64,000 bases of DNA, taken from positions 8,853,982 to 8,917,981 of the forward strand of contig NC_049984.1 in assembly GCF_000003815.2 (NCBI RefSeq), in the 5' to 3' direction. The notes beneath the pieces were generated by a model that was not told the origin of the DNA, searched no databases, and was given only the letters and a program-made list of their open reading frames with translations. How positions within the stretch are numbered: position 1 is the stretch's first letter; the number at the start of each line of letters is the position of its first letter. The translations under genes and the position numbers were made by a program. Source of the DNA: Branchiostoma floridae. Lineage: Eukaryota; Chordata; Leptocardii; Amphioxiformes; Branchiostomatidae. This document shows, in pieces, positions 1 to 64,000 of this stretch.

Positions 1-1010
1 GACCAGCAGAATGAAGTACCATGGGAGATAAAAGGCATACAAACCCCCATAGTTAATAAACAGGGATATACCATTGTTCAGAGTTTCCTCTAAATACAAA
101 TAAAGTATATATATATATATTAAACTGCAGTTTGGTCAGTTCAACTTCAGGGACAGGATTCTCCTACTGTATACATATTTAGAGTTAATGTACTACTTTC
201 TGAATTACTGCTTTATAAGTGATATCATTAGCATGCTCCATTATCACAGTCACAAATGCAATATATACATGTAGTTTTTATGAAAGAAAGCGTCAAATAG
301 TGCACTATATACCGCCCTCATAAAAATGGCAAGCATTTTTTCCCCATGTAGCATGGCCTTTTTGTAACTAAGATTACAGTTTGCTCACAAATGGCAACTG
401 GTCATAATTTATATTGACAGGAAGTATCATCAAGGAGGTTCAATCAACCTCCTCAGTGTAATTAAGACTGTATACTCTGTTAAAGTGTAAAAATCATCAG
501 TTGTATACATAGGTAATGGAACTTCAAGGCAATACATGTATGTGGAAATGTTACTCATTGGAAATTATGTAGAGCTATTATTGATAGGTTTGTTTGCCTG
601 GTATGGAAATGTTGCTGTGCTAAAACACTTGCACCTGGTGTTCAGTATCTTTCTACAGTCTCGCCAGTGGCCTATACAATATATGTTGCAGAGGCTCTGC
701 TTAGTCTGGCTGAGGTTTCTACTTCTGTGGGCATGGCATCTAACCAGCTTTCAGCCAATCAGAGAATTGCCTGAATGTTTGACTGACTTCATGAAGATAA
801 TTGTATTACCTGACCTCTTTGAGAGATACTTGAATGTTTTCTTTTTAGGTAAATCCGATTGGCTGACAGCTGGTCAGAGGCCATGGCCTTGAAAGTAGAA
901 ATCTCATCCCAGTTTAGCAGAGAATCTCATTGTATGTTGTATAGGCTGTATAGTACAAGACCCTTAATAGGAAAATGAAGCAACCATTCTGAATGAATGT
1001 TCTGTTCCAG
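1..1010. other. Upstream/intronic sequence, no supported exon
   Basis: No exon with a convincing splice frame is visible here. It holds a short (TA)n run near 107-120 and one fold-back repeat at about 690-925. It is probably an intron of the zinc-finger gene, because the exon starting at 1011 begins in the middle of a codon and needs an upstream exon. That exon may lie left of the window. Confidence 0.5.
690..925. mobile_element. Fold-back MITE-like repeat, copy 1
   Basis: The left half (GAGGCTCTGCTTAG..., ...AACCAGCTTTCAGCCAATCAGAGAA) is an imperfect inverted copy of the right half (...GATTGGCTGACAGCTGGTCAGAGGCCATGG..., ending near TTTAGCAGAGAATC). The same family recurs at 7659-8310 (interrupted), 35012-35140, 59049-59224 and 59710-59885. 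Non-coding. The family was recognised by comparison within the window only. Confidence 0.75.
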
Positions 1011-4000
1011 GTTTGACCAGCCTCCCCCACTGATGGGCGGTCCCCCTGCCAAGAGGCCCCGTCCCGGAATGATGGGGAAACCCAAAATGGGCACACAGAA
1101 CAGGCCAAAGGCACTTGCCTCGGTGGCGGCAGCAGCGTCAGGCATGCCAAGTGAGGAGTCTTCTGTCATTTGTTTTTATTTGCTTTGGGACAGGCACGGA
1201 CAATGTGGCACTGTAGTCAAGTTAGTAACTTATTTTAACCGTGCCATATGCAAAGTACAGACAGAAGTTTAAGGTAGTATGTTACCTCCTTGACCAAAGT
1301 CAGGTACCCATTTTTACACCTGGGTGAAGTTCAGTCATTTGTGTACAACAGGAAAATAAGTTACCATTAGCTGTAGTTGTGTTCTGATGTAGAATACTCT
1401 TTACGATGATGTCACACCTTACAACGACGTTTATCAGAATTAGTAAATGACATTATGAAAGAAGACTAAATTTTGTCTGACCAATGCTTGGAATAAGTAA
1501 GTCCCAATTCATTTGAGGTGTTGGTCAAATTTGTCACATTTCATTGAGGGTGGCTAAATTTTGCCAGAGAATTGAGGGTACTTTTTGCATGAAAATCTAC
1601 CCTGTTGTATTGTACGGGAGTTCAAGGACATGCGAATACCGTATTTCAAACCCAAAATGTCTTGTTGAGCTCGCAGACTCATCAGTTGAGCTATATTCCA
1701 GCTGTATTAGGGTAGTTTGCCCATGTTGTGTACCTGGCACTTCTGTGCTGAAATGGGAGCAAAGCACTTGAGTATGATGTCCTCTGCGCTTTATTGAGAG
1801 TAGGATGCGTTGGTTTATATTGAGACGTGCATCAACCGGCCATAAAAAGTTATGACCACATTTCTTTTGCCACTGTTTGATACTGATAGGAGAATGTCGT
1901 ATGGAGTCTTCAATGTCCTGATCCCTCTTCTTTTCCCACCCCAGGCATATCAGGGTCCACAGACATCCTCATTTGTGGCATGTGCAAACAGGTCTTCAGC
2001 AACATGGCCGTCCTGCAGGCCCACAAGACACAGGGCTGCCAACTCAAGTTTGTCTGCAAGTGCAGCGAGCTGGCAGGAGAGTTGACAGGTAAGTGGAAAC
2101 TACACTCTGTGTGAGCTGAGATAAGGGACGTGTCACAGGGCAGGGCTTAATGGTTTCCACCTTAGAGCCCTAGTGCCACTATGGAGAAGTGCCTTGTATG
2201 TTGTGTGGGTGAACTCCATGAAGGACCTGGTAGTGTGGCAGCACTAACTATAATCCACTTCCAAGGCTCGTACATTGGGCATTTCTTATGGAACGTAAAT
2301 CTTCAAAAGCATGGAATATTCACCAAGGGGGATGGCTGTTCACCTGCGGTTACTTTCCCCATTTCTTATTGTATTGACTTTGTGGGTTATAGGTTAGAAA
2401 ACTTTAGCTGCTACCCATTTCTGGTAGTCAGGACCTGAAAGTCTGGTACACTTAAACAGATATCACCATTTTTACCTCCATGAAAACAGACATATTGTAC
2501 AGTTGATGTGTTTGTCTCTATATCTCTGTGTGATTCAGCAGCTGATAATGATATGTAGATATTTCAGTGTGGAAGCCTGCTATAGGATGTGAGGCAAAAG
2601 TGGTTTAGTAGGGTACTTAGGGAATTGGGAGTGAGTTTTGGCTCTAGTCCAGTTGTAGAAAGGCAGAGAGTGATTACAATAGGTACACCCACACAGTTAT
2701 GCCAGGTCGCTAGGGGTACCCATTATAGCTTTTTTCGAGGGGGAAAGTTTGTTTGATGGAGATTTTATGTTCCAGGCCCAGCCAAGCCCTCGTCTTGGGT
2801 GTGCACCTTGTGCCAAGAGACGTTTGAGGGAGCCTGGCCCCTGATGTACCATGCACAGACACAGCACGGCACCTCCATCTTCCAGGACATCCCTGAGGTC
2901 AAGGAGGAGGAGGAACAGAAGGACGAGGAGTCTGCCCAGAATTCACAGAATGGAAATGGAGAGGAACAGCAGCAGGTAAAACTGTGTATTCTAGAACTCT
3001 ACTACCAGCAAGGCAGTTTAGGCTTGTAATGTTGGCATACCTGAAAAGGCTGCAAGGTGGCCAGAGATTGCTAGGTTTCTTTGGAACATCAATGCCTACC
3101 CACAAACCAAAAATCATAACATTCCATCAATAGGATCTTGAGTTATAGGTGCAAACACACTGCAGCACAAACAAAAACGATAACGCCCGCCAGAGTCTAC
3201 CATCCTTCTTGGAGGTAAAAATTGTATTACTTCCATGTTATCTGCATAAAAAGTCAATCTGTAAATCATCTCCTTACTTACTAACCGGGACAAATTGAAT
3301 TTTCAAAGCAGCGTACGGCCTAATTTTTCATTCGGTGCCCTAAAGGTTGCTTATACGTAATGTTGTTTCAGCCACTTTGCTGTAATCCTGTAGATTCATC
3401 ACTGCTGGGTTGACCCGCAGCTCTTGTAGTGATCCAATCAACCCCACTGTAGAGATAAATGGCGTATATGTGCCTGCAAGTGTGTGATCTATGCTGCTCC
3501 TAATAACTAGTGTAGCACTGCTTCTCATGGCCCTCCTACTGCAAGCTGGCTTGTACTGATACCACGATCCGTAATCCACCGTGGATACACGTAGATGCCT
3601 GAATTGTGGGACAGGAATCCCTGTTGTCCCGCCAGGAGCCCTGCAGATGCTGGGATTGCCTCGGGCTTCCCTATGTCATCCTCCTGGCTCTAACATCAAA
3701 CCATAGCAATTATTTCATAAGAAGGGCACTAACTTTTGCGGAGTATAGCTCAAAGGGATTGATTTTTGATAATAATTCATGATAATTGGAATTACTCATT
3801 AATGTTTTCCCTTAAGTATGTGATTGAAGTGTTGCATTGAAGATGCCATGTAAAGAACCCCATAGAGAGTACTATAACCATACTTCATCAAGCGTTATCC
3901 AGTAATTACAGCACTATCCTACATGTAGTTGTCTTGTATTTGATGCATTACTGACAAGGCGCAGATACTGTGGAATTGCCTCTTATTGTGATTCTGTGTG

Positions 4001-5513
4001 CTGATTGTGAAATCAAAAGTCCTGAGTTGAAACTGGCTTGTTGTAAAAGCTATGGATTTGTTTCCATCGCAGCTCAGCCGAAAATTACACTATATATTCA
4101 AGACCTGGGTAGTCATGGGAATTGATTTTGCAGTATTTTGGTAATGAAAGGGAGCAATGTTGGCTCTATCAATAGATTTCAATTTCCAGAGTTCCAGCTG
4201 GGGCTGCCAGATTAAAAGGGTTCTGAATAATCAGTGGGTGGGAAGGGAGATGTCATTTTTTTCTCAGAGAGCAATGTTCTTGTTTTCTTTGGAAGCTTCC
4301 CTTGCTAAAACCCATTACAAATACATACTAGTAATTACCTTGTAATAGATGAATTACCAATTTTGCATTTTTAATATAGAATCTTTTATTATCCACTATG
4401 TTGACCATCCTTTTCTTGTCACTTAACTCACAACAATTATAGTTATACTATAGCTATTCAGGAGCAATACTTGGATACTTCATTCAAAGTTGTTACAGCT
4501 AATTACAGTTCACATTAAAATTGAATGACTTAATTTGTATATGCATGTGACTTATAATCTCCTGCCTAACATTGCTCTTACTTGAAGTTTGTACCTAGTC
4601 TTGCAAAATGTTCCATATAGAAATAGACCTGAAGATTTTTTTCATGGCATTTGGTTTTGGCATCATTGGGCTGTATGTGTTTCTATTAGCATGGCTTTTC
4701 TTGTATTCATACTGATGCATTACACGAGATAACTGCATGATCCTTTTACTGCCATTTCACCATTAATGACTTTCTCATTAGCATTTTTAGTGTTCTGTAC
4801 AATGTCACTGTGAAGGACACAATTCTCTGTTGTAAGTAGTGCCATGTGTGCAGCTGCAAACCAGTCTGCAATGTTAAATAGACTGGAGTTACCATTACAA
4901 CCCTTGTATCTTTTAAAAGGGATGGTAACCCAGGCCTACCTTTTAAAAGCCTTTTTAGTGTGTATCTCTGTGGCACAAGTGACCCAGCTGCCTGACTTAT
5001 TGATTCGAGGGCAGATGTTTGAACCTGTTCAGACGTGGTGTCAGGAGCTGCATCAGCGAACAATTGTTTTAGAGTGGAATGGAGGTGTGAGCCTTTGGTC
5101 CCATATTCATGTTCGGGCATCAAGCCCCTGCACATTAAAGAACCCCACACATTTGTCGAGAAGGGGTAACCTGGTGTGCTTGGAAAATTTGGGGACATCA
5201 CAGGCTCATGCCCTCATGTCACTTGAAAACCAATGTGCCATTTTGAAAAGGATGACATACGAACTCAAAGTGAAAATTCCTTTAGTATGTGAAACTACTC
5301 CAACCTGTTTATCATCACTGTGACCATAGATTTTAAAACTGGACATGGAATCATGATTTGTGTTTTGCACAAGTAGTGTTTTCTTTCTTGTGACACATCA
5401 ATAATTGAAAGAAATGACTTCATTTTAGAAATGGAGGGACATTCTGTTGAATGGTGCAATGTTAAAATGTTTTCTTCTTCCATCCACAGGCAGCGATTGA
5501 AGAGCAGAACTGA
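1011..5513 (+). CDS. Zinc-finger protein with BCL11-like CCHC and C2H2 fingers (3' part of gene)
   Basis: Exons 1011-1150, 1945-2088, 2776-2975 and 5490-5513 join in frame (junction phases 1, 1, 0) and end at TGA. The first exon encodes a proline/basic stretch (PPAKRPRPGMMGK) that could be a nuclear localisation signal. The second encodes a CCHC finger (C-x2-C ... H-x5-C, around CGMCKQVF). The third encodes a C2H2 finger (VCTLCQETF ... YHAQTQH) followed by an acidic Glu-rich tail. Both fingers resemble the N-terminal CCHC finger and the first C2H2 finger of BCL11A/B, which are nuclear DNA-binding repressors. That family has further finger pairs downstream; here the protein stops shortly after the second finger. 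The 5' end is missing from the window, so length and N terminus are unknown. The last coding exon is only 24 nt and begins a ~1.2-kb 3' UTR. Orthology to BCL11 is a resemblance only. Confidence 0.75.
2976..5489 (+). other. Large intron of the zinc-finger gene
   Basis: The donor GTAAAA follows 2975 and the acceptor CCACAG precedes 5490. No exon is seen inside. A piece at about 5110-5185 (CTGCACATTAAAGAACCCC...) resembles the internal part of the tRNA-derived SINE at 7747-8210 and may be an old copy. Confidence 0.55.
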
Positions 5514-6715
5514 CGCCCCCTTGCAGATTTTGACTGAAAGACAGCCCTAACCTGGCACACCCCGTATCAGCAGATGGATATGGAGTACAGGGGACAAAAC
5601 TCTTATTGTTTCACTCAGCATGGAGGCCATAGATTTACCGCTCTACTATTATAGATTTGTACATTTAGCCTTTTGCAGCTGCATGTTCTGGTTTCTGTTG
5701 TTCAGTGCGGTATGGTAATCCAATTTGCTTACTGTTGGCACTTGGTATATAATTACTAAATGGCTGCATTTTGTGGAATTTATGTTCAGCACTAGAGGAT
5801 TATGTGCCATCAAGTTATTTTGTTAAGTAGGTTTGGGGGAATTTCTCAACAATATTGTATGACTTGTTTGTTTAAAGAAATTTGCTATATATCTTTGTCA
5901 GATATGTACATTACCACTTGCATAAATGGAATTTTAGCATGCATATGTACCACTGTCACCAGTCCTTGTTACCATGTATGGGGGAGTCATCTCCACTTTT
6001 TCCCCAGACAAAGCCAACAGGAACCTTAGTTTCAATGGGCCAGAAAAGGGACATAAGACACACAAGCAGATTTTGAAGCAGCTTGCAAACTTTTGAGACA
6101 CTCCTAGTCTCTTGCAACCAGGCAGTTAGATGTCTCTTGCTACCACTGAACATACTGTTGTGCACCACTTTGTTTTACATTAAGCCACTTGCTTTTTTTA
6201 ATAGCATCCATTTGGATAGCTTCAGCAGTATAGTCTTAAACAGGATGGGTCTGTTTGATTTGATAGTATTTGTCTGTACAAGAAATCAACAACTGTAAAC
6301 TTTTTATCAATACAAACAAAGTAGAAGAGTGACTGAGCTTGGAATCAACCATTCCACTCAGCACATTGGGGGTATTTTCTACACCTGCCATCCTCTAGCA
6401 CCAAAAAGAACTGTTGGGCTTCTTCAGCAGTAAATAGCGACAACTCCTGTAGATTGTCATAGATTTATACAAAGTGTTGAAGAAGAAAAATCATGTAAAT
6501 TAAAATAGAGTATTGATAAATGGTGGGTAGATGGTCTAAAGGCCACCAAGTTTTACACTCAATGTGACCACTATATAATGTTCTGATCTCTGCCACTTAA
6601 ATGTCTGCGATGTTTTTACTGTCTCCTAATTGTATAGGCACAAAGATCTTCACAATAACAGGTGTCAGTTAAAATGTACTGTGTTTATCTCAATAAAGAC
6701 CTATTTTCCACATGT
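5514..6715 (+). other. 3' UTR of the zinc-finger gene with poly(A) signal
   Basis: From the TGA at 5511-5513 there is about 1.2 kb of AT-rich non-coding sequence ending at a canonical AATAAA at 6692-6697. Short open frames here (for example near 5802 and 6083) show no coding character. Confidence 0.6.
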
Positions 6716-7658
6716 TCCTTGTATTGTCAATGTTACGAGTGATATAGAAATAATCATTACCGAGTACCTACTTGCTTGGCTATTTTAGCCCTACATAAAG
6801 AATTCATCGGAGTTGGCCACCTAACAAAGTATTGTACAACATTTGTGTAGACTGAATTTTCTTTTTACTTACCCTGTTTGTTCACAATACAATAATGTTC
6901 ACACTACTTACTTGAGCACTTTGCATTGACAAACATTTTGAATTGACACATCACAGTCTATATCTAGCTATTGCCATATTAAAAACTGAAAAAAAAATGG
7001 AAGCCCCAAACGTTATGGTGAAATTTTCCATTTTTGAATTTTTTTGCACCAGAGAATTTCCACAGCTAGTAAAGAAACTGATAACAAAATAGAAGAAAGT
7101 TCAATTTTTGGTAAAGACATATAAATATTTTAGGATCCTTTATAACAAACCTAAGGAAAATCACATTTTTATATACAAAATTGGTGTTAATTCGTAGCTA
7201 AAACTTAAAAGCAATTAAACAAATTTTTAAAGACTGGCATCCAGTTCAATTCTGATGACAATTTTAAAGCTACATTGTATACACAAAATTTACACATATA
7301 CCTTCATAACACAACTCTTACAGTTTGTAAGATATTTGGCAATAAGAAGTAATACATTAGTTCCAGACATCCATGCTTCCACTGGCAGGAAGTCAACTTG
7401 AAAAAGGGCCAATCCCACATTGTATAATATGATCAAAATTCTTCTCATCATTCTGATACATATGCTAGCAAAATATCAAACTTAAAAAGAATTCTGCTGA
7501 GAAAAGTTGACTGAATTCTCATTACATTTTAACTACATGTATGTAACTACATTAATCACTAAAATATCTATGTAGCTTACCAACATTGCTTTGAAATGGT
7601 CATGCCCCATACTGTTACATACCCCTGATATGGCCAATCCTAACTTCTTGTCCTATGC
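6716..7658. other. AT-rich intergenic sequence
   Basis: The interval lies between the poly(A) site of the plus-strand zinc-finger gene and the repeats downstream of FAM8A1. It is AT-rich and contains no exon or structured element I can support. The 3' UTR of FAM8A1 (minus strand) probably ends somewhere between here and 8418, but I see no clear minus-strand AATAAA. Confidence 0.5.
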
Positions 7659-8310
7659 AGAGCCTTGCCCATGCACACACAGCTGAGATTTTCACTTTTG
7701 TGGGCAAGGCCTTTAACCAGCTGTCAGTCAATAACAGAATCACTGTGGGGCCGCGTAGCACAGTGGTAGTGTATTCGGCCCGTGACCGAGAGGTCGCCGG
7801 TTCGAATCCGCCTGCCGTGTTGCCGGTCTTGTGCCCTTGGGAAAGGCACTTTACACGACTTTCCTCACTTTACTCAAGTGAAAATGAGTCGTCCCTCGGA
7901 TAGGACGTTAAATGGAGGTCCCGTGTTTGGGGAGAGCCACACCCCGGGCACGTAAAAGAACCCGCCACATGTGCGATGGTGCGATGTTAGCGGATCAAAC
8001 CATTCCGGCCAAAATGGGGTAGGGAATTTCCCGAGCAGCCTCGTAACCCCTGCTTCGCCTATTGAGTCAGTGAAGTCAAGCTTGCTTAAGCTTGATGTTT
8101 CTGACTTAGGGAGAAGAGATGCTGCTACAGTTATCGCTATGGGCCGCTCTTCATCACCATGATGGTAACATCAGGCCCTACGAACCTGATTTAGAAAAAA
8201 AAAAAAAAAACTTCTTGTAAATGTTTCTTTAGGTACAGCTGATTGGCTGGCAGATGGTCATTAGTGGGCATACACACAAAAGTGGAAAACTTAGCCTAGT
8301 TTAGCATGCC
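7659..8310. mobile_element. Fold-back repeat, copy 2, split by a SINE
   Basis: The left half (about 7659-7746: CAGAGCCTTGCC..., AACCAGCTGTCAGTCAATA) and the right half (about 8211-8310: GGTACAGCTGATTGGCTGGC...) match the two arms of the fold-back family. The SINE at 7747-8210 sits between them. This order shows the fold-back element was present before the SINE inserted. Confidence 0.7.
7747..8210 (+). mobile_element. tRNA-derived SINE (~464 bp)
   Basis: The 5' end is tRNA-like, with A-box-like GTAGCACAGTGGTAGTG and a B box GGTTCGAATCC, i.e. a pol III internal promoter. A non-tRNA body follows (CCTCGGATAGGACGTTAAA..., AAAAGAACCCGCCACATG) and the element ends in an A-tract at about 8194-8210. 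A diverged relative lies at about 37585-37880. The length and A tail argue for a retroposon, not a tRNA gene. Confidence 0.85.
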
Positions 8311-8418
8311 TTGGCAAGTTGCCAAAGATATATTATATTGGCTGCAGGTGAGGCTCTGTGTAAAAAAATTATGTATCTCTACCTTGTACTTTTAGTAAAA
8401 CATATAGCTAGGGTAATG

Positions 8419-11400
8419 TTACTCGTTCCTCCTGGCCCTGGTGGGCTTAGCCACCACCATGGATCCAGCGATGACATCATAAGCTGTGCGGTTGTACTGG
8501 AAGATGAAGACAGTGAAGCAGATGGGAAAGAAGAGGGCAATGGACAAGTTCTTGATCAGGGCTCGCACGATAGACCTGCAATAAAAGAAAAAAATTAATC
8601 AGAGTGGCCATGTTTTAAGTTTGTATAATCACGTTCTCTTGCTCTTAAGACTATGCCTGCTATCCCTATTGTGTTGGTGATAAGCACCTTGAGTCCTGTA
8701 AATTGTGAAATGTTTTATTTCCACACTTTTTGCAGTGGTCTGATGCAAAATCACAGCACCACGAATATGTTAAGTAGTAGTAATTTCACTGAAATTCAGA
8801 GTTGCTTCAACTGCAAACACAGCATATCCAATTTCTATCAAGTTTTAGAGATTAAATTGCCTTTAAATACATGTATTGTGTACCAAGATGTATAACCTAC
8901 ATAAATGTAAAAGGGTAAAAGAAAACAAACCAAGGAAAAATATTTCACCTTCCAAACCCCATGTGGCCTGCTGGGACCACCCTGACGTTACCATTGGTGG
9001 CTGGCAGGACGTAGTCACATGACACCACCTGCAATCCCATCATCCACTTCCCGGGTGTCGCCCCGCCCGTGCCTGCTTCACTTCCTCTCAGAAACACGGC
9101 CTGTCAACAGACATCACGTTAGGGATGTGGAACTAAACATAACATCACCAGATTTAAAATCGTACTTTGCGAGGATTTAGAGTTCCTAACGGTCATTTTC
9201 GCGGTAGCAGAAGGTACGCGTGCCTTTAACGTTAGAGTACAAGTCTTTGGCGGCGAAGTTACCAACATTCCTCATGGCAATATCAATCCTTTTCGGTAGA
9301 TTTGACTTTGTCAGTGTAAGTTGAATTTTGTGAGGATCGAAACAATGTTACTTGGTGAAAAAGATTAGCGGGTACTGAAAACATGATTGTGTAACTTTTT
9401 CTTCAAAGTGACCACCTGTCTATAGTGGCCACATTTCTTCAGTCCATTGATTGGCCACTATAGATAGGTTTGACTGTATTTAATATATGATTTTATCTTA
9501 TCAAGAAATTTTTCTAAAAGCTTATGCACATAGGTGGAGGAAAAGAGGTGTTCCAAATACAAAATTTCAGGCTGCAGACTGAGCTACCTGGGTTTAAAAT
9601 TAAGTTGCGCCAGGCAAAATGTGGTCGTGTTTGCAAGAGGGTATTTCGAGCACTGCATCAGATATAGGTACTAGTACTGGTACAGAGGTTTAGGTACAGG
9701 TGTGCCTTTCAGATATAGGTCCTGGTACTGGTACAGAGGTTTAGGTACAGGTGTGCCTTTCAGATATAGGTCCTGGTACTGGTACAGAGGTTTAGGTACA
9801 GGTGTGCCTTTCAGATATAGGTCCTGGTACTGGTACAGAGGTTTAGGTACAGGTGTGCCTTTCCCTGAACAATTGGACAGAATAACCTGTTATGGTAGTA
9901 CAGTTTATACCTCAAACACAGTGACCCAGGTACAGGTGTGCCTGTGGCTGAACAATCTGACAGAATAACCTGATATGATACTACAGTTTCTACCTCAAAC
10001 ACAGTGACACAGATTCTGTAGATGATGGCAGACACCAGCATGTTCTGTAGGTCCTCCAGAGAAGCATCATCGTCTATCTCATCCAGCACCACTCTTATAT
10101 CAAACTTGGTAGGATCCCTGGATAGTAAGAGGTATGTATTACTAGGAATTATACAGTGTCGTACACCTTATGATACCCTAGTTGTCTGGGTTATAAGCCT
10201 GCTCATAGCTCCTACTGCATATGCAAGAGGTGAAAGTTGAAGACCCCTGGGCCCTGGCCATTCTTTATTTGTTGCTAAAGGCCCTCAACTTTCATGCATT
10301 ATACTGCACATACACAGACGGAACCATGAACAGAATTACCAAGAGTGGTAACAAGAGGGCCTGCATGGGGGTCTCTCACAACGCTTTACACTGAATTCAG
10401 AAGGTCCCTCTACATATTACGCAAAAATTAAAGAAGGAGGTTACGCAAAATTTGGTTGCCTTGCTACGAATTACGTGAATAAGACGGCTTTCCCTACAAA
10501 TTACGGGAAATAAAAATAGGCTGCCTACGCCTTACGGAAAAGAGCATGCATTCTAACAACATTACACTATGTCAAATATCGGCATTTGAAATGGGAGCTC
10601 TCACAGTACATTTGTAATATTGAATTTTACATTTCAGCATGTTTTGATGTCTTCTGATGAATCATAATGTTTGCATATATGTAATGTTACCAAATGAATC
10701 TCATGTCACACCCACAGCTGGTACGATAAGACAGATTCAGCAACATCCAATCAACTGCAGTAAAATCTGTTACTAGCAGCGATACAGATGGTCATCATGA
10801 AGACTATCAATATTAGAATGAATGTCATTGCTACTGACAGGAATATTCTGTCAACAGTCTTGACAGGATGACAGTGTCAGAGTTGGTTCAGACAAGGACG
10901 TTGAAAGAGTCTTTCAACCTCCTTGGTTTGGATAAGTCTGCTCAAATTGACAAACTGTTTATATGGCCTTGACCATACTAGAAACCTGACCTTCACAGTG
11001 AACATCACAGGGCTTTGGAGACAGTACTAACACTAGTTAGAGATGCTAAATTCTGAAGAAGCATGATGTGTAACTCACAGCCCCTCGTAGAAGTGCATCA
11101 TGGTGAGGGTGACGAGCAGCTTCATGAAGAACAGGATGAGAAAGTCGAGGAACTCTGCCATCAGACGCCGACTGACTGCCGGGACGGTGTATTCCTTACC
11201 TGAAACATATCACACAATATAAGCATGGCAAATACCTGTTTCCCTTCACTCGAGCCTGTTCACTCACAATAGCCGTAAAATCTCTCAGGAATGTGTATAA
11301 ACTACAGTATTGTGCTTGGTGTATCTATTTTATTGTTTTACCTGGATGTCCTTGGTTTGGTTTGTAGTTCTTAGACTACACTGTCGGTAGACCAGTAGAA

Positions 11401-12168
11401 TGGCTTGAAGTAAGTAGGAACATGGCTGCAAAAGTCTGTTTTACCAGAATGGCAGGAGTAATTTTGGTCTATTTCTGTGTATTTTGCAGTTAACGTTAAG
11501 TTCTATATTTTCCATATGCTTTTCTGCTCACTGTAGAGTGACAGAAAGTGATCAATGGACAGATGAGGGGTAATCAAAACCTTCTTTATATTATCAATTA
11601 ACTATATTTATTAACAAGACATATTAATTAACAAGACAAATGAGAAGATCTATACATTTTACGGAGTCGTGATATCTTACAACCAATTCAAGCTAAAATC
11701 AAGGACATAAATTTCTCTGTCAAAGTTTGGAAGATTGCCACACCCCCTCCAGTTTATACCTGCTTGCAGCTGTTGTTGTCTGAGCTCTTGCGCGCCGTTC
11801 ATCAGTACAGGAGTGGGGGTTGTCACCGTGGGAATCCTGGAGGCCACCAGCCCCGTCTGGGCTGCCTGCTGCCCCGCTACGACCTGTCCGTGCCCCGGTC
11901 CTCCGCCAACACACCACATCGGCATCGCCATCGTGTTGTGAACTGTGTTCCAGTAGGCGACATGGTGCCAGTACTCCGCCAGCCACCGCTGAACGGACAC
12001 CGTATACTCCTTGGAACTCTGTCGGGGTGCGTCCGATGTACGCTCTGACGATTCACGAGATTTTGAGGTGTCTTTTTGTCCTAAAATACGGCCAGGAGAG
12101 GCTTTGAACTTGCTGGAATCTGGTCGTCTCTCTCGTAAGGACTCGAAAGGGTTGTCAGTCGACGCCAT
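8419..12168 (-). CDS. FAM8A1: FAM8A1 orthologue, RDD-domain ER membrane protein
   Basis: Five exons on the minus strand (11760-12168, 11079-11199, 9994-10117, 8949-9100, 8419-8575) give 963 nt, 320 aa plus stop; all junctions keep frame. Residues 1-136 are a soluble, Ser/Gln-rich N terminus with the conserved block EYTVSVQRWLAEYW. Residues ~137-320 are the RDD domain: KEYTVPAVSRRLMAEFLDF opens a membrane segment, then DEIDDDASLEDLQNML and a second hydrophobic stretch, then GATPGKWMMGLQVV, and a final membrane segment with RALIKNLSIALFFP and QYNRTAYDVIAGS. These blocks match FAM8A1, an ER protein of the HRD1/HERP ERAD complex. The start is the first ATG of the long open exon. Human FAM8A1 is longer (about 413 aa), mostly in the N terminus. 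Intron 3 carries a 51-bp minisatellite. Confidence 0.93.
9414..9469. repeat. Short palindromic pogo-like MITE fragment
   Basis: Arms 9414-9431 and 9452-9469 are 18-bp inverted copies with one mismatch around the core CTATAGTGGCCA. It is followed by TTTGACTGTA, which resembles Tc1/pogo-type ends. It lies in a FAM8A1 intron. Confidence 0.5.
9660..9863. repeat. 51-bp minisatellite, 4 units
   Basis: Units start at 9660, 9711, 9762 and 9813 with exact 51-bp spacing; the first carries a few changes and the others are nearly identical. Each contains internal GGTAC/GGTACAGG repeats. Because 51 is divisible by three the array reads open as a 17-residue repeat on the plus strand, but it sits within an intron of FAM8A1 on the opposite strand and is not a gene. 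Confidence 0.95.
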
Positions 12169-13207
12169 GTTGGTGGGCTATTTAAGGTCAAAGGTTAGGA
12201 TGACGTATATTTTTTAGAAAGCAGAAAGGGAAAGGGTGGGTGCAGGTGCTGCGAGGTTCATGCCTTTTCTTGTTTGTACAAGACTAACCAGGGTTCCATT
12301 TGATCTCCATGAGAAATTGAGGTATAACGTTAGTTTTGTGTCTGTCACTCTGCCTGTTTGTCTTGCCGAATTTTTGTTGTCAGCATCATTAACTCAAGAT
12401 TACTTAACGTAAAGATGTGTTGGGACTTGACAGTCACATGAGAGCCTGCAGAGGAGGACAACCTTCCCACTGATCTTTGCAAGGGAAGAAACTGCAGCCA
12501 TCATCAGGTGTTGGGAAGATGAAGGTCAAGGTCAATTTGGGGCCCCCTAGTATATGACCTTGGAACTGCAGCAGAAATTCAGTTTTTGGTATCTTTTGAC
12601 CAGGACATGCATTGGTTTTGATTTGTTGGTGGCAGATGGCTTGCGAATGTAAGGGAAAAGTGCTGTGTGTTTGGGACCTCTAGCAGCTTGCTCTGGAACT
12701 GCAGGGGCATTTTTGTCAAGATCTTCAAAGGAGAATAACTAAACAGAGAAACAATGAATTTCCATAATATGTAGTATGTACTTACTTACTTACTTACTTA
12801 CGTAGTATGTAGGTAGCTTAAACAGAGATAAACATAATTGAGTGCAAATTGTGCAAACCAGGACTTAATTTGCATATGCATTTGCAGTGTTTTCCATTAA
12901 CATTATAGGAACCCTCAGTCCAGCCATTTCCTGCAAGTCTGATCCGGCTCTCAGGCTGTTAGGTCGCACCCATGGTCAGGCCGGTACTCGGGTGATACAA
13001 AATACATTGTGGACATATTCTACATACAAATTTCATATGGTGTATGTCAGAGTATGGAATGAATAACTAAAACATGCCAATGTATTGTCATACCAACACA
13101 AACATCATATACTGGACCTCACACTTAACAGTTCTGTCTTATTCATCCTATTTATTATGTCCTGCAGGTGAGAAAGGCTCTCCAAAAGGTTTCCCACATG
13201 TACCATC
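12169..13207. other. Divergent intergenic region between FAM8A1 and the sulfotransferase-like gene
   Basis: About 1 kb separates the two start codons, so both promoters probably lie here. No TATA box is evident. It also contains a fragment of the dispersed repeat family seen at 30.9 and 32.3 kb (the phrase GCAGCTTGCTCTGGAACTGCAG near 12685, split by substitutions between copies) and a (TACT)n microsatellite at about 12779-12801. Confidence 0.5.
12779..12801. repeat. (TTAC)n microsatellite
   Basis: Five to six direct copies of TTAC/TACT. Confidence 0.9.
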
Positions 13208-16200
13208 ATGATGGAGTCTCTCATATCTCCTGTATTAGCCGCTGTTGTCGCCATTGGAACCTGGAGCTTTTATGCTGTCTGTCTGCAGTCTCCACGACAA
13301 CCAGCCTGGCCAAAGGTTTTCATCCACCCTAATCATTTTTGCATGACTTAATTTCAGTAGAAGGAGGAAACAAGTTTGTTTGTTTTGTAAAAGTATGTTT
13401 TCAATTTGTGGTTGGAACAATTCAGTAGTACAGTACTCATATATTGGAAATGTATAATTAATTTGCCCCTACCCACCTACCAAATATTATAAGGATCCAA
13501 CAAGAGCTTCTGGAAGTATGCAAACACACAGACATGCACACAGATGGTACCAAGAACGTAATGTTCTGCCAAAGGTAAAAATGACCAAATTCATCACATA
13601 TGAAGAAATCATTTTTCACTGCAGATGCCTTAATTTTCTATATAGCGTTACCAACGAAAGAAAATATTTTACTGTTTCAAAATTAATGAATTAGAAGGGT
13701 CTTTATCAGGGTCTTTATAGGAGGTTCAAGCTACATATACTTCTTTTAGCCCGAGTATCTTACTAGAACAAGGAAAAGCAGAAGGAGTGCGGCACAGGGG
13801 CCGCCCCACCGAGCATGGGTTAATGATTTGAAGGACTGGACAGATAAGATGTCAGCCCAGCAGACTAGACTGGCCGAAGACCGTCAGAAGTGGAAGTCAC
13901 TTGTCTTACTGCCCCTACGGCTTCCTGAGCTACGGGACTGATGGTTGGATGGATCAGCCTGGTTAGTTCACAAGGGCTCCCATATACTCACCGCTCCACC
14001 CTCTCTGTGGTTGGTGCAGAGTGAGTAAACTAACAATGCTGATAGAATTCAGTTCTTGCTCCAACGCTCTTTCTCATATTCATAAACGACTTTCCTGACC
14101 ATATTCTCTGTGAACTTGCTATCTACACCAATGACTTCACCCTTTACTCTTGTTCCAATGGTCCGTCATCCAATTCAGTGAAGACAGAAATGGCAGCTAG
14201 TTTAGAAAGTGATCTTCGCTCGGTTGTGGAATGGGAGGGGGGGATAAATGGCTAGTTAAATTTAACTCTTTAAAGACCAAGCTCCTTTCCATTAATAGAT
14301 ATTGGGAACCTTTCCTCCCTCCCATATCTATGATTGGAGATGTGCTACAAGAGAGTGACTTCTTTTGCTTGCTCGGTCTTACCCTTTCAAAAACTTCTCC
14401 TGGAGAAGTTACATTATACATAGAATCAATCGCCAAATCTGCAGCTATGAAAGTTTGTTCACTCCTCCGAGCCAGGAATTGTCTCACTCCAGACATAATC
14501 ATTTGTACAAATCCACTATCTGCCCCTGTATGGAGTACTGTCGTCATCTCTGGGCAGGTGCCCCGAAGGGCTGTCTGCAACTTCTAGACCGCATTCAAAG
14601 AAGAAGGGTGTATGCCCATTGGCAATCAGCATCTAAGCTTGACCCTCTCTCCCACAGGCAAAATGTTGCATCCATGTCCCTTTTTTACTGGTACTTCCAT
14701 GGCTGGTGCCAATGATCACGTGCTGCCTGTAAGCTACTTGTCCCTCCGATGAGAACNNNNNNNNNNNNNNNNNNNNNNNNNNNNNNNNNNNNNNNNNNNN
14801 NNNNNNNNNNNNNNNNNNNNNNNNNNNNNNNNNNNNNNNNNNNNNNNNNNNNNNNNATTGGTATACTATTCTTTACATGCCTCAATCGATTGGGTATTTC
14901 ATTTGGTGAGCATTGTATTTCCCATACAGATAAAACAACATGAGGCTTACAGACAGCACGTGACACCAATAAAGAAGATGTGTCCTTCCCTCACCACTTT
15001 TGATGACTTTACTCCCGTGGGAGACAAACAACCAGTCCAGAATGTACCAGCCTTCTTCAAAAGTCATGGGAATGAGTTCTCTGTGTACACCATAGACTGG
15101 GAACAAGAGTCAGTAGTGCTCATCCGACCTGTGAACGGCACAGACCTGAAAAAAGATCCCTTCTTCTGCCAGGTAAGCGCTCATAACTTCTTAATGGCTT
15201 TGAACTCATAGCACATCAGTACAAGCAGTCAAGCTGGGCAAGACAAGACTGATATGTCTTATCACACAGGGATGAACCCCTATGCTTATTCTTAAGTGAG
15301 CTGGGTACTTTGGTGTACCTAAGGTGTGACATTCTTGAGAAGACCTTTGTAACCCCTTTTTTTAATGTGTCAGTCCTTGGGTACCCCGAGTAGAATTTTG
15401 AGGATTATACCACTCAGTCTACATCCTTTAGCAGAGAGTTTGGAAAAACCTCAAATCTGGTATCACTACTGTTGTTATTAAAGTTCTTTCTTTTACTTCC
15501 AAGGCCCAGAGGCAGAATGCTACTGAAGTTCTTGTTGTGCCGATTGAGGAGCTACAAGCTGTAGCAGACGTCGTCTCTGACAAAGTCTCGCATGTTCAGG
15601 AGGTTTTTGTCTTCAACACAGGTAAAGTCCCAACAGGTGTTTGTCATCGGCATTGTAACAACAAAGACAACAACCTTTCTGTTATATGCACAGATAAAAC
15701 ACGGTCTTAGTACAAGGCTATACTTTCTTGATTACACATACACCAACGCTTAATTTTTGTAGAACTTCTGGTCACCGAAATGTTGGATAGATAAAGACAG
15801 TTGGTTATGTACACAAAATTTTGCTATCCAGTGACTTAATACCAACCTGATGAAACCATTCACGGATGTCCCATTTCTTGTTCCCTCAGCCCGATGTGGT
15901 TCCACTCTGCTGACCCAAGCAGTAGAAGCCTCTCCGGTTGCCCAAGCTGCCAGCGAACCGCTCGTGTTTGATCTCATCTTCCACCAGATCCTCCGACTGA
16001 GGCGTGGGTCTCCCTCCCCACACAATGCCGCTGCCGTCCTGCGGGATGAAGAAACTGCTGTGTCCCTGCTGAGAAATGTTGTCTCCTTGCTGAACTATTA
16101 CCTTATCACCTCAGACCAGCCGCACCGCTCTGTTGTAGTGTACAAGTTCATGGCCCAACCTATCCTGGTTGCTGACATTGTATTCCGTGCCTTCCCTGAT

Positions 16201-17137
16201 GCCAAAACTGTTTTTTTGTACAGAAACGGCCTGGAGGTCTACGAGTCTTGGGTACATGTTATGTTCAAGCACCATATCATCTACACAGTTTTTAAGCTGA
16301 CCATACGTCTTGGTTTGTGGAAATTGGCTCCCAAACTTCCCGAGCTCTTCAGGTTTTTCGGAGACGACCCGAGATTTTCTACTATCCGTTACCATGGTTC
16401 ACCTGTGCACTACTTGATGACTCTGTGGGTTGGTGCAATGCAGTGTGCCGTGCAGTTGCAGAGGGAGAACCCACAGTACTTCTTCCATGCAGTGGTCCAC
16501 TACAAAGCCTTAGTGAGACGTAAGGAGGGAGCGATTCGAGAGCTGATGGAGAAACTTGCGATAGAGTGGAGGAAAGATGATCACGGAGAGGAGAGAATCA
16601 AAAGTGCCTTTGTGGAAGACAGCCAGGCAGGAGCCTTTCAGTCTTCTGGGTAAGAGAAGAATAGTTGATTGGACACTAGTGTTATGCAATCTATGACATT
16701 ACTCTTACTTTGAGAGACTGTACATTCAATTAGCCATTGGGTCTGATTTTGCAAGGGAAACAATTATCTTTTGGGTATAAACTGGAATGCCATGTAACAG
16801 TCATCATGAATATCCACATACTAGAAGCTGTGGCATTATAATAGACTCATTTTGTATCTACAATATCTGGCACTGTATATAGTGAATACAAAGTTTGTAT
16901 CATACAAAATTATTGCTTTTTTTGCCAAGAGAAAAAAGTGACAAGCACACCTACATGTAAGTTTCCTATCAAAATTCTCCATTTTCTTGCAGAAGGAGCC
17001 GCCCAGGAGAAAAGTGGCGACCACAAAGCTCCTCATGGATGGGTACTTGGGAACGAGAGTACATCTGTGACGTCTGCAGAAAATCTGGGAATGATATAGT
17101 CGACCCTGACGTCATTCTGCCAGACACCATGATGTAA
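13208..17137 (+). CDS. Sulfotransferase-like type II membrane protein
   Basis: Exons 13208-13315, 14930-15172, 15504-15621, 15890-16649 and 16993-17137 sum to 1374 nt, 457 aa plus stop, all in frame. The N terminus has a hydrophobic signal anchor (SPVLAAVVAIGTWSFYAV, about residues 7-24), predicting a Golgi type II topology. The catalytic domain starts near residue 157 with ARCGSTLL, a P-loop-like 5'-phosphosulfate-binding motif, and has FLYRNGLEVYES near residues 266-276, matching the 3'-phosphate-binding Arg/Ser motif of PAPS-dependent sulfotransferases. Substrate is unknown. The C terminus has a CxxC (CDVC). The first donor (AAAG|GTTTTC) is weak but gives the correct phase. The tandem ATGs at 13208/13211 are the only good starts. 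Intron 1 holds dead LINE sequence and the assembly gap, so an extra exon could be hidden there. Confidence 0.82.
13745..14750 (+). pseudogene. Degenerate non-LTR retrotransposon pieces
   Basis: At about 13780-13950 a frame reads like the C-terminal tail of an RTE/CR1-type LINE (HRAWVNDLKDWTDKMSAQ..., RLAEDRQKWKSLV). At about 14050-14700 another piece reads as the back half of a reverse transcriptase: LFLIFINDFPDHI, then YTND where active enzymes have YADD, then a frameshift and FNSLKTKLLS. Stops and frame changes show it is dead. It lies in intron 1 of the sulfotransferase-like gene and is cut off by the N gap. Confidence 0.75.
14757..14856. other. Assembly gap (100 N)
   Basis: Exactly 100 N, the usual placeholder for a gap of unknown length. 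Confidence 1.
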
Positions 17138-17208
17138 CTTAGGAAGTGGGGATATTAAGGAAAGGCTCCAGTTACAAACGATCTAACTAACTAACTAACT
17201 AGCTAACA

Positions 17209-17214
17209 AATAAA
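17209..17214 (+). terminator. Poly(A) signal of the sulfotransferase-like gene
   Basis: AATAAA about 72 nt after the stop codon, just after an (ACTA)n run; this gives a very short 3' UTR. Confidence 0.75.
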
Positions 17215-17970
17215 CGATCATGACATGTTTCCTTCTTTATACCTTGATCCTTTAACCCAGTCCAGGGTCATGACATGATGGCAGAGAAATTGCCATGGGG
17301 TCTTCAGTAAGCTAATGTTTACTATACCTGTATTGTGTTGTATTGTATTGGTTCTAAGATAAGGTATTGTATTGAGGAATATAATCCAGTCATTCTATCG
17401 CTGAGATAGCTAATAGTTTAACATTATCAATATTCTCTACAGAGGTAGAGCAATAAATCGTTGTCCCCGAAACCCGGGACAACGTCCTATACAAGGGACG
17501 TCCCTATTAAACCTAAGCTTGCTATCACATGTCGCAAACGGCACACAAATCGACTTAACATTAAGACACATGATTGTATTCGAAATAGAAATGTACAAAC
17601 TTCCCTTCATACCAATAACGTTGCACTCCAAAATGCCCCTATAGTTAATGCAGGCAGTGAAATCATGGAACAGCAATCATTTGACCGAGCCTTACGGCTC
17701 GATGGGAAGCACTCAATACCTGCACCTTGTCTAGTGTCGTATTACATGTAGCTTTGTTACAGTTAAAGTTGACGACATTTTACCGAATGGAAGAAAAACT
17801 CATCTTCGCAAAAGTTTATATGTTGAGATTTTTTTTAACCATTTCTAGCTACGTCATTGATATCTTGCATCCATAATATGTAGCTACGTCTTTAATGTCT
17901 TGTATTGTTGCTGTTTATAGTTTTGCTATAGTAACATTGCAAATGATCTCCGAAGTATCAAGCAAGTAGC
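17215..17970. other. Intergenic region
   Basis: Between the plus-strand sulfotransferase-like gene and the convergent sialyltransferase copy A. An open frame at 17461-17751 has no domain I recognise and unusual composition; it may be repeat-derived. A minus-strand ATTAAA (plus 17894-17899) could be the poly(A) signal of copy A. Confidence 0.4.
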
Positions 17971-20223
17971 TCATTGTTTTCCACACGGACCGACCTGCAT
18001 CTTCAGAACACCCCGTTTGTGGAGTTCCCTGTTAAAGTCGTACTCCTGGTTCATTTTGTGTTTTGGGGCAAAAGCATGATGTAGCGGAGGATCGACGAAG
18101 TCTCCTGGATAATAGTGGTACAGGATAGAGTTGTTGTTCGCGTCTTCTGTGAAAGGGTAGAATCCGTACATATAAGGGTGGTCACAGAACGTTGTCATCA
18201 TCAGAACACTGACCAGACCAACGGAAGGTGTTCCCTTCATCTTCTTGTTCGCTATTTCAGATGCAGTTCTGGTGAGAAAAAGACAAAAAAACAGGCCATT
18301 CACCTCTCGTATTATCATTATCAACAGTCTAAAAAAAAATTCCGCTTGATATGTATAGTTTGCAGTACAAGTCGCAGGTCTGTAAATCACCAATGAAAGG
18401 AATCTTAATTCTCTCCCCGAACGTCTCTCTCTCCATCCCTCCCTCCCTCATCTTCTCCCTTAAATTTTTCTCTTCCTCCATATATCAACAGGGAAAACAT
18501 CCACTCACCTGCTTATTCCGGTCCTTAGTTTCCCTGGACGACTTAACAACGGAAATGAGAGTTTATACGCTTTCACAGCTGTCTCGATATTCTTTCTTGA
18601 TCTTTTGTCTGCAAACAGAACGGCACCTTCGGCGCTTCTAAATCGACTCTCGTACACATCCTGCGATCTGTTTTTGAACAGAGCGGACTGTCGGATTCTG
18701 TCTGGCCCCTTCAAGTTGAACAATACCATGCTGGTCCGTTTGCCAACATCTTTTTCGTAACCTTTGATGGCCGGCAAATCTATTCGTATGACGTAATCCA
18801 TGGAGTCGATCTCCGCTCCACACTGACTTCCAAGGAGAACGCCACTGTTGCCTACGACAGCGCATGTGTTGTAGTGACCGATGTCGACATCTTCTGTGAA
18901 GTTCCCCAACTTCCATTTCCGTAGATTACTATTCAGATTCAGTTTCGCTGTGATATTTCTGGAAGACAAACTCCGAATGTTGACATCAAATGCGGATTAT
19001 CCCTATACTATTAGGTTGCGTCTTGTTTCGACACCATCTATGACATTTAAAATAATATTTTAATGTGCACAGATGCTGGGATAGAAGATCCTAATATCTT
19101 GTTGAAAATTAAATAAGATAATTCACTCACCTGACGTCTGTCAAAGCGTCGGGTCTAAAGTGCCATGCAGATTCTGGCGCCAAGTTCCCGAATACCAGGG
19201 TTGGTCGACTGGGCTGGGCTGGCCGAGGAGGTTGGGCTGCTTGACTACGCTGCGGTGGCCGAATAGGCTGGGCTGGGGGAGCTGGTGGCTGAGAAGGTTG
19301 GGCTGGCTGAGGAAGTTGGGCTTGCTGAGGGGGGTGACCTGGCCGACTGGACTGGGCTGGCTGATTGAGATATCGATAGGCTGGCCGAGTAGGCACCACT
19401 CGGGTTTCAACGTAGGTGATATTGAAATACCTAGAACGTAATTCGTTGCGTAGGAATCACTTGCCTGGACACAATCTCACATCTATAATAAAAGTATTCG
19501 TATATGTATCATAATGCGTCATTACATCCTCTGAATGAAGCGAAAAAAATACTCTCAAAGCTTTAAGTTTAAATTGCAGATAATGACATCAGTTTCCCGA
19601 ATACCAGGGCAGTGCTCTGTATGACTCAGCAGTGATAGTGTATATTTTGCATTAACAGAAATTTTCTACAGCCTAGCCAATCTTAACCACTCTTTACCGA
19701 CGGGTAAAGCGTGGTTGTGTCAGGTGAGAAAATAATTTTACCCAGCTAATATCCACAGCTACATGTTTTCTGTGTGACTGAAACTGACTCTCTTATAGTT
19801 GCATTGAACTTTAACTTTCTCATCTGTTATCCTCTTTACGATTACTGATTATAGTTACATATAAAGTAATCATAACAACAATGTTTCTCTGTGAAGGATG
19901 TGCAGATAAATCACATACAGTAAACCTTTACGTAGGTATTTATGTGCAATAAAGTCAGCAATTTTCTAAAGATTACATGTACAGTATACTATAGTGTTTA
20001 ATAATATGTAAGTGTACAATGTGAACCTACATATTATTAAACACTATAATATTAAGTGAATAACATGCGCTACCTTGGCACCTGCCATATCAGCATATAA
20101 AAGGCAGTGAGCAGAGTTGCAAACATGAGAAACTTCCTCAGTCGCTTTGTTGATCCACATGGGCTCGATCCTGCGAAGTTCTTGTTTTGAGGCCAGCTAG
20201 CTCTCAACTTTTGTTACCGCCAT
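17971..20223 (-). CDS. ST8Sia-like sialyltransferase, copy A (start exon disrupted)
   Basis: Minus-strand exons 20074-20223 (5' coding), 19131-19430 (stem), 18509-18958 and 17971-18268. Exons 2-4 join in frame, with the same phases as copy B. The catalytic part has the GT29 L-motif (CAVVGNSGVLLGSQCG), the S-motif (PSVGLVSVLMMTTFC), motif III (YHYY) and motif VS (HKMNQE), and ends with a conserved Cys, as in alpha-2,8-sialyltransferases, which transfer sialic acid from CMP-sialate in the Golgi. Exon 2 encodes a Pro/Gln-rich stem about 20 aa longer than in copy B. In exon 1 a duplicated AGCT (about 20197-20204) shifts the frame relative to copy B and makes an immediate TAG. Without it the exon reads a cytoplasmic tail and TM anchor (TLLTAFYMLIW). 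A downstream in-frame Met just before the TM could rescue translation. Pseudogene, assembly error or alternative start cannot be separated here. Confidence 0.85.
19990..20048. repeat. Perfect 21-bp inverted repeat (hairpin)
   Basis: Arms 19990-20010 and 20028-20048 are exact reverse complements, AT-rich, with a 17-nt loop. It lies in intron 1 of sialyltransferase copy A, 26 bp from the exon 1 donor. Confidence 0.9.
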
Positions 20224-20599
20224 AGTAGTCCCTTCCAACCTATAGAGGCAATATTCAACTGATGCTTATACCATTGGATCCGATTTGAGATTTTTTTGTA
20301 AAAAGGCATTTATTTTGTTCATCTTTGAATGTGCAATGCTGTGTCTAGCTGCACGAGCTGCAAAAAATGCCGTCGGACGGGTTGCAGTTAGTGCATAAGT
20401 CACAAGGACACGTTTCGAACAAATGTACCAGATATGTTAATTAACAAAAGGTTTACACAATACCACAGAATTTGATTTCAATCAGCTAAATTAGACTGAT
20501 CAATAACATCAGTAGCAGCACCATGGCAATTTTGGCAGCACTTAAGTCTTCCATGCTGACCTATCGAAAGGAACGACAAAAGGTGGCAAACGTACTCAC

Positions 20600-20627
20600 G
20601 TATTAAACGTTAACGCTTCAGTTGGTT
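20600..20627 (-). other. Probable non-coding 5' exon edge of copy A
   Basis: On the minus strand, ...CCAACTGAAGCG... ends at a GTGAGTACG donor at 20599. The same block and donor occur upstream of copy B (ending at 25109). Conservation between the paralogues supports a 5' UTR exon. Its 5' end cannot be fixed. The following acceptor would be at 20239 (CTATAG). Confidence 0.55.
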
Positions 20628-20639
20628 CTAAATTTTGGT

Positions 20640-22204
20640 GCCGCTGTCCGATAGCGATGTTACTTTGGCTGCAAAGACTCACAACTACTTCAATTCTGAA
20701 TGTTTGTAAGCAGTCACATAGTCATGATCTCACCACGGCACGCAGTGGGAAGCAATTGAAAGCAGTCAGACCAGATTACATGGTATAATAATTCGCCTAC
20801 AGTATGTCCTGAATACCATGTCGCCACCATTTCACAGCCATTACATGATTGAGTATACTGTCTAGTAGTTTACTCACGATCTACTACCGACCTTCCCGGC
20901 CTAGCCGCAGACTGACAGTTCCCTTCTGACTGATTCCCGGGCAACCGTTTGACTTGACAACTCTCTCAACAAGAGATTAACTTTGGGACAACATTAGCCT
21001 CGACACAGCTTCGGCTCTTCTGCATTTGTGCGGTTGTGTGAGGGTCGGAGGTCATTGCCACACGCTCTGGTGCGGGACTGGCTAATACTGAGTAATAGAC
21101 TTTTCCATGCTAAACATGCAAATCAATAACGTCAAAACACATTTACCTACATTTTAAACCTCACATCTTTACCCCCACTGCAAAGCTACATTGCTCAGGT
21201 CTGTTTTGGTTCAAAAAGGTCAACTCTGGCGTTTTAATGAGCTACAGACAGAAGAAAGACATGACACTAGGATTTCACCGGCATCTGTCCAAATGGGCGA
21301 GTCCAGGTGGAGTGCTCTAGTCAGAGGTCACCTATGTCATAACATGGCAAAGATTATAGTAATTTTTTCACCAGATTTTATAAGTACGCGTACTTCGGTT
21401 CTGCCTAAAAATTCGACCTTTTTGAGCGAAATTTTCTGAGGAAACAAATTCTAAAAAATACAAAAGAATCAATATTCTGGTAAGGTCTGTTACTCTCAAC
21501 TGCGCAATTCCTGGTTCGTTCCCTTCTGGAAGTAGTCGCTTCGATTTGGAAGGAATTAAGAAAGATTCATCTAAGAGAGGATTCATCTAAGGTTCTGGAG
21601 TGAAAATCTGACAATGCAATTTTGATAAACCATCGTCTTGATAGGCGAAGAGAAGAACCCGTCTGTGTGATATTATCATTGCTTCTACCAATCGTGAAAA
21701 ACAAAATTGCGAAAAGTTTATTTAGGGAGGGTCTTTTTCTTCAGAACAAGACTCATCGCATGTCATAAAAGCATCAATGAAAAAGTATAACAGGTGTAGT
21801 CCCATAGAAGAAAAATGCAGAAAAGTTATGTAATGCTGTATGTGGTGCGTTTATTTGTTTGCTGAAAGGAAAATACAAAAGAGTACAAGTTAAAAGGAAA
21901 ACCTGGTCCTGTACATGAACAGTTTGAGTATGGAATTCTTAACGTTGTACACTTCTAAAGTATAATGTTTTAGACATGAAAAGGTCAATTTCCTCCGACA
22001 AAACATGGATATGATACACGCCAACACATTATTCAACCCTACTGACTAATATCGGTAATGACAATATGCATACACTCAGTGGAAAGAGCTCCGAGAAATA
22101 TCACTCGCTACATCCTTGTTAACCGTTATCTCATATTCCTATCGTCTGCTGTAGTTTAGCAAGTAACGTTGCAAGCGTAATGTCCGAAGTATCAAGCGAG
22201 CAGC
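20640..22204. other. Promoter/intergenic region between the sialyltransferase copies
   Basis: Contains the copy A promoter and the 3' UTR of copy B. A minus-strand AATAAA (plus TTTATT at 21850-21855) lies about 350 nt past the copy B stop. No other gene is seen; open frames at 21191 and 21368 are featureless. Confidence 0.5.
21850..21855 (-). terminator. Poly(A) signal of sialyltransferase copy B
   Basis: AATAAA on the minus strand, about 350 nt beyond the TGA. Confidence 0.6.
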
Positions 22205-24698
22205 TCATTGTTTTCCACACGGACCGACCTGCATCTTCAGAACACCCCGCTTGTGGAGTTCCCTGTTAAAGTCGTACTCCTGGTTCATTTTGTGTTTTGG
22301 GGCAAAAGCATGATGTAGCGGAGGATCTACGAAGTCTCCTGGATAATAGTGGTACAGGATAGAGTTGTTGTTCGCGTCTTCTGTGAAAGGGTAGAATCCG
22401 TACATATAAGGGTGGTCACAGAACGTTGTCATCATCAGAACACTGACCAGACCAACTGAAGGTACTCCCCTCATCTTCTTGTTCGCTATTTCAGATGCAG
22501 TTCTGATCAAAAAAAAAAAAAAAACAGGTCATTCACTTCTTGTATTATATTTATCAACAGAATGAAAGTTGTACATCACCGACGAAAGGATTCTAAATTT
22601 TCTCCCCCACTCCCTCTGTCTCTCTCTCCCTCACATCTCCCTCTCTTCTTCCTAAGTGGGGAAAACAGCCACTCACCCGCTTATTCCGGTCCTTAGTCTC
22701 CCTGGACGACTTAATAACGGAAATGAAAGTTTATACGCTTCCACAGCTGTCTCGATATCCTTTCTTGACCTTTTGTCTGCAAACAGAACGGCACCTTCGG
22801 CGCTTCTAAAGCGACTCTCGTACACATCCTGCGATCTGTTTTTGAAAAGTGAGGACTGTCGGATTCGGTCTGGCCCCTTCAAGTTGAACAATACCATGCT
22901 GGTCCGCTTGCCAACATCTTTCTCGTAACCTTTGATGGCCGGTAAATCTATTCGTATGACGTAATCCATGGAGTCGATCTCCGCTCCACACTGACTTCCA
23001 AGGAGAACGCCACTGTTGCCTACGACAGCGCATGTGTTGTAGTGACCGATGTCGACATCCTCTGTGAAGTTCCCCAACTTCCATTTCCGTAGTTTAGTCG
23101 TCAGATTCAGTTTCTCCGTGATTTTTCTGGAAAGCAAAGTCAGTATTGATATCGAAACAAAGATCGCTGTATCAAATGTTTCAATACTTTCTCCCCATAA
23201 CTGATGAAGTTATGATATTGCACATGAAGCTATCGTTTACAAACATGTACGAATTCTAAGATGGAAGATCGTAACTACGGCGTCTTCTATCTACCCTTCG
23301 TCGTTGTATATTTTTGCAACCGTTGATAAGCCCGTTCATACGGCGCACCGGTACAAAACCGTTTTTTTGTTGTTGTTGTTGGACCGGTCCAGAAAAAACG
23401 GACCTGAAAGAAAATAATCAGGGACCGGATTTGGGAACGATTACAAAATAACAGATAATACTGGCAGGCGTTCACGTGTTTTGGGCTTATAGGTCCAAGA
23501 AAATTACAAAACCAAATTCATTTTTACCATGTTTCTACAGTCAAAATTGGTCTAAAACAGAGGCAGATAGTGTTTTTCACATAAAGATAGGATTTTAATC
23601 AAGTTGTGTCAAAATTGACCAAGTATCGCCCGTTCACAAGTTTTCACAATTATCAGGTTCAGGTTCGGACCAGAACCTGAGCCTCTGGACCTGGACCGTA
23701 CTTGTACCTGAATTTTCTGTACCGGTACCCACCCCAAGTGTGATGCATTGCTAAGTTGAAGGTCTGGCATATAAAGAATCGTTAAGGGTCTTCACCTTTG
23801 ACCATGCGCATGCCCAGTCGGATCCGTAAACAGGCTGATAAAACAATCATATAGATGTGGAAAAATATTGGACTTACTTGACTTTTTTCAAAGCTTTGGC
23901 TTTAAACTTCCATGAAGACTCGGGTGCCAAAGTCCCAAATACCAGGGCTGACTGAAGGGGGTGGGCTGGCTGAGTAGGCTGGGCAGGCTGTATAGACTGG
24001 ACAGGCGGAGTGGGCTGAGGAGGCTGGGATAGCCTGGGTAGCCTGGCAGACTGGGCCAGCTGTGTATGCAGCACACGTGTTGTTGGCGGCTTTTTTCCGT
24101 AAGTGATATTGATATACCTACAATGTAGATCATGACGTTAGAATCACCACATTGTTCACATCAATAATGGATAAATGTATACGTACATACATATGCACTA
24201 CTTTAATAGAGTACATTTTTACAGTCGTTCGTCCTAGGCATTGTTAACTGTACCAGTGTGCAAACTTTGATTCCCTGAATAGCATCAACAGGTTGTTGAG
24301 CCATTGGGAAGTTTCTTATCAAAACCGCATTTTAGCATTCAGTGTTAGATGGGGAAATTGTGCTTGTGAGACCAAAAAAAAAGGGTTTCCTTAGCGAAAG
24401 TATATTCAAGCCAAAAGTTGCTTTCGGAGATGCTAACATCTACGGCGACAGACTTGATTTAACTTTGGGGACTGTAATCCCCTCTACGTTTACTGATTAT
24501 GATTACACGTAACGCTAGAACCCATGAAAACATAAAGATATATGTGAAAAATACGTGTTACCTTTCCACATGCCACATCAGCATATAAAAGGCTGTGAGC
24601 GAAGTGGCACATATAATAAGCTTCCTCAGTCGTTTTGACGTTCCACATCCGACATAAGTCCTGTTTGGGGGCCAGCTGACAATCTTGTTTCCTTCCAT
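22205..24698 (-). CDS. ST8Sia-like sialyltransferase, copy B (intact)
   Basis: Exons 24562-24698, 23878-24117, 22677-23126 and 22205-22502 sum to 1125 nt, 374 aa plus stop. Residues 1-31 are cytoplasmic; a TM anchor spans about 32-43 and beyond (IICATSLTAFYMLMW). The stem (46-125) has degenerate QP/PxQ repeats. The L-motif starts at C158 (CAVVGNSGVLLGSQCG), the S-motif at about 290 (PSVGLVSVLMMTTFC), followed by YHYY and the HxxxxE VS motif. These are diagnostic of GT29; the L- and S-motif wording and the C-terminal LHKRGVLKMQVGPC fit the ST8Sia (alpha-2,8) branch. It probably acts in the Golgi on sialylated glycans; acceptor unknown. The start ATG follows a spliced 5' UTR (acceptor at 24715-24716). 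A tandem paralogue of copy A with the same four-exon structure. Confidence 0.92.
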
Positions 24699-25108
24699 AG
24701 CTGCAGTTTCGTACCTGTGGATGTAATATTGAACTGATGTGCCTACCAATCAAGCTTCTGATGCGGCATTTTGTTGAAAAGAAAAATGAATACATAGTAT
24801 GTTTTATGTCCAGTTTATATATATGAAATGTTGTCTGCATCATATGTGCCATCCTGAGCTGCATAGAATGCCGTCGGACCGGAGTTGCAGTTTGTGCATA
24901 ATTCACAAGGACACATTGAGACATAACCATGTGACAACAAGTCACCTATCGTATGTTGTAACAACAGGCAACCACAGAGTCCGATGTGATCAATCGGCTA
25001 GATTAGACTGAAAGATCCCAAATGTATAGCGGCACTGAAATTAGGGCAAGGCTTTCTTCTCAAGTTATCCTGCCAGAATAGCATCAAAAAGGCAGTAAAC
25101 GTACTCAC

Positions 25109-25137
25109 ATATCTAACGCTTCAGTTGGTTTTAGATT
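25109..25137 (-). other. Probable non-coding 5' exon edge of copy B
   Basis: The minus-strand block CCAACTGAAGCG ending at a GTGAGTAC donor (25108) matches the equivalent block of copy A at 20600. It would splice to the acceptor before 24714. Confidence 0.55.
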
Positions 25138-25164
25138 ATGATCAAAGTTGTATGTGGTATTTTC

Positions 25165-25259
25165 ACGATCTCACTACCCATAGAAGTAGTCTTTGTTTTG
25201 AGGCCGGTTGTTGATGCACATTTGCTATTACCGCCATAGCCTGTGCTGCTTTTGGTTAC
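25165..25259 (-). pseudogene. Relic of a third sialyltransferase first exon
   Basis: On the minus strand an acceptor-like CTAG at 25261-25260 is followed by ...CTATGGCGGTAA... and later GGCCTCAAAACAA, both matching copy A exon 1 around its ATG. The ATG equivalent is at 25237. No TM anchor follows and the frame soon closes. It is either a decayed third copy or an exon fragment duplicated upstream of copy B. Confidence 0.5.
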
Positions 25260-26165
25260 CTAGAAGACATATCCGATCATTGAACTATCCCTTAAATTTT
25301 GTTGCTTAAAATGGTCAGATTTGGTAGTCAATGGAATGGTTTTACTCAAATGTATAATATGCTAAACGTACTTACGTAATTTCTGTGCTATGTCGGTGTG
25401 CGGAAACAAGCTGCTGGGCGTGTCTGTGATTGTCGGCTGCTGTGAGTTATCCGTCAACTATCCGTGTACATCTGGGACGAGATCCTAGTTTTATCATATC
25501 CCAAACAACGGTATACGTTCCCTGTCTTCAGCATATAGAAGCTTAGACGTAGAACCATATACTAAGGTTAGTAAGTTGTAACTAACATAGGAGGTTGCAA
25601 GTCATGTCCTAGATAGTTTTCGACCAGTGCATTCATTCAAAACCAGTCAGACTGGTTCGGCATTTAGGTTTCAGTTTATTTATTTATCCAGGGCAGAACA
25701 CATCACCTGATGGCGGTATCGGGTACACGCCCTACTTATTCGAAATTTATTATTTAGACAACTTCTGTTAGTGAGGTGGAGAAGATGATCAACTTATGTA
25801 ATTTATGCAAATTAGGATCTTATTTCCATAATCAATGAGAAACTTTCATCATTTGTATAGGTTAACTTTTGTTGAAGGTATGAGATCGTGGACCCCATAT
25901 ATTTGTACATATACCGTTTCATGGGGGTGCTGAAAAAATCAGATCAACTTGATTGCGTCGTGACTTTGCATCGTTTTAATGATTCATAAAGATAGAACAA
26001 ATTCATTCGAGTCGTGTACAGGGCGTTATGTACACGTGTCTCGCTGCTCATTCCTGGGCGGTTGCCTTGTTTTCTATACGTGTAATACTTGTCATCAAGT
26101 ACGTATCACTATTTTCACCCCACGCATTCAAAAAGGACATGAAGATAGTTATGTTGGTTCGGGCG
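25260..26165. other. Intergenic region
   Basis: Lies between the sialyltransferase cluster and the GST gene 3' end. Nothing coding is recognised. Confidence 0.5.
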
Positions 26166-26171
26166 TTTATT
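26166..26171 (-). terminator. Candidate poly(A) signal of the GST gene
   Basis: Minus-strand AATAAA, about 480 nt after the stop codon. Confidence 0.5.
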
Positions 26172-26204
26172 AGAATATCGGAAAGCCTGGCTGGCCAATG
26201 ATAC

Positions 26205-26442
26205 AAGGAGTTTCATGATTCCAAGTACGCATGTGCAGCGAAATGTATTGTGGGTAACATGTCAAGGTAATAAGCCCCTCAATACATAAAGTGTAAACTT
26301 GTCTTGACCATTGTCTTCATTCCCATAATAATGTCCAAACATGTTCTGACATGTGCCAGTGGTCTTCTCATTTGACACAGACACTAGTACTACCCACAAT
26401 ACATTTTGCTGCACGTGCGTACTTAGAGTCGCGAAGCTCCTT
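26205..26442. repeat. Inverted repeat pair in the GST 3' UTR region
   Basis: Arms 26205-26256 and 26391-26442 are reverse complements over about 52 bp with several mismatches (AAGTACGC..., ATGTATTGTGGGTA). If the GST transcript ends at the AATAAA at 26166-26171, both arms would lie in its 3' UTR and could pair. It may also be the ends of a small DNA transposon. Confidence 0.7.
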
Positions 26443-26653
26443 ATTGCAGCCTCGTATTAAACCAACATCATACGCCTCATAATGCCATTCTCCTACGCAA
26501 AGGCGAAACAGAGTCGTCAGAGGGACTCCATCTGTTTTCGCAGGAATAAATGACTGACGGTACTCTGCTGTAGGAGAATGCATAATGCAGAAGCCGGTAA
26601 ATGTTAAGACCTTCACCCTGACTTCTGTTGAATGGTGATTCGAAAGCGAGCTT

Positions 26654-29524
26654 TCAGAATGGCGTCTCTGGCCTGTCTTTCAGCCATTTCGCGATGCCCG
26701 GATTGGACGAGACGTTGTCCACGACCCTCTTCAGGCTCGCATACCCCTTGAGATGTTCCCCTGGGATGAGTTTGTTGACGACGTCAATGAAATGGAAGAA
26801 GTAAACATCAGCCCAGCTCATCTGTAGGGAGGGGGTGGGTTGGTAGTTAACGACAAAATACATGTATATATCATGAAGGATGTAAGACTGTATGAAAATG
26901 TGAGTGGATTGTCTTCTTCTTCAAAAAGACAGAAATATATGCCTAAGCGTGCGCAGTTGCATCATCCCTTTTGAGGAGGATTACTCGGAAGGGGTAGACG
27001 GATTTTTGATTTCAAGGTAACTTTGGAGATGCCTTCCCAAATCAAGGTTAATGGTTAATGCAAACCACGGGCTAATTTGCATAATCAATGAGGTCAGTTT
27101 ATTGATCCGCAGCATTTCATAATAGGATAATCAAACATATGACTTATGTAACTGAAAAAGAGAGAAATATATCGACAGACATATCTATTAAAGAAATTGT
27201 TACGTAACTTTCATAATTAATAGTAAATTGTTATAGTAGCATAATGTTAAATGATAAGAATTTCATTATTGTGACATTTGGCAGCAATGTTAAGTTTAAC
27301 ATTATGAGACATAAATCATGCAAATTAGGGTCTCGTTGATGAGAAAATGCTACATTTGCATAATTTATGAGAAAATGCTACAATACATTGAGCATATTGT
27401 TATTCAACGAGAGATGTCGCTGCGCGTTTGTACTCGGACCCTACTCGGAATGGAGAACGACCTATAAAATATTATGTTATTTCATAGTTACCCTGCACAC
27501 ATAAACGGTTGACAATCTGGACCATGAAATAATTGTCTGCATAATGATATTAAGAAACAGACATTAACGCACCGAGTTACCGACGAAATATCCCTCTGCG
27601 CTCGCAAGCTTTTCAAAGCGAGCTAGAGTCGGCAGGGTCTTCTCTACGAACTTCTGTTTCAATTCTTTCTGCAGAAAAAAACAACAAAAGAAACGCATTT
27701 CCTATAGAACAAGCAATAAGAATATCATACTAAAGCAAATGAATAACATTGAATGTCTCCCAGAATTAGATCGTTAATGCGTCAACGAGACAAATTACAC
27801 AGAAAAACTGAAGTATGGAATAGTCCTACTCTGTGGTCTTCATTCCGCAATGTTAGAAACAAACTAGTACTAGAAATATCTCTTTCAATGTCTAACTACT
27901 GTAATCGTTCGTTGATTCATTGACGTCTTCTCCTTGTTCCTAATCTCCAAGCAGATCCTACGGTAGCATAATAAGTTATCAAAAGCTGGCAGAGGAGTGA
28001 AGCCGGCCTAGAAGTGTTACGCTACCGGTGCCCGTTTGACTCCCTTTGGCCGGCTCATCTTATGGCACCGTAGGATCTGCTTCGAGACTACTTGTTACAG
28101 CAAGAAGTGGTGGCATATTGCTAAAAAGCTCTATCATTCTACCCTTTAAGTCAGGTTACTTTTATGTAACTGATTTCAGGCAAAAGGCAACAATGTACAA
28201 TAATGATTTCTCTGCCCGAGGCAAGTCTTCCACAAATTGATTACCTTGCTTATGTCCGTTTGTCAGAATGTTTTACTGCACCTGCTGAGATTGAACTTTA
28301 TGTATCGTCTTTAGATCTAAAGCATGTGGTTATGCTAAGGTTGACAACCGTTTTAACACATTCAACATAATTTGCCATGGTGTCTTTTCCAGAATGATGT
28401 CCAACAATTCACTTTATTCGAATATTCAATGGTGAAATATTCAAGTGGAATTCCCTCAAACTTTCACACATAGAATATACATGTTATTGTGTGAAGAAGA
28501 CAATCGATTGAAATAGATGCTTGTCACAACATTATTTGCATTACAAATGAGACAATGAGACAACGTCAACATAAAGAGATTTGCAAAAGCTTTCAATATC
28601 TCATGGAGGTATGAGTTCTCCAGATTCTTGTTTTCTAAGTGTATTTTAGCATGGTTGAACTTACTTTCTTATTTTCGTCCTCTTCCCAAAAGAAAGCTAA
28701 ATCCGGTGTAAGGTCACCAAAAATGCTGTCGACGATCATATCTGCACGAGCCTGCTCCAGGAGTGTCTTTCCTGCCATGCCTGCAGACAACGACAGGAGG
28801 CTCTACAATGTAGTTGTAACCATCTGACTATCTTGCTTTTATCTGGTTAGAAAGACATGTCTAAATCCACCATGACAACCTAAAGGTCTTGCTACCGTGC
28901 TTTTACGAACACGTTTTTCTGTTATCATTATTACCGCGTATGTATGTGTGTAATTATGTCTGTATGTATGTTGATGAATAGTATCCTGAAATTTGGGCTT
29001 GTTCTATCGACGAAATGACTATGTTTTAGCTCCCCTGGTGGCTTTCCTAGATACATGTACTACAGGAGGACTTCAATGTTTCCAACAGGTATCGATACAG
29101 TAGAAAATATATGAAAAGTTAAATGTTGGAAATAGTTCTAAACAGTTATTTATCTCAGTTAGATTGTTACAAAGGTTTAGAAAATGTTCGAACAAAACGC
29201 AAGAAACACCCAGTGGACACTGTAGTGTGTAATTGGGTTTATTTCTACGTACCGACTTCTTTGGCGATAAGCCTCCATACGGCCCTGCTCTCACCAATCA
29301 CAGTCCCGTCCACTTCAAGGATAGGCAGGTGCCCCGTCGGAGACCCTGATGGAAAATAACTTTCATTATGCGGTAGCGTCTGTGCGTGTGTGTTAGTCTG
29401 TGTAACGCAAACTCCGCTATCCGGAGCTTGTAGACTCCTCCCGGCGCGGCAGTATGACGGGCCTGAGAAGCGCGGTTAAATCAGGCTACGTGTGTGTGTG
29501 TGTGTGTGTGTGAGTGTGTGAGAG

Positions 29525-29567
<43 letters not shown>

Positions 29568-30504
29568 TTGCCCAGCATAGCACCAGAATGCCAAGGTGGA
29601 TTGTCTTGATATTTGGTACGTATGTAGGTCTTGATGAGACCTTGAAACGATTAGATGGGGGGGTAGGGTGTTGTTACGGCACTGCAGTGGAACTTCCTGG
29701 TTCGATATCTTGAGTTCTGAACATGCTATGGTCGTGATTTTTAGTTGTAGATAGCTCTTGAGGCCGAGAGTAAGTGGTATAGATTTGGGTCCTGTAGTTT
29801 TTACTTGTCACATGTGTTAGATAGTTAATTAAAGGTCTACATCACCATGCATAGATTATGTAAGACTTCTTACCAGAACCAGAGAACAGCGCGAGCGTAT
29901 AGGGCCTGGGCCTAAGGCTATATACATGTATTCCACGCGCTAAGGCCGGTTCATACGCGTGCGTATATATTCAAGTCTGTAGGATGCCCATTCATATACG
30001 CCCTACGCAAGATGCCGGTACAGCTGGTAAAAAAATTACAATCACGGTGGCCAAAAAAGTTACCTCGTATTTGTGAAGCTTGATCATCGATACTTATGCT
30101 TGATACCATAATTGTAAAAAGACATTCTCATCCCATACTACAGAGGGTCTTGTAAGGTATTTAAATTAGCCGCATGGAATTGTTACTTTAATACCTCGAT
30201 TAAAAATGTATCCGGCACAACTACGCCTCACGAATGATTTATGCGGACAGCACATAGATACATTTAGATGACGTTCAATCCTTTAACTCCTTTAACCCCC
30301 CCCCCCCCCCCACACACACACACACACCACCACCACCACCACCACACACACAGACAGTACTTAGCACCTACTTGGCTTCAGCTCTAACCACTGCTCCCGT
30401 TTCAATCGCACATCTTCGTACTTCATTCCGCCGGCAGCGAAGAGCAGCCGGGCTGGTTCTGCGAGACCTTGGAACTCCAAATAAGTCAGCTTATAGGTCG
30501 GCAT
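26654..30504 (-). CDS. Sigma-class glutathione S-transferase (HPGDS-like)
   Basis: Five exons on the minus strand (30372-30504, 29253-29345, 28665-28780, 27573-27668, 26654-26821) sum to 606 nt, 201 aa plus stop, typical for sigma GSTs. The N-terminal thioredoxin-like domain begins MPTYKLTYLEFQGLAEPARL with Tyr8 as the expected catalytic glutathione-activating residue. HLPILEVDG carries the cis-Pro, and GESRAV replaces the usual QS-x-AI glutathione-binding turn. The C-terminal helical domain includes LEQARADMIVDSI and SMSWADVYFFH. The donor of exon 4 was chosen as TCG|GTGCGT because it alone keeps frame with exon 5. Family members conjugate glutathione or isomerise prostaglandin H2; the real substrate is unknown. 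The introns are long and repeat-bearing. Confidence 0.92.
27945..28087. mobile_element. Small MITE with ~17-bp terminal inverted repeats
   Basis: Left AGCAGATCCTACGGT and right ACCGTAGGATCTGCT are inverted copies about 130 bp apart, with an internal inverted motif (AAGCCGGCC ... GGCCGGCTC). A partial relative lies at 46338-46440. It is in a GST intron. Confidence 0.8.
29491..29566. repeat. (TG)n microsatellite
   Basis: Long interrupted GT/TG dinucleotide run in GST intron 1. Confidence 0.95.
30296..30353. repeat. Compound C / CA / CAC microsatellite
   Basis: A poly-C run followed by (CA)n and then (CAC)n, immediately 3' of GST exon 1 on the plus map, inside intron 1. Confidence 0.95.
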
Positions 30505-30899
30505 CTTGTATGGTACGTAGTATGCAAGAAAGCTTCCATTCAAAGATGGGTGCCACACCGTGGAAAATTCGTTCAATATGCGAAACGTGTTAGTGTATGG
30601 ATGTAAGGAGGGCGTGAGAAGGGGCGGTGTCAATTACACCCCACCCTGGTGGGGGGACTCGCACGTGTACACTAACCTCCATTGCAGGATCTCTGGGCCT
30701 TTTTCTCGTCTTTTGAGGCTCATAATACACTTTTGCTGCTGATGGCCGTTTCTTTGTTGTACTGTACCGGCTATCGGCAGCACAGGCGACTCAGTACAAG
30801 TCAGTACAAGTAGGAACGGACAGCAAAAGACGAAAAATGGGCCCAGAGAGCCTGCTATGGAGGCTATGCTTACACGTGTTCTTAGAAGTATACAGGGCT

Positions 30900-31430
30900 G
30901 TATGTCGTATTTTTACCTCCATGAAAAATGGAGGTATAGTTTTTGGTGTGTCTGTCTGTCTGTCTGTGGGCCCCCTAGCGGCTTGCTCTGGAAATGCAGG
31001 GGCATTCTGGTCAAAATCTTCCAAGGAGCATAACGGAACAAAGGAACAATGGATTTCCATGATATTTAGCACGGAGGTATCTTTGGCAGAGATGTACATA
31101 ATGAAGTGCAAATTATGCAAATTTTGACTTAATTTGCATACTTAATGAGGAAAATCTACGTTAACAGTATCTTCCTTTCTAGGACTCAAATACATGTAAC
31201 ATACGTAGTTTGTGGCAGGTAGAGGAATAGCAGATTCCAATTATGCAAATAAGTCCATAATTTGCATAATTAATGTGAAAGTGTCCAAATCCTCCCAAGT
31301 ACATGTATTACTTTTTGGATTGTCAATATTGTGACCTCTGCAAGTTAGCTAAAGGTGTACATAGCCAAGCATAAATTATGCAGATGTGAACGTCATTAAC
31401 ATAATCAAAATATTTCATGGAGGTATGAGG
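30900..31430. repeat. Dispersed repeat family with ATGCAAAT motifs
   Basis: Contains the phrase GGGCCCCCTAGCGGCTTGCT and several ATTATGCAAAT / ATTTGCATAATTAATG motifs. The same phrases recur near 12600-12780 and in the block at 32270-33560. Upstream of GST; no coding content. Confidence 0.7.
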
Positions 31431-32192
31431 TCTCCGAACTCTTGTTGGAGTTGTATCACTCAAAGTCACACGAAAGTATGCAGTATTCTGTTAAAACAGA
31501 TGGTTGCACCTGAAACTTTACCTTGGCGCGATAATCACACAGAGCTGTCCTGTAACGTTATGCATTTTGTGTTTTTATAGGCGAGATACTAGTAACAACA
31601 TTTTGAGTGTTTTCCACGTAAGATAACTGTGTGAATGTTGTGTTAACATGTTGTTGTAGGCTGTATGCAGTTTTTGTGTTTTCACAGGCGAACCAAAGAC
31701 TGTGTGTATTATCATTTTTGGAGATGTGGGTACTAGGTACTTTCAGTGATGGTTGGCGTAATGAGGCACACTTTGTTCAAATCATGACTTACTTTAAATA
31801 ATCAATGAGGAAAACGTATAATTCGACTGCAGGTAGGATAGTCGACGTATATTTGAGGATGGAAGCTATTGGTCAGAGGAGGCGCTAGCCTGGTTCAACA
31901 AATAGATGACAGTGGGCCGTTGAAAAACAGTTCACTGACTCACTACGTTTGTGCGCATGCATTTGTTTTGGAGGAAATTATGGCATCATATTTTATGTCA
32001 TTTATAAAGGTAAACGACTTGTTAGCGAAGGTATGAGATCATAAAACGATAGTATGATACTGCTTTCAGTCTATCCACTCGCTTGTTAGATCTTGTTATA
32101 TTCAACTCTTATATTACGATGTAGTTCCATGGATCTGTGCCAAACGCTGAAATGGCGCAGTGCATGTGGAGTCTGGAAGAGACTATTTCATG

Positions 32193-32250
32193 GCTGTATT
32201 GGTTAAGGTACTGTTGGCATCATGCCAACAGTACCTTAACAAATACAGCA
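32193..32250. repeat. Near-perfect long palindrome
   Basis: Arms 32202-32220 and 32222-32240 are exact 19-bp reverse complements separated by a single base. Pairing continues outward (GCTGTATT at about 32193 with AATACAGC at about 32243) after mismatches. The RNA would form a tight hairpin of nearly 30 bp. Confidence 0.9.
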
Positions 32251-32269
32251 TACCGAATCCTCCAGTATG

Positions 32270-33560
32270 CTCTTTATTACCTTTGCCAGAATGGCTAAGG
32301 TTATGTTTTGGGCTTGTGAGTCTGTGTGTGTGTCTGTGTGTGTGTCTGTCTGTTAACAGCATAACTCAAGAAGTCTTGGATGGATCCCGATAATATTTGG
32401 TAGGTGGGTAGGGGTCGGGAAAACGAAGGTCAAGTTCGATAATGGGCCCCCTGGCGGCTTGCTAAGGTACTGCAGCAGAACCTCAATTTTTGATATCTCG
32501 TGTTCTGGACATGCTGTGATCATGATTTTTGAGTGGTAGATAGCCCTGGAGGCAGAGAGTAAGTGCTGTGAGTTTGTGCCCCCTAACGGCTTTTTTGGAA
32601 CTGCAGGCGCCGGTTTCCTTTCAAACTTTGGATGAGAATAACTCTACAACGTGTTGACGGATCGTCATGATTTTTGGTATGTAGATAGAATGAGTGATGA
32701 CTTACATAATGGTATACTAATTATGCAAATCAGCAGCTAATTTACATAATTAATGAGGAAAAATTATAAATCCACTACATTCCATGATAGGACTTTCAAA
32801 CTTGTCACATATGTAGCTGGGAAGGAGAGAAATGTCGACAGATATCAATTATGCAAATGATGACCTCATTTGCATAATTAATGAGAAAATATGAACATGT
32901 TGACGGATCATCATGTTTTTTTGTAAGTAGGTAGCGTAAGTGAAGACCTACATAATGAGATAACAATTATGCAAATCAACAGCTAATTTGCATAATTAAT
33001 GAGGATATTTTATAAATTCACTACATTCCATGATAGGGCTTTAAAACTTGTCACATATGTAGCTGAGAAAGAGAGAAATGTCAATACATATTTATCATGC
33101 AAATGATGATCTCATTTGCATAATTAATGAGATTAATTAACGTGTTGACGGATCGTCATGATTTTCGGCATGTAGATAGCCTAAATGAAGACTTATATAA
33201 CGTGATACTTATTATGCAAGTTAACAGCTAATTTGCATAATTGATTAGGAAAAGTTCATAAATCCACTGCATTCCATTATAGTACTTTCATCAAAGTTGT
33301 CACATATGTAACTGAGAAAGAGGGAAGAGAGTAAGAGGTGTATTTAAAGACTTTGAAAGAGAATAAGTCAAGAATGGATCAAAGGATCATCATGATTTTT
33401 GGTATGCTGATAGCTTAAGTAATGCTTGATAGTTGATACAATTTGATATCAATTAATTGTAAATTGGGATCTAATTTGCATAATAAATGCCGAAATTTTA
33501 TAAACCAACTCCAAGTATTTAATTATAAAGAAAATGAAATGAGTAACGCATTTGTCTACA
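32270..33560. repeat. Dispersed repeat plus ~245-bp tandem array
   Basis: The phrase GTTGACGGATC recurs at about 32653, 32899 and 33144 (246 and 245 bp apart), with a weaker fourth unit near 33375. Each unit contains inverted pairs ATTATGCAAAT ... ATTTGCATAATTAATGAG, and between them CATTCCATGATAGGACTTT and GTCACATATGTAGCTGAGAA. The leading part (32270-32640) belongs to the same family as 30900-31430. Confidence 0.88.
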
Positions 33561-34803
33561 GACATCATTCTACATAACAAACCTGGTTTATTTGGCAAAG
33601 GTATGTTTTAGTTTTCATTTGTCTAAAGCATCAGACCCTTAGAAACAGACATGGTACGGGGTTGGTGGAAAAAGCGGTCCAGTCAGGACTGCTTTTTCCA
33701 CCAACCCACATAGTACATGAGAACATATGGTGGCAATGGTATAAATTTTACAGTCAGTACCGGAAGAACTTCGTGCTATGATGAATAAAGCATTACATTA
33801 TCATACAGCCTTTTTAAAACAACCTCAAAACAAACATGGGCGATTTAGATTGGTACAAAACATTTCGGTGACGGCGGTGTGAAATGTCACATTAAGTTTT
33901 CTTGCTTGATAGAAAATGTACATGCAAAGCTTTGAAGTACCTTATCAAATAGTATAGAACATTTCAACAAATATGCTTACATTCATTTTTGTCATTTATT
34001 TTGAGCATATCGACAATCCTGAGCATGTCAACATTTCAACATTTTTTGTCCAGTGATCAAGGACTAAAATCACCGATGACACTTACACTTATCCTACTTT
34101 GACATAATACTAAAAAAGACAACAAAAATTCCCAATCTACAGCATATAAACATTTACTATGTCAACTACAGGAATAAGTATTACAGTTACAAATAAAGAA
34201 AAAGGGCTTACTTTCCTTTACAACATTTCCACATCAAGTATAGCTATGTTGTAGTTCACGTTCTCATAGACATTGCAGCATTGAAAAATAAATGACATTC
34301 TTGACAATTTTTCTACGTCATGAATTCGATTTTTCACATTGTTCATATCGTTTTGAAGCATTTATGAGGTCTATGAATGAACTTTAAGTAGACAGTTCCT
34401 TTGATTGATATGTTTGTACATTGACAGATGAAATGGATTTAATGAAATCTATTTGGTTAGTAGATTCATATTTTCCTAATATTAGTAGTTTATGAAGTTA
34501 TCAATCATCTGTCATCTCAGGGATCGGTCACACTACCAGGACCTTCCATATTCTGTTTGTTGGTACCAATTTTGAAGAATTAACTGTTCTCCAACTCCAA
34601 AATTGGACTCACTGGAATTTTCGACTGTCTGCCTCAGTCTTCTTCAGCCGAATCACAGTGGACACGTGATTTTCTGGATGTGTGGCGTCAATAATGAGTC
34701 AAATATTGCCGGAAGTCGATATTAGTCGAAGATTCCAGTCTCGTTTTTAAGTTGGAGAACATAATGTATTTCACCATCTCAGATGGAACTTTCATACTAT
34801 ATC
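33561..34803. other. Probable 3' UTR/intergenic region of the membrane-protein gene
   Basis: AT-rich, no exon. Minus-strand AATAAA candidates are at about 33996-34001 and 33587-33592; the true end is not determinable. A perfect hairpin at 33659-33707 lies within. Confidence 0.45.
33659..33707. repeat. 17-bp perfect hairpin
   Basis: Arms 33659-33675 and 33691-33707 (GGGTTGGTGGAAAAAGC and its complement), with a further GTCC/GGAC pair within the 15-nt loop. Confidence 0.9.
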
Positions 34804-37800
34804 TCAGTAGTAGTTGTTGACATCCTGTCGGTAGCCGGCGTAACTGGAGCGTGGGTTCGGGAACTGTGGCAGGACAAGAAAAAAAAGGTAGGATTATAAC
34901 GTTTTGCAAGTGGCTTTGGTACAGCCCAGAGAACATATCAATATAATATCAATATCCGATCAGTGCTTAGGTGTGTCATCCTCCAACGCAGAGCCCCGTC
35001 CGCGGCCAATATGCCTTGGAGAGGCTCTGCTATAAAACTGGGCCGAAGTGCGGTGGGTGTGGCCTCTAACCAGCTATCAGCCAATCAGAGAACCCAAAGA
35101 AAACATTTATAGGCGATTGGCTAACTGTTCCAAGCAAATGTTGAGAGAACATTTTGACTATAAGCTTTTGCTGACATTAACACAGTAGAGAGAAACTGAT
35201 CATAAGATATCGGAAATGATATAACCAGATGTGAGGGCCTGACCGCATGCGTCTTACGTTCGCAAGCCTAATCTTTAAAAAAGATCCATCTGTCTTGTTA
35301 CCGAAAAAGCTGTCTTAGATTCTTGTTAGCGGTTCGGTTTGTGACATCCCGCTTGAAAATCCTACGACATCAAAATCGTACGACACCCTACGGCAGTGAC
35401 AGCCATATTTAAATAAGGCAGAGGTGGTAACTTAAACTGTACGTACCCCGTCATCGTAGTCTGCTGGCGGCACGTCGCGTGGTGCAGCGCTCTGCTTGGC
35501 CCAGTTTCTCTTCCCGGCCGCCACCGACTCGCGAGGCTGTGGTCGGGGTCCGCCCCTTGACTCAGGCCTGTCGTACATCGGGCCGGGGGCTGGAGGGCGC
35601 CTTCCGTCGTCACGATCCCCTGGGTGGCCGTAAGGACGGCCTCGGCTGTCGGGCTGGTGGCGGCGGGGATCCTCCTGGATGGATGAATAAACTAGAGTTC
35701 CACCACCTCAAACCATCACCAAATGCTTCTCATTGACTATGTGAGATCCTCACGAGTTAGATCAGTTCACTCTTCTATGCCCAGATAGCAGTTGATCAAA
35801 GTATAGATTTCAAAAGTGTTATCTTAGCAAACTATAAAAAACTTAAGTCTACGACAAGATTTGTACAGGGCGGAATGAGGACATCCCATGAAAATGCGTA
35901 CCTCCATGTAGCGTGGACCTGCCCTGCTGCGAGGGTCATCCCCATACTGGGCGGGCCTGCCCCGTGGGTCTGCCGCCGGCGGGTGCCGCATGTCGTCCTC
36001 CGGATAGTGAGGACCGGACCTGCGCTGGTCCTCACCGTAAGGCCTGTCTACGGACGCCATGCTCATCCGCTGCCTCCTGCTGTTGTCCATCGCCATGCGG
36101 TCCGATCCAGACGACACGGAGGGGCGGCCGAACGGTGGCATGACGCGCTCGTCGTCTTCCATGTACGCCGGGTTGGTCTTCTGTCTGCTGGTGAAGTCGT
36201 CGTCTCCGTCCACACTGGAGGCAGCCATGTTACTCCTGTAGTCGTTCATGACCCTGACGGAGACAAAAATCATACATTACAAGATCTCGCGAGTTTCTCG
36301 GTTGTCTTTTATTATATAAAAGTTTTTCATTCATATCACATGCGTCCCTCCGTAGCGACCGCTGGCTAGCCAGTTAAAGTACTGAGCCAGCGGTCACTAC
36401 GGAGGATGGTACTCAGGCTAACCCAAACAAACACACACACACCGAAAACACATAGACTTCGTACCCGGAGTCAAATATATGTACGCCGGGTTCAATCAAG
36501 TTTAGAAGTAAGGCTATCCGCCAACTTCATTATTCACCGATACATTTGTATGAACAATTGTTGTCAGTGTAAAACAAATCACTCACATCTGACTGGTCCT
36601 CTCTCGTTCCAGAAATATCTCGTCGTCGTCATCGTCCCTTCTCCTGCAGGCTCCACAGCACACGGCGATAGCTACGGAGATCAGGAGCAGCCCCACGCCT
36701 GGTGCCACCAACAGGGCGATCATCGAAATCTCGTCCAACTCGCACAGGAAGGCGTAGTTCTTACATGTTGTGTTTTGTGTCGTGCCTGCATGAGAACATT
36801 AAAGTTATCAATAGCTCGCAATCAAAAAAATACTTTCAGGAAAGGGCACACCCGAAGTGTGACTCTTAGCGACTATTCTTAGTTCACAATTAGCAGAGCA
36901 TAGTTAATACCCCTGTCACATTATCCACGATCTTCGGGCGTATCGATGGAAGATCAGCCATATTTAAGATCGACAGAGGGCTGCGCGTATTTTTCACCTG
37001 AAAACCGTCACATATTAGCCATACTTTGTACTTTGTACAATTGTTGTGCAATAAAGTTATAATTATAAGCGAGGCTCTGGCGATTGTCGCAGAATCGTCG
37101 TCCGATCGATTTTCGTCAAATGTGACAGGGGTATTAGGACGCGGTCACATAGGTCCTGCGATCGTCGTACGATTTTGAGGTGGTAGGATTTTCAAGCAGG
37201 CAGTGAGAGAACCAACCAACGACAAGGATCCAAGACAGCCAAGACAGCTGTATGTAGGAAACATGCATGGCTGTCCCCAAACACGACTGAAGGTTGCAAT
37301 CGTACAACGACCGGACGACCTTTGTGACCATTCCCTTAGGTAAGTACAGTTTGGTAACTGTCCTTGAATGATTTGATTTGATTTAAATTCGCATTACCTG
37401 GTGCATCAGTAGCTGGTGAATCTGTTGATACTCCTTCAACTGTTGCCGCAGCTGAAGTGGGCGACGCACTCGGTGTCGTTGCTGCTTGTGCCTCTGTACG
37501 CAATGAGGTGTGCATAAAAAGGATGATGATCAATAGACGTCGACGAGAATTCTGTCAGCTTATGCAACAAGTTGCAATTGGTCTTCAAGTGGTGGCACGG
37601 TGCACTTGTGGTTGGAATTGTTTACCTAGAATCTAAAGGTTCTGGGTTTGAATCCCTAGCAGACCCCAATGCCGTGCCCTTGAATTCAGTTTAACACCAA
37701 TTTCCTCATTCCACTCAGGCGAAACCTAGTTGCTAGCTTCGGTTAGGGCGCCGTCCTCTCGGAAGGGACGTTAAAGTCCAAGGTCCCATGTTTCTCGACG

Positions 37801-38962
37801 ATAGTCACATTTTTAGCCCGCCATAGTTATCGAAAAGAGTAGGGGTCATTCCAGGTGTGAGTGGCTCACTTCTTACAGTCTGATATTTCCCAGCGTCTAG
37901 TCACTGTACAAAACTGGTGTGTTATACCTTAATGTGTTTTTAACGGTCATGCGAAACAAACAAACAAACAAACAAACAAGCAAAGCCATGGGAATCACGG
38001 TCTTGACATGGAAAATGTATAAGCCGTAGACCCAACATAAAACACACCCACAATTAATCAGAATACTGGCTACCCGAAGTTTTCTGATCAAAACAGGCAT
38101 GATAACTACAGTGTACATAAACAAAATGATAGAGGAAAGGTGAACTTTTTGTTTGCTGTGAACACTGAACCTGTTTCCGGGTGTTAATTGTACTTTGGCC
38201 GACACGACTGCTTAGCTAGGACAGACAGGACGTCATAAATATTTCAGGGCATATAAAAGCAAAACAATGTTATTTCATTTGTAATAGATAGACTATAGAA
38301 ACATGGTACATAAGACACATATAAAGGACTTTATCTTTATTGAACACACTTAAACATAACCCCCACCCCTAACACAAACACACACACATGCACGCACGCA
38401 TAAAAGGGCATGGGTTGACACGCCATTTTGATTGCAGTGTTCCTAGTCCTTTCACTGGGATATCAATGGAGTCATGGCATAGGTCTGTAACTACTGGGGT
38501 ACTCATCGGCACTGCCAATGAGTACACTAATAAAGACAGGAGGGTCATTAGTGTAATGTTTCATCAATTGTTGTGTGTTCCTGACGTAGTTTGTTATTCA
38601 AGCGGCAAAGGAAGCAGCACCTGCTCAACATACTTCCTATCTTTATCGCCAGTGAATCCATTGAATTTACACACAGATTGAAATAAAACAGTTATTCTGA
38701 TCTTTTAAAATTGTGATGAGGTACAATATTTCTCCTCCTCTTTTCGTTACCAACGTTAGTACATGATAAAGGCTCAAAGGACAGGCACTTGGATATGTTT
38801 TTTTTTTTGTTAAACCATTTCCGAGTTACCAAGTGTTGAATGTTTCCAACACAATTGCACAGCGGCGAAAAGAACATGACGGTAGGACAAGAACAGCCAC
38901 TTACCTGTCAAAAGTAACACCATACAAAGTGTAAGAAAAACGTAGCTTCTAGCACGAATCAT
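34804..38962 (-). CDS. Unrecognised type I membrane protein with Arg/Asp/Pro-rich tail
   Basis: Six exons on the minus strand (38905-38962, 37398-37493, 36587-36785, 35902-36253, 35447-35674, 34804-34863) sum to 993 nt, 330 aa plus stop, with all phases consistent. A signal peptide (SYVFLTLCMVLLLTG, residues ~6-20) is followed by a short Ser/Thr/Ala-rich, mucin-like ectodomain (20-52), an N-T-T sequon and two Cys (C59, C66), and one TM helix (about 72-96: MIALLVAPGVGLLLISVAIAV). Next come CC and a basic stop-transfer (RRR), an acidic run (DDDDDE) and a long low-complexity cytoplasmic tail rich in Arg, Asp, Pro, Ser and Met (RPSVSSGSDRMAMDNSRRQR; PPAADPRGRPAQYGDDPRSR). The tail has several PxYG/RPYG-like tyrosines and ends NNYY. 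I do not recognise the family. The tail could be a scaffolding or endocytic region; that is inference. Confidence 0.82.
35012..35140. mobile_element. Fold-back repeat, copy 3 (truncated)
   Basis: GAGGCTCTGC..., AACCAGCTATCAGCCAATCAG..., GGCGATTGGCTAACTG match the fold-back family, but the distal right arm is missing. Located in the last intron of the membrane-protein gene. Confidence 0.7.
36347..36405. repeat. 21-bp inverted repeat, one mismatch
   Basis: Arms 36347-36367 and 36385-36405 (CCTCCGTAGCGACCGCTGGCT and complement, T for C once; 17-nt spacer) inside an intron of the membrane-protein gene. Confidence 0.85.
36906..37135. mobile_element. 230-bp MITE with AATACCCCTGTCACATT ends
   Basis: The 17-bp terminal inverted repeats at 36906-36922 and 37119-37135 are perfect. 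There is no coding content and the superfamily is not determined. It lies between exons 2 and 3 of the membrane-protein gene. Confidence 0.8.
37585..37880 (+). mobile_element. Diverged tRNA-derived SINE
   Basis: Has a B-box-like GGGTTTGAATCCC and the internal phrases GGAAGGGACGTTAAA and GGTCCCATGTTT, shared with the SINE at 7747-8210. Older and without a clear A tail. Confidence 0.7.
37951..37983. repeat. (CAAA)n microsatellite
   Basis: Seven or so copies of AAAC/CAAA in an intron. Confidence 0.9.
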
Positions 38963-41288
38963 CTTATACAATCTCCAGTCTTTTTCGTGGATAAAGGAAG
39001 TAAGAGGACAGAAACACAGGACTACGTCTCCGGTGTTTCAGCAGAGTACTTGGGAACGAAGCCTCGCCCAGTGAACTTTGAAACTATAACCAAAATGAGT
39101 TTACCCTAGTCAAACTTTGGACACGCCTACAGCATTCACAGCTGGTAGCATTAAGGCTCACCGGTTGTGATTAAGTGTTGACTCACGTGTTTGTGTCTTT
39201 GCATTACCATGGAGCCAATGGAGGGCTAACATATGACGTCAGGCAGGGCTTCTATAGCGGTAAAGCCAAAATCGCTATTTGATTAAGGTAAGCATAGACA
39301 TGAAGAACGTCATGCACTAATGGATGAAACGAAATATGACAATATGAACGAGATATAAAAAACGGAGGTTCTGTTGCAGTTTATAGATAAGCCACCAGGG
39401 GTCTGAAAATCTTTTTTTATACAGGGTAAATTTTATGACAGTCAATCTATGCCTTCTTCGGTTGTGCTGTTCATCCACGGCCACATGCATACATACAAAC
39501 AGTGTCAATAACATAACCTTATTGGCGAAGGTAATGAGTTGTCATAAGATGATACCCGATAGAAGAAAACACCATAATTAAGTACAGAACAGAAGCAATG
39601 ATTTAACTGAATTTCAAACGGAAAGACGTGCCACATGTAGTACCCATTATGAAACTCGAATTAGACATTTTGCATATTCAGCTGTCTATAAGATAAGCGG
39701 CAGTCATGAATCATTACACTATCAGATATTACACTTGTTGTCCTACGTTTTCCTGACAAGGTGTTTGTTAAGGCGGTGCGTCATAGCGACCCCACCCTCC
39801 TGATGTATTGTTCACGACTGCCCCAAATTTTGGGACACAGGTCGAGTTTAGTTGCCGATATAGCCGATTCCTGAATAACAAGGGAGCAAATTTGAACAAA
39901 GCCCAACAGGTTGCGCTATGTTAAAATTTACGCGCATGAACACATAGACGTGTTACGGTCGGGGGTTAACGTTTTGTCACTCCTCTTTACAGCACGAAGT
40001 TTAAGTGACCTGACCCTGCAGTGATGTGACGTCAATTCTGTTTGCAACTCGGGTGGCGCTGACGCTATACGTCTTAATTTACTGGATAGTTTTGTCTAAC
40101 GTTCAATCCATCAACTGAAAATTACATTTATAAAGGTTAAGTAAAGTGATATATCTTTATTGGATATCAGTGTTGCCACTGAATTAAAATCAATTTACAA
40201 TGTTTAAAACTTCTTGACAGGCGCGTATCACGTGTGACTTAACAATATCAACAACAAAGTTGATGACGCTTGGAACCATCAACAACAGTGATGACGTTTG
40301 GAACCGCATTCTTTTCACTGTTGCAGCGACACCTAGCTGCAGTTCGAAGTAGAACCATTCATTATTGTCCTGAAGACGGTGACAGTGACTGAAACGTCGG
40401 CTTAGGTAAATCATCAATTTTCCAGTGAAAGGATAACGATCTTGATGGAGGTAATTTGTATTTTATCGTGCAAGCCTTATATATCCAATCACATTTGAGT
40501 TTATCTAATAATTCAGTAAACAGATCATGGAGACATTCCTAGCACTAGAACTAACAATAGAGGTATTTGTGTTCACTGGAATTTCTTTCATTGGAATTAC
40601 AAAATGCACTTTGCAAGCACATGTACATCAGTGACTTGTGTTAATGTTTATATTTATCTCACATTAACTGTGATGTACTTTGTTAACACAAAACATTTTG
40701 AAATCTGTTGAAACCCAAGATACCTCCTCAAATTGAGTGTTAAAAAAGTTACATGTTGGTTATTGGGCTTGTGTTCAGCAACCCTTATCAAAACATTTCT
40801 TGCTTTACATCTACTTTGTCATAGCAAAACAAATATTTCCTAAAAATCAAACTGTCCTTAAGCAGCAAACAACTCGGCAATTGATACTTGGCTTATCATC
40901 CAAGACAACACAATATACTTACGTTTTGTGTCAATAGTAGTTCATTGTTTGAACAAAATAATACCAATGACAAACATTGATAAATTATACTTTATCTACA
41001 GAAACCTAACCTTGGAGGCAATAAATCAAAACCATGTGATCGACTAATTCTGTAATAAGAAAAATTCTTTGCCCCATGACACATATTGCCGTCACAGTCG
41101 TTGTTTATCTCGAATAATTACATTTGCGTCTGCATCAAGACTCATATAACTAAATCTATGACAGAAACAGTCTACAAAGTCTTTCCTATCAGAAAACATT
41201 TCTACAAGCACCAAGAAAGTTACAACAGTTCTTAATAAACCAGGTAGAAGCTACCTGACAAAATATTTCTCTTCTTGTTTGATATTTA
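38963..41288. other. Upstream/intergenic region of the membrane-protein gene
   Basis: The promoter of the minus-strand membrane-protein gene should lie just above 38962. The rest has no supported gene. A stretch at about 40230-40415 containing CTGAAACGTCGG after GACGGTGACAGTGA resembles repeat 3' ends seen in many genomes; I could not assign it. Confidence 0.45.
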
Positions 41289-41290
41289 TA

Positions 41291-41872
41291 TACGAGGGGC
41301 GTGCAAGAAGTAATGGCCCTGACCCACTTCCAGTCGTCTGATCTAAATGAAATTTTGTATGTGTAATGATTCATATCTCTATGGGTTATGTTGCAAAAGA
41401 CAGCTCTGAACTAATTGTGGTTTCTGATTTACTGGTGTTTGAACTTAGTCAGGTGCGAAATGGACCAGGTGTGAAATGGAACCAGTTGAGTGTCGCGCAG
41501 TGATCCTGTTTTTGTATTTGAAAGGACGCACACCAAAGAAGACTTTTGATGAAATATATGAAACTTATGGTGATGATTCCCCATCATATGACCTTGTAAA
41601 ACGCTGGCATCCTGAATTCAAACGTGGCCGGAAGTCTGTGGAAACAGCTCCCAGACCTGGTCGTCCCTCTTCTGCCATTGGTGAGGCATCTGTTGGAGGA
41701 CCAACCTGGGGTGTCCTACAAAAACGGTGTCCAGAGCTGCATCAAACGATGGGAGAAATGCATAACTCTGGGTGATTCCTATGAAGAGAATGACTAATAT
41801 CTGTGCCAAGTTTCATTAATCTCCTGCTATGGGAAATGGGTCAAGGCCATTACTTCTTGCATGCCCCTCGTA
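41291..41872 (+). mobile_element. Internally deleted mariner element with intact TIRs
   Basis: The ends TACGAGGGGCGTGCAAGAAG and its inverted copy (one base differs, GCATGC for GCGTGC) extend about 35 bp to GTCAGGGCC/GGCCTTGACCC, and TA dinucleotides flank both sides (41289-41290, 41873-41874), as expected for Tc1/mariner. Inside, 41476-41690 encodes the N-terminal helix-turn-helix of a mariner transposase (EPVECRAVILFLYLKGRTP, FKRGRKSVETAPRPGRPSS). It then jumps to the last residues of the enzyme (CIKRWEKCITLGDSYEE) in another frame. The catalytic DDD domain is gone, so it is non-autonomous. Confidence 0.92.
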
Positions 41873-41874
41873 TA

Positions 41875-42838
41875 TCTGACATCTTCTCAAGAAATATTAC
41901 TGTAAGTTCATGTACTTTTGTGGCAGTTTTGTTTTGCAGTAGGAATAAAGTTTCAAGACTTACAGTAGTCTTCTCCTGTAATACATTTTTGGTAATGAAG
42001 AGAAGGCAAAGGTCTGAACAAGTCTCACTATATAGTGTTTGTGCTGTCTTGAAAGTCATTTTCCACAAAGTTTCTTCACCATAACATACTTTTTCCAATT
42101 ACATGTAAAACATGATAACCACAACTACTCTTTCTTTTTCCACCTTAGTCGTTTCACTTACAAAAGCTTCTAACAATGCATAGTCATCAAAGAGTCTTAG
42201 TTTCCTTATATAGCTAGATATCTGAGCACTTGTTTTCACCAATTCATCCATAGTGTTATCTTGAACCAAACATATGACTAAGAAGATACTTTACAGTAGG
42301 CTATTACATTCTATTGTGAGAATCAATTATGTACAATACATTGTACTTGATCAAGCATTAGCAAGTTATCATCTATCACATAAGCTCATGGAAAGAAATG
42401 ACTACACCCACACATACATGGCACCCAGAAACCTTTGTTTTTATGATTTTGGAGTAGCAAAAATATGTTTACCTGGTATATGAGTAGCCATACTTAAATG
42501 TATTGTGATATTTTTCAGCAATTCACAATGCCACAAAATTCATGGAAGCAAAACTCTGTCAATAACAATACATTGTATGTTAATAAAGGTTAGACGTCCA
42601 GCTAGTAAGATATACAGTACAAAAGTTACCCAAGCAATGGATGACAGCCACATGATTCAAATAGAATCAGCAATCTTTTGTCAGTGACAAAAAAAAAAAT
42701 CTTAAATCCAACAAGTATTTAACCAAACCTATAAATTAACGATAAATCATACTTTCTTATAATTAAGCTAGAACAGTTCGACTGAAGATGATGTCAAGAC
42801 AAAGTTGTAGATTTTCGTGTCTCCTTCTCCAGTGTTGA
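41875..42838. other. Intergenic / ZFAT 3' flank
   Basis: AT-rich, without exon. It presumably contains the ZFAT 3' UTR near 42600-42838; no clear minus-strand AATAAA was found. Confidence 0.45.
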
Positions 42839-45800
42839 CTACAGAGCCTCAGTAGACTGGGTGAGGTACACGATGTACTCCTGCCCCTGGGGCCTCTCCC
42901 CCTCCCCGGAGCTGACGATGTGCTGCATCCCGTCTCCTCCAGCCTGCTCCACCACTACAGCATCAGGAGCTAGAGCCACCATCGCCTGGGGAAAATAAAT
43001 GTCAGAAATGGGTCTTATTCATTTCATCACATTTGTTGGTTCTTGTCACCACGGAGGGTCCCACAGAGATTGTTGGACCATTTCAAACTGAGGGTATTGT
43101 TTAGATAAATGTTCGAATGTTGAGTGAAACTCAGCTGTCTTGTTACCAAAAAGGCAAACTTAGATCCTTGTTGCCATTTGATTTTGTCACGGTTTGCTTG
43201 AAAATCCAATGACATAAAAATCATGCCATGGCCTATGATGGATGTAAATATGGGTCCTTAAAGAAGTGTATTATGCACATTTGATAAAATATCTAAACGA
43301 TTTCACAACCCAGCTTTCTCAACCCGGTAGATCACATCCTGGAGTTCTCTTGTCACGTGACTGATGATATTGACTACTGACAAGACAGTTTTGAGAAAGT
43401 GGCGCCCCCTGTGCCTGTTTAAAGTGCTGCGTTATCTACAGATGTGGATCACACCCCTCGCAATCCACTCAGGATCCTGATCCAGCATTTAAACACAGTC
43501 CCAGTGTGTGTTACGTTCACTCCTGGTTTGAGCTGCCCATACCTGTGACTCGGAGACATTGGCTGTGGTTGTCGTGACGACGTGAGTGCTGGCGGCCTCC
43601 TGCTGCGTGATGTCCATGATCTGCTGCAGGATGTTGACAGCTGCGGAGGTGTCCCCTCCCTCCGTCTGCAGGACACCTGCTACAGGAAAGATGGAACAAC
43701 TTATATGAGGGATCCAGAACAACCACAAAACCAGGACGTATCATGTGAGGTTTTCCTCACGTATGTCCCCTCCCTCCGTCTGCAGGACACCTGCTGCAGG
43801 AAAGACAGAACAACTTATATCAGGGACACATTGTGACCACAAAACCAGGATGTATCATGTAAGGTTTTCTTCATGTATGTCCCCTCCCCCAGTCTGCGTG
43901 ACACCTGCTACAGGAAAGATGGTACAACTTTTATTAGGGACACAGAGCAACTACAAAACCAGCACCTCTACAGAACCTGTGGAATGAGGTTTCCTTCACG
44001 TATATAAGGATGATAGGATGTTGACCAAACAGTACTGCGAGTTTGCAATCATACAACCATCATCATCATCATCGGTTGGCTGCTGATCATACAACCACAG
44101 CGTTCTTTTGAGGACTGACATATTTCTATAATCTGAAAGTTACATGGGATAATGCCCAGATTATAACCAGAGATTCCAGACTATGAATGATGTGCAAAAT
44201 GACTACTTAAGAATCTAATAAAAGAACAGAAGAAGAAATAGTCATGCCTTCAAGCACAAGAGTTACCCAGGATTGTAAACAAAATCCACTTAAATATATC
44301 CCCACAGTGCTTGAGTATTAAATACTCACTAGCATCGGTGTAGATGACCTGCCCGTCCCCACTCTCTGTCACCTCCACTACATGATGGGTGGCACCCAGG
44401 GCAGCGTCCACTTCCATCAAGTTCACCACCTGGGAAGGAGCAAGTATGGTCTTTCTTGACAAAATGTAAATTTTTCAAAAGTAAGAGAAGGCATTCCTTG
44501 TTTTGCCTACATACAAACAAAAACCACTTAGATACAGGCCCAAAATACTGGAGCATCAAGGTATGCTCATGTATATAAATTTTTTACTTATTTTGCTGCT
44601 AAAATGTATTATTCTTACCATAGACTGATAGAGATAAAGATTTTGCACTGACAAAATAAATTGCATGGGTATTGAAATCAGCACCAACTTTAAATTTGAG
44701 ATCCTGACGAAAGCATGGGTTCTCCACATAAGATACCTTTCGTCTGTTTGAACCTTCGTTTCATCAACTCTCGAATTGGCCCACAGGCCACTTTTCATTG
44801 AGGTCATGAGGTAAGAGGTCAGACCTGAAGTCTTGACAAACATTTCTTTCATTGTTAATTCACGTTTCTCTTATCAAATGCCACAGATTCAAATAGTTCA
44901 AGTACAGGAACAGGTCCAGGCCTCTATACCAGTACCTCTATTTGCACCTGATGTTACATTTGGGCAGACATCCCTAAACAAAAAGTGAAGGATACCTTAG
45001 CCTCATGTCTCTTCTGCAGGTGCTTGTTTAGGTCCCAGCGGTTCCCAAACACAAAGTCACACTCAGGGCACTTCAGCATTTCCACATGCATCTCTGTCAC
45101 CTGGTCTGTACCAGTGGCTGAACACGTCACCTACACAAGGAAGGTTATAAGTATCAGTCCAACAGACCAACTCTGCATGCAGTAAGCCCACTGCCACTTT
45201 AGGTCGATGTTTTTAAAACAACAATGCCCCATTATTCTTTTCTGAAACAACACAAGGCATCTCTTTTATACCGTACATTTCAAGTATGTCATATACAATC
45301 AATCAACTGCAGGCATCAGTATTGATGCATGGTAGCTGTAGACACTGTTCTCCATACACAACTAAATCTAAATATTTCATGCTTTTTATTGGAATAAAAG
45401 TCTGATATGATAGTGACATGTTACAAGGACCAAACATTGCTGTGTGGGTGTAACCATGAGTAATCCTGGTGCTCAACTACAACACCATTGGACCAAAGCC
45501 AAATCAGACTTCCAAATCTCCAAGTATCCTATTACACCACTTCTACTTAACATGCTGCCTACCTGCAATATTCACATAGTTGCACATGCATACCAAGACA
45601 AACAAACAAATGCATTTCAACTCATGACAGTATGTCCCTTTTCATGGAGGTAGAAACAACAGGAAAAATATGTTTCGAATTCTCCAAGTATCCTACTAGT
45701 ACTACACCACTTCTGCCTTACATGCTGCTAATATTCAGATGACTGCAGATGCACACCAAGACAAATGAACACACCAACTCATGACAATACCTCCCTTTTC

Positions 45801-48800
45801 ATGTAGGTCATAACAGTGGCATCACAACTCTCTCACCTGTGTTGGACTGTCCAAATCAGTCTTGACCAGGGAACCCACAACCTGTTCGTACGCTTTGCCC
45901 GGGTGTTTCTTGTTGAAGTGCCTCTTCATGGCGCCGGTGATGTTACAGGAATACGGACACAGTGGGCACTTCAGCACCTTCTGTCCCGAGTGCTGCTCCA
46001 TGTGTCTCCTCAAGTGGGCAATCTGACAGGGGAAGAAGGGACAATTTTACAGGACTGAATGAGATTATTTCCGAGCACGAGCCAAGGATGAAGTTCAAGT
46101 AGGGATCGTCAGGCAGCTCAGGAGCACCGAGAGACAGTCCGAAGTATATGGCATTGATAGCGAACCTAGGAGGAGCGGTAAGTAGTAAGTACATGAACAA
46201 TACAATACAGAATGAGAATATGGCGGTATGAGTCTTTAACGTCCCGGTTTTCTTATAAGGTCCATGTGTCTCCTCAGGTGGGCGATCTGGCAGGGGAAGA
46301 AGAGAAATTTTACAGGACTGTCTGCTCTGCTATAATCTCCAAGCAGATTCTACGGCAGCATAAAATAGTGTCAAAAGCTGCCAGAGGAGTGAAGCCGGCC
46401 TAGGAGTGTGCTTGGCTATGACTCCCTTTGGCCAGTTGTACTCCTTAGCCAGCTTTGTCTACTAGTGAAAGTGACCTGAAACCATTTTAGCTTTACTAAA
46501 GAGCTATTCTTCTATTGGCCAGGAAAGAGAGACAATGCAGAAACAATGTGCGACTAAAAAAGTACCATTCTGGCAGGGGAAGAAGGGATAATTTTCACAG
46601 GTCTATCAACAGAGAAGACAGATGCTATGTACAGTATTTACAGATTCAATGTGCTGGGGGAATTTCCCTGGCAGCTCTTTTCGACAAGCACAATGCACTG
46701 GAGCTTAAAGTTCGGGCCATTCGTTACTTTTCGCTGTTGAATCTCTCACTGTAAGCCTAGGAAAATACATTTTCATCAGTTTTGTATCATCAAGTTCAGA
46801 TGATGTGAAGTTTTTTCTTCGTCCCAACAGGGAAATTTCCATCCTGGGAGGAGACATCCTTGCAATGTAATGACAACATACAACTAAAATTAAAAAGGAC
46901 ATTCGCTGCCTTACCTGTATGCCACTGTAGTCACAGATCTGACAGTAGTATCTCTTCAGCTCGTTGCCACCCTGGTTGTGGTACTGCTGACTGTGGAACT
47001 TCAGACTCTGCTTGGTCTTGAACTTCTTGCCGCACTCCTCACACAGGTGGTTCTTTTCCTTGGTGTGACGAAGCTTAGGAAAACCATAGATTTTTTTTTA
47101 TTAGTGTGTAAATGACATTGGCAGTGATCAAATGTACTAGTAATTTGTGGGCTTGCCCAGCAAGAGTAAAACCACTTGCATACACATCACTACCAAAACC
47201 AAATCTAGAACATGTTACAACACTACATGAGCAAGCTGCCAGATTCTGTACAAACAACTACAACAACAACTGTGCTAGTGTCACCAAAACAAATCTACAA
47301 TGGATGATTCTACAATGTTTTCATCACTCAGGTCCAAAATTTTACGTGCCTTGGCAGTACTCCACCAAAGAAAGGCTTAACTAAGAACCCTGCCATGTAG
47401 TCCTCACCATGTGAGCCTTGAGGTTGCTCTTGCTGCGACAGGCGAAGGTACACAGACCACACTTGAAGGGCTTGATGCCCTCGTGAGCCCAGATGTGCTT
47501 CCTCAGGTCTGGTTCCTTCTTCCTGAACAGCTTCCCGCAGTACGGACACTTGAACGCTCTCTGTCCCATGGCACTCTTCAGCTGCGCTCTCTTTCCCAGC
47601 ACCAGGGAGATCTCCTCCAGGGTCATGGCTGGGTGGTGCTTCTTGATGTGCACCTTGATTGCCCTGCAACACACAAATGAATTATATATCGCCCAACCAC
47701 GGGTAGGATCGCCCAACGGCAGTACACAGGAATGAACTATGTGATAATGTTCGATAGGGTTCTATGGAGTGACATACTGTAGGTACTAGCCTGGTCCCGA
47801 CCTTCGGTCGATTATGTATGTATGTATGTATGTATGTGATAATATTTGATATCTTTGACTGTATTTATTCATTCATTGATTGTACTTAATGTATTTGGTG
47901 GATTAATGTTATGTCTATGTGTTAATGTATGGGTCTTTATTATGACTTGGCCGGGATCAAATTCCTGACCTACCAAATGCAAGTTGAACACTCCACCCAC
48001 TCGTCAGCCATTGCACTCATACCATTGCACAAATGAACTCAACACCAAAAGTTTAGAAAGTCGATTTAGGTCTACCACATCTCCGTTGATATCTTATACA
48101 GTAATTTTAAAACCATGCAGAATGACCCAGATAATTGTAAGAAAGCTTGAGTGAAATATGGTGAGAAACTGCAGACCTTTCCTTGGTGAAGGTTTCTGAG
48201 CAGGCGGGGCAGGTGTAGGAGTCTCTGAGGTTCTCCACAGGTGCGTGCTCCTTCTTGGTGTGGCGCCACAAGGTGTACTTGTTGTTAGTGCTGAACTCAC
48301 ATTGTTCACACTTGATCAGAACCTACAGTGAAACAGATATACGACAACCATGTAAAAAGGTGTAGGTAAAGGTATTACCATAGCTTTTTGAGGCCGTAAG
48401 GGCAGTGGGTCGTTATCCACTGTGTCTAGGGTACAGTATTGGAAGATACCCTCTCCTTCCATCACTTTTTACCTCCTCATTTGAAGTCAGGTACCCATTT
48501 TGACATCTGTTTAGAGTGAAGAAATTTGTGCTGAGTGCACAATGACACGTCTATCAAGGAATGCCAGGATTCAAACTCCTGACCTCACGATATAGTGTCT
48601 GCTGGCCTAGTCCCTCAGCTATTCGACACTACAATGTACACCATTCAAAAAAAGGGAAAACATCTTGAAATTTTGAACTTTCTAAACACAGAACTTTATT
48701 CAAAAGCAACATTCACCTAAAAATGCTCAAAGGTTTCTGTATCACATAGACTATCACAAAGGAATGGTGGTTGTATAAAGCTGCATGTACCTACCTTACT

Positions 48801-51800
48801 GTGTGAACCCTGGATATGTCTCTTCAGTCCTTCCTTAGTGGCAGAGGCATACGGACATTCGTTACAAGCAAACGGGCGCTCCCCTGTGTGTGTACGCTCG
48901 TGTTGAGCCAGTGTTTTGCTGTGGACGACAAAGCTTTTCTGGTCATATTGTTCAATTATCAGAATGGCACAACTTCCATTTGACTATCACAAGACACTCC
49001 TAATCTGTAGCAACTAGCAAGGTGGCATTACTTGATCTACTAGTACTAGTACAGAGTGAGTAATGTAATATAGAACAAGCCAAGCAAAACCATACATCCA
49101 ATTCTCCAAGTATCCTATTACACTATTTCTGTCTTACATACTGCTACTATACCTTATACACATTTTTGCAGACTAACTCCAAGACAAACACACCAACTGA
49201 TCACAATACCTCTATCTAACGGATGTAACAAATAATTTGCAGTGGAAGACTCACTCGTAGTAGAAGAAGCGACCACAGTAACGGCACTCCATATCTCCAT
49301 ACAGAACTTTCAGCTTGTTGTAGACGTCTAGACTCATCTTGCGGTACTCCAACTTCTCCATCAAAGTGTCAAAGACTGTCTTGCCATCATCTTGGTCCTC
49401 TACATCTTCAGTTGACTCTCCCTCTTCAGGTTTGCTTTCACTATCAGCAGAGTCTTTGGGTTTGACAAAACATGGAATCAGTAAATTCATCTGAAACTGT
49501 GAAAGTTTTCAACAAAATTGCCCCTGCAGTTCTAAAATCCACAGCTAAGGGGCTCAAACTTACATACATTTGACCGTGTAATTCTTTCTTGTCATGCTAC
49601 GCACAATACATTTTCACAACTCTCAAGACTTGGAAAACATTTTATGGAAATTTTTTATTATGACATTCCACATCATTTTAGACAAAAACTTATACTAAAT
49701 TGTACTAATTCTACTAAATTATAAGTTATAGCCACCTGACATTAACGAAATATACAAGAAATACACAATACCTGTGCCACTTGGCTTTTCTGTTGTTTCA
49801 TCTTGGTCTTCCTCAGCTTTCTTCTTACTATCACTTTCTTGCTGTTCCTGTACAGAGTCTTGCTGTTCTTGTGTGGATGCTTTCTGTACCTGCGCTGCTT
49901 CCTTCTGCTGTTTCTGCCCTGCTTGCTGTTCCTGTACTGTCTCTTGTTGCTGTTCCTGAGCCATGTGAGACAGCAGCAGTTCTGCTGCTCCTTGCTGTCC
50001 CTCCCCCTCCTGACCATGAATGGGATGACCCTCGGGGGTCACCTCGATAGTCTGGTACCCATCAAAGTCAAACGCTTTCACGTCATTCCCGAACTCAAAC
50101 AGAAACTTGCTGCCCTCCAAGCTCTTAGCAAACAGCTCGTCAAAAGATCTCTCCTCAGAAACATGTTTCTGTAACAAGATATTGGTACAAGTAAGTGAAG
50201 ACTCATCTGTAGAAGCTGAAGAGCAGACTGATAAACATTTCTTGTGATGAGGAATTCTTACAAACTACATGAAGGCACTAAATTTTATGGATGACATCCT
50301 CTGCAGACTCTAAATCTAACGCAAGAGCAAAAACAAAATTAGTAAAAAAACAAGATGCCCAAATTTTCAAAATAGAGACAATACAAGAATTGAACTGACA
50401 ATACAAGGAATCACAGCCAACAGGTCCTTTATTCCTGTATTCAAGACGTGCACAAACTATAGTATGGTAATCTTGTATATCATCACTCACCAACTTGGAA
50501 ATTACACTCAGGGTGAGCACACTACTGCCACTTCTACCTCAAGATTACCACATAACATCTTTTCCCATTTTCAGCATCTTTTTGACAGTAACCATCTCCA
50601 GGAGGGATATAAAATGTCTTTTATTTTATAATAAGGAAATTAGGCAAAATCAAGACACATGCTGATGTGATCCATGAAATCTATTTGCTGTGGCCTAACA
50701 AATAATACACTAGAGCATAGACAGCTACAATGCAAGTCTTGACTCAGTTCTCGCAACTCTCACAAGAACTGGGTTACTCCGTCATAAAGGTAGACTGATA
50801 ACCATCGAAAATTTGGAGGTACATCAGTTTACCTTTTAAAATGTAGCCAATGATCGATGAAAATTCTATTAACAGCTACAATGTAGTTATCAAACTGCCA
50901 AAGTGAAAATCAAGTAACACACATACCTCCTGTAGATGTGCAGTGAGAGGGATGGAGCTGAGAAAGTGCTCCTCACACGCGCAGCAGTTGTAGATGAACT
51001 TGTGTTTCCTGATGTGCAGGTCCAGGTTTGCCTGTCTGTTGGTGGAGTACTCACACAGCCCACATGGGAACGGCTTCATACCCTGGCGAAGAACCATGGA
51101 GGGAATCTTCATCATACAACTGATGTGTATCTGTGCCTTTGGCATAACACACCAACGCCGCAGGCACGTTATAACAGCTGTTTACATTACACTGAGCGAC
51201 CTGTCACACCTAATATTTTCACATCCAGCTGCAACTGTTTAAAGCAATCTGATGAGGAAGCCCCCAACTGTACTGGGTCATGAGTTTTACTCTATGATAG
51301 TTCTAGGACAATACATCTTAACCTTGAGTTGATTACTCTAGTATGTGGAGGCATGGCTGTTTCTTGCACTTTTCTTGTTAGCATCAAATATAGGCATAAG
51401 GGAAAAAAGTACTTTACGTACAAAACAAGACTGGCACCACACACATATACAGACACAGCTATGTCAATACACACATACAAATACTAGTATACACACAGAC
51501 AGACACACAAATGCCCACTTTCCTTCTCTCCTACTAACCTGATGTAGAACCACGTGTCTCTCCTTGTCCAGACGTGTTTTGAACTTGCGGTTACAGAGGT
51601 CACAGATGTAGATGAGATCTCGCACGCCATCTCGTGTCTGGAGCTTCAGCTTATCAAATATTTCCTGCAATGTAAAACAATATAACTAAGAATCTTAAAT
51701 ATGTAATAAAGTTGAAGACAAAATTTTGTGCAGCATATGCACATTAGGTTCTGGGACAGTGCTGTGCTGAAGCAATGTGACATACATGTACCTTTTCGTT

Positions 51801-54800
51801 TAAGATTTTAAATTTCTAAATCAAGTAAATGTTAATGTATTCAAATTCCCCATCTATAGACCCCTGCAATAAACAAACCTTGCTGTCACTGTTGGCCTCG
51901 GGGTCGTGTTTTTCCCTGAAGTGCTTGACGAGAGCCCTGACAGTGGTGTAGGTGCTGGAACACATCTCACAGGGGTGGCGCTCACCCTTGTGCTTGGTAG
52001 CAATGTGGTCCTACACAGAAAATACATAAACAGAAATTATATATATGCTAGGGCAACTAAGTCCTTTATTTACAACCAAAGAGTTACGCTTCATCGACTG
52101 ATAGCTTCCTCTGAGCAATAATGACTAATTCTACTTGTCAACCATACAAGTAATCTCTACACACTAAGTTTCTCCAATTAATTTTCAGAGAATATTCAAC
52201 CAATGTTTAAGGTGCTATAGTGATATAATCATAAAAAGTAAGACCCAAACCTTTAGATGGCTCTTTTTGGTGGAGGAATATTCAACCAATGGACCACGGT
52301 AACCCCATCATGTTTCAGGTGGTATAGTGTTACTAGTCTTTATCATGATATAATCATTAACAAAAGTAAGACCCAAACCTTTAGATGGCCCTTGTTGATG
52401 GAGGAATATTCAACCGATGGACCACGATAACCCCATCATTTTTCAGGTGGTATAGTGTTACTAGTCTTTATCATGATATAATCATTAACAAAAGTAAGAC
52501 CCAAACCTTTAGATGGCCCTTGTTGATGGAGGAATATTCAACCGATGGACCACGATAACCCCATCATTTTTCAGGTGGTATAGTGTAACTAGTCTTTATC
52601 ATGATATATAGTCATAATAAAAGTGAGACCCAAACCTTTAGATGGCCCTTGTTGATGGAGGAGTAGTCACACTGTTGACAGTGGAACCTCTCCCCGGTGT
52701 GTTTACGCATGTGAGTCTTCAGGTTGGTCTTCACAGCACAGGCATAGTCACACCTGTCACACTTAAACGGCTTCTCCTTGGTGTGCACACGCAGGTGGTT
52801 CACAAGCCCATTGCGGAACTTAAAGACCTGTAAATGTCATAGGTGAAAATCACATCCTTATAGAGGAAGCAAAAGTAAGGGTTTATTCAAAACTTAGTGA
52901 AAATATATTCCTTCCATTTATAACCATAAGTAATAGGAGGGTCTAATGTCTATGGTCTACATTAGACATCTTAAGATACATTTTTGTACATGTTCATTTC
53001 TTATTTTTCAGCATCATGTAAAATGAAATGCAAAGATTTTGCAAGCTGATAGGCAGATTCTTCATTACTGCATTCAACAGGACATGTTTCAAATTCACGG
53101 TTTAAATGATTCTGTAGTGCAGAAGAAGTCATACAATGGAGACATCCATGGTGTCTGAATTTGTGGTGCAGAGGTTACCGTAAAAATAAAACCAGAGAAA
53201 ATCTCAAGAATGACTTAGTTGCCCCACATACCTTGCTGCAGAACTCACAGCTGAACACCGTGAGGGAGGACCTACTGAAGAGATAGGGAGGTTTAAGAGC
53301 AGCTGTGGAGTTGAGTGACTGTTGGATGGTGTGGGTGATGCCCTCTGCCTGTACAACTGTCTGTACATCCTCTCCCATCTCTCCCAACTCAGGTACGCCA
53401 CCCTCTGCGTCTGCTTGGTTTCCGGCTGTTCCAGCAGCTGCTGCTCTTCCCTGAGTCGAACCCACAGCTCCATAGTTGTGCTCTCTAGCTGCCTGCATGT
53501 CAGGGGAGAAAAAGTTGTGTTACTTTCAAATTCATGTTTGAATTAATCTCAATTTCAACAAGAAGAACCAAAGTTGAAACCTATGTCACTTCTTCCTTAC
53601 GTATCTCTATCCAAAAAAATGTGACCATAGCATGTTCAGTGCAGGAAATAAAAATGTATCAAAACCAGAAGTTCCACTGGAGTACCAACAAAAGTCACCA
53701 GGGGGCCAAAAGTGTAATCATTTCCAGTTTTTGCCACAGACTAACAAACAGACAAACACTGCCTAAGATAAAACCTCAATTTTTCATTGGAGGTAAATAT
53801 GTCAAAAGTATGGATAAAGTATGATTACATATAGCTCAAAATTTGCATTGTTCTTAATTTTCACTCAATTGAATCTTCTATAGTGGCAAGTTTGTAGAGG
53901 TCTACATGTGATTTTATATGGACCAAATACAACACACAAACTTGTGCCTGTTTCCATACTAGAACTAGTAGAAACTATCCTATTTTATTAAGTACTTACA
54001 AGTTGTGATGTGGATGCCCCAGCTACCTTCTTCCTCTTCGCTCTCATCTCCTCCAGTTCAGCAGCCTTCATCTCATCTTCATCCCTGGTCTCCTCTGCCA
54101 TACACCGATGCCTGCTGTACTGTCTTTCCCGCGCAAACATGCGGTTACACTTGTCACACACAAGTTTTCCATCACTAGACAGTATGGCCTGCCTTTGCTT
54201 ATCGTGCGTTGTGCCCTTTTCCTCGTCAAGACGTAACTCTAAATTCTCATCCACAGGCTTCTTCCTGGGGCGTCCCCTTTTCTTCTTGGGTGGTACGACA
54301 ATGGTGGAGTCATTCATTGTTTTAACCTTCACGTCTGGTAGGTTAGAGAATAATGCTTCGCCCGGCTGGGTTGCTGTTTCTTCTTCGTGACCTTCTAACA
54401 GCAATGTCATTTTCTGCGGGGATGTTGGCATGTTGGAGAGCGGCATCAGCTGAGAGATGAAGCTTTCCGTGTCCCCGTCTGGTACAGTGTCCGCATGTTC
54501 GCTCTTCAGATGTGAGTGTAGCTCCGCCTTGCTCAGAGCGAACAGGTTACAAAGCTTGCAGGTCCAGATACAAGTGCTGCTTGTTGCCTCAACATGGTCT
54601 GGAACTGGCACTGGAAATGTTTGAAGAAACTTAGATTTAGACCATTTGCAGAGAAAAATCAACCATACATACATTTACGTCATACCGTATTTTGCACTAT
54701 CTCACCGGCTTCTACATGTATCAAACAGGCTTTCAAAGAATAATGCACTGGAATGCACTTCAGTTGCCCTGGGAGCACTGCTGTCAAAAGTTGTTACTAG

Positions 54801-55312
54801 AACCGAACATAGAATTACTGAAAATTTTTTTGTTTGAGGACACCAAATTTTCTCAACATCTCATTTGGTGCCATGCATTTTGCATTGAAATGTGTGTGTT
54901 CTCTGGTGGGCATAATATAAAAAGAATACGACACACTGTGAATTCCGCATAACCCTCTGTTTCAGTCATCCTGTCGGTTGGGCTGGTACCATGCATCTCG
55001 GGTTACATGGAAATGATGGAATACTAGTCCACCATGTTGTATTTTCTATATGTACTTCATACAAATCATTCTGTGTAGCTAACAAAGAATAAAAATCCTC
55101 CTTAGGAGGGATACTAAAAAATAAATATTCTGTAAGTTTGTCTCACCTGGTTCTGCAGGTGGTTCCTCCATAGGACAGGTGGAGGCACCTGGATCTGCAC
55201 TACTACTGGTAGCAGCAGGTGCATCAGGGTCAGCATGGCTTTTCTTGTGATCCAAGAAGTCGGAGATCTCTCCAAACTGCCGCAGACACAGTCCGCAGGT
55301 TAAGGTATCCAT
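42839..55312 (-). CDS. ZFAT: ZFAT orthologue, AT-hook and polydactyl C2H2 zinc-finger protein
   Basis: Eighteen coding exons on the minus strand: 55147-55312, 54000-54610, 53232-53492, 52636-52827, 51879-52010, 51539-51664, 50927-51082, 49772-50168, 49255-49453, 48795-48918, 48177-48322, 47408-47663, 46915-47073, 45837-46022, 44996-45130, 44330-44429, 43543-43676, 42839-42985. They sum to 3627 nt, 1208 aa plus stop, all in phase. About 20 C2H2-type fingers are split into an N-terminal group, a Gln/Glu-rich linker (~549-680), and a C-terminal group. An AT-hook (KKKRGRPRKK) lies near residues 165-174. Blocks such as FSCEFCSKVFKFRNGL, GDMECRYCGRFFYY, the final finger FVFGNRWDLNKH, and the C-terminal AAVNILQQIMD and EYIVYL match ZFAT, a nuclear transcription regulator. 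Start: ATG at 55312 in good Kozak context (a weaker in-frame ATG is at 55327). One finger precedes the finger with which, as I recall it, vertebrate ZFAT begins. Confidence 0.93.
43651..43992. repeat. 114-bp tandem repeat copying the 5' edge of ZFAT exon 17
   Basis: Units start at 43651, 43765 and 43879. The first overlaps the true exon 17 edge (acceptor after 43676 on the minus strand); the other two lie in the upstream intron and repeat the exon edge and the GTAGCAG/GCAGCAG acceptor. The third unit is the most diverged. Confidence 0.9.
45500..45830. repeat. Dispersed/tandem repeat in a ZFAT intron
   Basis: The phrase CTCCAAGTATCCTA followed by CACCACTTCT, an ACACCAAGACAAA-like block and ACCTCCCTTTTCATG occurs twice here (about 45520 and 45685). 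It recurs at 49100-49210 and, inverted, at about 60790-60960. Confidence 0.7.
46338..46440. mobile_element. Partial copy of the 27945 MITE
   Basis: CTCCAAGCAGATTCTACGG and AGAGGAGTGAAGCCGGCCTA match the MITE at 27945-28087, but the right terminal repeat is lacking. Confidence 0.7.
47816..47838. repeat. (ATGT)n microsatellite
   Basis: Five to six copies of TATG/ATGT in a ZFAT intron. Confidence 0.9.
48390..48620 (-). mobile_element. Probable tRNA-derived SINE remnant
   Basis: On the minus strand a B-box-like GTCAGGAGTTTGAATCCTGG precedes a GCACTCAGCACAAATTT block and AAATGGGTACCTGAC. The last phrase also appears inverted near 1295 and is common to old SINEs. Weak but consistent. Confidence 0.5.
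49100..49210. repeat. Copy of the CTCCAAGTATCCTA repeat
   Basis: Matches the repeat at 45500-45830 over the CCTATTACAC and CCAAGACAAACACACCAAC phrases. Confidence 0.65.
52241..52640. repeat. 128-bp tandem repeat copying the 3' edge of ZFAT exon 4
   Basis: The phrase AGACCCAAACCTTTAGATGG starts at 52241, 52369, 52497 and 52626 (128, 128 and 129 bp apart). The last occurrence is the genuine exon 4 3' end and donor; the three others lie in the following intron and repeat the end of the exon (on the minus strand AACAAGGGCCATCTAAAG) with its GTTTGG donor. The two middle units are nearly identical. Confidence 0.95.
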
Positions 55313-55554
55313 GTTGGGTAGATTCACTGCTGCTTATCAACGATGTTCCTTCTGGTGCTGAATTTGAAAGACATGCAAAGGTGCTTTGTATTGCCAAAAG
55401 TTTGCATACCTGGTAAACCACCTAATGGTTTACCAGGTATGCAAACCAGGTTTGTATTGAAGAGCACAAGCTGCATATCAGTACAGATTTAATTGAACTA
55501 CTCACACCAGGAAGGATTCCTTTTCTTTTTGATAAGTGAAGGAGGTCTTTAACA

Positions 55555-56036
55555 TGCTTGAAAAGTGTGGCTCTCCTCAAACATTACATACCATGGTTAC
55601 CTTGACACAGTGGAAAGAGTGCAACAACGAGCCACAAAACTGGTGAAAAGTATATCCCATCTCACGTATCCAGAAAGGCTAAAAGCGCTGGAGTTACCCA
55701 CGTTACACTACAGAAGACAGAGATCTGACATAATCCAGCTGTTTAAGATTACACACGGGCTTGACACAATAGAGTGAATAACCACTGCAACCTATGCGGG
55801 AGAGCCATGTTTACACCAAGCTTGGCATCAAACACACGAGGGCACCAGTATATAAGTATCAAATCCAAAAAGCTACGGGCCCGAGGGCACACTTCTTTCC
55901 CACACGAGTTATTCCAGCATGGAATAAACTCTCACAGAGCACAGTGAATAGCAAGTCAGTGAAAGAGTTCAAGACAAGACTGGGGCAGGAATGGGGACTG
56001 TACCCAGACAGACATGAGTACCACTTCTCTTACTGA
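55555..56036 (+). pseudogene. LINE 3' fragment (reverse transcriptase C terminus)
   Basis: Two frames carry typical non-LTR C-terminal blocks: LPTLHYRRQRSDIIQLFK with HGL, then after a stop and frame change HFFPTRVIPAWNKLSQSTV and SVKEFKTRLGQEW. Truncated at the 5' end, non-functional. Confidence 0.8.
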
Positions 56037-56189
56037 TGCTACCACCGCCACAACTAGGACAGCCTTATTACCCGCAAGGGTATCGACTGGCTGTGGTTCA
56101 AGGTAAAGATTCAAGGTAAAGATACCCCATAACTAGTATATCATTATCATGACATCCTATACTAGGATCTCCTTGAACGAAGCTACTTT

Positions 56190-56300
56190 CACCCTAGTGA
56201 AATGAGAAAATTTGTGTTGTCTTTCCCAAGGGCACAACGTTGGAGCACATCTGGGGACTCAAACCCTGGGCCTCTGGGTTTGAGCTAAACAAGTGTGTAT
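56190..56300 (-). mobile_element. SINE fragment
   Basis: The minus strand has a tRNA-like B box (AGGGTTTGAGTCCCC) followed by a GTGCCCTTGGGAAAGACA block that matches the body of the SINE at 7747 (GTGCCCTTGGGAAAGGCA). Confidence 0.65.
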
Positions 56301-56654
56301 TCGAGAAAAGAGAAAGATTCAGGGCACCACATTCTTGACTGAGCCTGAAGGTTACTAGTCCGTTATTCAACATTTCAAGATCTTCTTTGATACTCCGGTC
56401 CCATAGATTGCTCATGAATATAATAAAGTCTTGTACCATTTTACACAATCATTCTTAGGATTAACCTCCTTGGGATTAGGGATGACAGGATCATGAGGCC
56501 GGGTCATTCACAAGATGTCAAAATGAATTTTTTGCATGTCAATAGTGACAAAAATTCTTCTTTCGGTAGGGCTGCCACCCTCATCTTTTTGAGGATTCTG
56601 CAGCCTTATTATACATGGAGAGGTCCACTGCGCAGACTGAGGGGGATTATATTT

Positions 56655-56850
56655 TTTATTTGAACACTGACAGGGATGGCGACAGCGCCACCTCTGCCGG
56701 GAGGCTGTTCCATTCCCTAATTGTACGTGGGAAGAAGGCATTTTGCTTATGTTTTCCACGAAATCGTCTTCCGGGAGGGACGTAAAACGGGGGTCCCGTG
56801 CCGAAGGAGGTGCCTCGACTACGCTTTGGGTACCTACTGGCTGGCAAAAT
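56655..56850 (-). pseudogene. LINE 3' fragment, minus strand
   Basis: The minus frame reads KHKQNAFFPRTIREWNSLP followed by SPSLSVFK, a standard non-LTR retrotransposon C terminus. Short and isolated. Confidence 0.75.
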
Positions 56851-57719
56851 ACACCAGATGATTATTATGATTATTGGACGGGGTTATCCTGTCATATCAG
56901 TGCAAAAAAGCTAATAATTCGAAAGAAACATACTGTCAATAGTGCAGAAGAAATTCTTCTTGACAAGTCTTGATCTGTTTGAAAATTGCGCCAAATCTGG
57001 GTAGAATTCGATAACTTCACTCTCGAATTCGGCTTCCACCAAGGGCCATGCTACAGCAACAAAATATGCCGCCATTTTGCTAGTCCGCTAGCTTGCAAGT
57101 CTGGTTGTCTGCGGAGATCGATATTCTAGTCTTCAATCTGTTTTTAGTTCAGTAAAGCATATCTAACTGAATACCGCACACCACCTACACAAATTTCATA
57201 CATACAGTGGTGCAAGGACACCAAATTTTGCGCTACTTTCACATTTGGAACATCTGAACTAAACACACTAACCTCGACATTTGCCACCTCAAATTCAACC
57301 CCATCTTCACAACACTTCCCTATTAAATTACCTCACAAATTCGCTCATTTCGGACCCCAAATACCTACCTTCTTTTGCCGCGTATTTCAAACATACATCA
57401 GGTGGCAAATTTTTACCAATAGCTACCAAAAAGAAGTGAAATTCCAGGTTTTAAGACAAATTCGAATCGATAGATTTTGAGAGGGAAATGGTCGGAGTTG
57501 TTTCCCTCCATGTGACGCAGCCAGTTCACGTCTTTTCTCGTTCAGCTCATACTCTCGCGAGAACGTGATGTACTTCAGAATAGTCTATTACTGTCAAAGG
57601 TGTGTGCTCATTTTTGTGTGAATAGACAAATGACTCCAAAACGTACTAATATTGACAATAGATGGTAATATTATAAATATAAAGTCTTAAATTAGGTTTA
57701 TTGATCCATATATTAGTTA

Positions 57720-58700
57720 ATTAGAGTTGTTATTAGCTGTAGCTATAACCACTCTACACCCCTGGAAGTAGTAATAATTAGTTTCTTCCACAAAGTTAGG
57801 AAATGATTAATTTCACTAAACTTTTACGAAGTCGATCAACCTTGCCGTGTGTGAAAATCTCTTTGGTCAATCAAAGGTCAACAACTGACCAACCGGCCTT
57901 GACTGCAAAGCAGGCAGCTATACAGCGACGGTAACTGTGTTACAAATTTCTAATCAAACATCGCATTGGTCATTTATCTTCGTGTTAAAGATTGATATTA
58001 AACGTCGTTAACGTTGATTTGAAGCAAGATTACCCAAGTGCTCCGTTAACCGCCAACGCCTTGACACAAAGTTTAGATCGAGGGTTTGACAAGGGGGCTT
58101 CTCCTTCCTCCAGATATTTAAACGTGGCATGCCAGGTTTCAGTTAAAAACTGTAAGGCAAAGGATGACCTAGATTGAGGAGCCTGGTTGCAGGGGGCGTG
58201 GCAGTTTAAAATCCCCTGCATTTGTGTTTGGCAGAATTTGCACAAGTAAAAGTTCACTGTAGACAATGCACTGTAAATTCATTCCTTTCTGGAATTTGAA
58301 TTTGTGATACTCAACTTCCCGCCCACCCGATAGGGTTGGAAAAGGAAGTATAAAACATTCATTTAAGTACTTAACGTTATACAATATTATTACAGTAGAA
58401 GCCAGTTAATTGCACCACAGATTAACGCACACTTCTGGTAACTGCACGGAATCCCCAAATCCCAAACCGGTGCGGTCCAGCTGGATAACTTTGCATAATT
58501 GCACCAGCCTGATAATTGCACGAAATGTACTGGCAAATAGCGGCTTTTACTGTATTGAGAAATGCATTTTGACACTTGTGGCACAATGGTTTCCCGAGGG
58601 AGAAGTCACAGTGAAATTACATAACGGTAGATATTTGATGGTTTACAGTACTTGGGTAACCGGACTGGACCGATTATTAAAAAAACAGACAGTACTTTGC
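57720..58700 (+). repeat. Dehydrogenase 5' flank, duplicated segment copy 1
   Basis: Runs from TATTAGCTGTAGCTATAAC through CAGGGGGCGTGGCAGTTTAAA (about 58190) and GGGAGAAGTCACAGTGAAATTA (near 58600, split here only by position) to GTTTACAGTACTTG. The same ordered blocks recur at 62460-63970. It contains the promoter/5' UTR of the dehydrogenase gene at 58762. Confidence 0.85.
58393..58554. mobile_element. ~160-bp pogo/Tigger-like MITE
   Basis: Ends CAGTAGAAGCC (58393) and GGCTTTTACTG (to 58552) are inverted, flanked by TA on both sides, as for Tc1/pogo elements. The duplicate flank at 63.8 kb lacks this sequence at the corresponding place, giving an empty site. Confidence 0.85.
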
Positions 58701-58761
58701 ACATTTCTCTTAACACAATTTCTGCATCTTTTTCAACAGGTTGCATTTACAAAATCAAAAG

Positions 58762-61375
58762 ATGGCCGACAACTCTGGGAATGCCAAGCCATTTGTGTTG
58801 GCATCACGTCCTGATGATGAAAAAGGAATCCCTTATTATGGAGTGGACATTCTAAAGAAACACGTCAATGTTGTGTGGTATGATGATTTTCTCCAAAACA
58901 AGGAGAAGTATGCACAGCTCATCCATGGTATCATCCTATGGGTCACGGTATGTCTGATTTTTGTGACATTCATTCCAGTCATACCATTCTCCTACACCTG
59001 AATCTCCCCTGCAACATTACAATATACTAGAACCACACTAGTGCCGTGGATAAACTGGGCTGAGGTTTCCACTTTGGTGGGCATGGCCCCCAACCACCTG
59101 TCAGCCAATTACTAGTAGAGAAATGTTTTCTTTAGGTAAAGCCAATTCTCTGATTGGCTGACAGCTGGTTTAGAGGCCATGCCCATAAAGTGGAAATCTC
59201 AGACCAACTCAGCAGAGCCTCCCCAGGGGATTTTGCATAGGACTTGGGCAAAGCCCTGCATTGGGCAATGCAGTCTTTCCTAACTGCTACAGAAAGACTT
59301 TAAGTCAGACTCTCTGTCCTTTCTGTTAGAACCTGGTATACCTTTGATAAAATTTATGCTGAACCGCATTGTATGTTGCATGCCTTAACACAGACATTTG
59401 AATTTGAAGGCACCACGTGTGGACGCTGCATTGCTGGATGCCCTGCCCAACTTGAAAGTCATCAGCAATGTGGGAGCAGGTGTAAACTTCCTGGACCTGG
59501 ACCTGCTCGCCTCCCGAGGGCTGAAGGTGTGCAACACACCTCGCATCCTCAACGAAACCACTGCAGACATGGGCATGACACTGCTGCTGGCATCAGCTAG
59601 GAGGCTGCTGGAAGGTAGGCAGTTGAAGGAAAAACAAATATGTTTAAGCTCTGAGCCCATTACAGGTCAATCCTTCATTCTCCTCCGCAGAGCCTTGCCT
59701 CACTTGGAGACTGGCTCTGCTTAACCGGGCTGAGGTTTCCATTTTTGTAGATGTGGCCTCTAACCTGCTGTCAGGAAATCAGAGAATCGGCTATACAAAA
59801 GAAACATTTATGCGATTCTCTGATTGGCTGACAGATAGATAGTTACTTTAGTCTGTGTTGAGAAACTTCAGGTCAACGCAGTAGATGGCTTGTCATAGGA
59901 TCTTAAGTATGAGGATGGACGTATGAGATTCCAGATTTCTTGTTTTCCAGGTGACCAGATGGTGAGGAATCCTAACGTTAAGTGGCAGATTAACTTCTGT
60001 GGCAGACAGGTGTCAGGAGCCACCCTTGGGATTGTGGGTATGGGAGGTATTGGCTATGCTGTAGCCCAGAGAGCTCATGCCTTCAGGATGAACATATTCT
60101 ACCACAACAGGACCAGAAGGTGTGAACATATTTTCTTTTATTATATAATTATAGGTACTTTGTATGGGTTGACAACTGGCAAAGGACAATTGTTTATCTA
60201 GTCTAGCAAGTTGACGGTAAAGCTTTGTTCTTGAACATGTTTTCTTGGATGTTGGATCACTTTGGCTGAAATCTTTAGAAAAAGAAAATAATCACTACCT
60301 GCTGACCCTATTGGAAAAAGCTTAGAAAAAGCATTGCTAGATGGGGCTTTATGGAGTGATAATTGTACTAACCTTCCCTAGTTCTGACAATAGGTCGATA
60401 ATGTATGTATTGTCAACACAATTGTAATTTTTCTTTGTCAATAAAGATCTATTTCTTTCTTGAGCTGTTTTTCAATTTCATTTCTCTTCAGGCCCCAGAC
60501 TGAAGAAGAGGCAGTGGGTGCCCAGTACTGTGCCACCCTGGAGGAGCTCTTGTCACAGTGTGATTTTGTCATCATAGTGACTCCACTAACCGCTGAAACT
60601 AAAGGAATGTTTGGCAAGAGGCAGTTTGAACTGATGAAGCCATCTGCCACCATCATCAACATTGCAAGGGGTTAGTCGAGTAACTGGAGTTGTCTTCCTC
60701 TTTCTTGTTTGGGGGTTTGATTGATTTTCTTGTGTACTGGATTGTGCTCACCACTGCTTTAAGTGATCTTACATTCAATGCTATGATGGTGGTGTTGTTA
60801 CCTCCTTGAAAACAGAGTTATTATAATAAGCGTGTTTGTTTGTCTTGGTGTGCATCTACAGTCATGTGAATATTGCAGAGTGTCACCAGGTAAGGTAGAA
60901 CTACTAGAAGTGATGTAATACTAGGATACATTGTTCCTGGAGAGTTGGAAGTATGGTCCAATGGTGTTGTAATTGAGAACCTACACCCATGCAGTAATGG
61001 TAGGTAGTTAGGGGTACCCATGAGTAAGAACTTGTCACATTATGATATTCATCTAATTATTATATCAGGCTCCACACAGGTTCTTCGTCTTCTTTTCATC
61101 AGACCACTTCTTGTTCTTTTCACACAGGTAGCATCATAGATACAGGTGCCCTGCTGGAGGCACTACAAAACAAGACCATCGCTGCAGCAGCCCTGGACGT
61201 GACAGACCCGGAGCCCCTGCCTGACGACCACCCTCTGTCCAAGCTGCAGAATGTGACCTTCACCGCACATATGGGCAGCGCTACGGTACAGACCAGGAGT
61301 AACATGATGGCACTGGCTGTGCAGAACCTCCTGGACGCCCTCAGTGGCAAACCTCTGGTCAACCAAGTCATCTAA
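58762..61375 (+). CDS. GRHPR-like D-2-hydroxyacid dehydrogenase
   Basis: Exons 58762-58947, 59410-59614, 59951-60119, 60492-60670 and 61128-61375 sum to 987 nt, 328 aa plus stop, the same length as human GRHPR. The NAD(P)-binding Rossmann motif is G160-M-G162-G-I-G165 (GIVGMGGIG). The catalytic residues expected for the family are present: R246 in NIARG, E275 in DPEPLP and H294 in AHMGSAT. Such cytosolic enzymes reduce glyoxylate/hydroxypyruvate or other 2-keto acids. The sequence is closer in wording to fish proteins annotated as 2-ketogluconate reductase-like than to strict GRHPR, from memory. The start is the ATG in AAAGATGG context. The exon 1 donor was set at ACG|GTATGT because only this keeps frame. 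Confidence 0.92.
59049..59224. mobile_element. Fold-back repeat, copy 4
   Basis: The left arm (GGGCTGAGGTTTCCACTTTG...) pairs with the right arm (...AAAGTGGAAATCTCAGACC) across GATTGGCTGACAGCTGGTT. Located in intron 1 of the dehydrogenase gene. Confidence 0.85.
59710..59885. mobile_element. Fold-back repeat, copy 5
   Basis: GGCTCTGCTTAACCGGGC... and ...CGATTCTCTGATTGGCTGAC match the family. Located in intron 2 of the dehydrogenase gene. Confidence 0.8.
60785..61025 (-). repeat. Inverted copy of the CTCCAAGTATCCTA repeat
   Basis: Shares TTACCTCCTTGAAAACAG, TTTGTCTTGGTGTGCATC and ATGTAATACTAGGATAC-like phrases, in the opposite orientation to the repeat at 45500-45830. It is in the last intron of the dehydrogenase gene. 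Confidence 0.65.
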
Positions 61376-61802
61376 GGGACTAGAGTCTAGAGGCTGTGCC
61401 TTGTCACCTTATGTGTTGGCTTAGGTTGAGTTTCTCAGGTTACAGACATAAAAGATTTAGGGTTTGTGATTTTTAAAAATAGATTTTGGCTCAAATGACC
61501 TATAAATACATGTTTAGCAATGTAACACTGGTACACATGTATTTAGAAATGCATTGACTATATGCACAAGTAAGTAAAAATGGAATATTTTGAAGCTAAT
61601 GAATGGTAATAAGAACTCAATGACATACTAGGTGAAAACAGTTTCAAGTAGTTGTGATGGTTTTATCTAGTGTGGGATCTTTAATGATCCACAATTCTAC
61701 ATACAATCATGAGATGGTGCTAAATGTCTTTACTGTAGTAACTGATTTATCATGACTGTAGAATATCATGACTCCAGAAAAATTATGATGGACAAAATCT
61801 GC

Positions 61803-61808
61803 AATAAA
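61803..61808 (+). terminator. Poly(A) signal of the dehydrogenase gene
   Basis: AATAAA about 430 nt after the stop codon. Confidence 0.7.
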
Positions 61809-63027
61809 GTATCAATAACAACAATATATGGGTACGTTTTTTTATTGTATCAAACATTTTGCAGTATTTTGACAATTTTGTTTGTTTTACCAAGGAGGTT
61901 AAAAATTGGTTTTACACATGGGTATTTCTATACAGTGCATAACTGAAGTACACCTAAACATCTGGATCAACATGTGTCAAAGTTTTTATATAATTGTCTG
62001 TGTGGCATGAAATGCTGATACTTTCAAAGTTAATTGTAAATTGAACAGACTTGATACACAGAAACCAAGTTATAAGATGCAGAAGAAAAGTCACACAAAT
62101 ACAGTAGTTAACTTGAAGAACAAAAATTGCACTGACAATCTGTTCCCCAAATATTTCATCCTGTGCTGTTCCAAAAGTTACTGCCATGTCTGAACTACAA
62201 TCATCTATGCAACAATCCTTAGAAATTCGATATGATAATTTCTTAAGTTGCAATTTAAGGTCTTTGCATAAGTAACTTATGGGGAGCAAGTGGCAAATTT
62301 CATGAATAACCAACACTATGAATACACAAAGGAAAGAGTATAACATAAGGTACATAAAAAGCATTAACATTAAGTAGCATCAGGTTTTAAAAAATTGTTG
62401 TGTTTCTATGAATATAACACGTCAAAATATTTTGGTTGGCCCATTTACTATTTTATTTTAGCCTTTATTAGCTGTAACTAAGACGTTTCTACACCCCTGT
62501 AAGCAGCAATAATTAGTTTCTTCCACAAAGTTTAGGAAATGTTTAACTTTACGAAGTCGCTCGATCTTGGGTCCAAGTACATGGTCAACCAAAGGCCAAT
62601 AACTGATTAGCCAGCCTTGGCTGCAGTGCAGACAGCTACGCAGAAACGGTAACAGCGTTACAAACTTCTGAATCAAATATCGAACTGGTCATTTTAAATT
62701 TAATACCACAATTTCTTGTATGTCATTTGTGATTCAACTCCGGATCCATGTTAAAAATTGTATCATATTCCCGGTAAACGTTAATTTGAAGGAAGTTTAA
62801 CACCAAGAGTCCTCCGTTATTCGTCAACGCCTTGACACAAAATTTAGAATGAGGGTATGACGGGGAAGGGGTGTGTCTACTTCCTTCAGATAATGTACTC
62901 CCTTGGTGTGCTTGGTTTCAGCTCCTATAAAAACTGAAAGGATGACCTAGATTTATATGAGGAGCCTTGTTGCAGGGGGCGTGGCAGTTTAAAAAATTCT
63001 GCATTTGTGTTTGACAAAATTTGCACT

Positions 63028-63805
63028 TCAGAGTATGTAAGGGAGGTCGGTTGGTAGTCGGACCTTGATCTGCCGGAAGGTGTCCCTTACAATACGTTCG
63101 TTTGGAATAGCTGATGATGTTGGAATGGTACGTCGGATCCAAGAAAGACACGAGAGTCAGCTACATTTTGTAGACGTAGACCTGTATTCTTCCTCTCCAC
63201 TCGTGATCTCCCCCCCCCCCCCTCTCTCTCCCTCTCTCTCTCTCTCTGATCTTCTAGGTTCTCCACATAGGTCCTATTCCTCTCCTTATATATGTTTCCT
63301 AACCGTCTACGTACAGATTTCCAAGAAAAAGGTACATTGTTTCACTATCTTATCATCATGACTCACTTCCTCAGCCATTTCTATTAAAGATGCTACAGGA
63401 CAGTCCTCAATATGGTGAAATGTCATGAGGAAATGTACAAGAAAGTCAGGCCCTCCTCAGGTAGAAATGTGATTAGTTCTCTTCAAGGGTCATTACTCAC
63501 GGCTGTCATCAGAACGCCTACTCCTGTCTACTCTTTTGCAGAAGAGGTCAGGGGAAAAGTGACCAATACTTTTTTTAGCCTCGAGTTAAGATATCTTAAA
63601 AAGTACAAGGAACTTAGCTAAATTGCAATATAGTACAGGGACACCCTGTTACAAGTGACAAGTGGTCACCGATCACCTGACCAAGGCTATCATTACGAAG
63701 CGCCTACTTAGTAGTGCTACCTACTACTGATGTACTACTACTTTCAATTTCCTTGACTTTGACTTGCGCTATCTATTTCTCGATGATTTATAGCATCAAG
63801 ATTAT
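63028..63805. mobile_element. Insertion within duplicated flank copy 2 (nature unknown)
   Basis: Comparison with copy 1 shows matching sequence up to ATTTGCAC (63027) and again from AGTTCACTGTAGA (63806); the intervening ~780 bp has no counterpart. It contains a poly-C/(TC)n tract (about 63209-63247) and a short open frame (63412-63621) I do not recognise. No clear terminal repeats were found. Confidence 0.6.
63209..63247. repeat. Poly-C and (TC)n microsatellite
   Basis: About 12 C followed by interrupted CT repeats. Confidence 0.9.
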
Positions 63806-64000
63806 AGTTCACTGTAGAAAATGCACTGTGAATCTATTTGTCTGGAATTTGAGTTCGCGACAGGGAAGGTAATAGAATGCATATTGATATTCATGGCACA
63901 ATGATTTCTTGAGGGAGAAGTCACTGTGAAATTAAACAACTGTGGCTATTTTAAGGTTTACTGTACTTGCATTTCGGCTGTCTGGCAACCAACAGTACTT

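Follow-up and report, generated by a model that had tools for sequence, protein, structure and literature searches.

The ZFAT-like exon and its repeated edge

The window, i.e. the whole 64,000-nt stretch of Branchiostoma floridae DNA that was analysed, contains a zinc-finger gene on its minus strand, and the 3' edge of one of its exons is repeated, together with the splice donor, in the intron that follows. This exon is the third one seen in a partial gene model starting at 54610 and was called exon 4 in an earlier note on this DNA. The exon, the array and their surroundings are listed below (a slash marks the splice site).

52827-52636, minus strand: authentic zinc-finger exon, 192 nt, 64 codons, phase 0, ending in ...CATCTAAAG; supported by the frame and by the gap-free alignment of the finger across the joint to ZFAT chain 2rsi
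52634-52635, minus strand: authentic donor GT (AAG/GTTTGG), predicted from the continuity of the reading frame and of the finger
52662-52534, minus strand: unit u1, 129 nt, carrying the 27 terminal nt of the exon, the real donor and the beginning of the intron; from the sequence
52533-52406, minus strand: unit u2, 128 nt, with a decoy donor GT at 52506-52505; from the sequence
52405-52278, minus strand: unit u3, 128 nt, with a decoy donor GT at 52378-52377; from the sequence
52277-52192, minus strand: unit u4, decayed, 86 nt, with a decoy donor GT at 52250-52249 and three changes in the 27 exon-derived nt; from the sequence
52177-52204, minus strand: intron flank (~..GGTTGAATATTCTCTG..), showing the duplication breakpoint from the intron side; matched by eye
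52010-51879, minus strand: next exon, 132 nt, acceptor TGTAG/GACCAC; from the frame and the alignment to the ZFAT chain

A 128-bp tandem repeat carrying the exon edge and its donor, with three extra copies in the intron, had been described in the earlier note, and its presence was borne out by repeat finding, self-comparison and motif counting. TRF reported a repeat at 52221-52669 with a period of 128, 3.5 copies, 94% matches and a score of 771. Comparison of the window with itself by BLAST gave off-diagonal matches at the array down to E = 4e-142, and the motif CATCTAAAGGTTTGGGT occurred four times on the minus strand in a scan of 52150-52720, starting at 52644, 52515, 52387 and 52259. With the unit boundaries set by cutting at TCCTCC, the array on the minus strand measures 471 bp (52662-52192). 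The 27 exon nt, the donor and intron sequence are present in every unit, i.e. the tandem repeat spans the exon-intron boundary. The sharing of the exon edge thus stands as noted earlier, with a measured length of 27 nt in place of ~30 nt, and the array runs to 52192, past the low end of the location given as 52241-52640.

The exon terminates in ...TCCTCCATCAACAAGGGCCATCTAAAG, followed by the intron start GTTTGGGTC. When the two exons 52827-52636 and 52010-51879 were joined, the frame was open throughout and an intact C2H2 finger was found over the joint (VFKF...KGHLK/DHIATKHKG...). One terminal unit, u1, is the authentic boundary. The copies are intronic and leave the coding sequence unaltered, since the original exon and its donor are preserved upstream of them.

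Identity of the gene

The junction finger together with the next finger had ZFAT chain 2rsi, which we take to be human, as its best solved-structure match (E 1.3e-14, the next being CTCF at 1.2e-10), and the alignment was gap-free across the splice joint. With the exon alone, or with both exons joined, many-finger CTCF and ZNF568 chains outscored ZFAT; among these queries only the junction finger ranked ZFAT first in the solved-structure matches. The finger over the exon joint 46915/46022, where a second boundary was found duplicated (see below), matched CTCF best, with ZFAT far down (2rsj, E 3.1e-6), and therefore that search gives ZFAT no support in that part of the gene. A ZFAT-like identity is well supported by these matches at exon 52827-52636, so that the earlier naming of the exon edge as ZFAT is upheld in the form of ZFAT-like, and for the remainder of the gene we infer the same identity.

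Divergence of the units

Mismatches were found at 4 of 127 positions, with two gaps, between u1 and u2, at 7 of 127 between u1 and u3, and at 3 of 128 between u2 and u3. The outer unit u4 showed 8, 7 and 6 mismatches over 86 positions to u1, u2 and u3, respectively, with three gaps in each comparison, two of them of ~20 nt. The copies had been regarded as nearly identical, which does not hold for all of them. The 27 exon-derived nt are the same in u1, u2 and u3, and two sites (GAAACAT and CATTGG) are common to u3 and u4 and different in u1 and u2. Among the four units available, the most alike pairs are adjacent ones, as unequal exchange would produce, and the most diverged unit is the outer u4. 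The short intron part of u4 could equally reflect insertions in u1-u3. The Gly codon of KGHLK is changed to Ser in u4, whereas ZFAT chain 2rsi has Gly at the same place, suggesting that the exon form is ancestral and that u4 has decayed. As far as the sequence goes, Gly in the exon and in the ZFAT chain against Ser in u4 fits a copying direction from exon to intron.

Given how few differences separate u2 from u3, the unit number could be wrong, and one or more units might have been created or multiplied in assembly. In the available passages of the respective papers, a globin mirage (see below) was misassembled in a draft (PMC3087553), and the copy number of repeats in PGBD5 differs between two assemblies (PMC3902484). 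However, all four units here are mutually different, u4 strongly so, no run of N lies nearby (the sole 100-N run is at 14757-14856), and comparable structures are present at other boundaries. We therefore regard an assembly artefact as extremely unlikely.

Breakpoint and proposed origin of the array

Ahead of the shared edge, the exon reads GTGACTACTCCTCC, the flank TTGAATATTCTCTG and the unit junction TTGAATATTCCTCC. In wider context, each internal junction reads ...GGTTGAATATTCCTCCATC..., the true exon ...GTGACTACTCCTCCATC... and the flank past u4 ...GGTTGAATATTCTCTGAAAAT...; the unit junction consists of the intron through AATATTC and the exon from CTCC. On sequence grounds, this abrupt change is a duplication breakpoint, with the intron flank TTGAATATTC on one side and the exon TGACTACTCC on the other. 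The breakpoint accounts for the divergence of the copies from the real exon ahead of the shared edge, and the copies have no Cys codons because these sit upstream of it. The statement that the copies lack the Cys pair of the finger and are unable to encode a whole finger was correct. Counted by eye, TGAATATTC and TGACTACTC agree at 7 of 9 positions, the trace expected when a tandem duplication arises between two short stretches of similar sequence.

We propose that slippage or end joining between the intron sequence TTGAATATTC and the similar exon stretch TGACTACTCC would, in a first event, have duplicated a segment running from the 27 terminal nt of the exon through the donor into the beginning of the intron. 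Later unequal exchange may have added units and kept the inner ones alike, leaving the outermost to decay. Splicing would take the first donor, the sole one directly beside a complete exon that has an acceptor. The copies would leave with the intron and do nothing. Exon-end slippage, as suggested in the earlier note, survives here as a general idea, namely a tandem duplication over the boundary with a recognisable breakpoint.

Comparison with published mirages

The mirage of the amphioxus Adh3 gene was reportedly described by Canestro et al. 2002. Boundary duplication is not a new idea, and minisatellite-like duplications of amphioxus exon-intron boundaries are already named mirages in the available passages of PMC3087553. 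There, the unit number of globin mirages varies, and edge units escape homogenisation. Like the mirages of the globin genes BflGb6 and BflGb9 and of Adh3, the present array is a minisatellite-like tandem repeat across a boundary, and as in BflGb9 it is the 3' boundary of the exon that is duplicated (PMC3087553). In globin and Adh3 the copies retain AG/GT signals, with inner units similar and edge units diverged (PMC3087553). AG/GT signals are likewise retained in the ZFAT-like gene, and its units, as far as only four can show, fit the pattern of similar inner and diverged edge units. The present array differs in the gene affected and in its unit of 128 bp, as compared with 150-160, 157 and 10-72 bp in the globin and Adh3 mirages, while all its units (129, 128, 128 and 86 nt) are inside the order of 10-160 bp reported in the passages of PMC3087553 and PMC3902484. 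The globin mirages are backed by RT-PCR and allele data (PMC3087553), whereas the ZFAT-like array is known here from one sequence.

Repeats of 60 and 108 bp at splice sites of lancelet PGBD5 are described in the passages available from PMC3902484, in which troponin C is mentioned too. The ZFAT-like gene resembles PGBD5, with its two arrays, in having imperfect arrays that abut or overlap splice sites of one gene. In PGBD5 the repeats are annotated in part as coding exon (PMC3902484), whereas here three boundaries of one gene are affected, one donor and two acceptors. In the literature searches no ZFAT mirage came up, and an amphioxus huntingtin paper, in the passages shown, mentions tandem repeats and assembly errors and no boundary duplication.

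In our assessment, the array is very likely a mirage of the amphioxus type, a boundary-spanning tandem duplication that has grown to four units and whose copies are spliced out without effect. It is a real structure of the published kind, probably without function.

Decoy donors and splicing

The four donors, one real and three decoy, share one sequence from -9 to +9, in which the real donor has no advantage over the decoys. With 18 identical letters at each donor, the choice must come from context, such as exon definition or transcript order. Under exon definition, the donor beside a full exon should win. No strong acceptor was found among the 14 AGs listed in the array, which are those with at least 15 nt upstream inside the scanned stretch, the preceding 18 nt containing at most 61% pyrimidine. 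The decoys thus have no acceptor of their own, and by exon definition the first donor should be used. The same 14 AGs argued against pseudo-exons arising from the array, and this candidate was rejected.

Structural hiding of the decoys was also considered, with the exon-intron-exon RNA of 949 nt as the folding input. At three window settings, the local accessibility of the donor 9-mer was 0.0006, 0.0009 and 0.0022 at the real donor, with values of 0.0011-0.0188 at the three decoys, and in two of the settings the real donor ranked last. The mean unpaired probability in the global fold was 0.52 for the real donor and 0.49, 0.43 and 0.58 for the decoys. Neither measure supported structural hiding.

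The decoys might be functional, competing for U1 and diverting transcripts to nonsense-mediated decay, with copy number tuning the output. The identity of the four donors is consistent with this, as is the predicted outcome of decoy use, in which the exon would be extended by 129, 257 or 385 nt and the eighth codon beyond its normal end would be a stop in every case. The 27 exon-derived nt are likewise unchanged across u1-u3, but 0 changes in 27, set against 4 in ~100 intron sites (u1-u2), is too little to indicate constraint, and u4 has 3 of the 27 changed. Furthermore, the globin and Adh3 mirages are reported without splicing disturbance, the globin RT-PCR and the Adh3 data suggesting no interference with regular splicing (PMC3087553, in the available passages). 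We consider functional decoys very unlikely. Based on the published precedent and the stop codons, the copies are probably removed silently with the intron and ignored by splicing. The earlier proposal that they buffer or confuse the choice of donor was not supported: no sign of decoy use was seen, the eighth codon of the extension would be a stop, and the published amphioxus cases are reported to be spliced normally. Arrays of this type offer a natural experiment on how splicing chooses among identical donors.

Since each copy ends in AAAG/GTTTGG, with AG adjoining GT, the array might also be read as a nascent intron or exon, gained by tandem duplication, or as stepping stones for recursive splicing at AAG/GT. 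Mirages were proposed as a source of new introns in the globin paper (PMC3087553, in part), and intron gain as in Rogers 1989 and Hellsten 2011, according to the passages of a citing paper, similarly involves tandem duplication of a sequence with AG/GT. In those cases, however, the new intron is cut from a former exon, whereas here an already-predicted intron is enlarged. No good acceptor is present among the 14 listed AGs (61% pyrimidine or less), and the frame is closed by stops. This reading is hardly credible, and a mirage spliced out with its intron remains our preferred one.

Further boundary duplications in the window

Other predicted splice boundaries in the window are duplicated as well.

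45997-46057 and 46261-46320, minus strand: second mirage, acceptor side, the acceptor with the 26 leading nt of exon 46022-45837 and, 264 bp upstream, their copy; self-BLAST and inspection
46566-46601, minus strand: further partial copy in the second mirage, of the intron part and AG; self-BLAST and inspection
43650-43962, minus strand: third mirage, acceptor side, a 114-bp tandem repeat of three units that carries the acceptor (GTAGCAG) and the 27 leading nt of exon 43676-43543; TRF (114 bp x 2.7) and self-BLAST
9845-10012, minus strand: donor-side candidate in a separate predicted gene without family support, the donor (9993) and last 15 nt of the exon (end 9994), with a copy 83 bp downstream; self-BLAST and inspection

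A predicted splice boundary lies inside three of the five TRF rows with a period of at least 50 (9845, 43650 and 52221; 19 rows in all), and the other two, at 9658 and 32648, have no obvious splice boundary. The duplication at 46022 came from self-BLAST and not from a TRF row; it carries two differences in the 26 exon nt, both synonymous if read in frame. Three boundary duplications in one gene suggest that the genome holds many such structures, and surveying them could show how often introns grow by exon-edge capture.

A tandem AG acceptor, either TAGCAG or CAGCAG, is present in each of the three units of the third mirage. After the exon edge, the two copies continue with TACGTGAGG or TACATGAAG, and TACGTGAGG is donor-like and would make a tiny exon of ~30 nt. 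Next to the 9994 duplication, a 51-bp x 4 minisatellite at 9658-9863 (minus strand) shares sequence with its unit.

Length of the captured exon edge

The exon nt captured in the ZFAT-like gene number 27, 26 and 27, and 15 in the fourth case, in the other gene. The similarity of the first three values is a post hoc observation and is unexplained. The three arrays were placed at random, 200,000 times each, over the 12 predicted exons in 43543-54610. Left aside were two TRF rows, at 49884-49958 (a 24-nt period inside a predicted exon) and at 47813-47837 (TATG), as well as a 112-nt match between 45496 and 49082, which lie 3586 bp apart. A boundary was touched with P 0.668, 0.507 and 0.520, and it is therefore ordinary for an array to touch a boundary of this short-exon gene. 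Exactly one boundary was touched, with at most 30 nt of exon, with P 0.052, 0.061 and 0.061, but both the cut-off of 30 nt and the gene had been chosen once the data were known. The same outcome would follow if longer captures were selected against, and no conclusion was drawn on whether boundary capture is statistically surprising. There is only a slim chance that the edges arose not by blind slippage but through a process coupled to splicing or transcription, as though a factor sitting at a constant distance from the splice site had set the breakpoint.

Other features of the window

Two segments on the minus strand, 17918-18964 and 22152-23132, are 93-95% identical, lie ~4.2 kb apart and have matching reading frames, which presumably resemble a sialyltransferase; judging from this identity, the pair is a recent tandem gene duplication. 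Rfam gave a single match in the window, a tRNA-like sequence at 7749-7820 (plus strand, 35.8 bits), which may be a tRNA-derived repeat. The AT-rich array at 32648-33326 (246 bp x 2.8) has weaker matches at 27058-27168 and 31095-31280 and is possibly a dispersed element.
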